From Microbacterium sp. lyk4-40-TSB-66 (GTDB lineage Bacteria > Actinomycetota > Actinomycetes > Actinomycetales > Microbacteriaceae), in NCBI RefSeq assembly GCF_030209475.1, contig NZ_JARVRW010000003.1, forward strand, positions 434,001 through 498,000: a stretch of DNA of 64,000 bases. Direction: 5' to 3'. The first letter of the stretch is position 1; every line of letters begins with the position of its first letter. The notes beneath the pieces are model-generated. The model ran no database searches. It was not told where the DNA came from and worked only from the letters and a program-made list of their open reading frames with translations. Below are positions 1 to 64,000 of this stretch, piece by piece. The translations under genes were made by a program, and so were the position numbers.

Positions 1-794
1 GCACGATCATCGTCGCCGTCGTGGGACTCGCCGCGGTTTCGCCGCTGTATTGGATGCTCGCGGTCGCGTTCTCGTCGCGCGCCGAGCTGCTGGGCGGTCG
101 CGAACTGCGCCTCTGGCCGCGAGAGGTCACCTTCGAGAACTTTGAGCGGGTGTTCACCTCGTTCCCCGTGGCGACGTGGTTCGGTAACTCGGTCGCCATC
201 GCCGTCGTGGTGACCCTCATCTCGGTGACGACGAGCCTGCTCGCGGGCTACGCGTTCGCGCAGCTGCGGTTCCGCGGCTCGACGGCGCTGTTCTTCCTGG
301 CGCTGGCGACCCTCGTGCTGCCGGTGCAGGTGATCATGGTGTCGCTGTTCCGCATCGTCACCGACACCGGACTGTACGGCACCTACTGGGCGGTGATCCT
401 GCCGGTCTCGGCATCGGCGTTCGGACTCTTCCTCGCGCGGCAGTTCATGCTCGGCATCCCGCGCGAACTGATCGAGGCGGCGCGGCTCGACGGGGCGGGT
501 CACGTGCAGACCTTCCTGCGCGTGGTGCTGCCGTTGTCGAAGCCCCTGATCGCGGTGCTGGTGTTCATGAGCCTGCTGTCGTCGTGGAACGACTTCGCCT
601 GGCCCCTCATCGCGCTGCGCGAGAATCGGCTGTTCACGCTGCCGATCGGCCTGCTGTATCTGCAGGGTCAGTTCGGCAGCGACTACGGCGCGACGATGGC
701 GTACGCCCTGCTGAACGTGGTGCCGATCGCGATCGTGTTCCTTGTGTTCCAGCGGTACTTCGTGGCTGGCTTCGCGCGCAGCGGCATCAAGTGA
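1..794 (+). CDS. Carbohydrate ABC transporter permease, MalG type (5' truncated by window edge)
   Basis: This is the inner-membrane permease of a CUT1 (maltose-type) sugar importer. The frame is open to base 3 of the window and reads TIIVAVVGLAAVSPLYWML, the usual first membrane helix of MalG-like permeases, so the real start lies outside. Several hydrophobic helices follow. An EAARLDGAG motif near residue 155 is the coupling loop (EAA motif) that contacts the shared ATPase. The C-terminus (QRYFVAGFARSGIK) is the normal family end, so the 3' end is complete. Its binding protein and partner permease must lie upstream of the window. The gene stops just before a long palindrome and is probably the last of its operon. 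The substrate cannot be read from this piece. Confidence 0.93.
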   Translation, partial: TIIVAVVGLAAVSPLYWMLAVAFSSRAELLGGRELRLWPREVTFENFERVFTSFPVATWFGNSVAIAVVVTLISVTTSLLAGYAFAQLRFRGSTALFFLALATLVLPVQVIMVSLFRIVTDTGLYGTYWAVILPVSASAFGLFLARQFMLGIPRELIEAARLDGAGHVQTFLRVVLPLSKPLIAVLVFMSLLSSWNDFAWPLIALRENRLFTLPIGLLYLQGQFGSDYGATMAYALLNVVPIAIVFLVFQRYFVAGFARSGIK

Positions 795-862
795 CCCGTT
801 GAGTGTCCACGACGCGCCGCTCCATGCGTGCGGGCCGCGGCGTGTCCTGGACACTCGACGGG
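795..862. repeat. Long intergenic palindrome (REP-like or terminator hairpin)
   Basis: Arms at 795-820 and 837-862 pair over 26 positions with one C-C mismatch and two G-T wobbles, around a 16-base loop. The core is GAGTGTCCA / TGGACACTC. It begins one base after the permease stop, so it can act as a terminator. It is much longer than a usual intrinsic terminator and has no T-run, so a dispersed repeat element is also possible. I saw no second copy in this window. Confidence 0.6.
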
Positions 863-975
863 GGTGTGAGCGGGCGTCGGGTGCGTGTGCGTGTGCGGGT
901 GCGGGTGTCGGGCGCGGGCGCATGCGTCGGGCGCGGGCGCGGGCGTCGGGCTCGGGCGTCGGGCTTGGGCTATTC
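863..975. repeat. Low-complexity GC-rich imperfect tandem repeats
   Basis: Short units of the types GTGCG, GCGGGC and GTCGGG repeat imperfectly over about 110 bases between the palindrome and the LacI promoter. No coding or RNA signal was seen. It looks like slippage-prone DNA. Confidence 0.6.
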
Positions 976-1007
976 GGCTTGGGCGCGGACCCCGAGGCGG
1001 GACGTTG

Positions 1008-1052
1008 TTGCGCTCCTCGTGGACTGCGGCTAGCCTAATCGAACCAGTTCGA
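1008..1052 (+). promoter_or_regulatory. Promoter and LacI-type operator of the regulator gene
   Basis: The near-perfect palindrome TCGAACCAGTTCGA lies at 1039-1052, 23 bases before the LacI-family start. TTGCGC (1008-1013) and TAGCCT (1031-1036), 17 bases apart, are possible -35 and -10 elements, so a bound repressor would cover the transcription start. The same operator type recurs at 2113 and 9614, suggesting autoregulation within a small regulon. Confidence 0.6.
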
Positions 1053-1074
1053 CGATGACGCGGGAGGAGGGCAC

Positions 1075-2076
1075 ATGGTCAACATCGCCGATGTCGCCAA
1101 GGCTGCCGGCGTCTCCCGCAGCACGGTGTCGTACGCCCTCTCGGGCAACCGTCCCATCTCGCAGGAGACCCGCTCGCGCATCGACGCCGCGATCGCCGAA
1201 CTCGGCTTCACCGTCAACGCGGGAGCGCGGGCCCTCGCCACGGCGCAGACCATGGTGCTGGGTCTGCTACTGCAGTTCCACGACGACGAGTTCCCGCCGG
1301 CCATGCTGCAGTACATCCTCGCCGTCTCGACGGCCGCCCGGGAGCTGGGCTACGACATCCTCATGGTCACTGACGATCACGGGCCCGAGTCCGTGCGGCG
1401 GATCACGTCGTCGAACATGGTCGACGGAGTGGTGCTCCTCGACGTCACGCACGACGACCCGCGCCTGTCCGCGCTGCGCGCCGCGCGCCAGCCGGGCGCT
1501 CTGGTCGGCCTGCCCAAAGACACCGAGGGTGTCGACGTCTTCGACCTCGACTTCGGCGAGGCGGCGCGGCAGCTGGTCGATCACCTGCACGGACTCGGTC
1601 ATCGAGACCTCATCCTCGTCACGCCGCCCCGGCACGTCTTCGATCGGGGTGGTGCCTACAGTTGGCGCTTCCGCGACGCCGCTCTGGAACGTGCCGCGCG
1701 ATACGGCATGTCGCTGCACGTGCATTACGGCGAATCCCAGCAGCCCGCCATCGAACGCAGCCTGAACGCCATCCTCGACGCCCGACCTCAGGCGACGGCG
1801 CTGATCGTGCACAACGACGCATCGATCGCGGCGCTCCCCGCCGTGCTGCGCGAGCGGGGGACCGTCGTCCCGCGCGACCTGTCGGTGGTCAGTCTGTACT
1901 CCCGTGATTTCGGGCGCACCTTCCTCCTGCCGTACACGGCGGTCGAGACGTCTCCAGACCGACTGGGCCGCAAAGCGGTCCAGCATTTGGTTCGGCGCAT
2001 CGCTGATCCGAACTACGGGCCGCCCGTCGTTCGCTTCATCGAGCCGGAGCTCACCGACAGGGGGAGCACCGCCTGA
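1075..2076 (+). CDS. LacI-family transcriptional regulator of the glycoside locus
   Basis: This 333-residue DNA-binding regulator has a LacI helix-turn-helix at residues 2-50 (VNIADVAKAAGVSRSTVSYAL) followed by a periplasmic-binding-protein-like sensor domain. The ATG at 1075 follows a GGAGG ribosome site at 1063-1067. It lies upstream of, and is codirectional with, an importer and intracellular glycosidases, the usual place for a local repressor that responds to a sugar or oligosaccharide. TCGAACC[AG]GTTC[GA]A palindromes precede this gene, the binding-protein gene and the secreted GH-A enzyme gene, and are its likely sites. The inducer is unknown. Family assignment is firm; the regulon is inferred from the matching operators. 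Confidence 0.92.
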   Translation: MVNIADVAKAAGVSRSTVSYALSGNRPISQETRSRIDAAIAELGFTVNAGARALATAQTMVLGLLLQFHDDEFPPAMLQYILAVSTAARELGYDILMVTDDHGPESVRRITSSNMVDGVVLLDVTHDDPRLSALRAARQPGALVGLPKDTEGVDVFDLDFGEAARQLVDHLHGLGHRDLILVTPPRHVFDRGGAYSWRFRDAALERAARYGMSLHVHYGESQQPAIERSLNAILDARPQATALIVHNDASIAALPAVLRERGTVVPRDLSVVSLYSRDFGRTFLLPYTAVETSPDRLGRKAVQHLVRRIADPNYGPPVVRFIEPELTDRGSTA

Positions 2077-2112
2077 AAGGGCGTCACGCGCGTCCCCGCT
2101 CGTCGCCCGTCG

Positions 2113-2126
2113 TCGAACCGGTTCAA
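2113..2126 (+). promoter_or_regulatory. LacI-type operator before the CUT1 importer operon
   Basis: TCGAACCGGTTCAA is a 14-base palindrome with one end mismatch. It sits 51 bases before the GTG start of the solute-binding protein and matches the sites at 1039 and 9614. No clear -10 box was recognised next to it. Confidence 0.6.
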
Positions 2127-2176
2127 CGCGTCACCTGCTCGAACGACAACGCAGTCACCTTCAGAGAGGAATCGCA

Positions 2177-3424
2177 GTGAGCACGAAGATCACCCGTACC
2201 CGGGCTCTCAGCACCGTCGCCATCGGCGCCGTCGCCATCGGCGTCCTGGCCGGTTGCGCCGGTGGAGGCACCGGCACCAGCCAGGATTCCGGAGGAACGG
2301 CCGAGGCCTTCACCTTCTGGGACCCGTACCCCCAGTACGACGAGACGTCGGAGTGGGCGAAGGTCATCGACCAGTGCGCCGCCGATGCCGGCGTCACCGT
2401 AGAACGCACCGGCTTCGACACCAGCGACCTGACCAGCCGCGCGCTGCTGTCGGGGCAGCAGGGCGACTCGCCCGACATCCTGCTGATCGACAACCCCGCC
2501 GTCTCGACGCTCGTCGAGGCGGGTCTGTTGACCTCGACCACCGACAACGGTCTCGACGCCGGCGACGTCGCCGAGAACATCCTCGGTGCCTCGGTCGTCG
2601 ACGGGCAGACCTACGGTGTCCCGATCGGCGCCAACACGCTCGCGCTGTACTACAACCCGCAGGTGCTCAGCGCCGCGGGCGTGGACATCTCGTCGGTGAC
2701 CGACTGGGCGAGCCTGAACGCGGCTCTCGAGAAGGTCGTCGCCTCCGGCAAGAAGGGCATCACGTTCTCGGGCATCGGCACAGAAGAGGGCAGCTTCCAG
2801 TTCCTCCCCTGGTTCTGGGGTTCCGGAGCGGAGCTGACCCAGCTCGACTCGGCGGACGCCGTCTCGGCCGTTCAGCTGTGGACCGACTGGGTCAACAAGG
2901 GCCTGGCGCCGAACTCGGTGATCAACAACACCCAGACCACGAGCTGGGAGGAGTTCCTCACCGGCGAGTTCGCCTTCGCCGAGAACGGCACGTGGCAGAA
3001 GGCTGCAGCAGCCGAGGCCGGCTACGAGGTGATTCCGATCCCCGCCAAGGACGGCGGCGCCGCCGCCGCTCCCACGGGCGGCGAGTTCCTCACCCTCCCG
3101 GTGCAGAGCGACACCGGCCGCTACGAGAAGTCGGCGCAGATCGTGTCGTGCCTCACCGACACCACCAACGTCGTCGCCACCGACAACTCGCTGAACTACA
3201 TCGCCGCGACGCCCGAGGCGCAGAAGGCGCAGCTGGCGGATGACGCCACGCTCGAGCCCTGGATCGAGGCGGTCAACGCCGCCCAGGCCCGCACCGGCGA
3301 CAACCTCGGGGTGAAGTATCCGGTCATCTCCGAGCAGCTCTGGACCGCTGTGCAGAACTCCCTGACCGGCACGCAGTCCGCCCAGGACGCCCTCACCGCG
3401 GCGCAGCAGAGCGCCCAGGGCTGA
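2177..3424 (+). CDS. ABC transporter sugar-binding lipoprotein (family 1 solute-binding protein)
   Basis: This 415-residue extracellular receptor belongs to a CUT1 sugar importer. The N-terminus carries a lipoprotein signal with lipobox VLAGC at about residues 18-22, so the mature protein would be lipid-anchored outside the membrane. The rest is a typical MalE-like fold, with the motif GEFAFAENGTWQ and a conserved hinge region. GTG 2177 was chosen because AGAGAGGA (2163-2170) precedes it by six bases and the signal peptide begins directly after it. Two permease genes follow. Downstream glycosidases suggest the ligand is an oligosaccharide, but the sequence does not identify it. Confidence 0.93.
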   Translation: MSTKITRTRALSTVAIGAVAIGVLAGCAGGGTGTSQDSGGTAEAFTFWDPYPQYDETSEWAKVIDQCAADAGVTVERTGFDTSDLTSRALLSGQQGDSPDILLIDNPAVSTLVEAGLLTSTTDNGLDAGDVAENILGASVVDGQTYGVPIGANTLALYYNPQVLSAAGVDISSVTDWASLNAALEKVVASGKKGITFSGIGTEEGSFQFLPWFWGSGAELTQLDSADAVSAVQLWTDWVNKGLAPNSVINNTQTTSWEEFLTGEFAFAENGTWQKAAAAEAGYEVIPIPAKDGGAAAAPTGGEFLTLPVQSDTGRYEKSAQIVSCLTDTTNVVATDNSLNYIAATPEAQKAQLADDATLEPWIEAVNAAQARTGDNLGVKYPVISEQLWTAVQNSLTGTQSAQDALTAAQQSAQG

Positions 3425-3453
3425 TCACACACACCACGGAATCGAGTACCGAC

Positions 3454-4431
3454 ATGACCCTGACACAGTCTCCCCCTGAGTCAGCGGCTCGTGGTGGTCG
3501 AGGGAGGACGTCGGCGGGAGCCGGCGTCCTCCCCGGCGCCGCCCGCCGTCCTCGGCGGCGGGGCCAGTGGGCGGCCTGGGCGTTCATCGCCCCGGTCGTC
3601 ATCTACCTGGCCGTCTTCTACGCCTACCCGCTGTACCGCAACCTCGATCTGAGTCTGCGCGACTACACGGTGCGGTCGTTCATCGACGGCAATGCGCCGT
3701 TCGTCTGGTTCGCGAACTACCTCGCCGTGTTCGCGGACGCCACGTTCTGGCCGGCGCTGATGAACACGGCGACCTTCACCCTGGTGTCGATCGTCTTCCA
3801 GTACTCCATCGGCATGGCTCTGGCGGTGTTCTTCTTCCAGCGCTTCCCGTTGTCGGCGACCCTGCGGGCACTCTTCCTCGTGCCGTGGTTGCTGCCCCTT
3901 CTGGTCTCGGCCTCCGCGTGGTCGTGGATGCTCAACTCCGAATCGGGCGTGGTCAACTTCTTCCTCACCTCGATCGGGCTCGGGCAGGTGAACTGGCTCA
4001 CCTCGCCCCAGTGGTCGCTGGTCTCGGTGCTGATCGCGAACATCTGGATCGGCATCCCGTTCAATCTCGTCATCCTCTACAGCGGGCTGCAGAACATCTC
4101 GACCGACATCTACGAGGCCGCCGCCATCGACGGTGCCAACGCGTGGCAGAAGTTCTGGCGCATCACGTTCCCGCTGCTGCGCCCGGTGTCGGCGATCACG
4201 ATCCTCCTCGGCCTGGTGTACACGCTGAAGGTGTTCGACATCATCTGGATCATGACCCGGGGCGGCCCGGGCTCGACGTCCACGACCTTCGCCATCTGGT
4301 CGTACCGCCTCGGCTTCGGCTCGGCCCTGCCCGACCTGAGTCCCGCGGCCGCCGTCGGCAACCTGCTCATCGTCATCGCGCTCGTCTTCGGGCTCATCTA
4401 CATCCGCGCTCAGCGCCGTCTGGAAGTCTGA
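3454..4431 (+). CDS. Carbohydrate ABC transporter permease, MalF type
   Basis: This 325-residue membrane permease has a basic, Pro/Ala-rich cytoplasmic N-terminus of about 35 residues, then six predicted helices starting near WAFIAPVVIYLAVFYAYP. The EAA coupling loop is EAAAIDGANAWQKF. It is the first of two permeases. Its TGA shares one base with the ATG of the next gene, so the two are probably translated together. Neither this operon nor its surroundings encodes a CUT1 ATPase. That is common in actinobacteria, where a shared MsiK-type ATPase serves several importers (family knowledge). Confidence 0.93.
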   Translation: MTLTQSPPESAARGGRGRTSAGAGVLPGAARRPRRRGQWAAWAFIAPVVIYLAVFYAYPLYRNLDLSLRDYTVRSFIDGNAPFVWFANYLAVFADATFWPALMNTATFTLVSIVFQYSIGMALAVFFFQRFPLSATLRALFLVPWLLPLLVSASAWSWMLNSESGVVNFFLTSIGLGQVNWLTSPQWSLVSVLIANIWIGIPFNLVILYSGLQNISTDIYEAAAIDGANAWQKFWRITFPLLRPVSAITILLGLVYTLKVFDIIWIMTRGGPGSTSTTFAIWSYRLGFGSALPDLSPAAAVGNLLIVIALVFGLIYIRAQRRLEV

Positions 4432-5246
4432 TGAAACGTCGTCCCTGGTGGATCACGCTGGTCGGGGTGATCCTGACCGCGATCATGTTGTTCCCCGTCT
4501 ACTGGATGGTCAACGTCTCGCTCACCCCGCAGAGCGACATGCGCAAGTCGCCCCCCGACCTCTTCCCTCTCACCCCCACCTTCGAGGGGTACGAGAAAGT
4601 GCTGTCGGACCAGTTGCCCTTCCTCGGTACGAGCTTCGTCATCGGCATCGGCACGGTGATCCTGACCCTCGCGCTGTCGGCTCCCGCCGCCTTCGCGCTG
4701 GCGAAGCTGCGCCCGCGAGGCGGGAACGCCCTGAGCTTCGCGCTGCTCATCGCGCAGATGATCCCGGGGATCATCATGGCGATGGGGTTCTACGCGATCT
4801 ACCTCAATCTCGGCATCCTGAACACGATCCCGGGGCTGATCCTCGCCGATTCGACGATCGCGGTGCCGTTCGGCGTGCTGATCTTCACCGCGTTCATGCG
4901 GGGGATCCCCGACGAACTGCTGGCGGCCGCCCGTATCGACGGCGCCGGCACGTGGCGCACGTTCCGCTCGATCGTCCTGCCCGTCAGCCGCAACTCGATG
5001 GTGACGGTCGCCCTGTTCGCCTTCCTGTGGTCGTGGTCGGACTTCATCTTCGCCTCGACGCTCAACAGCGGCGGCAAGCTCCAGCCCATCACCATCGGCA
5101 TCTACCGCTACATCGGCAACAACAACCAGGAGTGGAACGCGATCATGGCCACCGCCGTGGTGGCATCCATTCCCGCCGCCGTCCTGCTCATCCTCGCCCA
5201 GCGATACGTCGCCGCCGGTGTCACCGCCGGCGCCGTCAAGGACTGA
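4431..5246 (+). CDS. Carbohydrate ABC transporter permease, MalG type
   Basis: This 271-residue permease pairs with the preceding MalF-type protein to form the import channel. It starts with a short basic tail (MKRRPWWITL) and a first helix ending in FPVYWMVNVSLTP, the MalG signature. The coupling loop is AAARIDGAGTWRTF. The ATG overlaps the stop of the upstream gene by one base. The C-terminus QRYVAAGVTAGAVKD is a normal MalG end. A glycosidase gene follows after 25 bases, consistent with import and intracellular hydrolysis being encoded as one unit. Confidence 0.94.
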   Translation: MKRRPWWITLVGVILTAIMLFPVYWMVNVSLTPQSDMRKSPPDLFPLTPTFEGYEKVLSDQLPFLGTSFVIGIGTVILTLALSAPAAFALAKLRPRGGNALSFALLIAQMIPGIIMAMGFYAIYLNLGILNTIPGLILADSTIAVPFGVLIFTAFMRGIPDELLAAARIDGAGTWRTFRSIVLPVSRNSMVTVALFAFLWSWSDFIFASTLNSGGKLQPITIGIYRYIGNNNQEWNAIMATAVVASIPAAVLLILAQRYVAAGVTAGAVKD

Positions 5247-5271
5247 CCGCACCCTCTCCCGAAAGGCCCCC

Positions 5272-7053
5272 GTGACCTCCTCGACCCTGCCCTCGTTCGA
5301 CGCGCGCGAGATCCCCTTCAGCTACCGCGGATCGTGGATGAACCTCTCGCCGGTGATCGGTCTGCACGCGCACTCCGAGCACGTGCACCTCGTCTCGCAC
5401 GTGACCGGAATGCATGCCGTCCTGCGACTGGTCCCCACCCTGTTCGGCGAGGTGCTCCCCGCCGTCGTCGACGCCGACCCGGCTGTGCTGTCGTGGCGGG
5501 TGAACGGTCGGGTGGTCGCGCGGGCCGTGTTCGAGTCGGGCGACGTGATGCGCCTCGCGGGCGACGCGGGGGAGTTCACCATCGCCGACGCGGCGGAGGT
5601 GCTGACCCCCTTCTCCGGCTCGTACTTCTTCCGCGCTCCCTCGGACGGCGCGTTCGTCTTCACCTCCTACGAGACGGGGCGTCGCTACCGCATCACCGTG
5701 CTGACGGGCACGGCCGTGGTGCAGGGTGCCGAGGCGCTGGGTGACGACGCGCGCGCGGTGACCCTCGGCGGCGACGGGGCGTGGGAGGTCGCCATCGAGC
5801 AGATCGAATCCGCCGCGGCCCCCTACGCAACGGCGGAGTCGTTCGACGCCGTGGCGGAGCGGGTGGCAGCCGAGTTCGCCGACTACCTCGGCGCCGTCGC
5901 GGGCTGGCGCACCGACGAGACCCCGGCGGCGACCTTGGCCGCCTACACGCTGTGGTCGGCGACCGTCGCCCCCGCCGGCTTCCTGGCCCGCGAGTCGGTC
6001 TTGATGTCGAAGCACTGGATGGACAAGGTCTGGAGCTGGGACCACTGCTTCAACGCCCTCGCCCTGGCTCCCGGCCTGCCCGATCTGGCGCTGGATCAGT
6101 TCCTGACCCCCTTCGACCATCAGGATGCCGCGGGCGCGATGCCCGATTCCGTCACGCATTCGGAGGTGCTCTACAACTTCGTGAAGCCGCCGATCCACGG
6201 CTGGGCGTTCCAGCGGCTGCGTGAACGACTCGGGCGACCGCTGACGCGAGATGAGCTCGAGACCGTCTACGGCCACCTCGCGCGCTGGTCGCGCTTCTGG
6301 CTCGATCACCGGACGTCGCCCGGTCGCGCGTTGCCGTCCTACGAGCACGGCAACGACAGCGGCTGGGACAACGCGACCACCTTCGACCACGACCGCGTGA
6401 TCGAATCCCCCGACCTCGCGGCCTTCCTCGTCATCCAACTCGACGCCGTCGCAGACCTGGCCGACGAACTGGGCCGCGACGGCGACCCGTGGCGCACCGA
6501 GCGGGACCGCGTGCAGCAGGCGCTGCTCGCCGAGCTCCGCGACGCCGAGGGCTTCTTCGCGGTCGGCGGTCACAGCCGCCGCGAGAGCAAGCGCACCAGT
6601 CTCCTCACCCTTCTGCCCATCCTCGCCTCCGACCGCTTCCCCGCCGAGGTCGGGGCGCAGTTGGCGGAGCAGATCGGACACCATCTGACGTCGTGGGGCC
6701 CTGCTACGCAGCTCATCGGCACGGCGGAGTACGAGAGCGACGGGTATTGGCGCGGACCGATCTGGGCGCCCTCGACCATGATCGTGGAAGAGGGCTTGCG
6801 CCGTGGCGGGCACCGCGCGATGGCCGACACCGTCAACCAGCGTTTCCGGGCGCTGTGCGAGGAGTCGGGCTTCGCCGAGAACTTCGACGCGATCACCGGC
6901 GAGGGCCTGCGCGACCGCGCCTACACCTGGACGGCGAGCGTCTACCTCGTCTTCGCCGACGACCATGTGCGCCGAAGCGCGTCCTCGTCGCAGCCCGAGG
7001 TCGAGGTCGGCGCGGGCGACGGGGCGGGGACCGGCGTCGGGTCCCGCGCGTGA
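5272..7053 (+). CDS. Intracellular (alpha/alpha)6-barrel glycoside hydrolase (GH63/GH37-like, MGH1 type)
   Basis: This 593-residue predicted cytoplasmic glycosidase has no signal peptide. Residues 1-200 form a beta-rich N-terminal domain. Residues from about 230 form an (alpha/alpha)6 barrel with SKHWMDKVWSWDHCFN, the HGNDSGWDNATTF motif (Asp366 in GWDN is the probable general acid of the GH63/GH37 group) and the late motif YWRGPIWAP. GTG 5272 was chosen for its GAAAGG site and family-like start. It is often annotated as amylo-alpha-1,6-glucosidase-like, but the substrate is not fixed by sequence. Its TGA overlaps the GTG of the GH31 gene, so the two enzymes are probably co-translated and may act on the same imported oligosaccharide. 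Confidence 0.85.
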   Translation: MTSSTLPSFDAREIPFSYRGSWMNLSPVIGLHAHSEHVHLVSHVTGMHAVLRLVPTLFGEVLPAVVDADPAVLSWRVNGRVVARAVFESGDVMRLAGDAGEFTIADAAEVLTPFSGSYFFRAPSDGAFVFTSYETGRRYRITVLTGTAVVQGAEALGDDARAVTLGGDGAWEVAIEQIESAAAPYATAESFDAVAERVAAEFADYLGAVAGWRTDETPAATLAAYTLWSATVAPAGFLARESVLMSKHWMDKVWSWDHCFNALALAPGLPDLALDQFLTPFDHQDAAGAMPDSVTHSEVLYNFVKPPIHGWAFQRLRERLGRPLTRDELETVYGHLARWSRFWLDHRTSPGRALPSYEHGNDSGWDNATTFDHDRVIESPDLAAFLVIQLDAVADLADELGRDGDPWRTERDRVQQALLAELRDAEGFFAVGGHSRRESKRTSLLTLLPILASDRFPAEVGAQLAEQIGHHLTSWGPATQLIGTAEYESDGYWRGPIWAPSTMIVEEGLRRGGHRAMADTVNQRFRALCEESGFAENFDAITGEGLRDRAYTWTASVYLVFADDHVRRSASSSQPEVEVGAGDGAGTGVGSRA

Positions 7054-9107
7054 CGGCCGACCTCGCCCACTTCCGTCGTGAGGGGGAGCGACTCACGTGG
7101 CGCGGCGACGGCGAGACCGTGGTCGTGGAGCCCTGGGGGCGTGACAGCGTGCGCGTGCGGGCGCGGCTCATGCACGACGTCATCGACCACGACTGGGCAC
7201 TCCTGCCCCCGTCCGACACCGCGGCCGCGATCGAGATCGACGGGGCTCGCGCGACACTGACCTGCGGCCGGCTGCGCGTGGTGGCGACCTCGCGCAGCGG
7301 CATCCAGCTGCAGACGGGATACGACCGCAACTTCTGTCATCTGGCCTTCTACGACACCGACGGGCGGTTACTCTTCCAGGAGAGGGATGCCGGTGGCTCC
7401 CTCGCTCTGGTGGCGCGCGAGCATCGACCCATCCCCGGTGGAGACGTGCGCCTCATCGCGTCGTTCGACAGCGCCACCGACGAGCATCTGTTCGGCATGG
7501 GGCAGTACCAGCAGGACGTGCTGGATCTGAAGGGCTGCACGTTCGAGCTCGCCCACCGCAACTCGCAGTCGAGCGTGCCGTTCGTGATGTCGAGTCGGGG
7601 CTACGGGTTCTTCTGGCACAACCCCGCGATCGGTCGGGCGACCTTCGCGGCCAACGGCACGCAGTGGTCGGCGGAGTCCACCGAGCAGCTCGACTACTGG
7701 GTGACCGCGGGTGCCACGCCCCGCGACATCGCCCGCGCGTACGCCGACGCCACCGGGCACACCCCGATGATGCCCGAGCGGGGGCTGGGGTTCTGGCAGT
7801 GCAAGCTGCGCTACTCGTCGCAGGAGGAGCTGCTGGCGGTCGCGCGCGAACACGTGCGGCGCGGGCTGCCGCTCGACGTCATCGTCGCGGACTTCTTCCA
7901 CTGGCCGCGGATGGGTGACTTCCGTTTCGAAGAGGAGTTCTGGCCGGACCCGGCCGAGATGGTGCGCGAGCTCGACGGGCTCGGTGTGGAGCTGATGGTG
8001 TCGGTCTGGCCGCAGGTGGCGCTGGACAGCGAGAACTACGCGGTGATGAAGAAGGAGAACCTGCTCGTGCGCGCCGAGCGCGGGCTCGACGTGCACATGT
8101 CGTTCGAGGGGCCGAGCGCGTTCCTCGACGCGACGAACCCCCGCGCGCGGGAGTTCGTGTGGCAGCGCTGCCGCGAGAACTACGCTCGACACGGCATCCG
8201 GACCTTCTGGCTCGACGAGGCCGAGCCCGAGTACGGCCTCTACGACTACGACAACTACCGCTACCACGCGGGCCCCGTTCCGCAGGTGGGCAACCTGTAC
8301 CCGCAGCACTTCGCGCGGGCGTTCGCCGAGGGGCAGTGGGCCGACGGCGAGAGCGAGGTCGTCAACCTGCTGCGCACCGCCTGGGCGGGGAGCCAGCGAT
8401 ACGGCGCCCTGGTGTGGTCGGGTGACATCGCCTCCAGCTTCGCCGCGCTTCGCGCCCAGGTCACGGCCGGCATCCACATGGGCGTCGCCGGCATCCCCTG
8501 GTTCACGACCGACATCGGCGGCTTCCACCAGGGCGACCCGGATGACGAGGGCTTCCGCGAGCTGCTCGTGCGGTGGTTCCAGTTCGGGGCGTTCTGCCCG
8601 GTCATGCGCCTGCACGGCGACCGGATGCCGTCGACCCCGGTGCGCGCGGCCGACGGCTCCCGGCGTTCCCCCTCGGGCGGTGCGAACGAGGTGTGGAGCT
8701 TCGGGGATGCCGCGACCCCCGTGCTCGAGCGCTACCTGCGCACCCGCGAGGCGCTGCGCCCCTACCTGCGGACCGTCATGCGGGAGGCGCACGTCGACGG
8801 GCAGCCCGTGCTGCGCGGACAGTTCCACGACTTTCCCGACGATGCCCGCAGTTGGCGGGTGCGGGACCAGTTCCTGCTCGGGTCCGACCTGCTCGTCGCC
8901 CCGGTGATGGAAGCGGGGGCGCGGTCGCGCCGTGTCGTGCTGCCGTCGGGCGTCGACTGGCGTGACCTGTGGACCGGCGTGCGCACGAGCGGGGGCGGCG
9001 AGATCGAGGTGGATGCCCCGATCGATCGCATCCCGCTGTTCGTCCGTGAAGACACGGCCGACGCGTGGGGCGGCGTGCGTCGGACGCTGGGGGCTCTTCG
9101 GCCATGA
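7050..9107 (+). CDS. GH31 glycoside hydrolase, probable alpha-xylosidase or alpha-glucosidase
   Basis: This 685-residue cytoplasmic retaining alpha-glycosidase has an N-terminal beta-sandwich (about 1-230), a TIM barrel (about 240-560) and C-terminal beta domains. Asp389 in FWLDEAEPE matches the GH31 nucleophile position in the LD..EPE subgroup that includes characterised alpha-xylosidases. Asp459 in LVWSGD is the acid/base. The motif WFTTDIGGF is also typical. GTG 7050 overlaps the previous stop (GTGA) and starts a normal family N-terminus. Together with the upstream (alpha/alpha)6 enzyme it could trim xylose- or glucose-decorated oligosaccharides. Alpha-xylosidase is favoured by motif, not proven. 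Confidence 0.9.
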   Translation: MTADLAHFRREGERLTWRGDGETVVVEPWGRDSVRVRARLMHDVIDHDWALLPPSDTAAAIEIDGARATLTCGRLRVVATSRSGIQLQTGYDRNFCHLAFYDTDGRLLFQERDAGGSLALVAREHRPIPGGDVRLIASFDSATDEHLFGMGQYQQDVLDLKGCTFELAHRNSQSSVPFVMSSRGYGFFWHNPAIGRATFAANGTQWSAESTEQLDYWVTAGATPRDIARAYADATGHTPMMPERGLGFWQCKLRYSSQEELLAVAREHVRRGLPLDVIVADFFHWPRMGDFRFEEEFWPDPAEMVRELDGLGVELMVSVWPQVALDSENYAVMKKENLLVRAERGLDVHMSFEGPSAFLDATNPRAREFVWQRCRENYARHGIRTFWLDEAEPEYGLYDYDNYRYHAGPVPQVGNLYPQHFARAFAEGQWADGESEVVNLLRTAWAGSQRYGALVWSGDIASSFAALRAQVTAGIHMGVAGIPWFTTDIGGFHQGDPDDEGFRELLVRWFQFGAFCPVMRLHGDRMPSTPVRAADGSRRSPSGGANEVWSFGDAATPVLERYLRTREALRPYLRTVMREAHVDGQPVLRGQFHDFPDDARSWRVRDQFLLGSDLLVAPVMEAGARSRRVVLPSGVDWRDLWTGVRTSGGGEIEVDAPIDRIPLFVREDTADAWGGVRRTLGALRP

Positions 9108-9346
9108 CCCGTGCACCCGCGTCGGCGAGGGGGGCGAGCGCGCATCGCCTGGCCATCGAAGCCGCGCGCGGGCGATTGTCGACGGTCGTCGACAGTGTGC
9201 AGGAGCAGCCCGTGCTGCTGACCCGTCGCGGTCGACCGGTCGCGGCCGTCATCACGATGGAGCAGTACGAGGTGCTGCGCGCCGCGGAGGGACTGGCCGA
9301 CCACCGGCGAGCCCGTGACGGTGGACGGGGCCCCGGCAGTCCGTGA
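9104..9346 (+). CDS. Phd/YefM-like antitoxin domain protein, orphan
   Basis: This 80-residue protein has a central pattern (ARGRLSTVVDSVQEQPVLL, then TRRGRPVAAVITMEQYEVL) matching the Phd/YefM antitoxin fold, a dimeric DNA-binding domain. The ATG overlaps the GH31 stop (ATGA), so it is translated with the sugar operon. A disordered Arg/Gly-rich tail ends the protein. No toxin-like gene (PIN, RelE or Doc) follows on either strand before 9672. It may be a co-opted small DNA-binding regulator or a leftover antitoxin. Function as an antitoxin is not shown. Confidence 0.6.
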   Translation: MTRAPASARGASAHRLAIEAARGRLSTVVDSVQEQPVLLTRRGRPVAAVITMEQYEVLRAAEGLADHRRARDGGRGPGSP

Positions 9347-9671
9347 CCGGCGAGGGCGACACGATCTGAGGCGAGGGGGCGCGCTCCCGGCGCGCGAAGC
9401 GGTTCGAGACACCGCGCGCTCGGCGCCGCCCGCGAACGACCCGCCGCTCGACCGCGGGCACGCTACGGCCTGACGGGGTGGCAGCCGTCGCCGCCCCACT
9501 CGCGGGGATGGTGACGTGAACATGGGTGATCATTCGGGCCAGCCGCGTGCGGGGCGGTTCACCGGGGAGGACGCGGATCCTTGCCAGGACCGGCATCCTC
9601 GCTTATCGTGTTGTCGAACCGGTTCGATGTGGCGAATCGGGACCGACTCAACGACGAGGAAGAGAACCCCC
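9347..9671. other. Intergenic region of 325 bases before the secreted GH-A enzyme
   Basis: No gene was recognised. The first 200 bases are GC-rich and without clear structure apart from a weak imperfect palindrome at 9394-9407. The last 100 bases hold the promoter and operator of the next gene. Confidence 0.6.
9581..9627 (+). promoter_or_regulatory. Promoter and perfect LacI-type operator of the secreted enzyme gene
   Basis: TCGAACCGGTTCGA at 9614-9627 is a perfect 14-base palindrome. TTGCCA (9581-9586) and TATCGT (9604-9609), 17 bases apart, could be -35 and -10 boxes, placing the operator over the transcription start. It matches the sites at 1039 and 2113. Confidence 0.65.
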
Positions 9672-12600
9672 ATGAGGTCATCCCCGAGGCTTGCCTCCTG
9701 CAAGCCCATCGCAGCTGTCACCGCGGGACTGGCGATCGCCGCTCTCGCCATCGGCCAGCCGGCCGTTCCCGAGGGGGCGCAGGCAGCCCCCACGGTGGCG
9801 TCGGCCGCCGATCACCTGATCTTGGACTACGACTTCGACGGCGCGAGTTCCCCCTCCGCGACGGTCCAGGACGTCTCCGGCGACGGACGCAACGGCACCC
9901 TGGCGAACCCCGGGTCGGCGAAGCTCGTCGACCGACAGGGGGGAGGCAAGGCCCTGCAACTCTCGGGCGGAGCGCGCACATCCACGACGTCGCCGTACAT
10001 CACGGTCCCGGCGGGTCTGTTCAAAGACCTGCAGGCGACGACGATCTCGTCCTGGGTCAAGTGGGAGGGCGGCGAGACCTTCGAATGGCTCTACACCCTC
10101 GGCAAGGACCGCAACAGCGCCACCTTCTACACGCCCAAGTTCGAGGACGGAGCGGCCCGCTCCAGCGCGAAGCCCGCCACGAACGGTCAGGAGATCGGCG
10201 CGCGGGCGACGTCCGCCCTGCCCACCGACGGGTGGCACCTGGTCACCACGACCGTCGACCGCGACAACGTCATCTATTACCTCGACGGCCTCGAGGTGAG
10301 CCGGACGAACGTCGGCGTCGACGTCGCCCAGGTCTTGTACGGAGCGTCGTCGCCGAACTCGGGATACATCGGCCAACCGTTCTGGACCGGGGCCCACCCG
10401 TTCTTCAAGGGGTCGATCGACGACTTCCAGGTGTACGACACCGTGCTGTCGCCTCAGCAGGTGCGCGACCTGGCCGGGTCGAACGCTCCGGTGGTCACCG
10501 AAGTGCTCGAGACGTCGACGCAGGTGCGCACGAATGTGGGAACGGCTCCGAGCCTGCCGGGCGTCCGGGCGACCTTCAGTGACGGGCAGGAGCGCCTGGC
10601 GCCCGTCACCTGGGACGCGGTGCCCTCCTCGGCATACGCTCAGCGCGGCTCGTTCACCGTGAAGGGTGTGATCGATGGAACCACCACCGCGGTCACGGCG
10701 ACCGTGCGGGTGGTCACCCCCGGCGAGCTGACGATCGACGCCGCCGATCGCACGGGCGCCTTCATGGGTGGGGCATCGGGAACCCTCTACGGCCTCTACG
10801 GACCCGGCCTCCCCACGAACAACCTCATCGACGGCATCCAACTCCGCACCGTCTCGACCAAGGCCCAGGACGGACCGCAGCACCCCGGCGCCGACGCGCT
10901 CGAGGTCGTGAAGCCGCTCGCCGACTCCTCCGACGGCGACGTCTACATCTACATGACCGACATCAACCGCGGCTTCCCGTACCAGGTGCCGGGCAACAGC
11001 GGCGCCGAGAAGACGGCGTGGTTCAAGCAGTCGGTCATCGATCAGGTGAAGCAGGTCAAGCAACTGCCCGCCGAGTACCAGGACAACATCGTCTTCGTCC
11101 CGTTCAATGAGCCCGAGGGCAACATGTACGGGAATGGGGGAGAGAGCTTCTGGGGCGTCAGCTGGCTGGACGACCCCACGCAGTTCTTCGCCGCCTGGGA
11201 CGACTTCTACCGCACGATCAAGGCGGAGCTGCCGAACGCGCGGATCGCGGGTCCGAACACCAGCGTGCTGTTCAACCAGGTCGAAGGGTTCATGAAGCAC
11301 ACGGTCGCGAACGACACCGTCCCGGAGGTCGTCACCTGGCACGAGCTGAGCAACCCCGCCACCATCCGATCCAGCGTCGCCCGTTACCGCACCTGGGAGA
11401 AGAGCTTCTTCGCCGGGACGGACCGGGAGGGCACCGAGCTTCCGATCAACCTCAACGAGTACGCCTTCAACTACCACACCTCCGTCCCCGCGCAGATGAT
11501 CCAGTGGATCTCGGCGATCGAGGACACGAAGGTCGACGGCGACATCGCGTACTGGAACATCGACGGGAACCTGTCGGATTCCGCGGTCGAGGCCAACCGC
11601 GGCAACGGGCAGTGGTGGCTGCTGAACTCCTACGGCAACATGACCGGCGACACCGTCCGGGTCACGCCCCCGCAGCCCGACGTCAGCTACACCCTGCAGG
11701 GTGTCGCGACGATCGACGACGCGAAGCAGCAGGTGAAGGCCCTCATCGGCGGATCCACCGGTGCGCAGAAGGTGTTCGTCGACAACGTGCCGTCGTACAT
11801 GGGTGGCGACGCCCACGTGCTCATCCGCGACATCCGGTGGACGGGACAGATCGGCGACTCCGCGGAGCCGCAGACGGTGAAGGAGTTCGAGGCTCCGGTG
11901 CGCAACGGATCGGTCGAGCTCGGCTTCGGCGAGGGCGACCTGCCGGCGCTGGGCAAGGACTCGGCCTACGAGATCGTCGTCACACCCGGCACCGACACCA
12001 CCTCGCCGTCGCAGCCCGCCGTTTCGTGGCGCGGCGTCTACGAAGCCGAGTCCGCACCTCACACGGGCGCGCCGTATTACAACAACGGCCCCGAGGGATC
12101 GCCGGCGGATGTCGGCAAGTTCTACACCTCGGGTGAACGCAACGTCGGCGGCATCGAGACCAACTCGAACCTGGCCCTGAACTTCGAGGTGGACGTGCCG
12201 CAGGCCGGTACCTACGACCTCAGCGTCCTCGCCAACGCCTACAACAAGGAGAGCCGCAACGAGGCGCAGGGTCCGGTCAACATGTTCCTGCGTGTCAACG
12301 GCGCCGCCGAGCAGGAGATCTACGCCGACCTCGGCTACAAGTGGGTCGTCTGGGATCACACCGACACCAAGGTCGCCCTGAACGCCGGCAAGAACACGAT
12401 CACGCTCGCGGCGCGCAGCCTCGACGGGACCAAGGCGACCACGGGTGCCGCCATCATCGACAAGATCGACGTGACACTGCCCAACGCCGCCTACACGCCC
12501 ATCTACGAGGCCGAGAACGCGGTGCTGCACGGCGCGACGGCGGCGTACGACCGCGGCGGCGTCTCGGGCTCGGGATACGTCGGCGTCGGCGCGAACCAGT

Positions 12601-13622
12601 CGGCCACCTTCTGGGTCTACAACAAGGACGACTCGGAGAAGACGCTCGAGGTGAAGACCCTCGGCGGCGGCACCGGCAAGGTCCGGGTGAACGGCGTCGA
12701 CGTCGGGGAGGTGGCAGACACCGCCGGCATCCCCGCGTTCCTGGTCGGAGGAATCAACAAGATCGAGATCCTGGGCGGCACGGGAACCCTCGCGGTCGAC
12801 CGCATCGCCGTCGGCGCCTCGGGCGGCAAGCTCGCGGCGCAGACGATCGAGGCCGAGGCCGGCGTCCTCGCCGGCACGGCGAAGGTGCAGGATCTCTCGC
12901 TCGCCAGCGGCGGCAAGGCGGTCGTCGGCATCGGTGGAGCCCAGAACAACGCCAACACCCTCACTCACAAGTTGACGGTCGCGCAGGCGGGCACGTACGC
13001 CATGACGGTGCGCTACTCGAACGAGGAGCAGTCGCCGGCGTCGCACTACAACCCCGACCCGGTCGCTCGTCGCGCCGACGTCTCGGTCAACGGCGGCGCC
13101 GTGCAGCAGGTGCTCTTCCCGCAGAGCTACAACGCCAACCAGTTCTGGGAGCTGACGGTTCCCGTACACCTGAAGGCGGGGGAGAACACCGTCTCGTTCG
13201 CATCCAAGGAGGCGCCGGACTTCAACGGCACCACCTTCATCTCACAGCGCTTCCCCACCCTGGGGCTGCGCTCGCAATGGGCGCCGAACATGGACAAGCT
13301 GACCTTCACCGCGATGAAGCCGGCCGCGGCCGCGACCGCTCTGAAGGTGGATGCCACGGCATCCGCCCGCAAGATCGGCGGCAAGGCGTACGTCACCGTC
13401 ACCGCGGTCAACCGTTCCTCGGTGCCCGTGCAGATCGACATCGTGACGGCGTACGGGAAGAAGTCCTTCGCCGCCGTCCGTCCGGGACAGACGGTCAGCG
13501 CGGCCATCGGCTCCGGCAAGGCGACGATCCCCGCGGGCACGGCGACGGTCACGGCCACGGCCACGATCGACGGGACGAAGACCACGTCGTCTGTCGAGGC
13601 GTCGTACGCCGCGCAGAACTGA
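9672..13622 (+). CDS. Secreted multi-domain clan GH-A glycoside hydrolase with LamG and CBM35/CBM6-like modules
   Basis: This 1316-residue exported protein has a signal peptide at 1-39 (ending AQAA). A LamG/concanavalin-like domain (about 45-270) and a bacterial Ig-like domain (about 275-350) follow. A TIM-barrel catalytic domain (about 360-680) has Glu480 in FNEPEGN and Glu596 in INLNEYAF as the likely acid/base and nucleophile, resembling GH39/GH5-type enzymes. Two or three beta-sandwich carbohydrate-binding modules start YEAESAP, YEAENAV and TIEAEAG. The last 85 residues resemble the C-terminal module of the GH43 proteins further on but lack its two cysteines. ATG 9672 was chosen for its signal peptide and GAGGAAGAG site. 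Substrate unknown; it probably releases the oligosaccharide imported by the upstream system. Confidence 0.82.
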   Translation: MRSSPRLASCKPIAAVTAGLAIAALAIGQPAVPEGAQAAPTVASAADHLILDYDFDGASSPSATVQDVSGDGRNGTLANPGSAKLVDRQGGGKALQLSGGARTSTTSPYITVPAGLFKDLQATTISSWVKWEGGETFEWLYTLGKDRNSATFYTPKFEDGAARSSAKPATNGQEIGARATSALPTDGWHLVTTTVDRDNVIYYLDGLEVSRTNVGVDVAQVLYGASSPNSGYIGQPFWTGAHPFFKGSIDDFQVYDTVLSPQQVRDLAGSNAPVVTEVLETSTQVRTNVGTAPSLPGVRATFSDGQERLAPVTWDAVPSSAYAQRGSFTVKGVIDGTTTAVTATVRVVTPGELTIDAADRTGAFMGGASGTLYGLYGPGLPTNNLIDGIQLRTVSTKAQDGPQHPGADALEVVKPLADSSDGDVYIYMTDINRGFPYQVPGNSGAEKTAWFKQSVIDQVKQVKQLPAEYQDNIVFVPFNEPEGNMYGNGGESFWGVSWLDDPTQFFAAWDDFYRTIKAELPNARIAGPNTSVLFNQVEGFMKHTVANDTVPEVVTWHELSNPATIRSSVARYRTWEKSFFAGTDREGTELPINLNEYAFNYHTSVPAQMIQWISAIEDTKVDGDIAYWNIDGNLSDSAVEANRGNGQWWLLNSYGNMTGDTVRVTPPQPDVSYTLQGVATIDDAKQQVKALIGGSTGAQKVFVDNVPSYMGGDAHVLIRDIRWTGQIGDSAEPQTVKEFEAPVRNGSVELGFGEGDLPALGKDSAYEIVVTPGTDTTSPSQPAVSWRGVYEAESAPHTGAPYYNNGPEGSPADVGKFYTSGERNVGGIETNSNLALNFEVDVPQAGTYDLSVLANAYNKESRNEAQGPVNMFLRVNGAAEQEIYADLGYKWVVWDHTDTKVALNAGKNTITLAARSLDGTKATTGAAIIDKIDVTLPNAAYTPIYEAENAVLHGATAAYDRGGVSGSGYVGVGANQSATFWVYNKDDSEKTLEVKTLGGGTGKVRVNGVDVGEVADTAGIPAFLVGGINKIEILGGTGTLAVDRIAVGASGGKLAAQTIEAEAGVLAGTAKVQDLSLASGGKAVVGIGGAQNNANTLTHKLTVAQAGTYAMTVRYSNEEQSPASHYNPDPVARRADVSVNGGAVQQVLFPQSYNANQFWELTVPVHLKAGENTVSFASKEAPDFNGTTFISQRFPTLGLRSQWAPNMDKLTFTAMKPAAAATALKVDATASARKIGGKAYVTVTAVNRSSVPVQIDIVTAYGKKSFAAVRPGQTVSAAIGSGKATIPAGTATVTATATIDGTKTTSSVEASYAAQN

Positions 13623-13632
13623 GATGACGCGG

Positions 13633-13664
13633 AGGTGGGGGTGGGCATGCCCACCCCCACCTTT
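13633..13664. terminator. Perfect 30-base palindromic terminator
   Basis: The 30 bases 13633-13662 form a perfect palindrome (arms AGGTGGGGGTGGGCA) followed by TTT. It lies 10 bases after the secreted enzyme's stop and can also end the GntR gene transcribed from the other side. Confidence 0.85.
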
Positions 13665-13770
13665 CGCGTCGCCGGGGTCGGCTTCTTCGCCGGGTGCTCA
13701 CTCGATGTCCGGCTGAGGTGAGTCGCCCGTCTTCGTCTCCGCCGCGGTGCGTGACATCGTCCGACTGCTC

Positions 13771-14529
13771 CTATTTCGCGACGAGCGTCGTCTCGAAGCT
13801 GTAGCGGTCGGGGCGGTAGATGTGAAGGCCGTACTCGATGGCTCGGCCCGCGTTGTCGAACGCGGTGCGCTCCATCAGGAGTACCGGACCGTCACGGTCG
13901 ATCTCGAGCAATCGGCCTTCGTCATCGTGGGCGCGTCGTGCGCCGATACGCTGATTGGCCACCCGGATGGTCACGCCGCGCGCCCGGAGTATCTGGTAAA
14001 GGCCACGCTCTTGCAGCTCTTCGCGCGTGAGGTCCGTGACGTCGGCGGGGAAGTAGTTCTGGAGGATCGCCACCGGTGAATCGTCCGCAGTACGCAGCCG
14101 GCGGATGTGGAGGACGTCGGCTCCCTCGGCTAGCCCGAGGTGTTCGGCGACGTTGGCAGGCGCAGGGATGACTTCGTGTTCGAGGACCGATGTCCCCGGC
14201 GTGTGATGCGTCTGTTGGAGGTCGTCGAACAGGCTCGTGAGCTCCACCTGGCGGGTCACCTGGCCCTGCACCACTTGGGTGCCGATGCCGCGCCTGCGAA
14301 CGAGCAAGCCGCGGTCCACGAGCTCTTGGATCGCGCGCCGGATGGTCGGGCGGGACAAGCCGAGGCGCTCGCCGATGGCGATCTCGTTCTCGAGGCGCGC
14401 CCCCTGCGGAATCTCGCCGGAACGAATCGCCGCCTCCAGTCGCGACGAGACCTGAAAGTAGAGCGGTATGGGGCCGTTGCGGTCGATGTCGTCGAAAAGC
14501 CGGTCGGGCCAGTGCACCTCGTTGCTCAC
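13771..14529 (-). CDS. GntR-family regulator with UTRA domain, probable inositol regulator
   Basis: This 252-residue regulator has an N-terminal winged helix-turn-helix (about 15-85; PLYFQVSSRLEAAIRSGE, then SRPTIRRAIQELVDRGLL) and a C-terminal UTRA ligand-binding domain of the HutC subfamily. It is divergent from the iol operon, the usual place for its regulator. The motif TGTYRGRACA lies just upstream of this gene, before iolC and twice in front of the transporter/tautomerase pair. It therefore probably represses itself and these units, released by inositol or a pathway intermediate. It is analogous in role to IolR but belongs to the GntR family. The regulon is inferred. Confidence 0.9.
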   Translation of the reverse strand: MSNEVHWPDRLFDDIDRNGPIPLYFQVSSRLEAAIRSGEIPQGARLENEIAIGERLGLSRPTIRRAIQELVDRGLLVRRRGIGTQVVQGQVTRQVELTSLFDDLQQTHHTPGTSVLEHEVIPAPANVAEHLGLAEGADVLHIRRLRTADDSPVAILQNYFPADVTDLTREELQERGLYQILRARGVTIRVANQRIGARRAHDDEGRLLEIDRDGPVLLMERTAFDNAGRAIEYGLHIYRPDRYSFETTLVAK

Positions 14530-14540
14530 AGTCGCTCCCT

Positions 14541-14550
14541 TGTTCCGACA
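14541..14550 (-). promoter_or_regulatory. Probable GntR (iol) operator before the regulator gene
   Basis: On the minus strand this reads TGTCGGAACA inside ATGTAACATTGTCGGAACAA, 12 bases upstream of the gntR start. The 20-base context matches 18 of 20 positions with the site at 25813, pointing to autoregulation. Confidence 0.6.
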
Positions 14551-14597
14551 ATGTTACATCGTCGAAAAATCGCATCTCTGCATCGCCCCCATTGCGG

Positions 14598-14626
14598 TTG
14601 ACCACCCATGTGTTATTGTTAGGACA
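14598..14626 (+). promoter_or_regulatory. iol operon promoter region with probable GntR operator
   Basis: TGTTAGGACA at 14617-14626 fits the TGTYRGRACA motif and ends 33 bases before iolC. TTGACC at 14598-14603 is a possible -35 box. The operator would then cover the -10 region, consistent with repression. Confidence 0.55.
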
Positions 14627-14659
14627 TAAGCCTCGACACAGGAAGTTGTACAGCGGAGT

Positions 14660-15613
14660 ATGACCAAACGCACTTACGACGTGGTCGTCATGGGACGACT
14701 CGGCGTCGACATCTATCCCCTCCAGGACGGCGTGGGGCTTGAAGAGGTCTCCACGTTCGGCAAGTACTTGGGCGGCAGTGCGGCCAATGTCGCGGTCGCC
14801 GCCGCGCGGTACCGCCACGACGTCGCGCTCGTCTCGCGGACGGGCGACGACCCTTTCGGACGATACCTGCACCGCGAACTGCGGCGGCTGGGCGTCGACG
14901 ACGCCGCGGTGGCGGTCGACGAGCGGTACCCCACGCCGGTGACCTTCTGCGAGATCTTCCCACCCGACGATTTCCCTCTCTACTTCTACCGCGAGCCGAA
15001 GGCGCCTGATCTCAACATCTCGTCGGACCAGCTCGACGACATCGACCTCGAGGCCGCGCGCATCGTGTGGGCCACGGTGACGGGCCTGTCCCAGGAGCCG
15101 AGCTACGGCACCCACCTCGCGGCGTGGGCTCGCCGTGGCCGGAGCGAACACACCGTCCTCGATCTGGACTACCGGCCGATGTTCTGGGAGTCCCCGGCGG
15201 AAGCGTCCCGGCGTGTCTCGGAGGCTCTGCAGCACGTGACGGTCGCCGTCGGAAACCGCGAAGAGTGCGAGGTCGCCGTCGGCGAGACGGACCCGCATCG
15301 GGCGGCCGATGCGCTGCTCGAGCGAGGCGTCGCCCTTGCCGTCGTCAAGCAGGGCCCCCGCGGGGTGCTCGCGAAGACGGCCGAGCAGTCGGTCGAGGTC
15401 CCGCCGTACTTCGTCGACGTCGTCAACGGTCTCGGTGCCGGCGACGCCTTCGGCGGGGCGTTGTGTCATGGGCTTCTCTCCGGCTGGGACCTCGAGCGCA
15501 TCCTCCGCTTCGCGAACGTCGCCGGGGCCATCGTCGCGTCGCGGCGCGAGTGTTCCACGGCCATGCCCGATGCGGCCGAGGTCATGACCCATCTCGAGGA
15601 GGCCCGCCGATGA
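14660..15613 (+). CDS. iolC: 5-dehydro-2-deoxygluconokinase
   Basis: This 317-residue PfkB-family sugar kinase phosphorylates 2-deoxy-5-keto-D-gluconate in myo-inositol breakdown. It shows the family N-terminal GKYLGGSAANVAVAAAR motif and the C-terminal NGLGAGDAFGG motif, with Asp262 as catalytic base. The position as first gene of an iol cluster, next to the aldolase, mmsA, iolB and iolD genes, fixes its role among PfkB kinases. Its TGA overlaps the ATG of the next gene. Expression is probably controlled by the divergent GntR regulator through the site at 14617. Confidence 0.93.
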   Translation: MTKRTYDVVVMGRLGVDIYPLQDGVGLEEVSTFGKYLGGSAANVAVAAARYRHDVALVSRTGDDPFGRYLHRELRRLGVDDAAVAVDERYPTPVTFCEIFPPDDFPLYFYREPKAPDLNISSDQLDDIDLEAARIVWATVTGLSQEPSYGTHLAAWARRGRSEHTVLDLDYRPMFWESPAEASRRVSEALQHVTVAVGNREECEVAVGETDPHRAADALLERGVALAVVKQGPRGVLAKTAEQSVEVPPYFVDVVNGLGAGDAFGGALCHGLLSGWDLERILRFANVAGAIVASRRECSTAMPDAAEVMTHLEEARR

Positions 15614-16521
15614 ACGGCATCACCTTGACCGCCGATGACTTCGAGCGTCTGCGCGACATCCGCGCGTCGCGTCCCGCCCTCATCACCCAGTCGCTCGCGG
15701 GTCGGGCGCACCGTGATCTGCTCGGCGTCGACGGGCGATTGTTCATCGTTGCAGCCGATCACCCGGCTCGAGGCGCCCTGGGGGTGGGATCGGACTCGAC
15801 CGCCATGGCCGACCGGTACCTGCTGCTGGACCGTCTCGCCACAGCACTCGCTCGACCGGGGGTGGACGGAGTGCTGGGGACCCCGGACATCATCGACGAT
15901 CTCGCCGCGCTCGGACTGCTCGAGGGCAAGATCGTCGTCGGGTCGATGAACCGCGGGGGCCTGCGTGGCGCGTCCTTCGAAATGGACGACCGCTACGGCG
16001 CCTACACGGTGGATGCCATGGTGGGGGCCGGCATCGACTTCGCCAAGACGCTCGTGCGCATCAATCTCTCCGACGCCGGCACCGCGGCGACCCTGCAGGC
16101 GACCGCCGATGCCGTGACGCGCGCATCGGCTTCTCAGCTGCCGATCATGCTGGAGCCGTTCATGAGCACCTGGTCGGACGGGCGAATCGTGAACGACCTG
16201 TCGACGGATGCCGTCATCCTCTCCGTGGCCATCGCGGCGGGCCTCGGCGCGTCGTCGGCGTACACGTGGATGAAGCTCCCCGTCGTCGATGACATGGAAC
16301 GCGTCATGGCGTCGACCACCCTCCCCACGTTGCTGTTGGGAGGGGATGCGGGCGTCGACCCCGACGAGACTTTCGCGTCGTGGGAGGACGCGCTGACGCT
16401 GCCGGGCGTGCGCGGCCTGACGGTCGGTCGAACCCTTCTCTATCCGCCTGACGGTGACGTCGCGCGCGCCGTGGACGCCGCAGCCGCGCTCGTACATCCG
16501 ACACTCACCGTTTCCGCCTGA
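15610..16521 (+). CDS. Cgl0159-family (beta/alpha)8 aldolase, probable DKGP aldolase of inositol catabolism
   Basis: This 303-residue TIM-barrel protein resembles the Cgl0159 family found in actinobacterial iol clusters. Visible features are VAADHPARGALG near the N-terminus, FAKTLVRINLSD, MLEPFM, and TWMKLPVVDDMERV, where the Lys of WMKL may be the Schiff-base residue. It takes the place normally held by IolJ, so it probably cleaves 2-deoxy-5-keto-D-gluconate-6-phosphate to dihydroxyacetone phosphate and malonate semialdehyde. That role is inferred from context. The ATG overlaps the iolC stop by four bases, showing tight coupling with the kinase that makes its substrate. Confidence 0.8.
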   Translation: MNGITLTADDFERLRDIRASRPALITQSLAGRAHRDLLGVDGRLFIVAADHPARGALGVGSDSTAMADRYLLLDRLATALARPGVDGVLGTPDIIDDLAALGLLEGKIVVGSMNRGGLRGASFEMDDRYGAYTVDAMVGAGIDFAKTLVRINLSDAGTAATLQATADAVTRASASQLPIMLEPFMSTWSDGRIVNDLSTDAVILSVAIAAGLGASSAYTWMKLPVVDDMERVMASTTLPTLLLGGDAGVDPDETFASWEDALTLPGVRGLTVGRTLLYPPDGDVARAVDAAAALVHPTLTVSA

Positions 16522-16536
16522 CTTCGAGGACCACCA

Positions 16537-18057
16537 ATGAGCATCATCGACACCCGCACCGTCTCGCACTGGATCGACGGGGAAGAGCGACAGTCCACGA
16601 GCGGTCGCACCGCACCCGTTTACAACCCCGCCACGGGCGTCATCCAAGCCCACGTCGCGCTCGCGGACCAGAACGAGATCGACGAAGCGATCGAGTCTGC
16701 GCGCCGTGGATTCGACGTATGGAGTCGATACTCCGTCGCCCGCCGTCAGACCGTGCTCTTCGCGTTCCGCGAGCTGCTGAACGCACGCAAGGGGGAGCTG
16801 GCCGACATCATCACGGCCGAACACGGGAAGGTCCGCTCCGATGCGATGGGCGAGATCCTCCGCGGCCAGGAGGTCGTGGAACTCGCCACCGGGTTCCCCC
16901 ACCTCATCAAGGGCGCCTACAGCGAGAACGCCTCGAACGGCGTCGACGTCTACTCGTTGAAGCAGCCGCTCGGGGTGGTCGGTGTCATCAGCCCGTTCAA
17001 CTTCCCCGCGATGGTGCCGATGTGGTTCTTCCCCGTCGCCATCGCCGCCGGCAACGCGGTGGTCCTCAAGCCCAGCGAGAAGGATCCTTCCGCAGCACTG
17101 TGGCTCGCCCGACTGTGGAAGGAAGCCGGCCTCCCCGACGGCGTGTTCACCGTGCTCCAGGGTGACAAGCTCGCCGTCGACGGCCTGTTGAACAGCCCCG
17201 TCGTGCAGTCGATCTCGTTCGTCGGCTCGACCCCCATCGCGCAGTACATCTATGAGACGGCCGCGAAGAACGGCAAGCGCGTGCAGGCTCTGGGCGGGGC
17301 GAAGAACCACATGCTGGTGTTGCCGGATGCCGACCTCGACCTCGTCGCCGACTCCGCCGTCAACGCCGGCTTCGGCGCCGCGGGCGAGCGCTGCATGGCG
17401 ATCTCGGTCGTGCTCGCCGTGGAGCCCGTCGCCGATGACCTCATCGGGAAGATCGCCGATCGGATCGCGACGCTGCGCATCGGTGCCGGAGCGGGTGTCG
17501 ACGGGATCGAACCCGACATGGGACCCCTGATCACGGACGTGCACCGCGACAAGGTCTCGTCCTATGTCGACATCGCCGAGAGCGACGGCGCGAAGGTCAT
17601 CGTCGACGGCCGCGGTTACAGCGTGGCCGGCCACGAGGACGGCTTCTTCTTCGGGCCGACCCTGCTCGACCGGGTACCGACCACTTCCCGCGCGTACACC
17701 GAGGAGATCTTCGGACCGGTGCTCTCCGTCGTGCGCGTGGCCTCGTACGACGAGGGGCTGGAGCTGATCAACAGCGGCGAGTTCGGCAACGGCACCGCCA
17801 TCTTCACCAACGACGGAGGAGCCGCCCGCCGGTTCCAGAACGAGGTGCAGGTCGGCATGATCGGCATCAACGTGCCCATCCCCGTCCCCGTGGCGTACCA
17901 CTCGTTCGGCGGCTGGAAGAAGAGCCTCTTCGGCGACGCCAAGGCGTACGGCGTGCACGGCTTCGACTTCTTCACCCGCGAGAAGGCCGTGACCAGCCGC
18001 TGGCTCGACCCCGCCACCCACGGCGGCATCAACCTCGGCTTCCCCCAGAACAACTGA
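16537..18057 (+). CDS. mmsA: CoA-acylating methylmalonate-semialdehyde / malonate-semialdehyde dehydrogenase
   Basis: This 506-residue aldehyde dehydrogenase is of the IolA/MmsA type and converts malonate semialdehyde to acetyl-CoA with NAD and CoA. The nucleotide-binding region contains SPFNFPAMVPMWFFP, and the catalytic Cys286 sits in GAAGERCMAIS, the subgroup form with GERC rather than GQRC. Length matches the family. It follows the aldolase gene by 15 bases and precedes iolB by one base, within the same operon. In the pathway it acts on the three-carbon product of the aldolase step. The symbol iolA is equally used. Confidence 0.93.
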   Translation: MSIIDTRTVSHWIDGEERQSTSGRTAPVYNPATGVIQAHVALADQNEIDEAIESARRGFDVWSRYSVARRQTVLFAFRELLNARKGELADIITAEHGKVRSDAMGEILRGQEVVELATGFPHLIKGAYSENASNGVDVYSLKQPLGVVGVISPFNFPAMVPMWFFPVAIAAGNAVVLKPSEKDPSAALWLARLWKEAGLPDGVFTVLQGDKLAVDGLLNSPVVQSISFVGSTPIAQYIYETAAKNGKRVQALGGAKNHMLVLPDADLDLVADSAVNAGFGAAGERCMAISVVLAVEPVADDLIGKIADRIATLRIGAGAGVDGIEPDMGPLITDVHRDKVSSYVDIAESDGAKVIVDGRGYSVAGHEDGFFFGPTLLDRVPTTSRAYTEEIFGPVLSVVRVASYDEGLELINSGEFGNGTAIFTNDGGAARRFQNEVQVGMIGINVPIPVPVAYHSFGGWKKSLFGDAKAYGVHGFDFFTREKAVTSRWLDPATHGGINLGFPQNN

Positions 18058-18058
18058 G

Positions 18059-18964
18059 ATGAGCAGCGACCCTCAGCGCTGGCTCCACCGCCGCGGAGAT
18101 CTTCGACGACCCGGATGGGTGAGCGTCGTCGACGACTCGCTCCCCGGCTGGCAGTACACCGGTGTCCGAATCGGTGAACTGCGCGAGCACGACGCGGTCG
18201 AGCTGTCGGAGAGAGGTGTCGAGCGCATCGTCGTGCCGCTCTCCGGCTCGTTCGTCGTCACCCACCGTCATCACCCCGGTGAATGGCACACGCGGCTTCA
18301 CGGTCGGCGTTCCGTGTTCGAGGGGCCGACCGATGTGCTCTATCTGCCGACGGGGACCACGGCCATCGTGGAGGGCGAGGGCCGGTTCGCGGTCGCGGAG
18401 GCCCCGACGAACGAGGCACGGCCGTGGCAGTACATCCCCGCCGCGCAGACCCCCGTCGAACTCCGGGGTGCGGGGCGCTCCAGCCGGCAGGTGCACAACT
18501 TCGGAACCCCCGAGAGCCTGGATGCCGCGCGCCTGATCGTCTGCGAAGTGATCACCCCCGCCGAGAACTGGTCGTCCTACCCGCCGCACAAGCACGACGA
18601 ACATGTGCCCGGTCACGAATCGCGTCTCGAGGAGATCTACTACTTCGAGTCCGCCCCCGTGCGGGGAGGTCGGGGCGAGGACGCGTTCGGGATGTTCAGC
18701 ACCTACTCCTCTCCGGCGGGTGAGATCGACATCAACGCCCGCGTGGGGACCGGCGACATCGCCCTCGTGCCCTACGGATACCACGGTCCGGCCGTTGCCG
18801 CTCCGGGGTACGACCTCTACTACCTGAACGTCATGGCCGGTCCTGACCCGGAGCGGCAATGGCGTATCAGCGACGACCCCGCGCACGCGTGGGTGCGCGA
18901 GACCTGGACCGGACAGGCGTTCGACGACCGCCTTCCCTACACGAACGAGCAAGGACGACAGTGA
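18059..18964 (+). CDS. iolB: 5-deoxy-glucuronate isomerase
   Basis: This 301-residue bicupin enzyme converts 5-deoxy-D-glucuronate to 2-deoxy-5-keto-D-gluconate, the substrate of IolC. The family metal-binding segment is visible as PPHKHDEHVPGHESRLEEI, with His/His/Glu ligands. The C-terminal cupin contains VPYGYHGPAVAAPGYDLYYLN. Length and order within the cluster match known iolB genes. The ATG comes one base after the mmsA stop and its own TGA shares one base with the iolD ATG, so the whole block is probably translated in series. Confidence 0.94.
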   Translation: MSSDPQRWLHRRGDLRRPGWVSVVDDSLPGWQYTGVRIGELREHDAVELSERGVERIVVPLSGSFVVTHRHHPGEWHTRLHGRRSVFEGPTDVLYLPTGTTAIVEGEGRFAVAEAPTNEARPWQYIPAAQTPVELRGAGRSSRQVHNFGTPESLDAARLIVCEVITPAENWSSYPPHKHDEHVPGHESRLEEIYYFESAPVRGGRGEDAFGMFSTYSSPAGEIDINARVGTGDIALVPYGYHGPAVAAPGYDLYYLNVMAGPDPERQWRISDDPAHAWVRETWTGQAFDDRLPYTNEQGRQ

Positions 18965-20877
18965 TGTCAGCAACGAGACGGATGACCGTCAGCCAGGCGC
19001 TCATCGAGTTCCTCGCAAACCAGTGGACCGTCGACGGTGAAATCCGCGAGCGGACCATCCCCGGGATGTTCGGCATCTTCGGACATGGCAATGTCGCCGG
19101 CATCGGCCAGGCACTGAAGCAGGCGAATGTCGACCACCCCGATCTGATGCCCTACCACCAGGCCCGCAACGAGCAGGCCATGGTGCATCAGTCCGTCGGC
19201 TTCGCGCGCATGCACCGCCGTCGTGCCACCTTCGCCTCGGCGGCATCCGTCGGCCCCGGCGCGGCGAACATGCTGACCGGTGCCGCGCTGGCCACGACGA
19301 ACCGCCTCCCGGCCCTCCTCCTGCCCAGCGACACCTTCGCCACGCGGGTGGCCGACCCGGTGCTCCAACAGTTGGAGCAGCCGTGGGACATCGGTCTCAC
19401 CGTGAACGACGCGTTCCGTCCGCTCTCGCGTTTCTTCGACAGGGTCCAGCGGCCCGAGCAGTTGTTCTCCATCGCGCTCGCGGCCATGCGGGTGCTGACC
19501 GACCCCGCCGAAACGGGTGCCGTCACCATCTCGCTCCCCGAGGACGTGCAAGCCGAGGCGCTCGAGGTGCCCGTGGAGTTCCTGCAGGAGCGTGAATGGC
19601 ACATCCGTCGCCCGCTGCCGGAACGCGGCCCGCTCGCCCGCGCCGTCTCCGTCATCCGCGGGGCCAAGGCACCGCTGATCGTCGCCGGCGGGGGAGTGCT
19701 CTACTCCGGCGCGGAGGACGTGCTGCGCGAACTCGTCGAGGCGACCGGTATCCCCGTGGGTACATCCCAAGCCGGCGGCGGGGTGCTCGCATGGGACCAC
19801 CCGCAGAACCTCGGGGGGATCGGCGCGACCGGAACCCTCGCGGCGAACCGCGCCGCCGCCGAGGCCGACGTGATCATCGGTATCGGGACCCGCTACAGCG
19901 ACTTCACGACCGCGTCGCGAACCGCTTTCCAGAACCCCGCCGTCACCTTCGTCAACATCAATGTCGCCGCCTTCGACGCGTACAAGCACGGAAGCCAGGT
20001 GGCTGTCGTCGCAGACGCCCGTGAGGCGCTCGCCCAGCTGCTCGTCGAGCTCGCGGGATACAAGGTGTCGGCCGAGTTCTCGACCCGCACGGCCCGAGAG
20101 AAGAGTGCGTGGGACGCCGCGGTCGATCGGGCGTTCGAACCGTCTCAGCGCGCGCTTCCCGGCCAGCCGGAGATCATCGGCGCGGTTCAGCGTGCCAGCG
20201 GTCCTCGAGACGTCGTCGTACAGGCTGCCGGTTCGCTTCCCGGCGATCTGCACAAGCTGTGGCGGGTCCGCGACCCACTCGGGTACCACGTCGAGTACGC
20301 CTTCAGCTGCATGGGGTACGAGATCGCCGGAGGGCTGGGGGCAAAGCGTGGACTGCTCGCGGACGGCGACGACCGCGACGTCATCGTCATGGTCGGCGAC
20401 GGGTCGTACTTGATGCTGAACACCGAACTGGTAACGGCCGTCGCGGAGGGCATCAAGCTCATCGTCGTGCTGATCCAGAATCACGGGTACGCCTCCATCG
20501 GGCATCTGTCCGAGACCGTCGGCTCCGAGCGCTTCGGCACCTGGTACCGCACATACGACACCGATGCGCGCAACTTCCAAGGCGACGAGGTGCTCCCCGT
20601 CGATCTGGCGGCCAACGCCCGCAGCTACGGTCTCGACGTGGTCGAGATCGAGCCTGGTCCGCGGTCGATCGACGACCTGTCCGCGGCGCTGGTGGCGGCG
20701 AAGGCATCGACGGCCTCGACGTTCATCCACATCAACAGCGACCCGCTCATCTACGCCCCTGACGGTGATGGCTGGTGGGACGTGCCCGTGCCGCAGGTGT
20801 CCACCCTCGACAGCACCCAGCGCGCGCGCGCCGAGTACGAGCAGAAGCAGACCCGCCAGCGTCCGCTGCTGGGCTGA
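18964..20877 (+). CDS. iolD: 3D-(3,5/4)-trihydroxycyclohexane-1,2-dione acylhydrolase
   Basis: This 637-residue thiamine-diphosphate enzyme opens the six-carbon ring of the inosose-derived diketone to 5-deoxyglucuronate. The N-terminal pyrimidine-binding domain has the activating Glu in YHQARNEQAMVH. The C-terminal domain has the ThDP/Mg motif beginning GDGS near residue 478 and ending QNHG. ATG 18964 was chosen because it overlaps the iolB stop and begins the family N-terminus (MSATRRMTVSQALIEFL). It is the committed ring-cleavage step of the pathway. Confidence 0.94.
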   Translation: MSATRRMTVSQALIEFLANQWTVDGEIRERTIPGMFGIFGHGNVAGIGQALKQANVDHPDLMPYHQARNEQAMVHQSVGFARMHRRRATFASAASVGPGAANMLTGAALATTNRLPALLLPSDTFATRVADPVLQQLEQPWDIGLTVNDAFRPLSRFFDRVQRPEQLFSIALAAMRVLTDPAETGAVTISLPEDVQAEALEVPVEFLQEREWHIRRPLPERGPLARAVSVIRGAKAPLIVAGGGVLYSGAEDVLRELVEATGIPVGTSQAGGGVLAWDHPQNLGGIGATGTLAANRAAAEADVIIGIGTRYSDFTTASRTAFQNPAVTFVNINVAAFDAYKHGSQVAVVADAREALAQLLVELAGYKVSAEFSTRTAREKSAWDAAVDRAFEPSQRALPGQPEIIGAVQRASGPRDVVVQAAGSLPGDLHKLWRVRDPLGYHVEYAFSCMGYEIAGGLGAKRGLLADGDDRDVIVMVGDGSYLMLNTELVTAVAEGIKLIVVLIQNHGYASIGHLSETVGSERFGTWYRTYDTDARNFQGDEVLPVDLAANARSYGLDVVEIEPGPRSIDDLSAALVAAKASTASTFIHINSDPLIYAPDGDGWWDVPVPQVSTLDSTQRARAEYEQKQTRQRPLLG

Positions 20878-20907
20878 TCCCGCACCCTTCACTCACCGGA
20901 GAGAGAC

Positions 20908-21858
20908 ATGAACGACATCGACAACACCGCCGCTCGCGCCGTCGCCGGCGACAACCCCGGCCTCCGCATCGGCACGGCCCCCGACTCCTGGGGGGTATGG
21001 TTCCCGGACGACCCGAACCAGGTGCCGTGGCGACGCTTCCTCGACGAGGTCGTGGCCGCGGGGTACTCCTGGATCGAACTGGGACCGTACGGATACCTCC
21101 CCACAGACCCGCATCAGCTCGAGGACGAGCTGGGCTCGCGCGGCCTGAAGCTGTCGGCGGGCACCGTGTTCACCGGCTTCCACAAGGGCGACGACCAGTG
21201 GCAGCGCGCATGGGACCAGGCGCTGGCCGTGGCAGGACTGGCGTCCACGCTCGGCGCCGAGCACCTCGTCGTCATCCCGGACCTGTGGCGCAGTGACGCC
21301 ACGAGCGAGGTGCTCGAGGCGCGCACTCTCGACGACGATCAGTGGAGCAAGCTCGCGGCCGGCCACGACCGACTCGGTAAGGCGCTGCTCGAGGAGTTCG
21401 GCGTCAAGCAGCAGTTCCACTCGCACGCCGACAGTCATGTCGGTACGACCCGCGAGGTGCTGCGGTTCCTCGATGAGACCGACCCGCGCTACACGAACCT
21501 GTGCTTGGACACCGGCCACTTCGCGTACTACGGCGGCGACAACGTCAAGCTCATCCAGGACCGTCCCGATCGCATCGGCTACCTGCACCTCAAGCAAGTG
21601 GACACGTCGCTCCTGTTCGACGTCCTCAAGAACGACGTCCCGTTCGCGGATGCCGTCACCCAGGGCATCATGGTCGAGCCACCGCACGGCGTGCCGGATC
21701 TCGCTCCGATCATCGACGCGGTCGCGGCCATCGATCCCGACATCTTCGCCATCGTGGAGCAGGACATGTACGGGTGCGATGTCGACCGCCCCTTCCCCAT
21801 CGCCCAGCGCACCCGCGAGCACATCTTCGGCTGCACGCACCTCGCGCGCATCCACTGA
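20908..21858 (+). CDS. iolE: Inosose dehydratase-like TIM-barrel protein (IolE/IolH group)
   Basis: This 316-residue AP-endonuclease-2/xylose-isomerase-like barrel has the motif GTAPDSWGVWFP near the start, FHSHADSHVGT, CLDTGHFAYYGGD and a late IVEQDMYG. These give the Glu/Asp/His metal ligands of the family. In this cluster it is the best candidate for the 2-keto-myo-inositol dehydratase that links IolG to IolD. Actinobacterial members are often named only sugar phosphate isomerase/epimerase, so the exact reaction is inferred from pathway completeness. GGAGAG lies just before the ATG. The other TIM-barrel protein at 22901 is the alternative. Confidence 0.7.
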   Translation: MNDIDNTAARAVAGDNPGLRIGTAPDSWGVWFPDDPNQVPWRRFLDEVVAAGYSWIELGPYGYLPTDPHQLEDELGSRGLKLSAGTVFTGFHKGDDQWQRAWDQALAVAGLASTLGAEHLVVIPDLWRSDATSEVLEARTLDDDQWSKLAAGHDRLGKALLEEFGVKQQFHSHADSHVGTTREVLRFLDETDPRYTNLCLDTGHFAYYGGDNVKLIQDRPDRIGYLHLKQVDTSLLFDVLKNDVPFADAVTQGIMVEPPHGVPDLAPIIDAVAAIDPDIFAIVEQDMYGCDVDRPFPIAQRTREHIFGCTHLARIH

Positions 21859-21876
21859 TCACAGGAGCATCAAGAC

Positions 21877-22890
21877 ATGAGCCAGGACCTCCGTGTCGGC
21901 GTCGTCGGCGCCGGCCTCATGGGCGCCGACCACATCGCCCGCATCACGCATCGCATCAGCGGAGCCGTCGTCTCCGCGGTCGTCGAGCCCGACGCCCAGC
22001 GCGCGGCGTCGGCGGCCGAGAGGGCCCCCGGTGCTGCCACCTTCGCCCGGATCGAGGATGCCATCGACGCCGGTGCCGTGGACGCCGTCCTCATCGCCGT
22101 TCCCGGGCCCTTCCACGCACCGGTCCTCGTGCCAGCGCTGGAGGCGGGGCTGCCGATCCTCTGCGAGAAGCCCCTTACGCCCGACTCCGCATCGTCTGCG
22201 CGGATCCTGGACCTGGAGCAGAAGCTCGACCGCCCGCACATCCAGGTGGGTTTCATGCGCCGCTTCGACCCGGAGTACGCCGCGCTGCGCGAGCTGATCG
22301 TCTCCGGCGACGCGGGTGAGCTGGTGATGGTGCGTGGTGTTCACCGCAATGCCACCGTGCCGGACTCGTACACCCAGACCATGCTCATCACCGACTCCGT
22401 CGTCCACGAGTTCGACGTGGTGCCGTGGCTGGCGGGCTCGCCCATCAGGACCGTCGAGGTGAAGTACCCGCGCCGCAACACGCTCACCCCCGCGCACCTG
22501 CGCGAGCCGATCCTGGTTCTCATGGAACTCGAGAACGGCGTGCTCGTCGACGTGGAGATGAACGTCAGCGTGCAGTTCGGGTATCAGGTGGGCACGGAGG
22601 CGGTCTTCGAGAAGGGCATCGCCCGCATCGGACAACCGTCCGGTCTCCAGCAGTGGGGTGACGGCCGGTTCACGGTGCAGGATCACACCAGTTTCACCAC
22701 GCGTTTCGCCACGGCGTACGACCAGCAGATCCAGCGCTGGGTGAACGCGGTGCGTGACGGCCGCCTGGTCGACGGTCCCACCGCCTGGGACGGTTACCTC
22801 GTCGCGCTGGCGTGCGAGGCTGGGGTGAAGGCTCTCGACGGCGGGGTCGTCGAGGTCGAGTCCGCCGAACGCCCGGCGTTCTACGCCTGA
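21877..22890 (+). CDS. iolG: Inositol 2-dehydrogenase-like Gfo/Idh/MocA oxidoreductase
   Basis: This 337-residue NAD(P)-dependent oxidoreductase probably oxidises myo-inositol to 2-keto-myo-inositol. The N-terminal Rossmann fold has GVVGAGLMGADH and the catalytic CEKP motif (Lys98). The C-terminal domain has VHEFDVVPWLAG, whose His/Asp lie at the substrate pocket. Length matches IolG. It is sandwiched between the two TIM-barrel genes of the same operon. Other cyclitols or sugars are possible substrates, since the family is broad. Confidence 0.85.
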   Translation: MSQDLRVGVVGAGLMGADHIARITHRISGAVVSAVVEPDAQRAASAAERAPGAATFARIEDAIDAGAVDAVLIAVPGPFHAPVLVPALEAGLPILCEKPLTPDSASSARILDLEQKLDRPHIQVGFMRRFDPEYAALRELIVSGDAGELVMVRGVHRNATVPDSYTQTMLITDSVVHEFDVVPWLAGSPIRTVEVKYPRRNTLTPAHLREPILVLMELENGVLVDVEMNVSVQFGYQVGTEAVFEKGIARIGQPSGLQQWGDGRFTVQDHTSFTTRFATAYDQQIQRWVNAVRDGRLVDGPTAWDGYLVALACEAGVKALDGGVVEVESAERPAFYA

Positions 22891-22900
22891 GGAGGCTCAC

Positions 22901-23776
22901 ATGGTCCGGATCGCACTCGACCCCACGCCGTGGCATCATTCTCACTCGCTGCTGGAGTTCCCCGACGTCGCGGCACGCCTGGGCTTCGAGCACCTGCAGC
23001 TCACGCCCCATGCGGACTTCGCGCCGTTCTTCCGTCACCCGAAGGCGGATGACGACCTCGTCCGTGCTCTGAGGAAACGGGCAGCGGACGCGGGGGTGAC
23101 GATTCCCGCCCTCCTGCCGGTGCAGCGAATCTCCTCACCCGATGAACGTCTCCGCGTGGCGGCGGTTCGCAACCTCACGCGTGTCATCGAGCTCGCGGTG
23201 GAACTGGGCGTGCCCGTCATCAACACGGAGTTCTCCGGCCGTCCGGAACTGCCGGAGGAGTCCGAGGACGCGTTCTACCGGTCCTTCGAGCAGTTGCTGC
23301 CCCTCATCGAACGTGAGGGTGTGCGGCTGAACATCGACCCGCACCCCGATGACTTCGTCGAGGATGGTCTCGACGCGTGGCGCGTCATCCGGGGACTGAA
23401 TTCGCCCTCGGTCGGTTTCGTCTACGTGGCCTCGCACACCTTCCACATGGGAGATCGGGCACGCACCCTCATCCCCGAGCTGGGAAACCGCCTCGGCACG
23501 GTCTACGCGGCCGATACGTTCGACCACCGGCGTTCGCACGGTCTGCGCTACATCTCCAACCCGCCTGGCAACACCGCTCGCGTGCACCAGCACCTCAACA
23601 TCGGTGACGGCGACGTCGATTGGACCGAACTGTTCGGAGCGCTCCGATCCAGCGGATTCCTCGAGCGGGAGGACGCACTGATCGTCTCGAACGTCTTCGC
23701 GGAGGACGAGGATGCCGACGCGTCCGCGCGCCACCAGCTGTCGCGCCTCCGAGAACTTGTCGGAGGACATTCCTGA
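22901..23776 (+). CDS. Sugar phosphate isomerase/epimerase family TIM-barrel protein (IolH/IolI-like)
   Basis: This 291-residue xylose-isomerase-like barrel is the last gene of the iol operon. Features include NIDPHPDDFVEDG, NTEFSGRP and a late VSNVFAEDEDAD segment, giving acidic metal ligands. The ATG is 10 bases after the iolG stop with GGAGG in front. Such genes in iol clusters are named iolH or iolI and may interconvert inosose isomers, but this protein is too divergent for me to choose. A strong terminator follows after 11 bases. Confidence 0.75.
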   Translation: MVRIALDPTPWHHSHSLLEFPDVAARLGFEHLQLTPHADFAPFFRHPKADDDLVRALRKRAADAGVTIPALLPVQRISSPDERLRVAAVRNLTRVIELAVELGVPVINTEFSGRPELPEESEDAFYRSFEQLLPLIEREGVRLNIDPHPDDFVEDGLDAWRVIRGLNSPSVGFVYVASHTFHMGDRARTLIPELGNRLGTVYAADTFDHRRSHGLRYISNPPGNTARVHQHLNIGDGDVDWTELFGALRSSGFLEREDALIVSNVFAEDEDADASARHQLSRLRELVGGHS

Positions 23777-23787
23777 ACCGCACATCG

Positions 23788-23820
23788 ACGCGCCCCCACC
23801 CGGAACGGGTGGGGGCGCGT
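23788..23820 (+). terminator. Terminator of the iol operon
   Basis: Fifteen perfect base pairs (arms ACGCGCCCCCACCCG at 23788-23802 and its complement at 23806-23820) close a GAA loop 11 bases after the last iol stop. The right arm ends in T followed by TCGT. This is a very stable hairpin. Confidence 0.85.
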
Positions 23821-24068
23821 TCGTGTGGGCGGCTGAGCGGAGAGGGCCGAGGTCTCGCGCACGCGAGGTGTCGTTCGCGATATCGATCGGCGTGTGGCGT
23901 CGATCGAGCGTGCCATCTGGTGGCTTGAGCTCGCCGTCGGCCGCCCACCCCGGTCGTGACGGTCCCGCAGAGGTGACCGGTCGGTCTGCGCCGCCTTTCG
24001 ACGGTCGGTGTGCGCGGGCCGTCGACGATCGAGCGGGGCGAACCGGGTCGCTCCTCGTCGGGCCTCCG
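23821..24068. other. Non-coding stretch between convergent genes
   Basis: Nothing gene-like was recognised in these 248 bases. They separate the iol terminator from the duplicated hairpin block next to the convergent transporter gene. Confidence 0.5.
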
Positions 24069-24212
24069 CGATGCGCAGACCGGGCGCGGCGCGCCGCCCG
24101 TGCGCAGCGATGCGGCCCGCCCCCGGAAGGAGACGGGCCGCGATGCGCAGACCGGGCGCGGTGCGCCGCCCGTGCGCAGCGGTGCGGCCCGCCCCCGGAA
24201 GGAGACGGGCCG
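24069..24212. repeat. Two tandem 72-base repeats, each carrying a terminator-like hairpin
   Basis: Copies at 24069-24140 and 24141-24212 differ at only two positions. Each contains GCGGCCCG and CGGGCCGC arms that can pair around a loop, plus a smaller GC palindrome. The block starts 14 bases beyond the 3' end of the minus-strand transporter gene, so it looks like a duplicated terminator. Confidence 0.75.
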
Positions 24213-24226
24213 CACCGGAGTCGGAA

Positions 24227-25672
24227 TCAGCGTGCGCCGGTGAGACGTTCGCGCCGTGTGAGCGTACGGATGGATTGGGTCCGGAAGTCCGTCTCGAGCG
24301 TTTCGAGACTGCGTCCCTTCGTCTCCGGAACGGTTCGGATGACGAAGACGAGCGAGATGACGTTCACCGCGGCGAAGAGGGCGAAGGTCCAGGTGGAGCC
24401 GATGCCCTCGACGATGATCGGGAAGACGTAGGAGATGGTGGCGTTGACCGTCCAGAGCACGAAGACCGCCAGTCCCATCGCCAACCCGCGGATGGCGAGC
24501 GGGAAGATCTCGCTCAAGAGCAGCCACACCACGGTGCCGATGAAACCCTGCACGAAGGCGACGAACAACATCATGGCGGCCAGGATGACGTAGCTCACCG
24601 TGTCCGAAGGGGGAAGCAGGAACACCAGCGAGAGGACCACCTGGGCTCCGACGACTCCACTGAATCCGATCATGAGCATCCTTCGTCGGCCGACGAAGCC
24701 GAGCAGCCAGATCCCGACGATGGTCATGGTCACGCTGGTGAGGCCGATGCCGATGGTCGCGATCAGGGCTGCTTGATCGCCGAGGCCCGTCTGCGTGAGG
24801 ATACTCGGTGCGTAGTAGTTGACCGTATTGATGCCCGTCGCCTGCTGCACCGCGGCAAGGCCGAAGCCGATGTAGAGCAGGCGGCGCATCCACCGGTTCT
24901 CGCGCAGAGCCCTCCACGCGTGCCGGCGGGCGTTGCCCTCGACCTCGGTCGTCTGCACGATCTCGGCCATCTCCGCTTCCAGTTCATCGGCGCTGCGACT
25001 GCGTGACAGCACTCGGCGAGCCTCGTCGAGGCGGCCGCGGGCGGCGAACCACCGGGGCGATTCCGGGAGGACGACCATGCCGATGAGAAGGATGATGGCC
25101 GGAACGCTGGCGACACCCAGCATGATGCGCCAGACGTGGGTATCCGAGATCACCACAGCGAGCAGGGCGTTGATCGCGAAGGCGAGGAGCTGACCGGTCA
25201 CGATCATCAGCTCGTTGATGGTGACCATCCGGCCCCGTCGATCAGCGGGGGCCATCTCCGCCAGGTAGAGGGGGCACGCCACGGCAGCGGCGCCGACACC
25301 GAAGCCGAGGAAGATGCGTGCGATGACCATGAGCGCGACGTCTGGTGCCAGCGCGCAGCCGATGGCGCCGATGAGGAAGATGGCCGCGCACACGAGCAGA
25401 CTGCGCTTCCGTCCGAGCGCGTCCGCGATGCGTCCGCCGAGCAGCGCACCGAAGGCCGCGCCGGGGAAGAGGAGTGAGCTGACGACCCATGCTTCCTCGG
25501 AGGTCGACATGGCGAGGTCGTCCCGCATGTAGAGCAGGGCGCCCGAGATCACACCCGTGTCGTATCCGAACAGGAGTCCACCGAGCGTCGAGATGATGGT
25601 CAGACGGGTCAGGAACCCCTTGAACCCGGGTGGTCGGCGATCAGCCGGTGTGATGGTGCTGGCGTGCGACAC
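24227..25672 (-). CDS. iolT: MFS sugar/inositol transporter (sugar porter family)
   Basis: This 481-residue, 12-helix major facilitator of the sugar porter family probably imports myo-inositol by proton symport. Motifs include GGLLFGYDTGVISGAL in helix 1, GRRRMLMIG, LPESPRW before the central loop and VPETKGRSLE at the C-terminus. GTG 25672 was chosen because AAAGGAG lies eight bases upstream. A longer reading to 25810 would cross the regulatory region and add a non-family N-terminus. It converges on the iol operon and carries an iol-type operator upstream. The symbol reflects context; substrate specificity is inferred. Confidence 0.85.
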   Translation of the reverse strand: MSHASTITPADRRPPGFKGFLTRLTIISTLGGLLFGYDTGVISGALLYMRDDLAMSTSEEAWVVSSLLFPGAAFGALLGGRIADALGRKRSLLVCAAIFLIGAIGCALAPDVALMVIARIFLGFGVGAAAVACPLYLAEMAPADRRGRMVTINELMIVTGQLLAFAINALLAVVISDTHVWRIMLGVASVPAIILLIGMVVLPESPRWFAARGRLDEARRVLSRSRSADELEAEMAEIVQTTEVEGNARRHAWRALRENRWMRRLLYIGFGLAAVQQATGINTVNYYAPSILTQTGLGDQAALIATIGIGLTSVTMTIVGIWLLGFVGRRRMLMIGFSGVVGAQVVLSLVFLLPPSDTVSYVILAAMMLFVAFVQGFIGTVVWLLLSEIFPLAIRGLAMGLAVFVLWTVNATISYVFPIIVEGIGSTWTFALFAAVNVISLVFVIRTVPETKGRSLETLETDFRTQSIRTLTRRERLTGAR

Positions 25673-25743
25673 GAAGACGCTCCTTTGCGTTGGCGGCAGC
25701 GAAGCTGCGGTGCGGCAGTGCAGATCAGACGCAAGGAGCGTCA

Positions 25744-25753
25744 TGTCAGGACA
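25744..25753 (-). promoter_or_regulatory. Probable GntR operator before the transporter gene
   Basis: TGTCAGGACA, read on the plus strand, matches the iolC site TGTTAGGACA, including the following TA. It is 71 bases from the transporter start in the divergent region and could act on both directions. Confidence 0.55.
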
Positions 25754-25779
25754 TACTGCCATACGTACGAACAACCCGC

Positions 25780-25822
25780 TAGTATGTGAACAAGCAACAT
25801 CGTATGTCACATTGTCAGAACA
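25780..25822 (+). promoter_or_regulatory. Promoter and probable GntR operator before the tautomerase gene
   Basis: TGTCAGAACA at 25813-25822 matches the motif before gntR (18 of 20 context bases). TAGTAT at 25780-25785 is a possible -10 box. The operator lies between it and the AAGGAG ribosome site at 25827-25832, a good position to block transcription. Confidence 0.55.
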
Positions 25823-25836
25823 AATTAAGGAGCCCC

Positions 25837-26238
25837 ATGCCTCTCGTTCGCATCGACCACAGCACTGCCCGCACGAACTCGACGGAGATCGCCCAGGCCG
25901 TCCACAAGGCCATCGTCGACGTGTACGCGATCCCCGATCGCGACCGGTTCCAGGTGATCACCTCCCGCGATGCGAACAGCATCATCGCGGAAGACGCCGG
26001 CTTGGGCTTCGATCGCATCGATCCCGTCATCATTCAGATCTTCACCCAGCGCGGGCGGACCGACGACGCCAAGCAGAAGCTGTACGCCCGCATCGCCGCG
26101 GAGCTCGAGGAAGTGGGCGTCGCCGGTGTCGACGTCTTCATCGGGTACGTCGAGAACGGACCGCAGGACTGGTCATTCGGTTTCGGGCGCGCTCAATACA
26201 TGACGGGCGAGCTGGCGGTCCCCGCGGGCCGCGGTTGA
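25837..26238 (+). CDS. Tautomerase-superfamily protein (4-oxalocrotonate tautomerase type)
   Basis: This 133-residue protein begins Met-Pro, and after Met removal Pro1 would be the catalytic base of the tautomerase superfamily. The sequence MPLVRIDHSTARTNSTEIAQ, the double-length size and the GYVENGPQDWSFG segment fit the longer tautomerases that also include malonate semialdehyde decarboxylase-like members. ATG 25837 was chosen because AAGGAG precedes it by four bases and only this start exposes Pro1. It shares a divergent promoter region and operator type with the inositol transporter. It could handle an enol/keto intermediate, or malonate semialdehyde, of the inositol pathway. That role is inference. 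Confidence 0.82.
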   Translation: MPLVRIDHSTARTNSTEIAQAVHKAIVDVYAIPDRDRFQVITSRDANSIIAEDAGLGFDRIDPVIIQIFTQRGRTDDAKQKLYARIAAELEEVGVAGVDVFIGYVENGPQDWSFGFGRAQYMTGELAVPAGRG

Positions 26239-26402
26239 CGGCGACCGGACGACGGGCGATGCACTCCGCTCCCGCCCGTGACGGAGACTAACGACGGCGT
26301 GCGGGTGGTGCCGAGGATCGATGGGGCGGGGACCTCTACCGGGCGGACGACCGTCGCCAACCGCCCCTCACCCGCCGCGCCTGATTCCTCTCGACCACGG
26401 CG

Positions 26403-27437
26403 TCAGCCGATGCGGCGGATCTGCGCCTCGGCCGACGGGGCGGCCGTGCTCTCGCGCACGACCAGTTGCGGCCGCTCCGACGAGAAGCGGCGGCCCGTCT
26501 CACCGGCGATCTCGTTCAGGAGCAGCTGGAGTCCCCGTCGGCCGAGGCCGGCGAAGTCCTGATCGACCGTCGTCAGGGGCGGGCTCCACAGCGCTGCGAG
26601 GGGATGATCGTCGAAGCCGGCGACCGAGATGTCGTCGGGAACCCGGCGGCCCGCCGCGACGATGCCGCGGATGACCCCCATGGCGATCTCGTCGTTGCCG
26701 CAGAAGACCGCGGTGACCGTGGGGTCTTCGGCGAGGCGGCGGCCGATCTCGATACCCGAGCGCGGATCCCACGTCGCGTCGCTGAGCGGGGGGACCACCG
26801 CCGCGCGCCGCTTCAGCGCTCGCCGCCAGCCGGTGGTGCGACCGTCCTCGCGGCGGGAAGGGGGCACGCGCACGTGGTGCACGGTCGCGTGGCCGAGGTC
26901 GAGCAGATGGTCGGTGAGCTCTTCGGCGGCGCGGGCTTCGTCGAGGACAGCCTGCCGCAGCCCCGGCTCGCGCACGCCCGAGAGGGCCACCAGCGGCAGA
27001 GACGTCGGGATGCGATGCAGCGCCGCCACCCCCGGAGGGTCGAACTTCAACACGCAGACGCCGGCGAGGGGTTGGGCGAGGGTCGCGGCGATGGCGCGGT
27101 CGATCTCCGCCTCGTCGGTGCTCTCGACGACGGTGATCATGACCGTGTAGTCCTCGGCGCGAGCCGCTTCCTCGATGCCCCGGATGGTCTCGGCGTAGCC
27201 GTACTGCGACGTGTCGCCGGCGATGACGGCGATGACCTGGGCCTTCCGCGAGGCGAGGACCCGCGCAGCGGCGCTCGGGCGGAAATCGAGCGCCGCGATG
27301 GCCGCCTCGACCGCTTCGCGTTTGCCCGTGCTGACCTTCGCCGCGCCCGTGAGCACCCGCGAGACCGTCGGCACCGAGACCCCCGCCCGCGCAGCCACGT
27401 CGGCGATGGTCGCCGGTTTGGTGCGGGGGGTGTCCAT
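26403..27437 (-). CDS. LacI-family transcriptional regulator
   Basis: This 344-residue regulator has a helix-turn-helix at about residues 8-55 (ATIADVAARAGVSVPTVSRV) and a sugar-sensor domain (about 65-335) with VAGFDDHPLAAL and TTVDQDFAGLGRRGLQLLL. ATG 27437 gives the standard N-terminus. Its former target was probably the divergent MFS gene, now reduced to its C-terminal half starting about 10 bases away. That leaves almost no space for a normal divergent promoter region. No operator was identified. It may still be expressed and control genes elsewhere. Confidence 0.9.
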   Translation of the reverse strand: MDTPRTKPATIADVAARAGVSVPTVSRVLTGAAKVSTGKREAVEAAIAALDFRPSAAARVLASRKAQVIAVIAGDTSQYGYAETIRGIEEAARAEDYTVMITVVESTDEAEIDRAIAATLAQPLAGVCVLKFDPPGVAALHRIPTSLPLVALSGVREPGLRQAVLDEARAAEELTDHLLDLGHATVHHVRVPPSRREDGRTTGWRRALKRRAAVVPPLSDATWDPRSGIEIGRRLAEDPTVTAVFCGNDEIAMGVIRGIVAAGRRVPDDISVAGFDDHPLAALWSPPLTTVDQDFAGLGRRGLQLLLNEIAGETGRRFSSERPQLVVRESTAAPSAEAQIRRIG

Positions 27438-27449
27438 CGTGCTCCGTCC

Positions 27450-28127
27450 GTGCTCGCCACCGTCGCCGCGATCGCCACCGCGTGGCGGGTGCCCGCGCTC
27501 CCCGTGCTTCCGAAGCAGCGCGTCACCGTGATCGAGTTGTTCCGTCAGTCGACCGCGGCAGCGTTCCTCGGGCCGGTCATCCTTCTCGCCGTCGCCACCT
27601 CCGCCCTCGGGATCGCCGTCGGATTCTTCCCGCTCATCGCCGCGCAGCTCGGGGTGAACCCCATCGTGGGAATGGGGATCGTCAGCGTCACGGCGGTGGT
27701 CTCGGCCGTCATCCAGCCGCGCATCGGGCGGATGCACGACGTCGCCGCCCACCGAACCGGCGCACTCATGGTGGCGGGAGCCGCCACCCTCGTGCTCGCG
27801 CTCGTCCTCCCGGCTCTCGTGCCCGCGTTCGCGGTCCTGATCGCGGCGGCGGCCCTGGTCGGTGTCGGCGTGGGTGTCATCACGCCCCTGGGCTTCGCCC
27901 GTCTGGCCGCCACCACTCCGCCCGACCGCATGGGACGCACGATGGGCAGCGCCGAACTCGGCCGTGAGATCGGCGATGCCGGTGGCCCGATCCTGGTGGG
28001 CGCCGTCGCCGCCGCGGCGAGTCTCCCGCTCGCCCTCGTCGTCGCCGCCGTCGCGACCGCCGCTTCGGCGGCACTGGGGTCGACGCTGACCCGTCGAAAG
28101 GCGCCCGCGCCGCAACGCGACGACTGA
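27450..28127 (+). pseudogene. MFS transporter remnant, C-terminal half only
   Basis: The open frame from GTG 27450 encodes about 225 residues. It begins in what looks like the end of helix 6 (VLATVAAIATAWRVPALPV), then helices 7-12 of a drug- or sugar-type major facilitator, with QPRIGRMHD between helices 8 and 9 and a normal end. The N-terminal half, including the signature loop 2-3, is missing. The break lies within about 13 bases of the LacI start, so a deletion probably removed the promoter and first half. No good ribosome site was seen. A six-helix product cannot be excluded. Confidence 0.75.
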
Positions 28128-28166
28128 TCGACGCGATCGCCGGCGATCACGCCTCGCGCACGCGCC

Positions 28167-28346
28167 TCACTCGAGGACGAAGGCGCGACCGTTGATGAAC
28201 AACGTGTCGGGCTCCGCGGCATCCATCTGGAAGACGGCGCTGCTTTCGACCTCGGCCTGCTCCCAGGCCATCAGTCCCACGGGGGCGACGGCGGATGTGA
28301 CGAGGAGGCCTCGGGCGAGGACGGAGAGAATCTGTCGACGGGTCAT
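28167..28346 (-). CDS. Small membrane-anchored or exported peptide, 59 residues, unknown function
   Basis: This short gene starts at ATG 28346, with AGAAGGA six bases before it. It encodes a basic N-terminus (MTRRQILSVLARG), one hydrophobic segment (about residues 8-27) and an acidic tail ending MDAAEPDTLFINGRAFVLE. The topology fits a single-pass protein or an uncleaved signal anchor. I recognise no family. A perfect-ended arabinose-type operator (28451-28464) lies about 105 bases upstream with no other gene between, so it probably belongs to the same regulon as the GH43 enzymes. A coding call rests on the ribosome site, hydrophobic profile and operator. Confidence 0.6.
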   Translation of the reverse strand: MTRRQILSVLARGLLVTSAVAPVGLMAWEQAEVESSAVFQMDAAEPDTLFINGRAFVLE

Positions 28347-28450
28347 CGGGAATCCTTCTCGAAGCCGTCGACGTCGACGGCCCCTTCGCGGGTTCGGGGG
28401 AACCCTGGTCGGTGGGTGAGCGTGAACTCGCATCTACGCTAACCCGGTCC

Positions 28451-28464
28451 TGTTCTCGGTAACA
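28451..28464 (-). promoter_or_regulatory. Arabinose-regulon operator before the 59-residue peptide gene
   Basis: TGTTCTCGGTAACA has perfect TGTT/AACA ends and the CG core of the regulon consensus TGTTNNCGNNNACA. It lies between the small gene's start and the GH43 terminator. Confidence 0.65.
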
Positions 28465-28487
28465 AGAGGTTTTCCTGGGAGAACGAC

Positions 28488-28519
28488 AAGTGGGCCCCGG
28501 CCGAAGCCGGGGCCCACTT
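28488..28519 (-). terminator. Terminator of the double-GH43 gene
   Basis: Fourteen paired bases (28488-28501 with 28506-28519; arm AAGTGGGCCCCGGC) close a CGAA tetraloop. The hairpin lies 28 bases beyond the 3' end of the minus-strand GH43 gene. Confidence 0.85.
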
Positions 28520-28546
28520 CCTCACCGACTCGTGAGGCTCATCGTG

Positions 28547-31500
28547 TCAGCCGCACGTGCGCGCGCCGTACGTGGTCTTCACCTCCGTCGCGGCACCTCC
28601 CGCGTCGGTGGCGGTGACCGTCACCGCGCCGGCCGCCAGCGACGGCTGACGCACCGTGAAGCTCTGCGTCGTCGTCTTGCCCGCGGCGAGGGAGGCCACC
28701 GTCTTCGACCCGTGATCCGAGGTCATCGAGAGCGACACCGGGGCATCGTCGCGGTTGGTGACGGAGACGGTCAGCACGACCTTGCCCGCCACGCACCGGC
28801 TGGTCGCCGCGGCCGTGACCTCGGGACCCGCCGCGGGAACGGTCTGCGGCTTCACGCTCTCGAGCGTGGGGGTGACCTTCTGCATGAGACCGTCGGCGCC
28901 GAAGGTCACCTTGTCGATGGTGGTCTCGCGGTTGTTGCCGTTCCCGCCCGGGATCGCGAAGCGGTGGTAGGCGATGTACCAGTCGTCGGTTCCGGGCACG
29001 TTGATGATCGAGCTGTGACCGGGCCCCTTGATGCCGAGGGACAGATCCTTCTCGAGGATCACGCCGCGGTAGGTCCAGGGCCCGTTCATGCTCGTCGCGG
29101 TCGCGTATCCGACGCGGTAGTTCTCCGATCCGGTGTCGTCGATCGCGTAGGTCAGGTGGTACAGACCGTTGCGGTAGTTGAAGAAGACGCCCTCACGGAA
29201 GTCGGTCAGCCCGTTGATCCGCTGGTACGTGCCCGGCTTGATCGACTTCATGTCATCGGCCAGCTCCGCCAGCACGGGGGAGCCGTTGCCCCAGCCGAGG
29301 TACCACTTGCCCGTCACCGGGTCGTGGAAGGCGGCGGGGTCGATGGCCTGGCCCGAGGTGACGGCCTCGTTGTTGAGGATCATCGCGTTCGGCTCGGCCG
29401 TGAAGGGCCCCTCGGGGCTGTCGGCCACGGCGACGCCGATCGTCTTGCGGTCGACGGCGGCGTTGTGTCCGCTGAAGTAGAAGTAGTACTTCCCGTCGCG
29501 CTCGATGATGGTGGGCGCCCACGCGTTGCCCGTGGCCCACGGCACGTTGCCGTTGGCTCCGTCGAGCGTGAGGAACGGCTTGTCCGACCGGGTCCAGTCG
29601 GTGAGGTTCTTCGACTTCCAGACGTAGAACTCCTTGCCGCCCCAGCCGGGGAAGCCGTCGGACGTGGCGTAGATGTAGTACGTGTCGCCGAACACCGCGA
29701 TGTTCGGGTCGGCGTACAGACCGGGCAGCACGGGGCTGTTGACCACGCGCGCCTCGATCTTCCACTCCGCCTTGGCACCCTTGGGTGTCGTGACCGTGTA
29801 CGTCACTGGCTTCGTGAGGTCGACGGTGGTGCCCGAGGCGGGCGACACCGTGGAGCCGGGGACCGTGGTGAAGGTGGGTGCGAGCTTGGACACGTCGGTG
29901 CCCTTGACCACCGGCAGGATCGCGGTGCGCGCCTTGCTGTCGATGATCGGCGCCATCTTCAGCTTCTCCGGCTGCGTGAGCGACACGTCGAGCAGCTGGT
30001 CCTCGACGCCCGCGTTCTGCAGGATCTCGGTGTTGGAAAGCGCCCGGTTGTACACCCGCACGTTGTCGAACCAGCCCTTGAAGGCGGGGTCGCCGCTGTA
30101 GAAGGACTTGCCGAGGTACCCCGCGAGGTTGGTCCCGAGCTCGCTCACCGAGGTGTTCAGCGCCAGGTTCTCCGACACCTTCACCCCGTCGATGTACATG
30201 CGCATGGTCTTGCCCTCGTAGACGAGGTCGTACTTGTGCCACTGGCCCTGGGAGATCTGACCCGACACCGCCGACTCGTTCTGCCACGACGCCTTCGTGA
30301 TGGCGTTGCGGGCCTCGCTGCCGCGCACCCGCAGGAACGAGTAGCGGTCCTGGTTCTGCCCGAACGCGAAGGTGAAGAAATTGCCGCTGGAGAGCTCCGA
30401 CTTGATGTCCAACGACACCGTCATCGTGTCGCGGCGATCGAAGAAGCCGGTGGGGAACGAGGCGAACCCGTTGGCCGCTCCCGTGAGACGCAGGGCGGAG
30501 CCCTTCTCGGCGTCCGTCGCGACGGATGCCGCGCCGGAGGCGGTGAGGTCGGCGTCGCCCACGGTGTCGGCGAGCGAGCCGTTCTCGAAGGTGTACTCCG
30601 CGATCGGACCCTGTTGAGGCTGCTCGGGCTCGGTCGGCTCGACCGGCGCGTCGCCGTACTTCGCGAGCAGGCGCGCCTCCTCCGCCTTCGACAGGCGCAG
30701 CACCGAACCGTGGCGGAACTTCTCGTCGAACGAGAACTGGTTCGCTCCCGATCCGGCGCTCAGCTGGGTGTACTTGTTGCTCGCGAGAGTGTCGGCGGTG
30801 TGGGCGTAGTAGTTGAACTCATCGCCCATGACCGACCAGCGACCATCGGGCAGCTGGTAGACGGTGAGGCCCTCCATGCGGCCGCGCAGACCCGCCGCGG
30901 CAGCTTGCCCCGGAGCGATCTTCTGCGTCCACGGACCGTCGAGCGACGGGGCGGTGTCGACGACCGTGTCCCAGTCGGAGGTCGAGAACCGGTAGTAGGT
31001 GTCGCCTTCCTTCGCGATGGTCGAGTCGATGATGTTGCGACCGCCCTGGCCGTCGCCCTTGGGGTTCAGCGTCGTCCAGATCTCGGGCTTGGTGAACGTC
31101 GTGAAGTCTCGGGTCTTGGTCAGGTACATGCGCAGCGCCCAGTCGGGCGTGTTGTTGTCGGTCTGGTCGCGAGCGGCCCAGTACACGTAGTACTCACCGG
31201 TCGCCTCGTTGTAGATCGCCTCGGGCGCCCACACGCAGCCGGCCTTGTCGAAGCCGGCGAAGACGATGCGCTGGTCGCTCCAGTTCACGAGGTCGGTGGA
31301 TTCCCACACGACGATGTTCTGGCTGGCGTTCAGCTGGTCCCAGCCCGAGCCACCCGCGCCGCCGCCTTCGGCGTGCAGGTCGGTGCCGATGATCCAGTAC
31401 TTGTCACCCTCGGGGGAGCGCACGAGGTGCGGGTCGCGCACGCCGAGGTCGCCGCCCAGGTTGGCGAGGATCGACTTGTTGTCGTTCAGCTTCTCCCAGT

Positions 31501-32887
31501 GCAGACCGTCGGTGCTGTGCCCCATGAAGATCTTCTCGTAGCCGCCCTCGGTGGCGAAGTGGGTCCACAGGTAGCCGGCCGTGTAGTCCTTGTCGAGACC
31601 CGCCGGAGCGGCCTTGACGGTGACCTCGATCTGTCGGGTGACGGAGGTTCCGGATGCCGCGGCGGTCAGCGTCACCTTCGTGTCGGTCGCACCGCGCGTG
31701 ACGACACCGGCGGCCTTGCCGCCGGCCGGGGCCGTCGAGACCACACCCGACGGCGAGGCAGACCACGTGATGGCCGTGCCGTTGACCGACCCGGTGGCGG
31801 GGAGGGTGATGTTGCCGCGTACGTCGGTGGCGTTCGGGATGCTGATCTTGTCGAGATCGGCCTTCGCGAGCTCGGCGCCACCCGGCATCGCGGCCACGGT
31901 GACGGCGAACGTGCGGGTCTCGGTGGCCGAGCCGCGTGTGAGGGTCGCCGTCAGCGTCGCGGTGGCGGGCTGCTGCCCGGCCGCCGGGCGCGTGACCTTG
32001 CCGGCCGCGCTCACCGCGGCGGTGTTGCTGGAGGCCCAGCTGATGGCGGCTCCGTTGACGCCCGTCGCGGGAAGACGCAGGTCGGCGGTCACGGCGCTGA
32101 GGTCGCCGAGCGAGAGGGCCGCGGCGTCGCGCTGCAGGCGGGTGGTGTCAGTGGGTACGAGGGCGGCGACATCGGATGCCGACAGGGCGGCGTTGTAGAC
32201 CCGGAAGTCGCGCACGCTGCCGGCGAGGCGGCGGTCGGCGTTGTAGACCGAGCGGCCGATGTAGTTCGCGGCGGTGGATCCGCCGCCGATGGCGCTCGGC
32301 TTCGTGGTGACGCCGGTGGCCTGACCGACCTGGGCGCCGTCGAGGTAGAGGCGAGCCGTGTCTGTGGCGTCGTCGAGCGTGTAGGTGAGGGTCTTCCACA
32401 CGTCGCGCTGCAGGTTGGCGTTGCTGTTCACCGTCTGCTCGGTGCTCCAGTTGCCGGTGGCGATCGACGACTTGAACGTGTTGCCGGTCGCGTACAGGTA
32501 TCCGTTGCCGACTCCGGCGGCGTCGGTGTTGCCGAGTCCGTAGATGAAGTACGGCGTGCCCTGGTCTGCGCGCACCAGGACGTCGGTGCTGATGGTGATC
32601 GAGTCGAGGCCCGCCAGCAGGTTGTCGGGGAGGTCGACGTAGTCGTCGGTGCCGTCCAAGCGCACGCCCTCGCCGCCCGTCAGGGCCGCGCCGCCGACGT
32701 AGGTGGCGTTGCGACCCTTGCCGGACGCGTCGACGGCCGTGGTGCCGCTCGCGTCGGTGAGGGGGTAGTGGGCGACGAGTCGGTCGTCGGCGGCGGCAGC
32801 GGGCTGCGCGGCGACGAGGGCGCCGGTCAGCGCCAGGGCCAGTGTCGCGACGCTCGCGAGCGCGCGGCGGGGCAGGGGGTGCTCCAT
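28547..32887 (-). CDS. Secreted protein with two GH43 catalytic domains, LamG and Ig-like modules
   Basis: This 1446-residue extracellular enzyme of the arabinanase/arabinofuranosidase type has a signal peptide at 1-33. In order follow LamG (34-250), two Ig-like domains (about 255-430), GH43 propeller A (about 440-790), a second LamG (about 810-1010), a short beta domain, GH43 propeller B (about 1050-1350) and the two-Cys C-terminal module (1364-1446). Both propellers look active. A has Asp485 in GVRDP, a middle Asp in NIIDST and Glu672 in RMEG. B has Asp1060 in YADPN, a middle Asp in AIDPAAF and Glu1232 in FREG. An arabinose-type operator lies 53 bases upstream. Exact bond specificity cannot be read. 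Confidence 0.9.
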   Translation of the reverse strand: MEHPLPRRALASVATLALALTGALVAAQPAAAADDRLVAHYPLTDASGTTAVDASGKGRNATYVGGAALTGGEGVRLDGTDDYVDLPDNLLAGLDSITISTDVLVRADQGTPYFIYGLGNTDAAGVGNGYLYATGNTFKSSIATGNWSTEQTVNSNANLQRDVWKTLTYTLDDATDTARLYLDGAQVGQATGVTTKPSAIGGGSTAANYIGRSVYNADRRLAGSVRDFRVYNAALSASDVAALVPTDTTRLQRDAAALSLGDLSAVTADLRLPATGVNGAAISWASSNTAAVSAAGKVTRPAAGQQPATATLTATLTRGSATETRTFAVTVAAMPGGAELAKADLDKISIPNATDVRGNITLPATGSVNGTAITWSASPSGVVSTAPAGGKAAGVVTRGATDTKVTLTAAASGTSVTRQIEVTVKAAPAGLDKDYTAGYLWTHFATEGGYEKIFMGHSTDGLHWEKLNDNKSILANLGGDLGVRDPHLVRSPEGDKYWIIGTDLHAEGGGAGGSGWDQLNASQNIVVWESTDLVNWSDQRIVFAGFDKAGCVWAPEAIYNEATGEYYVYWAARDQTDNNTPDWALRMYLTKTRDFTTFTKPEIWTTLNPKGDGQGGRNIIDSTIAKEGDTYYRFSTSDWDTVVDTAPSLDGPWTQKIAPGQAAAAGLRGRMEGLTVYQLPDGRWSVMGDEFNYYAHTADTLASNKYTQLSAGSGANQFSFDEKFRHGSVLRLSKAEEARLLAKYGDAPVEPTEPEQPQQGPIAEYTFENGSLADTVGDADLTASGAASVATDAEKGSALRLTGAANGFASFPTGFFDRRDTMTVSLDIKSELSSGNFFTFAFGQNQDRYSFLRVRGSEARNAITKASWQNESAVSGQISQGQWHKYDLVYEGKTMRMYIDGVKVSENLALNTSVSELGTNLAGYLGKSFYSGDPAFKGWFDNVRVYNRALSNTEILQNAGVEDQLLDVSLTQPEKLKMAPIIDSKARTAILPVVKGTDVSKLAPTFTTVPGSTVSPASGTTVDLTKPVTYTVTTPKGAKAEWKIEARVVNSPVLPGLYADPNIAVFGDTYYIYATSDGFPGWGGKEFYVWKSKNLTDWTRSDKPFLTLDGANGNVPWATGNAWAPTIIERDGKYYFYFSGHNAAVDRKTIGVAVADSPEGPFTAEPNAMILNNEAVTSGQAIDPAAFHDPVTGKWYLGWGNGSPVLAELADDMKSIKPGTYQRINGLTDFREGVFFNYRNGLYHLTYAIDDTGSENYRVGYATATSMNGPWTYRGVILEKDLSLGIKGPGHSSIINVPGTDDWYIAYHRFAIPGGNGNNRETTIDKVTFGADGLMQKVTPTLESVKPQTVPAAGPEVTAAATSRCVAGKVVLTVSVTNRDDAPVSLSMTSDHGSKTVASLAAGKTTTQSFTVRQPSLAAGAVTVTATDAGGAATEVKTTYGARTCG

Positions 32888-32939
32888 TGCGATCCTTTCG
32901 GGCGGCCCTCGTTGGCCGTCGTCATGCGGGGATGCTGAA

Positions 32940-32953
32940 TGTTATCGCTCACA
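32940..32953 (-). promoter_or_regulatory. Arabinose-regulon operator (minus-strand GH43 gene)
   Basis: TGTTATCGCTCACA fits TGTTNNCGNNNACA and is identical to the site at 59504. It is 53 bases upstream of the start at 32887. Confidence 0.65.
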
Positions 32954-33074
32954 GGCGGCTGAAACAAGACCTCGCAGCCTCACCGCCCGCGCGGGCGGTG
33001 ACGCAGCGGGTGCCCGTCGCAGTCGCACGGGAGCACGCGGATGTTGACGTCAACGAATGATTGCCCCGCGCGAC

Positions 33075-33088
33075 TGGTACCGCTAACG
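33075..33088 (+). promoter_or_regulatory. Arabinose-regulon operator (plus-strand GH43 gene), weaker match
   Basis: TGGTACCGCTAACG departs from the consensus at two positions but keeps the central CG and the right half CTAAC. It lies about 170 bases before the start at 33261. Confidence 0.5.
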
Positions 33089-33260
33089 TGTGCAGCACGA
33101 TCGGCATCCGCCGTCGCCTCACGGGAGCGCGCGAGCGCTTCCGAGGTCGTCCTTCCCGGGGGCGACCGACGCGCCGCCGCCTCGGCGCACCACCCCACCG
33201 CTTCGCCTCGGCCCCCACCGTCGAAGCCGCGCGCACAGCGCCGAGAGAAAGGTCTCGAAG

Positions 33261-36242
33261 ATGAGATCACCGGTCACCCGCCCACCCCGAGCCGTGCGTT
33301 CGCGTCGTGTGTCGAAGGCGCTGACCGCGTCTGTCACCGGCGTGCTCGTCGCCTCGACGATGAGCATGGTCGCGCCCGCCGCGCACGCCGCCGACGTGCC
33401 GGCACCGACGGCGCACTACGACATGTCGCACTCCGGCACGTCGCTGCTCGACGTCTCGGGCAACGGTCGCAACGCCTCGCTCACCGGTTTCACCGACGCG
33501 TCGTTCGCCGACGCCGCCGGTGACTCCGTGCTGCGGTTCAAAGCCGACGGCTACGCCGCGCTTCCCAAGGGCCTGGTCACCGGAACCGACAACGACTTCA
33601 CCGTCGAGTACACGGTCGCGGCACAGTCCGCGGCGAACCACTTCGGGTGGGTCATCGGCGACGGCGTCGGGCCGTGGAACACCACGCAGCTCGGCAACCA
33701 CATCTTCCTCAGCCCGCGCTCGGCGCAGGGCGGCTACACCGACCAGGTGCTCGCGGCGATCCGCGTCAAGAGCGGCACGAGCAACGGCGAGACGCGCATG
33801 CCCGCGGGCGGCGGGCTCAACCCCGGCTTCACCACCCTCACGATGGTGGGCGCGGGCAACACCCTGACCCTCTACCGCGACGGCAGCGTCATCTCGACCC
33901 TGACGCACGCGAACTCGCTGAGCTCGATCATCCCCTCGGGCAACGTGCTCGGCTACCTGGGTCGCTCGCTCTACCAGGGCGACTCGCTGCTGCGTGCCGA
34001 CGTCACCGACGTCAAGTTCTGGGACGCGGCGCTCACCTCCGACCAGGTCGGGTCGAGCATGCCGACCGCGTCGCAGAAGTCGTCGACCACCTCGGCGCTG
34101 CTGCGCGGCGACGTCGCGGCCACCATGCTGCGCTCCAACACCTCGCTCGACAGCGTCTCGAGCAACCTCAACCTCGCCTCGTCCGTCAATGGCGTCGCAC
34201 TGACCTGGGCGTCGTCCAACCCGGCCGTCGTGTCGACCACCGGTGTCGTCTCGCGCTCGATCACGGCGAACACCCCCGTGACCCTCACGGCGACGAGCTC
34301 GCTCGGCGTCCTGACGTTCGACGTCACCGTGATCGCCCCCGACGTCGCAACCGACCTGAATGCCATCTCCCTGGCATCCCGCACGACCGAGAACCTGCCA
34401 CTGGCGACCAAGGGCGCCGTCAACGGCGCCGCGATCAGCTGGACCTCGTCGAACCCCGCGCTGGTCACCTCGACCTCGGCCGCGTACGTCGCTCCGGCCG
34501 TGGGTGCCGCCGACCCGTATCGCGGCGGCGGTCTCGTCGCACGTCCCGCCTACGGCGCGGGAGACGCGAAGGTCACGCTGACGGCGACGGCCACCCTCAA
34601 CGGTCAGTCGGCCCAGAAGACGTTCGACGTCACCGTCGCCGAGAAGGGTCGCTGGGCTCCGGATGCCGGATACGCCGCGGCGTACTTCAAGTCCGACGGC
34701 GACGAGAAGATCTACCAGGCGGCGACGTCGGGCAACGACTTCTTCTCGTTCTCGCCGGTGAACTCGGGCCAGCCCGTCATCACGTCGACGACCGACACGA
34801 AGGGTCTGCGCGACCCGTACATCCTGCGGTCCAAGGACGGCGACAAGTACTACATGGTCGCCACCGACCTGTGCATCAGCTGCGGCACGGGCTGGGGTCC
34901 GGCGCAGTCGAACGGTTCGCTGAAGATCGAGGTCTGGGAATCGACCGACCTGGTGAAGTGGGACCGCACGAACGGAGCCAACGAGGGCATCACGGTCAAC
35001 CAGCCCGAGGCGGGCATGACCTGGGCGCCCGAGGCGTACTGGGACGACGCGCTGCAGTCGTACGTCGTGCACTTCTCGTCGCGTCTGTACAACAGCGCGG
35101 CCAAGACGAACACCGATAACCTGCACGCCCGGGTGTTCTACGTGCTCACGCGCGACTTCAAGACGTTCACCTACCCGCCCACCGAGTGGCAGAACACCGG
35201 CTTCGCCCGCATCGACTCGACCGTGCAGAAGATCGGCGACTACTACTACCGCTTCACCAAGAACGAGGAGGGCGGCGCAGCCGACGGCCTCGAGGCGGGC
35301 AAGGACATCTTCCTCGAGCGGTCGAAGGTGCTGACCGCGCCGACGACGCGCTCGAACTGGAACGCCGACCCCGAGAAGACGTGGCAGCTCACCGACACCT
35401 ACATGACCCGTCTCGAGACGAACGAGGTCGGCGAGGGTCCGCAGATCGTCAAGCTCAACGAGGGCGACCCGAACAACGCCGGGGGCGACGGATACGCCTT
35501 CCTCGTCGACAACTTCGGGGCGGGCGGCTACCGCGCGTTCGTCACCACCGGTGGCGCCATCGCGAGCAGCTCGCAGAACGACCGTCTGTCGCGTCGCGCC
35601 GACTGGAACGTCCGACCGGTCGGCGGCCTGCCCGCCAGCCCGCGTCACGGTTCGTTCGTGAGCGTGAACCAGTCGGTCCTCACCGCGATGCGCGAGTGGA
35701 CGTCGGTCAAGGCGGTCGCCTCGACCACCACCCTCACGCGTGAGGGGCGGACGGCCACGGCCGTCGTCGCCGCCGCCGACCGGGGCGACGTCGCGGGCAC
35801 CGTGACCTTCACGGGCGAAGGCTGGACGCAGACGGTGAAGCTCAGCCAGCGCTCCGCCTCCGTCGAGGTGCCGGCCACGGTGCGATCGGTGACCGCGCGG
35901 TACGACGGATACACCGACGGCCGGGTCACCGCGTCGTCGTCCGACCCGCTGTCGCTGGGGCTCGACCTGTCCGCCGCCGTCGCCAACCGCTGCATCGCCG
36001 GAAAGGTGACGCAGGTGGTCACGGTGACCAACGCCGACTCCGTCGCGGCCGACGTCACGGTCGCCGGCGCCTTCGGCAGCAAGAAGATGACCGTCGCCGC
36101 GGGCAAGACCGCATCGGCGACGTTCTCGACCCGCGCGACGTCGGTCGAGGCCGGCACGATGTCGATCGACGCAGTCACCAGCGGTACCAAGAACGACGCT
36201 ACGACGTTCACCGTGCCGGCCCCCCGGGGCAGCTGCGGCTGA
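33261..36242 (+). CDS. Secreted GH43 glycosidase with LamG, Ig-like and two-Cys C-terminal module
   Basis: This 993-residue exported protein has a basic N-terminus and signal peptide (1-43, ending AAHAA). LamG (about 50-255), two Ig-like domains of the type linking GH43 enzymes (about 265-465) and one GH43 propeller (about 470-810) follow. Asp518 in GLRDPYI is the likely general base and Glu725 in VGEGPQI the acid. A further beta domain (about 815-905) and the conserved RCIAGK...SCG module (910-993) end the protein. ATG 33261 was chosen for the AGAGAAAGG site and the signal sequence. It probably releases L-arabinose from arabinan or arabinoxylan side chains; the substrate is inferred from the locus. 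Confidence 0.9.
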   Translation: MRSPVTRPPRAVRSRRVSKALTASVTGVLVASTMSMVAPAAHAADVPAPTAHYDMSHSGTSLLDVSGNGRNASLTGFTDASFADAAGDSVLRFKADGYAALPKGLVTGTDNDFTVEYTVAAQSAANHFGWVIGDGVGPWNTTQLGNHIFLSPRSAQGGYTDQVLAAIRVKSGTSNGETRMPAGGGLNPGFTTLTMVGAGNTLTLYRDGSVISTLTHANSLSSIIPSGNVLGYLGRSLYQGDSLLRADVTDVKFWDAALTSDQVGSSMPTASQKSSTTSALLRGDVAATMLRSNTSLDSVSSNLNLASSVNGVALTWASSNPAVVSTTGVVSRSITANTPVTLTATSSLGVLTFDVTVIAPDVATDLNAISLASRTTENLPLATKGAVNGAAISWTSSNPALVTSTSAAYVAPAVGAADPYRGGGLVARPAYGAGDAKVTLTATATLNGQSAQKTFDVTVAEKGRWAPDAGYAAAYFKSDGDEKIYQAATSGNDFFSFSPVNSGQPVITSTTDTKGLRDPYILRSKDGDKYYMVATDLCISCGTGWGPAQSNGSLKIEVWESTDLVKWDRTNGANEGITVNQPEAGMTWAPEAYWDDALQSYVVHFSSRLYNSAAKTNTDNLHARVFYVLTRDFKTFTYPPTEWQNTGFARIDSTVQKIGDYYYRFTKNEEGGAADGLEAGKDIFLERSKVLTAPTTRSNWNADPEKTWQLTDTYMTRLETNEVGEGPQIVKLNEGDPNNAGGDGYAFLVDNFGAGGYRAFVTTGGAIASSSQNDRLSRRADWNVRPVGGLPASPRHGSFVSVNQSVLTAMREWTSVKAVASTTTLTREGRTATAVVAAADRGDVAGTVTFTGEGWTQTVKLSQRSASVEVPATVRSVTARYDGYTDGRVTASSSDPLSLGLDLSAAVANRCIAGKVTQVVTVTNADSVAADVTVAGAFGSKKMTVAAGKTASATFSTRATSVEAGTMSIDAVTSGTKNDATTFTVPAPRGSCG

Positions 36243-36257
36243 TCCCACGTCACCGGT

Positions 36258-36284
36258 GGGCGGCCCGACTCGTTCGGGTCGCCC
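36258..36284 (+). terminator. Terminator-like hairpin after the GH43 gene
   Basis: Eleven-base arms (GGGCGGCCCGA at 36258-36268; TCGGGTCGCCC at 36274-36284) pair with one G-T wobble around a five-base loop, 15 bases after the stop. Confidence 0.65.
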
Positions 36285-36428
36285 GCCGGCGCGTGCGTTG
36301 TCCCGAAAGCCCCTGGGGTCGGGCGCCACCGCTCGTGAGGGCAGTGGTGCCGCGGCCCACGCGCGCTTCGCCGCGCACCCCACGATCCCGATTCCCCGTC
36401 CGCTGACGAAACTCTTGTCATCGGATGG

Positions 36429-36442
36429 TGTTCTCGCTAACA
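36429..36442 (+). promoter_or_regulatory. Arabinose-regulon operator before the WxL/DUF916 cluster
   Basis: TGTTCTCGCTAACA has perfect TGTT/AACA ends and is one of the best matches to the regulon consensus. It lies 112 bases upstream of the WxL-like gene; the leader also contains GAAGAAACGGAG as ribosome site. Confidence 0.7.
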
Positions 36443-36554
36443 TTCATGATGTCGCGGGGCGGGGATGACCCGGATCCTTCCCGCAACGACCGGAGCGTCC
36501 GGTGAGCTTGCTAGTCGTTCGACGTCGGTGTCGAGCGAAGAAACGGAGTACACA

Positions 36555-37193
36555 ATGAAGTTTTCCAAGGGTGCCGCGGCTCGTATCGCCGTGGCTGCTG
36601 CCGGTGGTCTGGTGCTCGTGGGCACGGCTGGTGCCGCGTTCGCCGCCGAGGTCGACGACTCGGACGTCAACGTCAACGTGCAGATCGCGCCCGTCGTGGG
36701 CCCGGGCAGCCTGAGCCTGACGGTCGCCGGCACGTCGGCCACCCTGACGGAGTCGGCATCCGGTGACGCCGACGTGCGTCAGTTCGACGGCGCGCTGCCC
36801 ACCGTGACCGTCACCGACACCCGCGACGTCGACGACATCCCCGCGAACCACGCCTGGTACGTGGTCGGGCAGGCCTCGGCCTTCACCAGCCCCGGCGGCG
36901 CCACCATCTCCCCCGATCACCTGGGCTGGACCCCCCGCGTCGTCGACGGCGGCGACACCGGCCTCGTGGCCGAGGGTGAGCCCGTCGGCACGTCGGAGGA
37001 CACCGGCGCCGACGCCGTCGGCCTCGTAGACCAGGAGCTGCTGTACCTCACGGTCGACTCGACCGACGTCCGCGCCGATGGCGAGTCGTCGTGGACCGCG
37101 GACGCCGCGCTGGTGTTGAAGACCGGCTCCGACGTCACGCCCGGCGCTTACTCCTCCACGCTGACGCTGTCGCTGTTCGAGGACGTGTACTGA
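36555..37193 (+). CDS. Secreted WxL-like surface protein
   Basis: This 212-residue exported protein has a clear signal peptide (1-30, AFA-A). The mature part is acidic and beta-rich. It opens with DSDVNVNVQIAPVVGPGSLSL and then has TVTVTDTRDV, NHAWYVVGQASAF and a final PGAYSSTLTLSLFEDVY. The W-x-V-x-G-Q-x-S-x-F pattern and the YSSTLTLSL end resemble the WxL domain that attaches to peptidoglycan in Firmicutes, though the strict Trp-x-Leu triplets are not present. The following DUF916 gene, the usual WxL partner, supports this reading. The name is an analogy, not a proven domain match. Confidence 0.65.
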   Translation: MKFSKGAAARIAVAAAGGLVLVGTAGAAFAAEVDDSDVNVNVQIAPVVGPGSLSLTVAGTSATLTESASGDADVRQFDGALPTVTVTDTRDVDDIPANHAWYVVGQASAFTSPGGATISPDHLGWTPRVVDGGDTGLVAEGEPVGTSEDTGADAVGLVDQELLYLTVDSTDVRADGESSWTADAALVLKTGSDVTPGAYSSTLTLSLFEDVY

Positions 37194-37221
37194 GTCGCCT
37201 CGGCGTAAGCTCGACTGACCC

Positions 37222-37254
37222 GTGGGCCGAGTCCTCGATGAGGGCTCGGCCCAC
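37222..37254 (+). terminator. Hairpin between the WxL-like and DUF916 genes
   Basis: Perfect 10-base arms (GTGGGCCGAG at 37222-37231; CTCGGCCCAC at 37245-37254) around a 13-base loop. It may partly end transcription, giving more WxL-like protein than DUF916 protein, or protect the upstream message. Confidence 0.55.
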
Positions 37255-37314
37255 CTCTGTACGCGCGACGACGACGTCGCGATAGACGAAGATCCGGGAT
37301 GGTGACGTAGCGAC

Positions 37315-38436
37315 ATGTTCGTGATCCGTACATTTCTCACGCGCATGGCCGTCGCTCTGGTGGCGGTCACCGCGGCGGTGTCCTTCGGGGCGACCGCGGC
37401 GTCCGCGGCATCCCCCGACGACATCACATGGTCCGTCACTCCGGCCGACGCGTCCGGCGCCGACAATCGCGGCGTCATCGAGCAGGAGATCGACCCCGGG
37501 GCATCGCGCGCGGACTTCCTCGCCGTCCGCAACCTCAGCCGCACGGAGGTGACGTTCGCCCTTTCCGCTGCGGACGGGTACTACACCGACAAGGGGCGGT
37601 TCAACATGCTGCCCTCCGATAAGGAGTCGGTCGACGCGGGTCTGTGGATCGACCTGCCCGACTCGGTCACGGTCGGCCCGAACGGCACCGTCGTCGTGCC
37701 CTTCACCACCACGGTGCCGGAGGGTGCCATTCCGGGTGACCACGCGGCGGGCATCGCCGCATCCGTCTCCTCCACCGGTACCGACGCCGGCGGCTCCCAG
37801 GTCGGCGTCGAGAGCCGCGTCGGTTTCCGCGTGATGACGCGCGTCACCGGCGACATCGTCCCCTCGTACTCCGTGTCGGGAGTCGAGTCGGGGTACGACC
37901 TGTCGTGGAACCCGTTCCGCCCGGGCTCCGCGAACACGTCGTTCACGGTGGAGAACACCGGCAACGCCAGCCTGCTCGTCACCGGGGTGACGACGATCGG
38001 CACCGGGTCCGCGGCCTTCCCCGCCGAGGGTGCACCACGACAGGAGCTCCTGCCGGGGGAGTCGCGTTCGTTCACCGCCGAGGTCGCCGACGTGTGGCCC
38101 ACGTTCTTCGTGCCGGGATCCATCGACCTGGCGCCGACGGCGACCGATCTGGGCGGCGGTGCCGTCGAGGTCGCACCCCAGTCGGCGGATGCGTCTCTCT
38201 GGGCGCTCCCCGTGCCGCAACTGCTCGTCCTGCTCGGGATCCTGCTCATCATCGCGGCCCTGTTCTGGCGCCGTCGCCGCTTCTCCGCCGCCCTCGACCG
38301 CGCGCGCGAAGAAGGGCGTCTCGCGGCGAACGGCCCCGCCGATGTCGCACTCGCCGACGTCTCGCCCGCGGCGACCGGCGCGGGTCCCGTCCGCGCTGAG
38401 GCCGCGGATGCGCCCCCGGCCGAGGGGCGCCGGTGA
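37315..38436 (+). CDS. DUF916 (WxL-interacting protein) family membrane-anchored surface protein
   Basis: This 373-residue protein has a signal peptide (1-31), two beta-sandwich regions and a C-terminal membrane helix (about 300-320) followed by RRRRF and a 50-residue Ala-rich cytoplasmic tail. The first region matches the DUF916 pattern: IDPGASRADFLAVRNLS, GYYTDKGRFNMLP and VPFTTTVPEGAIPGDHAAGI. The second carries SYSVSGVESGYDLSW. In Firmicutes such proteins bind WxL proteins and peptidoglycan in Csc surface complexes (established knowledge). Here it follows a WxL-like gene and its stop overlaps a small LAxTG gene, the same gene set. Actinobacterial members are little studied. Confidence 0.75.
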   Translation: MFVIRTFLTRMAVALVAVTAAVSFGATAASAASPDDITWSVTPADASGADNRGVIEQEIDPGASRADFLAVRNLSRTEVTFALSAADGYYTDKGRFNMLPSDKESVDAGLWIDLPDSVTVGPNGTVVVPFTTTVPEGAIPGDHAAGIAASVSSTGTDAGGSQVGVESRVGFRVMTRVTGDIVPSYSVSGVESGYDLSWNPFRPGSANTSFTVENTGNASLLVTGVTTIGTGSAAFPAEGAPRQELLPGESRSFTAEVADVWPTFFVPGSIDLAPTATDLGGGAVEVAPQSADASLWALPVPQLLVLLGILLIIAALFWRRRRFSAALDRAREEGRLAANGPADVALADVSPAATGAGPVRAEAADAPPAEGRR

Positions 38437-38675
38437 CCCTCGCCGCGACGGCGCCGCAACGAGACGACATCGTCTCGATCCACGTCGACATCGTGCCTCT
38501 GCCGACGCACCTGCCCACAGCCCCCGCGGGTGCCGTGCCGTCGCCGTCCGGTGTGCCCGACCACGGATGGCTCGCGGCGACCGGCTTCGAGCCGGCCTGG
38601 CTGATGGCCGCCGGGGCCGTCGTCGTCGTGGCCGTCGGCGTGGCTCTGCTGCATCGTCGCCGCCGCCGCGCGTGA
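38433..38675 (+). CDS. Small LAxTG-type membrane protein (possible sortase E substrate)
   Basis: This 80-residue protein has a Pro/Ala-rich middle, then WLAATGFEP at about 46-54, a hydrophobic segment (AWLMAAGAVVVVAVGVALL) and the basic end HRRRRRA. This is the layout of a sortase signal, and LAxTG is the form used by class E sortases in actinobacteria (family knowledge). GTG 38433 overlaps the DUF916 stop by four bases. Oddly, no N-terminal signal peptide is visible, so export would have to rely on the C-terminal helix or on a different start. No sortase gene lies in the window. It corresponds to the small LPxTG protein of Firmicutes Csc clusters. Confidence 0.65.
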   Translation: MTLAATAPQRDDIVSIHVDIVPLPTHLPTAPAGAVPSPSGVPDHGWLAATGFEPAWLMAAGAVVVVAVGVALLHRRRRRA

Positions 38676-38870
38676 GAGCGCGGCCTCTTCGCGACGCGTG
38701 TCGCGGGGCGGCCGGGGCAGGGGGCGCAGACCCGTCGTGCGGCCGTGGGGCGTGCGGGCCCGGCGCATAATATGGAATGTTGTGATCAGGCCTTTCTTCG
38801 GCGTGGTCCGTGGCCTGCCGTGTGCGTCGGGATCGTCCGGTGCGCACCTCGCCCATGATGTTCGGATCGG

Positions 38871-39902
38871 ATGACCTCAATGCCCCAGTCCTCGAGTCGC
38901 GGGTGGCAGCGGCCCAGCATCTACGACGTCGCGCGTCGCGCCGGTGTGTCGCACATGACGGTGTCACGGGTGCTGAACGGTCATCCGAACATCCGCGAGA
39001 CGACGCGTGCGCGCGTCCTGCAGGCGATCGAGGAGATGAACTACACGCCGAGCTCGATCGCGCGGGCCCTCGCCACACGGAGAGCCCGTCGGATCGGCGT
39101 GCTCATCGACGGCCCCGTGCAGAACGGTCCGAACAGCACCCTCCGCGCCCTCGAGAAGGCCGCGCGAGAGGTCGGCTACGCCGTGAGCGCGTTCTCGATC
39201 GGCGATGACGACGCGTCGCAGATGGACTCCGGCGTGATGGAGCTCGTCACTCAGGGGGTCGACGCGCTGTGCGTCATCGCCCCGCGCGAGTCGTCGCTCG
39301 ATCTGCTGCGGCAGCAGACGACGGGACTCCCCACGATCGTCATCAAGGCCGAGGCGGATGCCGCGTGGCACACCGTCGGCGTCGATCAGCGTGAGGGCGC
39401 GCGACTGGCTGTGCGTCATCTCATCGGTCTCGGACACCGCCGCATCGCCCACCTGGCGGGTCCGATGGACTGGTTCGACGCCCGCGAGCGCATGGAGGGC
39501 TGGCGCGAGTGCCTCGCCGAGGCGGGTCTGCCGGAGGGACCGATCATCATCGGCGACTGGACGTCGGATTTCGGCTTCGAGTTCGGGAAGTCCTTCGACC
39601 TCGCCGACACCTCCGCCGTGTTCGCGGCGAACGACCAGATCGCGCTGGGCGTCATCCACGGGCTGCACGGTCGCGGCATCCGGGTCCCGGAAGACGTGAA
39701 CGTGGTCGGGTTCGACGATCTGTCCGACGCGCGACACTTCCTCCCCCCGCTCACCACGGTCCGCCAGAACTTCGCCGAACTCGGCGAGTTGGCGCTGCAG
39801 CAGCTCATCGCCGCCATCGAGGGCGACACCGATCCGAGCCACGACACGATCCAGCCGAAGCTCATCGTGCGCGAGTCGACGACGGCCGTCGTACCCGGCT
39901 GA
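38871..39902 (+). CDS. LacI-family regulator of the arabinose locus (AraR-like)
   Basis: This 343-residue regulator has a helix-turn-helix at about residues 16-62 (SIYDVARRAGVSHMTVSRVL) and a periplasmic-binding-protein-like sensor with GFDDLSDARHFLPPLTTVRQ near the end. It stands directly upstream of the arabinose importer and araDBA. The 14-bp palindrome TGTTNNCGNNNACA, of a size typical for LacI proteins, occurs at eight places in this locus but not clearly before this gene. The effector is probably L-arabinose or an arabino-oligosaccharide. ATG 38871 was taken, with 38880 as an alternative; neither has a strong ribosome site. Confidence 0.85.
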   Translation: MTSMPQSSSRGWQRPSIYDVARRAGVSHMTVSRVLNGHPNIRETTRARVLQAIEEMNYTPSSIARALATRRARRIGVLIDGPVQNGPNSTLRALEKAAREVGYAVSAFSIGDDDASQMDSGVMELVTQGVDALCVIAPRESSLDLLRQQTTGLPTIVIKAEADAAWHTVGVDQREGARLAVRHLIGLGHRRIAHLAGPMDWFDARERMEGWRECLAEAGLPEGPIIIGDWTSDFGFEFGKSFDLADTSAVFAANDQIALGVIHGLHGRGIRVPEDVNVVGFDDLSDARHFLPPLTTVRQNFAELGELALQQLIAAIEGDTDPSHDTIQPKLIVRESTTAVVPG

Positions 39903-39925
39903 CGCCTCCCGATCGTCGCGCCCGA

Positions 39926-39943
39926 ACGGCCCGATCGGGCCGT
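39926..39943 (+). terminator. Palindrome after the AraR-like gene
   Basis: ACGGCCCGATCGGGCCGT is a perfect 18-base palindrome 23 bases after the regulator stop. It may be a weak terminator separating the regulator from the importer operon; no T-run follows. Confidence 0.45.
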
Positions 39944-40000
39944 GATCGAGTTGTGATCTGAAACCGGGAAATTCTCGTGAAAAAGTCTTGCGCTCTTGAA

Positions 40001-40014
40001 TGTTAGCGCGCACA
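40001..40014 (+). promoter_or_regulatory. Arabinose-regulon operator before the importer/araDBA operon
   Basis: TGTTAGCGCGCACA fits the regulon consensus and lies 86 bases before the binding-protein start. The preceding sequence is AT-richer than its surroundings (GAAAAAGTCTTG), as expected for a promoter. Confidence 0.65.
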
Positions 40015-40100
40015 CTGGTCAATACCAGGAGTGCCGCTCACAGCTGCACAGCATCCCCTCTCCAACCCGAATGCTGGAGAGATCTCAAGGAGGAGAACAA

Positions 40101-41108
40101 ATGTCGATTTCGAAGCGCATGCGCGGCGTCGTCGGATTCATCGGTGTGGGCGTCGTCGCCCTGGGCCTGGCCGGCTGTGCCGGTGGCGCCGACGCGGGCA
40201 GCGACGGCGGTGCCGCCGATGACGGCGTCACCACGGTCGGCTTCGTCGCCGTCGGCCCCGAGGGCGGATGGCGTAACGCCAACGAGCAGGCGATCAAGGA
40301 CGCGTTCACCGCGGATGCCGGCTTCGACCTGAAGTACGCCCCGGCGGCCAGCCCCAGCGACCAGAAGTCGCAGCTCGACGCCTTCGCGACCTTCGTCAAC
40401 GACGAGGTCGACGTCATCCTGCTCACGGCCACCGAGGCGTCGGGCTGGGAGTCCTCGCTCGAGCTCGCCAAGGAAGCGGAGATCCCGGTCGTGCTCCTCG
40501 ACCGCGGTGTCGACGCGTCCGACGACCTCTACGTCACGCGCATCGCCCCCGACAACAAGCAGGTCGCGGAGTCGGTCGGCTCGTGGGCCGTCTCGGCCTT
40601 CCCGTCGGGTGCGAAGTACTTCGTCCTCGAGGGCGTCCCCGGCCTGTCCGTCGTGAACGAGCGCAACGAGGGCTTCGACGCCGAGGTCGCCAGCGCTTCG
40701 GGCTTCACCAAGGTCGGCGCTCAGACCGCCAACTGGAAGACCGACGAGGGCAAGTCCGTCGTCGAGACCGTCCTGAAGGCCAACAATAACGACATCCAGT
40801 TCATCTTCGCCCAGAACGATGAAATGGGCATCGGCGCCGCTCAGGCCGTCTCCGCCGCGGGCCTGACCCCCGGCACCGACGTCAAGATCGCCACCATCGA
40901 CGGCACCAAGGGTGCGCTCGAGGCCCTGGCCGCCGGCCAGCTCAGCTTCGTCGCCCAGTACAACCCCTTCTTCGGTGACACCGCCGTCGACGCCGTGAAG
41001 TCGGCCATCGCCGGCGACACCGTCGAGAAGACGATCATCGTCGACAGCGCGACCTTCGACTCGCCCGAAGCCGCCGAGACGGCGCTGTCCGAGGGCCTGG
41101 GCTTCTAA
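40101..41108 (+). CDS. ABC transporter sugar-binding lipoprotein, YtfQ-like
   Basis: This 335-residue CUT2-type receptor has a lipobox LAGC near residue 25 and a ribose-binding-protein fold. Characteristic segments are VGFVAVGPEGGWRNANEQA, LLTATEASGWES, VVLLDRGVDASDDL and the late IATIDGTKGALEALAAGQL, close to E. coli YtfQ, which binds furanose sugars. ATG 40101 follows AAGGAGGAGA. Being first in an operon with araDBA, the ligand is probably L-arabinose, perhaps the furanose form. That is an inference from neighbours and the YtfQ resemblance. A stable hairpin follows the gene and may keep this receptor more abundant than the rest. Confidence 0.9.
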   Translation: MSISKRMRGVVGFIGVGVVALGLAGCAGGADAGSDGGAADDGVTTVGFVAVGPEGGWRNANEQAIKDAFTADAGFDLKYAPAASPSDQKSQLDAFATFVNDEVDVILLTATEASGWESSLELAKEAEIPVVLLDRGVDASDDLYVTRIAPDNKQVAESVGSWAVSAFPSGAKYFVLEGVPGLSVVNERNEGFDAEVASASGFTKVGAQTANWKTDEGKSVVETVLKANNNDIQFIFAQNDEMGIGAAQAVSAAGLTPGTDVKIATIDGTKGALEALAAGQLSFVAQYNPFFGDTAVDAVKSAIAGDTVEKTIIVDSATFDSPEAAETALSEGLGF

Positions 41109-41141
41109 GCCCCGTTCCACCCGCTCGACAGCACCACTTCA

Positions 41142-41177
41142 GGAGTGGGGGCGGCCTGCCCGGGCTGCCCCCACTCC
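41142..41177 (+). terminator. Intercistronic hairpin within the importer operon
   Basis: GGAGTGGGGGC (41142-41152) pairs with GCCCCCACTCC (41167-41177), with further inner pairs. It lies between the receptor and ATPase genes, without a T-run. It probably limits read-through or protects the receptor message. Confidence 0.6.
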
Positions 41178-41220
41178 GCATTCCCCACCCGCTCCGTACC
41201 AGCGAGGAAGTTCGTCAGCG

Positions 41221-42792
41221 ATGACAGAATCCCTACCGATCGTCGAAGTCCGCGGCGCATCGATCACGTTCCCCGGCGTCAAAGCCCTCGACGAAGTGAA
41301 CTTCCGACTCCTGCCGGGAGAAGTCCACACCCTCATGGGCGAGAACGGCGCGGGCAAGTCCACCCTCATCAAGGCGCTCACCGGCGTCTACCAGATCGAC
41401 TCCGGATCGATCCTCATCTTCGGCGAGGAGCGACGCCTGACCGGCACCGCTTCGGCGCAGGCGGCCGGTATCTCGACCGTGTACCAAGAGGTCAACCTCT
41501 GCACGAACCTCACCATCGGCGAGAACGTCATGCTGGGCCACGAAGTGCGCGGTCCGTTCGGCATCAACTGGCGCGCCACGCACGCCCGCGCCAAAGAGGC
41601 GTTGACCGGCATGGGGCTCGGCCACCTCGACCCCCGTGCCCCGCTGTCGTCCATCTCGATCGCGCTGCAGCAACTCGTCGCCATCAGCCGCGCCATGGTC
41701 ACCGACTCGAAGGTGCTCATCCTCGACGAACCGACCTCGAGCCTCGACGCCGCCGAGGTCGAGGTGCTCTTCACCGTCATGCGTCGCCTGCGCGACCAGG
41801 GTGTGGCCATCCTCTTCGTCTCGCACTTCCTCGATCAGGTGTACGCGATCAGCGATCGCATCACCGTGCTGCGCAACGGCGGCTTCGTGGGCGAGTACCT
41901 GACCCGCGACCTCGACCGCACCCAGCTCATCTCGAAGATGATCGGCAAGGACATCGAGGCGCTGCGCGCCCTGGGCTCCAACCGTCAGGTCGACGCCCGC
42001 GATCGCAACGCGACCCCCGTCTACGCCGCCGAGGGCATCGCCCGCGCGGGAGCGCTCGCCCCCACCGACATCGAGATCCACAAGGGCGAGGTGGTCGGGT
42101 TCGCCGGTCTCCTCGGCTCGGGTCGCACCGAGCTCGCCCGCCTGATCGCCGGCGCCGACCGCGCCGACGCGGGCACCGTGCGCCTCAAGGGCAAGAAGGT
42201 CAACGTCACCTCCCCGGTCTCGGGCCTGGGCAACCACATCGCCTACTCGACCGAGAACCGTCGCGACGACGGCATCATCGGCGACCTGAGCATCCGCGAG
42301 AACATCATGCTCGCGCTGCAGGCCAAGCGCGGATGGCTGCGCCGCATCCCCGCCAAAGAGGTGGACCAGCTGGTCTCGACCTACATGGAGCGCTTCAGCG
42401 TCCGGCCGAACGACCCCGAGCGCCCGATCCGCCTGCTCTCCGGCGGCAACCAGCAGAAGGTCCTGCTCGGCCGCTGGCTGGCGACCGACCCCGAGCTGCT
42501 GCTGCTCGACGAGCCGACCCGCGGCATCGACGTCGGCGCCAAGGCCGACATCCAGGAGACCGTCGCGGAGCTCGCCGAGGCGGGGATGAGCGTCGTCTTC
42601 ATCTCGTCCGAGCTCGAAGAGGTCGTGCGCCTGTCCGAGCGCATCGTGATCATGAAGGACCACGAGAAGGTCGGCGAGATCGTCAACGGCCCCGACGTCA
42701 CCGCCGAGCGCGTCGTGTCGATCATCGCGGCCGAGACCGAAGAAGAGGCGGAAGCCCAGACCGAGGCCCTCGCCGAAGGAGAGACCCGCTGA
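41221..42792 (+). CDS. Sugar ABC transporter ATP-binding protein, two ATPase domains (YtfR/RbsA/AraG type)
   Basis: This 523-residue energising subunit carries two tandem ABC domains. The first has Walker A GENGAGKST (about 40-48), a less conserved signature (LSSISIALQQ) and Walker B VLILDEPTSSLD. The second has the altered P-loop GLLGSGRTELAR, the full signature LSGGNQQKVLL and LLLLDEPTRGIDVG. This asymmetry is normal for CUT2 ATPases. An acidic tail (EEEAEAQTEALAEGE) ends it. The TGA shares a base with the ATG of the first permease. It would power import of the ligand bound by the YtfQ-like receptor. Confidence 0.94.
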   Translation: MTESLPIVEVRGASITFPGVKALDEVNFRLLPGEVHTLMGENGAGKSTLIKALTGVYQIDSGSILIFGEERRLTGTASAQAAGISTVYQEVNLCTNLTIGENVMLGHEVRGPFGINWRATHARAKEALTGMGLGHLDPRAPLSSISIALQQLVAISRAMVTDSKVLILDEPTSSLDAAEVEVLFTVMRRLRDQGVAILFVSHFLDQVYAISDRITVLRNGGFVGEYLTRDLDRTQLISKMIGKDIEALRALGSNRQVDARDRNATPVYAAEGIARAGALAPTDIEIHKGEVVGFAGLLGSGRTELARLIAGADRADAGTVRLKGKKVNVTSPVSGLGNHIAYSTENRRDDGIIGDLSIRENIMLALQAKRGWLRRIPAKEVDQLVSTYMERFSVRPNDPERPIRLLSGGNQQKVLLGRWLATDPELLLLDEPTRGIDVGAKADIQETVAELAEAGMSVVFISSELEEVVRLSERIVIMKDHEKVGEIVNGPDVTAERVVSIIAAETEEEAEAQTEALAEGETR

Positions 42793-43829
42793 TGTCCGTT
42801 TTCAAGTCGCTCCTGCGCACCCCCTGGTTCTGGGGCATCATCGGCATCGTCCTGCTGCTGTCGCTGAACGTCATCAAGGACCCGACCTACCTCTCCGTCG
42901 GCATCAACCCGACCACCGGGCAGCTCTCGGGCAACCTCCTCGACATCCTGCGGGTGTCGGCGCCGATCATCATGATCGCCCTCGGCATGACCTTCGTCAT
43001 CGCCACCAAGGGCATCGACCTCTCGGTCGGATCGATCATGGCCGTCGGCGGTGCCGCCGCGATGGAGCTCCTGCGTTCGCTCAACGAGGCGAGCTCCTTC
43101 GGCGCCATGTTCATGGCGATCGGCCTCGCGCTCCTGCTCGGCGCCGTCCTCGGCCTGGTCAACGGCCTGCTCGTCTCGGTCGTCGGCCTCCAGCCCTTCA
43201 TCAGCACCCTGGTGATGATGCTCGCCGCCCGCGGTATCGCCCGCGTGATCACGGGCGGTCAGAACACCAACTCGCAGAACCAGCCGTTCCAGCAGATCTC
43301 CAACGGTCAGGTGCTCGGTCTCCCCATCAGCTTCGTCACCGCGATCGTCATCGTCGTGGTCGTCACGGTGATCATGCGCCGCACCGCCCTGGGCCTCATG
43401 ATCGAGTCGATCGGCGTGAACCCCGACGCGAGCCGCCTCGCCGGCATCCGCCCCCGTCCGATCCTCATCACCGTCTACGTGCTCTCGGGCATCCTCGCCG
43501 CCGGCGGTGGTCTGTTCACGGTGTCGGAGGTCATGACGGTCGACGTCTCGGGCACCGGCTACCAGATGGAGCTCGACGCGATCCTCGCCGTCGTCATCGG
43601 CGGCACCTCGCTCGCCGGAGGCAAGTTCTCCATCCTCGGGTCGACCATCGGGGCGCTGCTGATCGCGACCCTGAACAAGACCGTTCTCTTCCTCGGGGTC
43701 TCCGCCGCGGCGACCCCGGCCTTCAAGGCCATCGTCATCGTGCTGCTCGTCCTGCTGCAGTCCGAGCGGGTGAGGACCTTCGTCCTCCAGGCCGGACGCC
43801 GCCGTACCCGTAAGGAGGTCGTCGCATGA
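42792..43829 (+). CDS. Sugar ABC transporter permease (YtfT-like)
   Basis: This 345-residue CUT2 membrane subunit has about nine hydrophobic helices. Family motifs are IALGMTFVIATKGIDLSVGS, LQPFISTLVMMLAARG and AVVIGGTSLAGGKFS. The start overlaps the ATPase stop by one base and the end overlaps the second permease by four. A pair of different permeases with one double ATPase is the layout of the E. coli YtfQRT-YjfF importer, supporting a furanose-type pentose or hexose ligand. Confidence 0.93.
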   Translation: MSVFKSLLRTPWFWGIIGIVLLLSLNVIKDPTYLSVGINPTTGQLSGNLLDILRVSAPIIMIALGMTFVIATKGIDLSVGSIMAVGGAAAMELLRSLNEASSFGAMFMAIGLALLLGAVLGLVNGLLVSVVGLQPFISTLVMMLAARGIARVITGGQNTNSQNQPFQQISNGQVLGLPISFVTAIVIVVVVTVIMRRTALGLMIESIGVNPDASRLAGIRPRPILITVYVLSGILAAGGGLFTVSEVMTVDVSGTGYQMELDAILAVVIGGTSLAGGKFSILGSTIGALLIATLNKTVLFLGVSAAATPAFKAIVIVLLVLLQSERVRTFVLQAGRRRTRKEVVA

Positions 43830-44878
43830 GCACGACCGTCTCACCCCCGTCGCCCTCGCACGGCACCGAGGTCCCGGTGCGGGGCCTGGCGATCTCCCGC
43901 ATGTGGGGTCGCAGCCAGTCCGCCGTCCCGACGCTGGCCGCCGTCGTGCTCCTCGTCGCGATGCTCGTGTACGCCGAGTTCGCGTACGGCCGCGTGTTCC
44001 ACGCCGGCACCATGTCGAGCCTGCTGGTCAGCTTCGCGCCCACGATCATCCTCGCCGTCGGCATGACCATCGTCATCCTGTCGGGAGGCATCGACCTCTC
44101 GGTCGGCGCCGTCGTCGCCTTCACCTCGGTGTCGGGCGTGATGCTGATGAACAACGGCGTCAACGGCTGGGTCGCCGTCATCCTGATGATCGTGTTCGGA
44201 GCGCTGTTCGGCCTGGTCTCGGGCGTGCTCATCCAGTACTTCAACGTGCAACCCTTCATCGCCACGCTGGCGATGATGTTCCTCGCCCGAGGTCTGGCAT
44301 CCATCCTCTCGACCGTGCCGGTGCAGGCGCCCGACAACTCCCCGATCCTGGTGCTCGCCACCGACTGGAAGCTGTACGACGGCCCGAAGACGAACGACCT
44401 CGTGCTCACGCCCGGCTTCTTCATCGCCGTGCTCGTCGTCGCCGCGGCCTTCATGCTGCTCCACCGCACCCGCACCGGCCGCACGGTGTACGGCATCGGC
44501 GGGGCCGAGAACTCGGCGCAGCTGATGGGTCTCCCCGTCGCCCGCACCCGCGTGCTCATCTACGTGCTCAGCGGTGCCCTCGCCGGCCTCGCGGCCGTCG
44601 TGTACACGGCAGAGGTGGGCGGCAAGGCGCAGAACGTCACCGGTATCGGATGGGAACTGGATGCCATCGCCGCCGTCGTCATCGGCGGAACGCTCCTGAC
44701 CGGTGGCGCCGGGTACGTCCTCGGGTCGGTCGTCGGCTCGCTCGTGCTCGCAGCCCTGGCCATGATCATCACCAAGGACGGCGGCATCCGCCCCGAGTAC
44801 TTGACCATCATCACCGGCGGTATCCTGCTCGCGTTCGTCCTGCTGCAGCGCGTGCTGACCGCGCGGCGCCGAAAATGA
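43826..44878 (+). CDS. Sugar ABC transporter permease (YjfF-like)
   Basis: This 350-residue second CUT2 permease has a 30-residue cytoplasmic N-terminus and then the family segments ILAVGMTIVILSGGIDLSVG, VQPFIATLAMMFLARG and AVVIGGTLLTGGAGYVLG. It resembles YjfF more than YtfT and would form a heterodimer with the preceding permease. Start by ATGA overlap. Its 3' end meets the araD gene region. Confidence 0.93.
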   Translation: MSTTVSPPSPSHGTEVPVRGLAISRMWGRSQSAVPTLAAVVLLVAMLVYAEFAYGRVFHAGTMSSLLVSFAPTIILAVGMTIVILSGGIDLSVGAVVAFTSVSGVMLMNNGVNGWVAVILMIVFGALFGLVSGVLIQYFNVQPFIATLAMMFLARGLASILSTVPVQAPDNSPILVLATDWKLYDGPKTNDLVLTPGFFIAVLVVAAAFMLLHRTRTGRTVYGIGGAENSAQLMGLPVARTRVLIYVLSGALAGLAAVVYTAEVGGKAQNVTGIGWELDAIAAVVIGGTLLTGGAGYVLGSVVGSLVLAALAMIITKDGGIRPEYLTIITGGILLAFVLLQRVLTARRRK

Positions 44879-44916
44879 GCACCGTCGTCGACCCGCACCC
44901 CCTCAAGGAGAACCCC

Positions 44917-45636
44917 GTGGCAGCGTCCCCTGCTGACATCACCCCCGACGTCCAGGAAGCCATCGACCGCGTCCGCGAGGACGTCGCCCGGCTGCACGCC
45001 GAACTGGTGCGCTACAACCTCATCGTGTGGACCGGTGGGAACGTCTCGGGCCGCGTGCCCGGGGCCGATCTGTTCGTCATCAAGCCGTCGGGCGTCTCGT
45101 ACGACGACCTGGCGCCCGAGAACATGATCCTGTGCGACCTCGACGGCAACACGATCCCCGGTACGCCGGGCAGCGAGCGCAGCCCCTCGAGCGACACGGC
45201 GGCCCACGCCTACGTCTACCGCCACATGCCCGAGGTCGGCGGCGTCGTGCACACGCACTCCACCTACGGGGTCGCGTGGGCGGCCCGCGGCGAAGAGATC
45301 CCCTGCGTGATCACGGCCATGGCCGACGAGTTCGGCGGGCCCATCCCGCTCGGGCCGTTCGCCATCATCGGCGACGACTCCATCGGTCGGGGCATCGTGG
45401 AGACCCTGCGCGGTCACCGCTCGCGCGGCGTCATCATGCAGAACCACGGTCCGTTCACGATCGGCTCGAACGCGAAGGACGCCGTCAAGGCGGCCGTCAT
45501 GCTCGAGGACGTCGCGCGCACCGTGCACATCGCCCGTGAGGCGGGACCGCTGATCCCGATCCCGCAGGAGCACATCGACGCGCTCTACGACCGCTACCAG
45601 AACGTCTACGGCCAGAACACGGACGCGCGTCGGTGA
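44917..45636 (+). CDS. araD: L-ribulose-5-phosphate 4-epimerase
   Basis: This 239-residue class II aldolase-like enzyme converts L-ribulose-5-phosphate to D-xylulose-5-phosphate, the last step of L-arabinose use. Motifs are TGGNVSGRV, IKPSGVSYDDLAPENM, HTHSTYGVAWAARGEEIPC (zinc His pair) and MQNHGPFTIG (third zinc His). GTG 44917 was preferred because AAGGAG lies six bases upstream and the protein then has family length. An in-frame ATG at 44875, overlapping the previous stop, would add 14 residues. Its stop overlaps the araB GTG. Confidence 0.92.
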   Translation: MAASPADITPDVQEAIDRVREDVARLHAELVRYNLIVWTGGNVSGRVPGADLFVIKPSGVSYDDLAPENMILCDLDGNTIPGTPGSERSPSSDTAAHAYVYRHMPEVGGVVHTHSTYGVAWAARGEEIPCVITAMADEFGGPIPLGPFAIIGDDSIGRGIVETLRGHRSRGVIMQNHGPFTIGSNAKDAVKAAVMLEDVARTVHIAREAGPLIPIPQEHIDALYDRYQNVYGQNTDARR

Positions 45637-47240
45637 GCGCCGTCACCACCTCGCCCGCCGAGGTCATCGCCTCCGGCCGCGCCGTGCTGGGCATCGAACT
45701 CGGTTCGACGCGTATCAAGGCCTGCCTCGTGGATGCCGACGAGCCCACCCGCGTGCTGGCCACCGGCTCGCACGCCTGGGAGAACCGCTACCGCGACGGC
45801 AACTGGACCTACTCGCTGAACGACGTCTGGACCGGTGTGCAGACCGCCTACGCGGCGCTCGTCGACGACGTGCAGCGTCGACACGGCGTCGCGATCGAGA
45901 CACTCGCTGCCGCGGGCGTGTCGGCCATGATGCACGGCTATCTCGCGTTCGACGCGGAGGGGGAGTTGCTGGTGCCGTTCCGCACCTGGCGGAACACCTC
46001 CACCGAGCGGGCCGCCGGCGTGCTGTCGGAGCTGCTGGGCACGAACATCCCGCTGCGCTGGTCGATCGCGCACCTGTACCAGGCGGTGCTCGATGAGGAG
46101 GACCATATCCCCGACGTGGCGTCCTTCACCACGCTCGCCGGGTACGTCCACGAGAAGCTGACCGGACGCCGGGTGCTCGGCATCGGCGACGCCTCCGGCA
46201 TGTTCCCCATCGACGTCGCCACCCACGACTACGACGCCGTCATGGCGGCGAAGTTCGACCGCCTCGTGGCGGAGCGGGCCCCGGGCCTGCGCCTCCGTTC
46301 CCTGCTGCCCGACGTGCTCGTCGCCGGCGAGGCCGCCGGAGAGCTGACGACCGAGGGCGCGGCGCTGCTCGACCCGACCGGCGCACTGCGTCCGGGCGTG
46401 CTCTTCTGCCCGCCCGAAGGTGACGCCGGCACCGGGATGGTCGCGACGAACTCGGTCGCCCCCCGTACCGGCAACGTCAGTGCCGGGACGAGCATCTTCG
46501 CCATGGTCGTGCTCGAGGGGCCTCTCCGCCGCGCGCACGACGAGCTCGATCTCGTCACGACCCCCGCCGGCGACCTCGTCGCGATGGTGCACTGCAACAA
46601 CGGTGCGAGCGAGCTCGCCGCCTGGGTGGGACTGTTCGAACGCTTCGCGGCCATCGCCGGCGGCACGCTCGACCCCGACGAGGTGTTCGAGGCGCTCTTC
46701 GTGGAGTCGCTGGACGGCGCACCCGATGCCGGCGGCCTGCTCGCCTACAACCACCTGGCGGGTGAACCCATCGCGGGTCTCCCGGAGGGGCGGCCGCTCT
46801 TCGTCCGTACGCCCGACAGTCGCTTGACGCTGGCGAACTTCATGCGCGCGCAGCTCTACGGCGTGTTCGGCACGCTCGCCCTGGGCATGCGCGTGCTCGC
46901 CGCCGAGGGTGTGGAGCTCGACCGCATGTACGCGCACGGCGGAGTCTTCCGCACCGCCGGCATCGCGCAGCGCTTCCTGGCCGGTGCGCTGGACGCGCCG
47001 GTCGCGGTCGCGGCGACCGCGTCCGAGGGCGGGGCGTGGGGGATCGCGGTGCTCGCCGCGTTCGCCGCGGACACCGCGGGCGACCCGATCGACACCTACC
47101 TCACCGACCGTGTCTTCGCGCAGACGCCCTTCGTCTCGATCGACCCCGATCCCGAGGACGTCCCCGGGTTCGCCGCGTACCTCACCCGATACCGCGCGGG
47201 GCTCGCCATCGAGCACGCCGCGATCGCGGCGACGTCCTGA
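45633..47240 (+). CDS. araB: FGGY-family kinase, probable L-ribulokinase
   Basis: This 535-residue FGGY sugar kinase has the N-terminal phosphate-binding motif [15 protein letters not shown], the sugar-binding region [21 protein letters not shown] and the C-terminal ATP domain with [12 protein letters not shown] and [20 protein letters not shown]. Within the family it could be a xylulokinase by sequence alone. Its place between araD and araA, with a GTGA overlap to araD, makes L-ribulokinase the most likely role. It phosphorylates L-ribulose from AraA to feed AraD. Confidence 0.85.
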
Positions 47241-47281
47241 CCTCGGCCGTCGCCACTCCCACCACAAGAAGGAAATCCCGC

Positions 47282-48793
47282 ATGACCCGCACCACTCTCC
47301 GGAACGATCTCGACGGCTACGAGGTCTGGTTCGTCACCGGCAGCCAGAACCTCTACGGCGAAGAGACGCTCAAGCAGGTCGCCGAGCAGTCGCAGACCGT
47401 CGTCGAGGGCCTGAACGGCTTGCCGGTGAAGGTCGTCTGGAAGCCCGTGCTGAAGGACTCCGACAGCATCCGGCGCATGGCGCTCGAGATCAACGGCCGC
47501 GACGACGTCATCGGCGTGATCGCCTGGATGCACACCTTCAGCCCCGCGAAGATGTGGATCTCGGGTCTCGACGCGCTGCAGAAGCCGCTGCTGCACCTGC
47601 ACACCCAGGCCAACGTCGAACTGCCGTGGAACGACATCGACTTCGACTTCATGAACCTGAACCAGGCCGCCCACGGCGACCGCGAGTTCGGCTACATCCA
47701 GACGCGCCTGGGCATCTCGCGCAAGACCGTCGTCGGCCACGTGTCGAACCCGGCCGTGCGTCAGCAGATCGAGGACTGGGAGCGCGCCGCCGCCGGCTGG
47801 ACCGCCGCCCGCACCCTCAAGCTCGCCCGCTTCGGCGACAACATGCGCTTCGTCGCCGTCACCGAGGGCGACAAGACCGAGGCCGAGCTGCGCTTCGGCG
47901 TGCAGGTCAACACGTGGGGCGTCAACGAGCTCGTCGAGGCCGTCGAGAAGGCATCGGATGCCGACATCGACGCGCTCGTGCAGGAGTACGTCGACACCTA
48001 CGACGTGGTCTCCGAGCTGCTTCCGGGCGGCGCACGCCATCAGTCGCTGCGCGACGGTGCGGCGATCGAGCTGGGCCTGCGCTCGTTCCTGGAGGAGGGC
48101 GGCTTCGGCGCCTTCACCACGTCGTTCGAAGACCTCGGTGCGCTGAAGCAGCTGCCCGGTCTCGCGGTGCAGCGCCTCATGGCCGAGGGCTACGGCTTCG
48201 GCGCCGAGGGCGACTGGAAGACCGCGATCCTCGTGCGCGTCGCCAACGTGATGGGCGCGGGTCTGCCCGGCGGTGCCTCGCTGATGGAGGACTACACCTA
48301 CGACCTCGTGCCCGGTGCCGAGCGCATCCTCGGCGCCCACATGCTCGAGGTCTCGCCGTCGCTGACGTCGAAGAAGCCGCGTCTCGAGATCCACGCGCTG
48401 GGTATCGGCGGCAAGGACGACCCGGTGCGCCTGGTCTTCACCGCCGACCCCGGCCCCGCGCTGGTCGTGGCGATGAGCGACATGCGCGACCGTTTCCGCC
48501 TGACCGCGAACGTCGTCGAGAACGTCGACGCGCCCGACCTGCCGAAGCTGCCCGTGGGCCGCGCGGTGTGGAAGCCCGCGCCCGATTTCGCGACCTCGGC
48601 CGCCTGCTGGCTCGCCGCCGGAGCCGCCCACCACACCGTCATGACGACGGCCGTGGGCATCGAGGTGTTCCGCGACTTCGCCGAGATCGCCAAGACCGAG
48701 CTCGTCGTCATCGACGAGGACACCACGGTCCGCGGTTTCCAGAGCGAGCTGCGCTGGAACCAGGCGTACTACCGCCTGGCCCAGGGCCTGTAA
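47282..48793 (+). CDS. araA: L-arabinose isomerase
   Basis: This 503-residue enzyme converts L-arabinose to L-ribulose. Strong family segments are [15 protein letters not shown] at the start, [43 protein letters not shown] (catalytic Glu), [13 protein letters not shown] (second Glu), [10 protein letters not shown] (metal His) and [10 protein letters not shown] (second His). Length equals that of known AraA proteins. The ATG follows AAGGAA at a normal distance. It is the last gene of the importer-araDBA operon and is followed by two strong hairpins. Confidence 0.97.
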
Positions 48794-48797
48794 GACC

Positions 48798-48832
48798 CAT
48801 CGTCCCGGGCGCCGCATCGCCCCGGGACGATG
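48798..48832 (+). terminator. Hairpin after araA (first)
   Basis: Perfect 12-base arms (CATCGTCCCGGG at 48798-48809 and its complement at 48821-48832) around an 11-base loop, four bases after the araA stop. No T-run. Confidence 0.7.
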
Positions 48833-48895
48833 CGGCACTCGCGCGTTCCGGTCACCCGGAGCGTGTGCCGCGTGCCGGTTCGCCGGCGCACGGAC

Positions 48896-48945
48896 AGTGC
48901 CCCGGACTCGAGGTGGCGGTGGGCCATCGGAGAGTCCGGGGCACT
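48896..48945 (+). terminator. Hairpin after araA (second)
   Basis: Fourteen paired bases (48896-48909 with 48932-48945; arm AGTGCCCCGGACTC) around a 22-base loop, followed by TCTGTTT. A probable back-up terminator. Confidence 0.7.
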
Positions 48946-48984
48946 TCTGTTTCCGGGGCATGCGTGGCGGCTCGGCCGGCGGTT

Positions 48985-49230
48985 CGGGGGCTTCGGGGCG
49001 GGATTCGCGCTTCGGGGCGGGTGTCGCGCGCCCCGAACGGGCGGAACGCGCCCCAAACGGCGGAACGCGCCCCAAACGGCGGAACGCGCCCCGAACGGCG
49101 GAACGCGCCCCGGACGGCGGAGCGCGCCCCGGACGGCGGAACACGCCCCGGACGGCGGAACACGCCCCGAACGGCGGAACACGCCCCGAACGGCGGAACA
49201 CGCCCCGAACGGCGGAACGCGCCCCGAACC
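48985..49230. repeat. 19-bp tandem repeat array (about ten copies) with inverted-type copies beside it
   Basis: From 49027 to 49217 ten units of the form CGCGCCCCGAACGGCGGAA follow each other; the first has one extra base. Units vary by A/G at three places. A partial unit ends near 49230. Just before, at about 48990-49026, two 19-base units of the form CTTCGGGGCGGGATTCGCG look like degenerate reverse complements. The period is not a multiple of three and no gene is evident. The array lies between the convergent 3' ends of araA and a GH43 gene. Confidence 0.85.
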
Positions 49231-49410
49231 CGGATGAGGTGGAAACCGAGTGCGGTGGGGGCGTGGCGCGGTGAGGCTGCTTCTCCCCAACCCGTCGGTT
49301 GCAGGGTGCGGCCTTTCCTCCGGACGGATGCCGTCTCGCGGCGCCTCGTGGCCGCGCTGTGCCGAGCGCCCGCGAGGGAGGGAAGCCGGCGACTCGCGCC
49401 GAGAACGACA
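49231..49410. other. Non-coding stretch between repeat array and GH43 terminator
   Basis: Nothing gene-like was recognised in these 180 bases. Open frames across it are a by-product of high GC content. Confidence 0.5.
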
Positions 49411-49445
49411 AAGGCCCCGGTGGAGGGGGAATCCACCGGGGCCTT
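49411..49445 (-). terminator. Terminator of the minus-strand GH43 operon end
   Basis: Perfect 14-base arms (AAGGCCCCGGTGGA at 49411-49424; complement at 49432-49445) with a seven-base loop. On the minus strand the hairpin is followed by TGTCGTT. It lies 33 bases beyond the gene's stop. Confidence 0.85.
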
Positions 49446-49478
49446 CACCGTCTCACCAGGGGTGGACGGTGCGGGGGG

Positions 49479-52406
49479 TCAGCTGCAGGACTTCGCGGGG
49501 TAGGCGGCCGTGACCGTCCCCGTCGCCGATCCCTGGGTCACGTTCGCCGTCGCCTCGCCGGCGGTGACCGACGCGGAGCGGGTGGCGAAGACGGCCGAGG
49601 TGGTGGCGCCCGCGGCGACCGTCGCGTTCTTCGAACCGTAGGTCGACGACATGGCAAGCGTGGCCGCCGCGTCACCGTTGTTCACGGCCTTGAGAACGAG
49701 CTGCACCTTGCCGGCGACGCAGCGCGCCTCGGCCGAGAACTGCACCTTCACGAGCGGGCGGACGGTGACGGTGGCCTCGACCGGCATGCGCGAGTCGTCC
49801 TGTGCGACACCCGACACCGTGAAGGTGCCCGCGGCGGCGTACGCGGCGGCATCCACGGCGTCCCACTTCACGTCGACCGTCTGCACCGAACCGTCGGCCT
49901 TGGTCAGGCGCGCCTGGGGCAGCACGGGAGCCGTGCCGGCGTCGGTGGCGACGTCGATGGCATCCACGGTCTTCACCGCGATGTTCGGCGCGTACGCCTC
50001 GAGCACCTTCTGGTACTCGGCGCGCGTGACGGGGATGACGGTGCCGTGACGCGGCTTGCCGCCGTCGGCGTTCTGCGGCAGGCCCTGACGGAGCTTGCTG
50101 CCGAGCGCCTGCCAGCTGCCGGCGCGGTCGAGGTCGTTCGTGCCGAACGGCACGTAGTGGTTGGGGCCACCGTGGTAGTTCGGCTGGTCGATGAAGAGGA
50201 ACCAGTCGAGGTTGTTCACGTCGCCCTCGTTGGCCGCGAAGATGTTCGCGCCCTCACCGCTGGAGTACGTGCCGCCCGGCTCGCCGTTGGGCAGGCCGCT
50301 GGCGACGCGCTCCTCGACGAGGGTCCACTGGTTCGCGGGTCCCGTCGTGCCCGGCAGCGTGCCCGAGATCGTGGCCAGCAGGTCGGTGGACTTCTCGTGG
50401 CGGATCGTCATGCTCGCCTCGTCCTTGGTGAAGCGGTGGTAGACGCCGTCCTTCTTCGCCACGGTCGAGTCGATCAGGCCGAGACCGTTGCCGCGACGCA
50501 CGTCGCTCCACACCTTCGCGTCGGAGAAGGTGACGAAGTCGTCGGTGGTGGCGTACATCATGCGGTTGTATGTGACACCGGTGCGGTCGGCCACGTTGGT
50601 GGTCGGGTACAGGTTCGATGCCCAGAAGACCACGAACGTGTCGAGCTCTTCATCCCAGTACGCCTCGGGCGCCCAGGTGTTGCCGGCGAAGTCGGACGAC
50701 ACCTTCACGTGACGCTGCTCCGACCACGTCACCATGTCGTCGGACTCCCACACCTCGATGTACTTCGAGCCGGAGATCTGCGCGGTGGTGAAGCCGCCGG
50801 CCAGGCCCGCGACCTTGAGGTCGGTGGCGATCATATAGAACTTGTCGCCGTGGGGCGCGCGGATGATGAACGGGTCGCGCAGACCCTCGGTGCCGACGGT
50901 GGAGCTGAAGATGGGCTTGCCCTGGTTCAGGGTGTTCCAGGTCAGCGCGTCGTTGCCCTTCGACGCGGCGATGCTGACGCGCTCGGCGCCGTCACCCTCG
51001 CCGGTGAAGAAGGTCCAGAAGTACGCCTCGGTCTCCTGCGATCCACCCGGCATCGGCTGGATGCGGGCGGTGAAGCTCCGGCTCGACGTCGCGCCGCCGT
51101 TGGTGGCGGTGGCGGTGAGCTGCACGTCGACGGCGGGGGAGCCCGCGGCCGGACGCTTGACCTCGACCGTGCGGGAGTCGTCGCGGACGCCCGCGCGCAG
51201 TTCGGCGTTGGCCGCTCCGGCGGCGGCGATCGACCAGGAGATGCTCGAGCCCTCGGCGCCGGTGGTCGGCACCGAGAAGTTGCCGCGGACGTTGTCGAGG
51301 TTGCGGATCGAGACCGCGGCGAGGTCGCGCGACACCTTCTCGGCGTCGGAGAGCTGCTGCGGCACGGTCACGCGATAGGTCTGGGTGCGGGTGTCGGTGC
51401 CGACGGTGAAGGTCGCCGTCAGGGTGACCGACGCGTCGCCCGCACCGGCGGTCGGGCGGACCACGGTGGCGGTGGTGCCGTTGACGGCGATCGCCGCGTT
51501 GTCGGACGCCCACGTGACCGAGGCGCCGGCGCTGGTCGTCGGAACGGTGAAGTTCGCCGTGGCCGTCGCCGGGACGCTCACACCGGCGACCGCGCGGTCG
51601 AGTGCCTGTGCGCCGTAGAGGGCCTTGACGTCGTTCTCGCTGAGGGCCGAGGCGTAGACGGCGTAGTCGTCGACGAGACCGTTCCAGCCGGCGTCGGGGT
51701 AGGTGGAGCGTCCGAGGTACGAGACGAGGTTCTGGCCGAACGAGGCGACGTCGCGACCGATGGCGTTCTGCGCGATGCGCGTGCCGTTGACGTAAACGCT
51801 CAACTGGCCGGTGGTGCCGCTGATCACGGTCGTGTAGAGGCTGAGTCCGGCGGGGGTGCGGGCGCCGGTGGATGCCGCGTTGGTCGCGCCGGGGCCGACC
51901 TCGGTGCCCCACGGGGCTCCCGCGTTCACCGTGTTGGTGACGACCGACTTGACGTAGCCGTTGGGGTTGGCGGGGTTGAGCAGCCAGTAGCCCGAGGAGA
52001 ACGAGGCGCCGGAGGCGACGGGGGCGCCGATGAAGGCGGCCGCGACGTTGCCGTTGCCCGAGCGCGGCGAGAGCCACGTCGAGATGGTGAGGTCCTTCTT
52101 GCCGACGAGGCCCGCGGTGGGGATGTCGAGGTAGGCCGCGGTGCCGGCCGAACCACCGGGCAGCGACAGGGCGCCGCCGGTGACGGAGCCGCCGTTCTGG
52201 CGGATGGTGGCGTTGTAGTTGTTGCCGCTGCTGTCGGCGACGGTGGTGCCGTTGGCGCCGTCGAAGGAGTAGTGGATGAGCGGCTGTGGACCGTCGGCGG
52301 CCTGGGCGGCCGTCGCGGTCGCGCCCAATCCGGTCAGGGAGACGGCCATCGCGGCCGAGACGGCCAGGCCCTTCCTCCACAGGGGTGAACGTGTGCGGGT
52401 GCGCAT
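49479..52406 (-). CDS. Secreted GH43 glycosidase with LamG, Ig-like and two-Cys C-terminal module
   Basis: This 975-residue exported enzyme has a signal peptide (1-36, ending AAQAA). LamG (about 38-240), two Ig-like linker domains (about 265-440), a GH43 propeller (about 445-790) and a Big_4-type Ig domain (about 800-880) follow. Asp511 in GLRDPF, Asp in LIDSTVAKK and Glu718 in GEGANIF are the likely catalytic residues. The RCVAGK...SCS module (895-975) ends it. ATG 52406 was chosen because it begins the signal peptide; AAGGA lies upstream. Its own operator at 52532 suggests independent control. It is closely similar in layout to the enzyme at 33261. Probable alpha-L-arabinofuranosidase or exo-arabinanase; specificity not readable. 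Confidence 0.9.
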   Translation of the reverse strand: MRTRTRSPLWRKGLAVSAAMAVSLTGLGATATAAQAADGPQPLIHYSFDGANGTTVADSSGNNYNATIRQNGGSVTGGALSLPGGSAGTAAYLDIPTAGLVGKKDLTISTWLSPRSGNGNVAAAFIGAPVASGASFSSGYWLLNPANPNGYVKSVVTNTVNAGAPWGTEVGPGATNAASTGARTPAGLSLYTTVISGTTGQLSVYVNGTRIAQNAIGRDVASFGQNLVSYLGRSTYPDAGWNGLVDDYAVYASALSENDVKALYGAQALDRAVAGVSVPATATANFTVPTTSAGASVTWASDNAAIAVNGTTATVVRPTAGAGDASVTLTATFTVGTDTRTQTYRVTVPQQLSDAEKVSRDLAAVSIRNLDNVRGNFSVPTTGAEGSSISWSIAAAGAANAELRAGVRDDSRTVEVKRPAAGSPAVDVQLTATATNGGATSSRSFTARIQPMPGGSQETEAYFWTFFTGEGDGAERVSIAASKGNDALTWNTLNQGKPIFSSTVGTEGLRDPFIIRAPHGDKFYMIATDLKVAGLAGGFTTAQISGSKYIEVWESDDMVTWSEQRHVKVSSDFAGNTWAPEAYWDEELDTFVVFWASNLYPTTNVADRTGVTYNRMMYATTDDFVTFSDAKVWSDVRRGNGLGLIDSTVAKKDGVYHRFTKDEASMTIRHEKSTDLLATISGTLPGTTGPANQWTLVEERVASGLPNGEPGGTYSSGEGANIFAANEGDVNNLDWFLFIDQPNYHGGPNHYVPFGTNDLDRAGSWQALGSKLRQGLPQNADGGKPRHGTVIPVTRAEYQKVLEAYAPNIAVKTVDAIDVATDAGTAPVLPQARLTKADGSVQTVDVKWDAVDAAAYAAAGTFTVSGVAQDDSRMPVEATVTVRPLVKVQFSAEARCVAGKVQLVLKAVNNGDAAATLAMSSTYGSKNATVAAGATTSAVFATRSASVTAGEATANVTQGSATGTVTAAYPAKSCS

Positions 52407-52531
52407 GGGCGGGCGTCCTTGCTCTCTGGGCGACGCGAGGCGCATCCGGGCCCGGGACGGCGACGTCGGGAGCGCCGGGACACGCGTCTTCGCGGTCTTC
52501 GGGTGACCGCGGGGCGGTCGAGGGGCTGTGT

Positions 52532-52545
52532 TGTTACCGGAAACA
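52532..52545 (-). promoter_or_regulatory. Arabinose-regulon operator
   Basis: TGTTACCGGAAACA has perfect TGTT/AACA ends and a CCGG core. It lies 126 bases upstream of the GH43 start at 52406. Confidence 0.65.
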
Positions 52546-52685
52546 CCCGGTGGATTCACGGTAGAACCGGCGCCGTTTGGTGTCAAGCACGGATGCGTGG
52601 ACGCGCGGAATCATCCCGCGAACGCAACGCCCGTCCGCGATAGACGACCATTCCGAGGCCCTGCGATGGTCGACCCGGACGACGA

Positions 52686-52718
52686 AGGGTGCGCCCGGCC
52701 CACGGCCGGACGCACCCT
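52686..52718 (-). terminator. Terminator of the GH43 gene at 52734
   Basis: Arms 52686-52700 and 52704-52718 pair over 15 positions with one C-A mismatch around a CAC loop, 15 bases beyond the minus-strand stop. Confidence 0.8.
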
Positions 52719-52733
52719 CGTGTCCAACGCTGC

Positions 52734-55700
52734 TCAGCCGCAGCTGCGCGCGGCGTAGTCGGCTGTCACCGTGTCCTGCACCCGCGTTCCGTTCACCTCG
52801 GTCGACACCGTCGCCGTGAGCGATCCGGCGGCGAGGCCGGCCGACCGGGTGGCGAAGGTCACCGACTTCGACTTCCCCGCCGCGATGCCGTTCGCCTCGG
52901 CGGAGCCGAACGGCGAGGTCACGCGGGCGTCCGCCGTCACGGTGCCGGTGTTCTTCAGCGTCGCGAAGAGGGTCACCTTGCCCGCGACGCAACGGCTGCC
53001 GGCGACGACCTCCACGGCGGGCTCCTCCGGGCTCGTCACCGTGACCGTCGTGGTGACCGTGCGGTTGCCCGCGGCGAGCCACTCGGCATCCGTCATGTCC
53101 AGGATGGGGGTGTCGTCCTGACGGAAGTAGACCATCCGGATGCCGGAGTCCCGGCTGCCGTTCTGCGTCGCCTTGGCGTGGAAGACGTTGAGCAGATTGC
53201 CGTCATCGTCGTAGGTGTACGAGTTGTGGCCCGGACCCCAGTTGTTCGCGAACGCGCCCTCGTAGCTCCAGATGGAGCTGTTGCGCACGTTCCAGACGGC
53301 GGGGTCGAGCAGGTCGGCACCCGACTCGGCGGTCAGAAGGCCCACCGCGTAGGTCCAGTCGACGCCCGAGCCCGAGAACGTGATCATGACCTTGCCGTCG
53401 CGCTGGATGACGAAGGGTCCCTCGACCACCGGGGTGGTGTTGTTCGACCAGCCGCGGTCGGGGAAGGCGACCGTCGAGCGCGGGCTCGCCAGCTGCCACG
53501 AACCGGACGCCTTGGGGGTGACCTTCGCGATCTTCAGCACGGCGGGTCCTGTCGAGGGCGCGACCACGCGCTCCGACCACATCACGTAGTCGGTGCCGTT
53601 GTCCTCGAAGTGCGTCATGTCCAGCGTGATGCCCTGACCGTACGTGGTGAGCGGCTGACCGGCCTGATCGACGACGCGCTGCGGGGCCTCCCAGTCGGCG
53701 CGCACGAGCGGGTTGCCTCCCGGCTTCAGCCGCATCGTGTACGACTGCACACCGGCCCACCAGTTGCTGCTCTCGGCGTTGGCGGCGAACAGGATGTACA
53801 GGTCGCCGTCGACGACGTGCAACTCGGGTGCCCAGAGCTGGGCGTTGACGCTGTTGCCCGAGAGGCCGAAACCGAGGATGCGGTTGTCGGGGGCGCTCGA
53901 GATCCCCGCGATCGTGTCGGCCTGACGGATGAAGAATTCGTCCTGGCCGGCGTCGTCGGTGGCGATGTACAGCCACGTCTTCTTGCCGTCGGGCAGCGTG
54001 TAGCGCAGCACGTGCGGGTCGGCGCGGTTGGCGATGAGCGGGAAGGTCGTGTCGGTGCGCTGCAGCGTTCCGGTGGCCGTGTAGGTGCCGGGCGTGGTCG
54101 TGTCGACCTGCGAGGTGTCCCATGCCACGCGGAAGTCGTGCGTGCCGCCATCGGAGTAGTCGGCGGTGACCTTCTCTGGCAGCGACAGCGTGTCGCCGGC
54201 GGTCACGCCGATCGGCTTCGGAGCCTGCAGTCCCGTGTTGCGCACGCGGCCGAGTCGATCGGATGCCGCCTCGGCCTCGGCCGCGGTCACCGGGATGGCC
54301 GTCGCGTTCTCGGCGTACGCGACGCCGATGCTCGCCGATCGGCCGCTGGGCTGCTGCCCGGCGCCCTGCGCGGTGACCGACTCGAACGCGGTGGTCGTGC
54401 CGGTGAGGGCGGAGCCGGCGGGGCTCGTCCATACGACGCGATACGCGCTCGCGCGGGCGTCCCACTCGGCCGACACGGCGCCGGTCTGCCCCTGCCCGGG
54501 CAGAGGCAGGTAGCTGCGCTCCGACCAGGTGACCAGGTCGGGGGAGGTGAACACGAGCGCACCGTCGGTGTCGGCGGCACCCGCGGCGTTGGTGCGCCGG
54601 GCGATGAGGCCGTACCCCTGGTCGCCCTCCAGGCGGAACACGTAGGGCGAGCCGAGGTAACGGGTGGTGCCGTTGGTCTGCTCGGTCATACCGGTGACCC
54701 GGGGGAACACCACGCCCGCACCGCTGTTCAGCGGGGTGTAGGCGGTGCCGTCGCCGCTGAGCGCGAGGTGGGCGCTGCGCGTCACCTCGGGGTCGTCTCC
54801 CCCGCGGGTGTTCTTCGACGTCGTGTACGTCGCCAGCCGCGAGGCGCCGGCCTCGGCGATGCGCACCGGGATCTCGGTGGTCACCGCGTCGGCGCCGGTG
54901 CCCACGACGGCCTTGAGGGTGGCGGCGGCGAGACCGGTGGCGGGGGCGGTGGCGATGGTGCCGTTCGCGACGGAGCCGGCACCCGAGACGTGCGACCACG
55001 CCACCGGCAGGCCCTGCGCGGTCGTCGGCAGAACGTAGCCCTTCTCGAGCACCGACGGCAGCAGCAGGGTCGCGGCCACCTTCGCTGCCTGCTCGGCGGG
55101 GGTGGCTGCGGGCAGCACGGTGACGGTGAAGGCGCGGGTGGCGGTCTTGCCTCGGACCGTCGCCGTGGCGGTGAGGGTCACCGAGGTCGACGAGGCCGGT
55201 CGGGTGACCTTGCCGTCGGCGGCGACGACGCCCGAGGGCGACGAGGTCCAGGTCACGCCGCCGGCCGACGGCAGGACGAGGTCGGTCTCGACGGACGAGA
55301 GGCTCTGCGCGTTCGCGCCGGCCAGGTCGATGGATGCCACGACCTCCGACGCCGTGGCGGTGGCATCCGTCGCCGACGCCGTCGCGATGTCGGTCGCCGA
55401 CAGGGCCGCGTTGTACACGCGGAACGACGAGACGCCGCCCTGGTACAGCGAGTCCTCGTTGTACGCGCTTTTGCCGATGTAGTTCATCGTGTGTGTCGCG
55501 AGATCGCTGAGCGCGGTGGCCGAGTCGGCCTTCTGCGCGACGAGTGCCCCGTCGATGTAGAGCTTCAGCGTCGAGGTGGTGGCGCCGGGGTTCTTCTCGA
55601 TGGTTGCGGCGACCGACTGCCAACGCCCCTCGGCGAGCTTCGTCGACGAGGTGACGCTCTGTTCGCCGGCCCAGTTCGTCTTCGAGATCGCCAGACGCGG

Positions 55701-56126
55701 CGCGACGGGCTGGATGAAGAACTGTCCGGTGGCGTTGTTGCCGGATCCGCCGATGTTCCAGAGGAACTTCGCGCCTGACAGGGCGGTCGGACTGGTCTCG
55801 ATGATGACGGTGGCCGCGCTCTGCCCGGCGAGCAGGTTGTCGGGCAGTTTCACGTGGTTCGCGCCGGTGAACTGCATCGAGCCGCCGCGCCAGGCGGCTC
55901 CCCCCACGACCGCGGCGTCGCGGCCGGCGCCCGAGGCGTCGCGCACGACGGTGCCGCCGGTCTCGGAGAAGTCGTAGGACGCCACGAGCGAGGCGGGTTC
56001 GGCGGCGCTCGCCGCGGAGACCCCCACGCCGCTGACGACGAGGGCGAAGCCGAGGGCGCTGGAGATCACCCCCGCACAGCGTCTGCGGAACGCGCCTCGG
56101 GCGGGCGCGATGGTCTTTCGGGTCAC
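52734..56126 (-). CDS. Secreted GH43 enzyme with an extra catalytically altered GH43-like propeller
   Basis: This 1130-residue exported protein has a signal peptide (about 1-41), LamG (about 45-250) and two Ig-like domains (about 255-430). A GH43-like propeller (about 435-640) follows in which the general-base motif RDP is replaced by GSP (residues 492-494). Then come a Big_4-type Ig domain, a second, complete GH43 propeller (about 695-1030; Asp703 in RADPH, Asp in LDMTHF, Glu902 in VVEGP) and the two-Cys module (1045-1130). GTG 56126 was chosen because GAGGAG stands seven bases before it; ATG 56165 would overlap the upstream gene. It lies 35 bases after that gene, probably in one transcript. 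The altered propeller may bind rather than cut arabinan. Confidence 0.88.
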   Translation of the reverse strand: MTRKTIAPARGAFRRRCAGVISSALGFALVVSGVGVSAASAAEPASLVASYDFSETGGTVVRDASGAGRDAAVVGGAAWRGGSMQFTGANHVKLPDNLLAGQSAATVIIETSPTALSGAKFLWNIGGSGNNATGQFFIQPVAPRLAISKTNWAGEQSVTSSTKLAEGRWQSVAATIEKNPGATTSTLKLYIDGALVAQKADSATALSDLATHTMNYIGKSAYNEDSLYQGGVSSFRVYNAALSATDIATASATDATATASEVVASIDLAGANAQSLSSVETDLVLPSAGGVTWTSSPSGVVAADGKVTRPASSTSVTLTATATVRGKTATRAFTVTVLPAATPAEQAAKVAATLLLPSVLEKGYVLPTTAQGLPVAWSHVSGAGSVANGTIATAPATGLAAATLKAVVGTGADAVTTEIPVRIAEAGASRLATYTTSKNTRGGDDPEVTRSAHLALSGDGTAYTPLNSGAGVVFPRVTGMTEQTNGTTRYLGSPYVFRLEGDQGYGLIARRTNAAGAADTDGALVFTSPDLVTWSERSYLPLPGQGQTGAVSAEWDARASAYRVVWTSPAGSALTGTTTAFESVTAQGAGQQPSGRSASIGVAYAENATAIPVTAAEAEAASDRLGRVRNTGLQAPKPIGVTAGDTLSLPEKVTADYSDGGTHDFRVAWDTSQVDTTTPGTYTATGTLQRTDTTFPLIANRADPHVLRYTLPDGKKTWLYIATDDAGQDEFFIRQADTIAGISSAPDNRILGFGLSGNSVNAQLWAPELHVVDGDLYILFAANAESSNWWAGVQSYTMRLKPGGNPLVRADWEAPQRVVDQAGQPLTTYGQGITLDMTHFEDNGTDYVMWSERVVAPSTGPAVLKIAKVTPKASGSWQLASPRSTVAFPDRGWSNNTTPVVEGPFVIQRDGKVMITFSGSGVDWTYAVGLLTAESGADLLDPAVWNVRNSSIWSYEGAFANNWGPGHNSYTYDDDGNLLNVFHAKATQNGSRDSGIRMVYFRQDDTPILDMTDAEWLAAGNRTVTTTVTVTSPEEPAVEVVAGSRCVAGKVTLFATLKNTGTVTADARVTSPFGSAEANGIAAGKSKSVTFATRSAGLAAGSLTATVSTEVNGTRVQDTVTADYAARSCG

Positions 56127-56161
56127 GGTGTTTCTCCTCTTCGTCGAGTCGAGCTGATCGG

Positions 56162-59100
56162 TCACTTGCAGGTGGCGGCGCGGTAGTCGGCCGTCACGGG
56201 GGTGGGGCTGCCCTGCACGGTCACGGTGACGGTTCCTCCGTCGACGGATGCCGCACGGGTGGCGAGCGTCTTCGAAACCGACTTGCCCGCCCCGAGGCCC
56301 GTGAAGGTCGTCGAGCCGTAGGCGCTCGCGATGGTTCCGGACACGGCGCTCGTGCCCGTGTTGGTGACGGTGGTGACGAGCGTGACCTTGCCCGCGACGC
56401 AGCGCGTGGTGGCGCTCGCCTGAACGGTCGTCGGGGCTGCCGCCACGATCACCCGGGCGGTCACGCTCCGGTTGGCCGGCGCGACCTCCTGGGCCGCCGT
56501 GAGCGAGAGGTCGAGCATGCCGTTGGCGCGCACGTTGACCGCCTTGAACCAGCTGTTGCGGTCGGGGTCGAACAGGCCTCCCGCCGCACCGCCGCTGTGC
56601 GGCTCGGGGTACGGGCGCGCGTGGTACGCCAGCACCAGGTTTCCGGCCGGGTCGGTCGCGAACGAGTTGTGCCCGGTGCCGCCTTGACCCGTGCCGCCGA
56701 TGCGGCCGGTGAAGGTGTCGTTGGTGGTGAGCACGGGGGAGGGCACGAGGGTCCAGCTCGCCGGGTTCTTCAGGTCGGCCGTCTTGGCGGCGCGCAGCAT
56801 GCCGATGTCGTAGTACTTGTCGACCGTGCCGCCCGAGTAGGTGAGGTAGATGTAGTCACCGTGCTCGACCATGTAGGGCGCCTCCACGATTCCCTGGTCG
56901 CCGCCTTCGTTGGTGTCGGACGGCGTGGGAGCCTGCTTGCCGTACTCCCACGGCTGGCTGATCGCGTAGACCTCGCTGAGTCCTCCGTCGATGAGCGGAA
57001 CGGTGCCCTTCGGGCCCATCTTGGCCTTGCCGATGAGCAGCTTCGCGCTGTTCGGCATGACCCAGTAGCCCTGCGTCACGCCGTTCTCCTCGCGCTCGAG
57101 ATACGAGACGTCGAACGCGGCGCCCTCGAGGATGGTCGGCTCGCCCCAGTTCTCCTGGTTCGTGAGGCCGCCGGCTCGCAGCGACTCCTCGGTGCCGGTG
57201 TAGGGGATGAGGACGGTGTTGTCGCACCAGCCGTTGGTGGGGGCGTAGCCGCGGTTCATGCCGGCGACGATCCACCACTGCCCGTTGATCTTGTGGAACT
57301 CCTGCGCCCAGATGTAGCCGCCCCAGCCGTAGAAGGTGTTGGGGTACTGGGCCTGCTTGCCGGGGGTCCCGGCATCCGGATCGATGACGATCTGCTCGGG
57401 GGCGTCCTTCAGGCCCGCGATGGTGGTCGCGCGCTTCAGGCCGATCTTGCGGTAGGCGTTGGCGTCGATCAGCTGGTCGTTCGAGGCGGTGGAGGGGATC
57501 GAGTAGTGCGAGCCCGTGAGGTACCAGAAACCGTCGTCCTCGTTGAAGAAGAGGTGCGGATCGGCCCGGGCGTCGTTGACCATCTGCTCGGCGGTCTGCT
57601 GAACCGAGCCGGTCACCTCGTACGTGCCGGGGGTGCGCGAATCGATGGATGCCAGGTCGTCGGCGTCCCACGTCACGGGCAGGTTCTTGGTGGAGCCGTC
57701 GTTGTAGTCGAGGGTGACGGTGGAGGGGAGGGCTGCGGCATCCACCCTCTTCCCGTTCTCGACCTGCACGTCGGCGGGGGCGCGGACGCCGGTGTTCTGC
57801 AGGTCGACGTAGTTCTTGAAGAAGACGTCGAACTCGGTCTTCGAGAGGGCGAACGAGCTCGCCTGCGACTGCGCGGTGAAGCCGGGCAGCCCCGCGCCGG
57901 TCACGCCGAGCGTCCGCACGTCGGCCTTCGTCGCCGCGGTCGGGGTGCTGGTGGCGGTGAGCCCGTCGAGTCGCGCGACGCGCCCTTCACCGGTGAGCTC
58001 GTCGGTCCAGTACGCCTTGTACTTCTGGCTGGCGGCGTCGAACTCGATGCGCGGGTTCTTCACGATCGATCCGTCGGAGGCGATCTTCACGGTGCGCTGG
58101 TTGCGGAAGGTGGCGCCGTCGGGGGCGTCCCAGACGTACACCGAGTCGGTGGCGTTGTTCTGCGCCGCCATCGCGCCGAGGGTGCCGTCGGCGAAGCGGA
58201 GGAGGGTCGGCGAGCCGACCTGGGCGTTCGGGTTCGCGGTCTGGGAGCCGTTCCATGTCGCGTACAGGATGGCCTGCGAGCGGTTCAGCGGCTCCCAGGT
58301 CGAGGTGCCGGACGGGCGGGCCGAGACGTACAGGGCGTCGGCGCGGCGGTCGTCGTTGTAGGCGAGCGGGTCGTCCTTCACGCCGTTGATCGTCGTGACC
58401 GTCTTGACGTAGGTGGCGATGTCGCCGCCGGCGTCGAGGATCTGCGCCGATGCCGTGACGGGGGTGGCGACACCGGCGATCGTCGCGGTCAGCTCGACCG
58501 CGACGGGACCTGCGGCGGGGCGGGTGACCGTGCCGTCGGCGGCGACCAGCGAGGAGCCGGCGCCGGTCGCCGTCCAGGTCACCGCGCTGCCGAGCACCGT
58601 CGAGGGGAGGTCGCCCGAGATGCGCGCGGGGATGCTCAGCGCCGCGGCCGGGTCGGCGGCGACCGTCGCCACGCCGAGTTCGGAGGGGGTGAGGGCGCGG
58701 TTGTAGACGCGCAGGTTGTCGAGGAGGCCCGAGAAGAACTCGCCGCCGCCCCAGTTGGCCTTGCCGACCTGCAGGACGCCGCCCGAGGACCCGAGGATCT
58801 TTGAGAGGGCGGGCCCGGCCGCGTTCGTGGACACGAGCTTCTTGTCGACGAACAGTCGCGCGGTGCCGCCGGAGAGCACGAGGTCGACGTGCTTCCACTC
58901 GGCGTTGGCGCTGGTGGCGGCGAGGTTGCCGGAGGAATTGCGCGAGCCCGCGTTGTCGTAGCGCTCGACGGTGACGCCGGTGGTGCGGTCGAGGAAGCCG
59001 AGGTAGTGCTCCTGGGCGTACGTCTGCGTCGCGGCGCTGCGGGCGGCGAACACCGTCCACCCGGTGTTGCCCGAGGCCGCGGGCTTGCTGTCGTACGAGA

Positions 59101-59467
59101 TCGTGACGTCGTCGAGCCCCGCGAGCAGGGGGGAGCCGTTCGTCTTGGCGACGTTCAGCCAGAACCCGCTGCCCAGTTGGGCGGCGTTGCCGCTGACGCC
59201 GGGGACCAGTCGGGCGGTGCCCTGGGTGGTGGCGGTGGCGCCCGCCCCGGTGAAGCTGGTCGTGCCGCTGTCGAACGTGAAGTCGGCGATCAGCGCGTCG
59301 TCGGCGCCGGCGGCGCTGGCGGCCCCGGGCGTGAGCAGGCCCGCGCACAGGGCGGCGACGGCGGTGGTGCCCACGGCGACCGCGGCCATTCTGCGTCGCG
59401 CGCGTCTGGGCGGGGTTTCGAGGTGTGCGGGGGGCGTCGTCGAACGGGCCGCGAAAGGCAGGCGCAT
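56162..59467 (-). CDS. Secreted GH43 enzyme with an extra catalytically altered GH43-like propeller (second example)
   Basis: This 1101-residue exported protein has a basic N-terminus and signal peptide (about 1-52). LamG (about 55-265) and one Ig-like domain (about 270-350) follow. A GH43-like propeller (about 355-565) has GSP (418-420) in place of RDP. Then come a Big_4-type Ig domain, an intact GH43 propeller (about 625-985; Asp636 in RADPH, Glu862 in IVEAPYM) and the two-Cys module (1022-1101). ATG 59467 follows GGAGAG; GTG 59473 is less likely. An arabinose-type operator lies 36 bases upstream. It heads a two-gene transcript with the similar protein at 52734, and the pair may have arisen by duplication. 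Confidence 0.88.
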   Translation of the reverse strand: MRLPFAARSTTPPAHLETPPRRARRRMAAVAVGTTAVAALCAGLLTPGAASAAGADDALIADFTFDSGTTSFTGAGATATTQGTARLVPGVSGNAAQLGSGFWLNVAKTNGSPLLAGLDDVTISYDSKPAASGNTGWTVFAARSAATQTYAQEHYLGFLDRTTGVTVERYDNAGSRNSSGNLAATSANAEWKHVDLVLSGGTARLFVDKKLVSTNAAGPALSKILGSSGGVLQVGKANWGGGEFFSGLLDNLRVYNRALTPSELGVATVAADPAAALSIPARISGDLPSTVLGSAVTWTATGAGSSLVAADGTVTRPAAGPVAVELTATIAGVATPVTASAQILDAGGDIATYVKTVTTINGVKDDPLAYNDDRRADALYVSARPSGTSTWEPLNRSQAILYATWNGSQTANPNAQVGSPTLLRFADGTLGAMAAQNNATDSVYVWDAPDGATFRNQRTVKIASDGSIVKNPRIEFDAASQKYKAYWTDELTGEGRVARLDGLTATSTPTAATKADVRTLGVTGAGLPGFTAQSQASSFALSKTEFDVFFKNYVDLQNTGVRAPADVQVENGKRVDAAALPSTVTLDYNDGSTKNLPVTWDADDLASIDSRTPGTYEVTGSVQQTAEQMVNDARADPHLFFNEDDGFWYLTGSHYSIPSTASNDQLIDANAYRKIGLKRATTIAGLKDAPEQIVIDPDAGTPGKQAQYPNTFYGWGGYIWAQEFHKINGQWWIVAGMNRGYAPTNGWCDNTVLIPYTGTEESLRAGGLTNQENWGEPTILEGAAFDVSYLEREENGVTQGYWVMPNSAKLLIGKAKMGPKGTVPLIDGGLSEVYAISQPWEYGKQAPTPSDTNEGGDQGIVEAPYMVEHGDYIYLTYSGGTVDKYYDIGMLRAAKTADLKNPASWTLVPSPVLTTNDTFTGRIGGTGQGGTGHNSFATDPAGNLVLAYHARPYPEPHSGGAAGGLFDPDRNSWFKAVNVRANGMLDLSLTAAQEVAPANRSVTARVIVAAAPTTVQASATTRCVAGKVTLVTTVTNTGTSAVSGTIASAYGSTTFTGLGAGKSVSKTLATRAASVDGGTVTVTVQGSPTPVTADYRAATCK

Positions 59468-59503
59468 AACCACTCTCCATTAAGTGACTGACCACAGGTG
59501 CTG

Positions 59504-59517
59504 TGTTATCGCTCACA
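59504..59517 (-). promoter_or_regulatory. Arabinose-regulon operator (minus-strand GH43 pair)
   Basis: TGTTATCGCTCACA is identical to the site at 32940 and lies 36 bases upstream of the start at 59467, close enough to overlap the promoter. Confidence 0.65.
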
Positions 59518-59683
59518 ATAACCACATGGATGCCGTCTGGCCACCGCGATTTCCGTTCGCGTCGAGGCCGGGCGCCCGGTCGGCGCGATGCGGGGAGTGA
59601 CCGTTCGCGGACTCCGCGCCGGTGCGGCGGTGATCGCCGCACCGTCGCCCGACCACGACGGGATGGATCTTGCCCCCATCCGA

Positions 59684-59697
59684 AGTGAGCGGTAACA
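59684..59697 (+). promoter_or_regulatory. Arabinose-regulon operator (plus-strand GH43 pair)
   Basis: AGTGAGCGGTAACA keeps the CG core and the right half GGTAACA but departs from the consensus at two left positions. It lies 57 bases before the start at 59755. Confidence 0.5.
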
Positions 59698-59754
59698 TCC
59701 AGAATGTTCCTGCGTCTCAGGGGCCCCGATCATCCTGGCAAAGGAGCTGGAGTG

Positions 59755-62463
59755 ATGACCGCACACTCGACCGCCCCCACCGCACCCGCGCGACCGTCGA
59801 CCCGACGCCGGAGGAGCGCGATCCTCAGCCTCGCCACCGGGGTCGCCCTGCTCGCTGGCGGCCTCGTCCCCCTGACGGCGGTACCGGCCGTGGCCGAGAC
59901 GGCGATCCCCTCTTCGGGCCTGCGCGCGGAGTACGTCTTCGACGAGACCGCCGGCGCCAGCGTGCCCAACAGCGCACCGACGACGCTGGGGGCGGCGACC
60001 GTGGTGAACGGCACCGACGCCCTGTGGACGGGATCGTCGCTCGTCTTCACCGGGGGCGCGAAGACCAGCCCGACCGCCAGCTGGGTCCGACTGCCGAACG
60101 ACGCCCTCGCCGGCGCACGATCGGCGACGGTGACCATCGAGACCAAGCTCGACGCGTCGATGAAGAACAACTTCCACTTCCTCTGGAACATCGGAAGCGA
60201 CTCCCCGACGCGGTCGTACTTCGCGTCGGTGCGCGACAACCCCCGAACCGTCATCACCACGAACGGCGGCGGCGGCGAGGTCAACGCCCGTTCCGGCTCC
60301 GCCCTGTCGGCCGACCGCTGGTACAGCCTCACGTCCGTCATCGACGGAGCCGCCGGCCGCATCACCTTCTTCGTCGACGGGGTGCAGGTGGCATCCACCC
60401 GGACGACCCTCTCGCCCGCCGACATCACCGATCAGACCCTGAACGCGATCGGCCGCGCTCCTTACCCCGACCCCATGTACAAGGGCGAGGTGTCGACGTT
60501 CCGCGTATACGACCGGGCGCTGTCGGCCGACGAGGTCGCACAGGTCTCGACGGCGGATGCCACGATCCACGCCGGCGCGCACCGTCAGGCGGCGCAAGCC
60601 GTGGTGGACACCGTGTCGCCGGTCACCGTCGACGAGAGCACGACCACCCTCCCCACCTACGGCGGGCGCGTGAGCTGGGCCGCGACCGACGCGAGCGCGA
60701 CGGTCGCCGCTGACGGCACGACCCTGAGTACGACGCTTCCCGCCGCAGGCTCTGCCGCGCGGACCACCACGCTGACGGCGACCGCGACGGTCCGCGGGGT
60801 CACCGCGTCCCGCGCCGTGGCCGCGACGATCCAGCCCGCCCGCACCGCCGACGACGCGTTCGGGTACGCCATGGTCCACTTCATCGAGGATGCCAACGGC
60901 TACGCCGAGAAGATCTACCTCGACGTCTCGCGGGGCGACGACCCCGAGGCCTGGGACCCGCTCAACGGCGGCAAGCCCATCCTGGCGTCGCAGCTGGGCA
61001 CGACGGGCGTGCGCGACCCCTACCTGACCTACAATCCCGAGACGAAGACGTACTACATCATCGCCACCGACCTCCGGGTCTTCGGCGGCGACCGCGGCGC
61101 AGCCGGCTGCACCGACTGGTGTTACTGGAGCTCGCAGGGCAGCACGAAGCTCAATGTCTGGGAGTCGAAAGACCTCGTGAGCTGGAGCGACCTGCGCCAG
61201 TTCGACGTTGCGCAATCGCCCGCCGGTTCGAAGGTCGCCGAGCTCGGCATGGCCTGGGCGCCCGAGGCGACGTGGGTCCCCGGCTACAACGCCGACGGCA
61301 GCGGAGCGTTCGTCATGTACTGGTCGTCGAACGTCTACGGCAACTCCGCCCACACCGGGTCGACCTACTCCCGCGTGCTGTGGGGCGCGACGACCGATTT
61401 CACCCAGCAGACCTACCGCTACGGCGGCACCATGATCGACACCGGCGGCAACGCCATCGACACCACGGTCATCCAGAACGCCGGCAAGACCTATCGCGTG
61501 ACGAAGGACAACTCCTTCGGCCGGGGCATCTACATGGAGTCGACCACGGCCACCGACTGGTGGAAGCAGACGACGTCGTGGACGACGGTGCAGGAGCGCA
61601 TCGGCGCCAACTACGCGGGCGGCAACCCCGGCGGCGTCGAGGGCCCCGCGGTCTTCCAGCGCCACGGTGAGAACGAGTGGTACCTCTACGTCGACGTGAT
61701 CCCCTCGATCGGCTACCGGCCGATGCAGACGACGAACCTGGATGCCGGGTTCACCCCGCTCGTGTCCGACACCTTCTCGATGGCGCCCAGCACCAAGCAC
61801 GGCGGCATCGTGCCGCTGACCTTCGGCCAGTACGACGGGATCCGGAAGGCGGATGCCGCGGCCGTCGTCACCACGGACCTCGGTGACGCCACCGTCACGC
61901 AGGGCGCCACGGCACCGACCATCACGGCCGCCCTGCCGCGGGAGGCGCAGGTGACCCTGGCCTACGGTCGGGGCACCGCCGCGCAGCCGGTGACCTGGAA
62001 CCTCGCCGGCGTCGACGCGACCACGCCCGGGACCTACCCGGTCACCGGGACGGTGCGCACGATCGGCGCGAACCTGAACCAGTGGTCCGGGACCAATGGA
62101 TCGACCGCGTACAACGCCCCCGATCGACGCCTGTTCAGCTCGACCGCGCTCACGGTCACCGCGGACGTCGTCGTGACGGCCCCCGCGCTGGCCGTCACGG
62201 CCACGGCCGAGACGCGGTGCGCCGCGGGCAAGCCGATCGTCGTCACCCGCATCGCCAATGGCGGAGCGGCCCCGGTCGCCCTGCAGGTGGACTCCGCGCA
62301 CGGCTCGAAGACGATCGCCTCCCTCGGCGCCGGCAAGAGCACGGTCGTGACCTTCACGGCGCGGACCACCCCGCTGGCGGCGGGCGAGGTCACCGTCGCC
62401 GCCAGCGCCGGCGGCGCCACCTCGTCGGTGACGGCGCCGTTCGCGGCGACCACCTGCCGCTGA
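59755..62463 (+). CDS. Secreted GH43 glycosidase with LamG and two-Cys C-terminal module
   Basis: This 902-residue exported protein has an Arg-rich N-terminus and signal peptide (about 1-48). LamG (about 52-265), one Ig-like linker (about 280-365) and a GH43 propeller (about 370-700) follow. Asp421 in GVRDPY, Asp in AIDTTV and Glu629 in GVEGPAV are the likely catalytic residues. A Big_4-type domain (about 700-800) and the conserved RCAAGK...TCR module (821-902) end it. AAAGGAG stands eight bases before ATG 59755 and five before an in-frame GTG at 59752, so either start is possible. The next GH43 gene begins 53 bases downstream in the same direction, so they are probably cotranscribed. Confidence 0.9.
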   Translation: MTAHSTAPTAPARPSTRRRRSAILSLATGVALLAGGLVPLTAVPAVAETAIPSSGLRAEYVFDETAGASVPNSAPTTLGAATVVNGTDALWTGSSLVFTGGAKTSPTASWVRLPNDALAGARSATVTIETKLDASMKNNFHFLWNIGSDSPTRSYFASVRDNPRTVITTNGGGGEVNARSGSALSADRWYSLTSVIDGAAGRITFFVDGVQVASTRTTLSPADITDQTLNAIGRAPYPDPMYKGEVSTFRVYDRALSADEVAQVSTADATIHAGAHRQAAQAVVDTVSPVTVDESTTTLPTYGGRVSWAATDASATVAADGTTLSTTLPAAGSAARTTTLTATATVRGVTASRAVAATIQPARTADDAFGYAMVHFIEDANGYAEKIYLDVSRGDDPEAWDPLNGGKPILASQLGTTGVRDPYLTYNPETKTYYIIATDLRVFGGDRGAAGCTDWCYWSSQGSTKLNVWESKDLVSWSDLRQFDVAQSPAGSKVAELGMAWAPEATWVPGYNADGSGAFVMYWSSNVYGNSAHTGSTYSRVLWGATTDFTQQTYRYGGTMIDTGGNAIDTTVIQNAGKTYRVTKDNSFGRGIYMESTTATDWWKQTTSWTTVQERIGANYAGGNPGGVEGPAVFQRHGENEWYLYVDVIPSIGYRPMQTTNLDAGFTPLVSDTFSMAPSTKHGGIVPLTFGQYDGIRKADAAAVVTTDLGDATVTQGATAPTITAALPREAQVTLAYGRGTAAQPVTWNLAGVDATTPGTYPVTGTVRTIGANLNQWSGTNGSTAYNAPDRRLFSSTALTVTADVVVTAPALAVTATAETRCAAGKPIVVTRIANGGAAPVALQVDSAHGSKTIASLGAGKSTVVTFTARTTPLAAGEVTVAASAGGATSSVTAPFAATTCR

Positions 62464-62516
62464 CCTCGCGGCACGCCCCGCATCGCCCATCGACGTCGAC
62501 CGACGGTCAGGACACC

Positions 62517-64000
62517 ATGCCCTCCCACACCCCCTCTCGCCACACCCACCGCGACGGGAGCGATGAAGGCCGCTCCACCGGGGCCGCTCCCGGCGCACGG
62601 CGCATCCTCTCGATCGCGGTGTCCGCGGCCGTCGCGGTGAGTGGCGTTCTCGGCGCGGGGGCCGCGACCGCAGCGGCACCCGCCGACGCGCGCGACGACG
62701 GTCTCGTCGCGCGGTACACCTTCGACGAGACCTCCGGCGAGGCGGTCCGCAACACGGCCGACGGTTCGGATGCCGCCGGCGACCCGCTGGATGCCACGGT
62801 GCGCAACTACACCGCGTCGCAGCGGTCGGAGGCGGGGACGCTGCAATTGACCGGGGGTGCCAAGACCTCGACCGGCAACTGGGTGGAGCTGCCCGACGAT
62901 CTTCTGAAGACGGCGACCTCGGCCACGGTGTCGATCGACGTCAAGGCGGACGCCTCGATGCTCGGCTCGAACCACTTCCTGTGGAACATCGGCAACGACA
63001 CGACCCAGCAGTACTGGTTCGCGAACGTACGGGCGCCGCGATCCGGCATCACGACGGCCTCGGCCGGTGGCGAGAAGAACGCGACCGCCTACCCGGTCAA
63101 GGCGAACAGGTGGCACAGCCTCACGGCCGTCATCGACGCGGATGCCGACACCCTCACCTTCTACACCGACGGTCAGCTGTCGGGGGTCGTCAAGACGACC
63201 CTCACCCCCGCCGACATCCCGCAGACCCTCAATACGATCGGACGCGCCCCGTGGCCCGATGCGCTCTTCAAGGGCACGGTCGGCGCGTTCCACGTCTACG
63301 ACCGCGCGTTGTCGAGCGGTGAGGTCGTCTCGCTGTCCGAGAGCGACGCCACCCCCCATCAGGCCGCGCTCCGCGCCGTCGCCGATGCCAAGGCCGCGGT
63401 CATCGACCTCGGTGACACCTCTGCCGTGACCTCCGATCTCGACCTCGGACTCTTCGGCATCCGGGAGATCTCCTGGTCGTCGTCGAACCCCGCCGTCGTC
63501 TCCACAGACGGCGTGGTCACGCGCCCGGCGGTGGGGGAGCCCGCCGCGACGGTCACGCTGAGCGCGACGGCTGAGGCTCGCGGGGTCGCCGCGACGACGC
63601 CGCGCACCTTCACGGTGATGGTGCCGGCGCTGACCGCGGCCGACGTCGCGGCCGATCGCGACACGATCGGGGTGCCCTCGGTCGTCCGAGGGAACGTCAC
63701 GTTGCCCACCCGGGGCGCCGCGGGGGCGCCGATCGAATGGACCTCGTCGGCCCCCGCAGTGATCTCCGACCGTGCAGTCGGCGCCGCCGCCGCCGGCGTC
63801 GTCACGCGTCCCGCGTGGGGTGCGGACCCGGTGCCCGTCACCCTGACCGCGACGATCGGCACGGGGGCCGCTGCCGTCGCGCGCAGCTTCGCCGTCACCG
63901 TCGAGCCGGCTCAGCGTCCGGCCGTCGACAGTCGCTACATGTTCGCCTACTTCACCGCCGACACCGTCGAGGGTGAGAAGGTCTCGCTCGCGGCGTCGCA
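62517..64000 (+). CDS. Secreted LamG/Ig-like/GH43 protein, 3' end beyond the window
   Basis: The frame from ATG 62517 stays open to the end of the window and gives the first 494 residues of a further secreted enzyme. A 30-residue polar N-terminus precedes the signal peptide (about 30-53, ending ATAAA). LamG (about 60-280) and two Ig-like linker domains (about 285-470) follow. The first strand of a GH43 propeller (YMFAYFTADTVEGEKVSLAAS) is cut off by the window edge. The order of domains and the LamG sequence are closest to the preceding gene, suggesting tandem duplication. No separate operator was found in the 53-base gap, so it is probably read from the site at 59684. Confidence 0.88.
   Translation, partial: MPSHTPSRHTHRDGSDEGRSTGAAPGARRILSIAVSAAVAVSGVLGAGAATAAAPADARDDGLVARYTFDETSGEAVRNTADGSDAAGDPLDATVRNYTASQRSEAGTLQLTGGAKTSTGNWVELPDDLLKTATSATVSIDVKADASMLGSNHFLWNIGNDTTQQYWFANVRAPRSGITTASAGGEKNATAYPVKANRWHSLTAVIDADADTLTFYTDGQLSGVVKTTLTPADIPQTLNTIGRAPWPDALFKGTVGAFHVYDRALSSGEVVSLSESDATPHQAALRAVADAKAAVIDLGDTSAVTSDLDLGLFGIREISWSSSNPAVVSTDGVVTRPAVGEPAATVTLSATAEARGVAATTPRTFTVMVPALTAADVAADRDTIGVPSVVRGNVTLPTRGAAGAPIEWTSSAPAVISDRAVGAAAAGVVTRPAWGADPVPVTLTATIGTGAAAVARSFAVTVEPAQRPAVDSRYMFAYFTADTVEGEKVSLAAS

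Follow-up and report, generated by a model that had tools for sequence, protein, structure and literature searches.

The locus raises the question of what a gene cluster resembling the Csc surface clusters of Firmicutes does in an actinobacterium, where it stands among genes for secreted GH43-type enzymes and L-arabinose use. Genes were called across the window (the whole stretch of 64,000 nucleotides analyzed) with a home-made caller, and gene edges are approximate. The cluster consists of three adjacent genes, here P1, P2 and P3. We put at about even the chance that they form an actinobacterial Csc-like surface system working with secreted arabinan-degrading enzymes, in which P2 would hold P1, P3 would tether P1 and the enzymes would be displayed.

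The cluster and its setting

The cluster, its upstream region and the sugar genes that follow were assigned as listed below.

36415..36443, + strand: promoter-like site TTGTCA-17-TAACAT (consensus scan with 9/12 matches; shuffling the scanned region gave a mean of 0.2)
36429..36442, no strand assigned: LacI-type operator TGTTCTCGCTAACA, fitting TGTTNNCGNNAACA with 0 mismatches
36555..37193, + strand: P1, secreted WxL-like protein of 212 aa, CscB-like (signal peptide by eye; WxL relation by profile-profile comparison)
37315..38436, + strand: P2, DUF916/WxLIP-like membrane protein of 373 aa, CscA-like (PF06030 in family members; hhalign to Firmicutes WxLIP)
38433..38675, + strand: P3, LAATG protein of 80 aa, CscD-like (GTG start; TIGR01167 match)
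38880..39902 (38871 as alternative start), + strand: LacI-family regulator, candidate reader of the operator (PF00356 and PF13377)
40101..44878, + strand: sugar importer closest to the YtfQRT-YjfF type, made up of a binding protein, an ATPase and two permeases (NCBIfam; Peripla_BP_4 for the binding protein)
44875..48793, + strand: L-ribulose-5-phosphate 4-epimerase, a middle gene and L-arabinose isomerase (NCBIfam above cut-off; epimerase 369 bits, isomerase 782 bits)

An earlier note on this DNA had described three adjacent genes behind an operator copy. All three are present with open frames, P3 overlapping P2 by 4 bases, and the operator at 36429-36442 has no mismatch and overlaps the promoter-like site in its second hexamer. 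Sites with at most one mismatch numbered eight in the window compared to 0.70 expected, a count reached in 0 of 100 shuffles. A LacI-type repressor would read the operator over the promoter, such that platform, enzymes and importer would be induced together. The note had also placed the cluster between secreted GH43 genes and an arabinose importer, and the GH43 enzymes and L-arabinose genes do surround it, but the importer is nearest to YtfR/YtfT/YjfF and not to AraFGH. The best NCBIfam models for its ATPase and permeases were the galactofuranose models YtfR, YtfT and YjfF, all below their cut-offs, with AraG the second-best model for the ATPase. The gene between epimerase and isomerase, presumably a ribulokinase, had no NCBIfam match at 1e-60.

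Comparison of gene order in relatives, which the note had suggested, showed that many keep the P1-P2 cluster among GH43 enzymes and L-arabinose genes. Loci were drawn as the best 80 of 202 with P1, a set biased to P1s close to that of the window; the same records were met twice as L032/L087 and L033/L157. Among these best 80, an exact operator lay within 450 bp ahead of P1 in 21 of the 42 loci with P1 and P2 and in none of the 38 with P1 alone, and at 60% identity neither a LacI nor an ara homologue was present in 54 of the 80. Because P1 genes also stand beside enzymes with a shared C-terminal module (C-mod, described below) in loci without arabinose genes, the note's phrase "for arabinan" fits the present locus and describes the locus rather than the family.

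Relation of P1 and P2 to WxL and WxLIP proteins

In Firmicutes Csc/WxL clusters, as here, a WxL gene precedes a DUF916 gene, a small LPxTG-type surface protein is present, and the surface proteins have a proposed role with plant polysaccharides (PMC1534035, PMC9772566 and PMC10599100, each available in part). Profile alignments of P1 and P2 back the kinship with such WxL/WxLIP/LPxTG clusters that had been proposed. The cluster falls outside the published definition of a WxL cluster, which asks for at least two WxL proteins (PMC10599100, in part). The present locus differs in having a single WxL-like protein, without literal W-x-L, and an LAxTG signal, and in place of a large WxL protein it has enzymes with a C-terminal Ig-like module. 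It also has a LacI-type operator, whereas CRE sites are predicted for the L. plantarum Csc clusters in the part of that source available. The window held no CscC-type large protein with a C-terminal WxL2 domain and no second P1-like match, the other three of the genome being on other contigs; at other places in the same genome (L048 and L058) there are large proteins whose end is P1-like. A tip-adhesin role for the large P1-like proteins had been expected to go with loss of the N-terminal strand; that part was rejected, as a variant of the strand is kept there, a point against the preferred reading. Parts of the three proteins used below are as follows.

36663..36695, + strand: residues 37-47 of P1 (DVNVNVQIAPV), a nearly invariant strand at the N-terminus of the mature protein, proposed as donor strand (49-sequence conservation; pLDDT)
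36855..36863, + strand: first W-x-L place of P1, W-Y-V at residues 101-103 (aligned with WxL; W101 and V103 unchanged across 49 sequences)
37167..37175, + strand: second W-x-L place of P1, L-S-L at residues 205-207 in the C-terminal strand (alignments)
38200..38268, + strand: probable membrane helix of P2 (hydrophobic stretch ahead of RRRRR, by eye)
38469..38501, + strand: P3 strand copying the P1 N-terminal strand, residues 13-23 (IVSIHVDIVPL; score 12.1 vs. a 99.9% shuffle limit of 10.7)
38571..38585, + strand: LAATG sorting motif of P3, residues 47-51 (sequence; class E sortase in the genome)

The relation of P2 to WxLIP proteins (DUF916-DUF3324, PF06030/PF11797) is solid at the level of sequence profiles. 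All 11 aligned members of the P2 family matched PF06030 at E ≤ 1 (best 1.3e-7), in agreement with the earlier assignment to DUF916, and hhalign against seven Firmicutes WxLIP gave a probability of 94.6 (E 7e-8) over 287 columns, covering both domains and the helix. Differences from WxLIP are that the P2 of the window alone scored 21.2 bits against PF06030, below the Pfam cut-off of 27.3, and that PF11797 (DUF3324) was absent from the 25 families listed for aligned P2 members. Comparison of P2 with PDB sequences gave nothing useful.

Neither Pfam nor NCBIfam gave a match to P1 at E ≤ 1, and none of the 49 aligned members matched Pfam WxL (PF13731). In 58 related genomes PF13731 had 18 weak matches, of which 11 fell in P1-like proteins or, for G008, in the protein encoded immediately ahead of P2; the latter was the only match above cut-off in the 58 genomes, and its neighbours are in frame. 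Profiles that include the large relatives aligned with Firmicutes WxL at 94.8% (26 domains; E 5.3e-8, 140 columns) and 91.2% (115 domains; E 9.9e-7, 137 columns), while the narrow P1 profile reached 51% over just 25 columns, which counts against the preferred reading. P1 is thus WxL-related as judged by distant profile homology only, and the earlier description as WxL-like stood in that sense; the literal W-x-L motifs are lacking. Against PDB sequences, the narrow profile found just two antibody domains (E 0.4-0.5) and the broad one eight entries at E 0.31 or worse, with no WxL protein among them. One PDB entry is named as a WxL domain surface protein, 9i25, which was found with the Firmicutes WxL profile (E 1.3e-4) and not with a single WxL sequence; its absence from the best 50 matches listed in either P1 fold search says little. 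Literature searches found no paper on 9i25 or on WxL with "solution structure".

Conservation and modeling both single out the N-terminal strand of P1. V42 was invariant and V38, V40 and I44 were conserved at ≥90% in 49 sequences, and the single-chain model, confident elsewhere, leaves the strand unplaced (pLDDT 58 for residues 31-40, 67 for 41-50 and 93-98 for blocks from 51 on). The best PDB match of the model was the CS17 donor-strand pilus subunit (E 8.1e-4). Agreement with pilins was middling, with a VIA Z of at most 8.0 and of 5.8-6.4 for the CfaB/CS17 rows (rmsd 4.7-5.9), and glycoside hydrolase domains scored like pilins, a point against the preferred reading; the likeness of the modeled fold may reflect only a common sandwich. 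P1 would be a WxL-related beta-sandwich, probably one strand short, that P2, which is membrane-bound and probably has two Ig-like domains, would hold as a fimbrial chaperone holds a pilin. Donor-strand pilins and TasA-TapA share with P1 the Ig-like sandwich, the conserved free N-terminal strand and a dedicated partner that would close the gap (PMC9674648 and PMC10151520, available in part). The present system differs from donor-strand pilins in that there is no usher or outer membrane, P2 is membrane-bound, the strand donor would be sortase-anchored and P1 polymerization is only proposed.

P1-like domains were found in 37 of 149 genomes and P2 in 39, and all 37 have P2 (Fisher 5e-33). The two genes adjoin on one strand in 28 of 36 regions and lie on opposite strands in L043; in the other seven (L040, L055, L059, L060, L061, L063 and L064) they are not neighbours or were not both called, and these eight regions count against the preferred reading. 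That no P1-like domain was found without P2 in the 149 genomes also suits an account which we consider possible but doubtful, in which P2 is the hub: the P1 strand and its P3 copy would be alternative ligands of the DUF916 groove, such that P1 and P3 are collected at the membrane before the sortase acts. The position of P3 directly after P2, with P2 and the P3 portion within one open frame, either a fusion or a frame with an internal start, in L035 and L039, is consistent with this, as is the description of DUF916 as less stable and likely needing a stabilizing contact (PMC10599100, in part). However, the AlphaFold prediction in the available part of the same source has a strand of the Firmicutes WxLIP filling the gap in WxL, and thus the relative of P2 giving the strand rather than receiving it, and the best fold matches of P1 are strand acceptors. 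Both points count against P2 as the hub.

Enzymes with a common C-terminal module

Seven proteins of the window end in C-mod, an unnamed Ig-like module common to the enzymes of the locus and placed at their extreme C-terminus.

9795..13622, + strand: secreted LamG/Big_4/CBM35 protein, C-mod 13353-13619 (domain and C-mod matches)
28547..32887, - strand: GH43-type enzyme of 1446 aa, C-mod 28550-28816 (PF04616, 2e-65)
33309..36242, + strand: GH43-like protein, 977 aa from the 33309 start, C-mod 35973-36239, directly upstream of P1 (NF052546)
49479..52406, - strand: LamG/aBig/Big_4 protein, C-mod 49482-49739 (domain and C-mod matches)
52734..56126, - strand: GH43 enzyme, C-mod 52737-53009 (domain and C-mod matches)
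56162..59389, - strand: GH43 enzyme, C-mod 56165-56422 (domain and C-mod matches)
59755..62463, + strand: GH43 enzyme, C-mod 62197-62460 (PF04616 34.8 bits, cut-off 32.2)

The protein upstream of P1 scored 128 bits against the alpha-arabinofuranosidase model NF052546 (cut-off 500) and was below cut-off for PF04616. We found 153 C-mod carriers (147 distinct) in 116 loci, and in 153 of 153 the module ends at most six residues from the C-terminus. Two cysteines are invariant in 47 aligned members, and the copy in the 9795..13622 protein is the only one of the seven in the window without them. The C-mod model is a complete 7-strand domain (pLDDT 97.5) whose PDB matches are mixed Ig/FnIII-like domains, among them residues 938-1043, near the C-terminus, of a Trueperella lacto-N-biosidase (9fyn; Z 10.2, rmsd 2.4 over 86 residues, 26% identity). 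The possibility that C-mod is an incomplete domain taking the strand of P1 was rejected, as the model is complete with no obvious strand acceptor. Profile comparison of P1 with C-mod found no relation, which counts against the preferred reading.

Presence of standalone P1 and of C-mod was strongly associated across genomes, with both in 13, P1 only in one (G110), C-mod only in eight and neither in 127 (Fisher 1.6e-12); the genomes with just one of the two count against the preferred reading. Among 25 P1 hits above 130 bits and 38 C-mod hits on contigs with a P1 hit, P1 followed C-mod on the same strand with a gap of at most 399 bp in 17 of 25 cases; a check by eye showed that no nearer C-mod had been left out. 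Within the best 80 of 202 loci, a C-mod enzyme lay at most two genes from standalone P1 in 70 (38 of 42 loci with P2), and the 10 in which none did count against the preferred reading. GH43-type enzymes ending in C-mod would dock on the P1 platform or be sorted with its help. C-mod would then serve as a handle for enzyme display, in a system unlike cohesin-dockerin pairs, which in Actinobacteria would give a widespread means of keeping large secreted plant-wall enzymes on the cell.

P1 could instead be a polysaccharide-binding surface protein only, linking cell to plant polysaccharide, with the C-mod association arising from both being kept in polysaccharide loci. WxL proteins that bind cellulose or xylan are known from Lactobacillus brevis (PMC9026416, available in part), and the operator in front of the cluster is of the kind that also precedes the enzymes and importer. 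We nevertheless hold this account to be rather doubtful: where P1 lacks both P2 and the operator it is still at most two genes from a C-mod enzyme in 32 of 38 loci (best 80 of 202), which fits an enzyme partner better, and C-mod is as strictly C-terminal as docking or sorting signals are. The evidence points to P1 as a partner of enzymes rather than a mere binder. It is unlikely, in our judgment, that C-mod is itself a wall-retention module whose export or folding P1 aids, with no standing P1-C-mod complex. The invariably C-terminal placement, the invariant cysteines, the similar domain near the C-terminus of the Trueperella enzyme and the eight genomes having C-mod without standalone P1 would agree with such a module, but those eight hold only 1-3 copies each, compared to 1-19 in the 13 genomes with both.

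The strand copy in P3

P3 combines LAATG with a hydrophobic tail and terminal arginines and scored 21.0 bits against the LPXTG model TIGR01167 (cut-off 15.9), which upholds the sorting-type end noted earlier. The same genome encodes a class E sortase (241 bits, cut-off 160), and an LAXTG motif, hydrophobic tail and basic end alongside such a sortase in an actinobacterium are the features of class E substrates (PMC5148588, available in part). P3 differs from these substrates in being very short and, like its contrast with CscD, which has a signal peptide (PMC1534035, in part), in showing no evident signal peptide by eye; this leaves export unexplained and counts against the preferred reading. 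P3 would be a minimal anchor, made of a copy of the P1 N-terminal strand, a spacer and the LAxTG signal, that class E sortase fixes to the wall. Its strand would complete P1, such that P1 stands on the wall alone or in a short strand-exchanged chain.

The strand copy scored above 99.9% of shuffles in 17 of 20 P3 homologues (one record counted twice), the three misses being L105 (score 9.0) and two apparently fused forms, in which the strand falls beyond the scored slice or at its border. The copy also follows the type of P1, as 20 of 21 type-1 P3 (L039 fits the other type better) and five of five type-2 P3 prefer their own type. These totals combine a first set of 14 type-1 and four type-2 P3, chosen and trimmed by eye, with a later set (L033, L050, L081, L083, L086, L087, L105, L111 and L121) that all prefer their own type; L087, which repeats L032, was counted once and the P3 of L108 was left out. 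L063 has a type-2 P3 and no P1-like gene called. By pattern search, P3 was found for 19 of 83 P2 homologues, which counts against the preferred reading; the wall anchor would seem not to be universal, or to be often missed by the pattern. Chance or shared composition, on the premise that V-x-V-x-I runs abound in acidic proteins secreted by actinobacteria, is a very unlikely source of the resemblance, given these shuffle scores, the agreement with P1 type and a like result with another motif in Enterococcus. Such runs do turn up in other proteins, where 0.09% of 6645 random windows of 60 aa scored as high as the median P3, with a maximum of 17.8.

The Csc authors proposed in 2006 that small LPxTG peptides anchor other surface proteins "through as yet unknown interactions" (PMC1534035, in part). 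A strand copied from the held subunit, in Actinobacteria and Enterococcus with different motifs and varying with subunit type, suggests a way in which Csc-like complexes may be attached to the wall and makes the CscD anchoring question testable by one binding assay. A more general reading, which we advance tentatively and at somewhat worse than even chances, is that Csc/WxL clusters are Gram-positive donor-strand display systems. WxL proteins would be pilin-like subunits, WxLIP/DUF916 proteins membrane-tethered two-domain chaperones and CscD/P3 sortase-anchored donor strands copying the N-terminal strand of the subunit, with Actinobacteria displaying polysaccharide hydrolases via a strictly C-terminal module.

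Firmicutes loci L161-L166, L169 and L178 have no annotated CscD and were left out of the comparison, and a tblastn search with a single CscD from Enterococcus recovered the query's own record and one relative. The CscD of L173 showed no resemblance to the WxL N-terminus (p = 0.45 and 0.24), which counts against the preferred reading. Enterococcus CscD peptides resembled the WxL N-terminus of their own cluster in five of six clusters (p < 0.05), within one genus, with three of the six being close relatives and with slices that include signal-peptide ends, which inflate similarity; for the mature parts alone, in four clusters, p was 0.0005, 0.001, 0.02 and 0.45.

The cluster, its operator and its neighbours

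In the source genome (3.57 Mb, 18 contigs), P1, P2 and P3 form three adjacent genes preceded by an operator, as the earlier note had claimed; the genes are co-directional and the operator is an exact copy of LacI type.

Features of the cluster, in window positions
36415-36443, promoter-like site, overlapping the operator
36429-36442, operator, exact copy
36555-37193, same direction as P2 and P3, P1, WxL-like secreted protein (212 aa)
37315-38436, same direction as P1 and P3, P2, DUF916/WxLIP-like membrane protein (373 aa)
38433-38675, same direction as P1 and P2, P3, LAATG protein (80 aa), overlapping P2 by 4 bases

Operator sites with at most one mismatch numbered 8 in the window against 0.70 expected, and the position of the operator over the promoter-like site suggests a simple-repression layout. 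Exact copies also occur at 52532-52545 and at 28451-28464, the latter behind, not before, the GH43 gene at 28547-32887.

Large secreted proteins with GH43, LamG, aBig and Big_4 domains are encoded upstream of the cluster on both strands, while a LacI regulator gene, an importer, and L-ribulose-5-phosphate 4-epimerase and L-arabinose isomerase (both above cut-offs) are found downstream. The proposed location between GH43 genes and an arabinose importer stands for the GH43 neighbours and the L-arabinose genes, but the importer ATPase and permeases are closest to the galactofuranose models YtfR, YtfT and YjfF, with scores below the cut-offs. Arabinofuranose is the expected release product of GH43 enzymes, such that a furanose-type importer would suit. 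In the source genome, one sortase (L079:295-1923; 166.2 bits against a class F cut-off of 166) shares its open frame with a BcsZ-like endoglucanase part (118.8 bits, cut-off 299).

Homology and pairing of P1 and P2

The DUF916 relation of P2 was confirmed by PF06030 in 11 of 11 aligned members and by profile-profile comparison with seven Firmicutes WxLIP proteins (probability 94.6). For P1, the Pfam WxL model matched none of 49 aligned members and a first comparison with the WxL profile gave 51% over 25 columns, but broader profiles reached 91.2% (with large relatives, 115 domains; E 9.9e-7, 137 columns) and 94.8% (a second selection of 26 P1-like domains; E 5.3e-8, 140 columns). VTVTDTR..W in P1 aligned with VQVTDxRG..W in WxL, with the last strands in register. 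The Firmicutes WxL profile ranked P1-like proteins as its top four among 1606 called proteins (E 0.0005 to 0.1). The Pfam WxL model gave 18 weak matches across 58 genomes, 11 of them in P1-like proteins or in the protein directly before P2. Judged by these profiles, P1 is WxL-related and not a WxL member, so the earlier description holds as kinship only.

The nearest P1 among the loci listed was from Microbacterium proteolyticum (89% identity), followed by other Microbacterium, and P2 homologues gave 39 matches in 22 of 58 related genomes. We predicted genes in 36 regions (12.7-20 kb) with a caller of our own and found P1-like and P2 genes side by side on one strand in 28. In ten loci (L031-L040) the P1-like domain stood alone, at 198-218 aa, and otherwise it formed the C-terminal part of 330-844 aa proteins; in L031, L032, L033 and L036 short P1 was followed by P2, a LacI gene and the importer, and araA, araB and araD homologues lay near the cluster in L035.

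A scan of named genomes, an uneven sample, confirmed 202 P1 relatives, of which the best 80 were kept. These came from Microbacterium, Rathayibacter, Agreia, Agromyces, Frigoribacterium, Arthrobacter, Paenarthrobacter, Promicromonospora, Cellulomonas, Actinotalea, Georgenia, Tessaracoccus, Herbidospora, Parafrankia, Actinoplanes, Paractinoplanes, unnamed Microbacteriaceae and a Bifidobacteriaceae MAG. P2 followed within two genes downstream in 42 of these 80 loci; among the 42, importer or ara homologues were present in 20, a LacI homologue in 17 (both at ≥60% identity) and P3, by pattern search, in 14. An exact operator copy preceded P1 by no more than 450 bp in half of the loci with P2 (21 of 42) and in none of the 38 lacking it. 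Plasmids of Clavibacter phaseoli and Cellulosimicrobium protaetiae also carry the pair next to GH43 genes, annotated as 'hypothetical protein' (P1) and 'DUF916' (P2). On the C. phaseoli plasmid NZ_CP040796.1 (L167, tomato seed), P1, P2 and GH43 enzymes with the C-terminal module described below adjoin a sugar importer; another C. phaseoli plasmid also has a P2 match.

Among 149 genomes of the order, the P1-like domain was present in 37 and P2 in 39, with all 37 among the 39 (Fisher 5e-33, a p value that overstates independence because the genomes are related); the pairing is obligate across this set. Overall, we regard the family relations and a co-regulated surface role as highly probable.

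A C-terminal module of the neighbouring enzymes

Seven large window proteins share a C-terminal module of ~85 aa (C-mod; ..RCVAGKV..N..G.K..AGK..F..R..AG..Y.A..C), which no Pfam family above cut-off covers, nor any NCBIfam model in the two carriers searched. Structure prediction gives a complete Ig-like domain for it (pLDDT 97.5), and C11, N24 and C91 are invariant among 47 aligned members. The C-mod profile matched 153 proteins (147 distinct) in 116 loci, always within 6 residues of the protein end. Ten of the 19 copies in the genome lie in 62 kb (G000:C11:447353-508984, window 13353 onward and past its end); the gene cut at 62517-63998 probably has a C-mod at its end too, beyond the window.

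A C-mod enzyme lay within two genes of standalone P1 in 70 of the best 80 of 202 loci (38/42 with P2, 32/38 without). In the 149 genomes, standalone P1, counted at >130 bits, was present in 14 and C-mod in 21, with both in 13 and neither in 127. For 17 of 25 P1 matches, the strand of P1 carried a C-mod end within the 399 bp before it, compared to a chance expectation of ~0.1% per P1 at the C-mod density of the source genome. A second standalone P1 of that genome (L174:9490-10113, contig 15) has no adjacent P2 and is divergent from a 1085-aa C-mod enzyme.

Strand copies and possible strand exchange

Across 49 sequences, V42 in the N-terminal strand of P1 never varies, and V38, V40 and I44 are each kept in at least 90%. 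AlphaFold placed residues 31-50 at pLDDT 58-67 and the blocks from 51 on at 93-98 (whole-chain mean 86.2). The best solved-structure match of the model was a CS17 pilus subunit (E 8.1e-4, the sole match <0.001); CfaB, PapA, FimG bound to a donor peptide, and Csu ranked lower, interspersed with glycoside hydrolase domains and other sandwich folds. In a second fold comparison, the CfaB and CS17 rows covered P1 36/37-210/211, strand included (Z 5.8-6.4, rmsd 4.7-5.9). These pilin fold scores are middling and by themselves prove little; one WxL protein has a solved structure.

Among 83 P2 homologues, with one record encountered twice, a pattern search detected a small protein with a sorting signal behind, or fused to, 19; in most loci this search detected no P3. 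The exposed part of P3 (VSIHVDIVPL in the window; AVYVDVDITPLP and GVSVDVEITPLP elsewhere) has the counterpart DVNVNVQIAPV in P1, and 17 of 20 P3 exceeded 99.9% of shuffles under a scoring matrix from 41 P1 strands. In large P1-like proteins the strand takes a shorter form (GQDIQVDVPT), which recurs as SMIIQVEVPE in small LPxTG proteins close to such P2 genes. P3 preferred the strand of its own type in 20 of 21 cases of the short-P1 type (type 1) and 5 of 5 of the large-protein type (type 2). By eye, a signal peptide is lacking in P3 of the window and of L031, L032, L081-L083, L085 and L086, and seems present in L035, L036, L039, L105 and L106.

Fimbrial chaperones give a strand in parallel that is later displaced by the N-terminal strand of a neighbour. 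Related chemistry is described for TapA and TasA of Bacillus (PMC9674648, PMC10151520). Among the papers searched, 'WxL' and 'donor strand' occur together in one review on surface colonisation, and 'WxLIP' in two papers; the WxLIP paper (PMC10599100), whose AlphaFold prediction has a WxLIP strand fill a gap in WxL, does not use the word 'chaperone' in its main text. Together with Hassan et al. and the strand copy in P3, the fimbrial and TapA/TasA precedents suggest a simplest picture of strand exchange, in which P1 would be held by P2, the strand of P2 would be replaced by that of P3 or of another P1, and P3 would be fixed to the wall by sortase E. How C-mod enzymes would join is the weakest step, though their genetic link is strong. 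We regard the combined picture, from holding by P2 through strand exchange and wall fixing to enzyme joining, as evenly poised, and the general donor-strand claim as tentative and somewhat improbable.

In plasmid-borne Enterococcus clusters, the WxL N-terminus is repeated in that of CscD, the small LPxTG protein (AYDSNGVTSF vs. SYTSNGAVDF or EYNSNGQITF in WxL). The resemblance had p < 0.05 in 5 of 6 clusters with fixed slices that included signal-peptide ends, and in 3 of 4 with mature parts alone; this Firmicutes test covers Enterococcus alone, and three of the six clusters are closely related. An Enterococcus faecium plasmid WxL/DUF916 locus from fermented soybean also contains an annotated lytic polysaccharide monooxygenase gene (L173:3250-4617).
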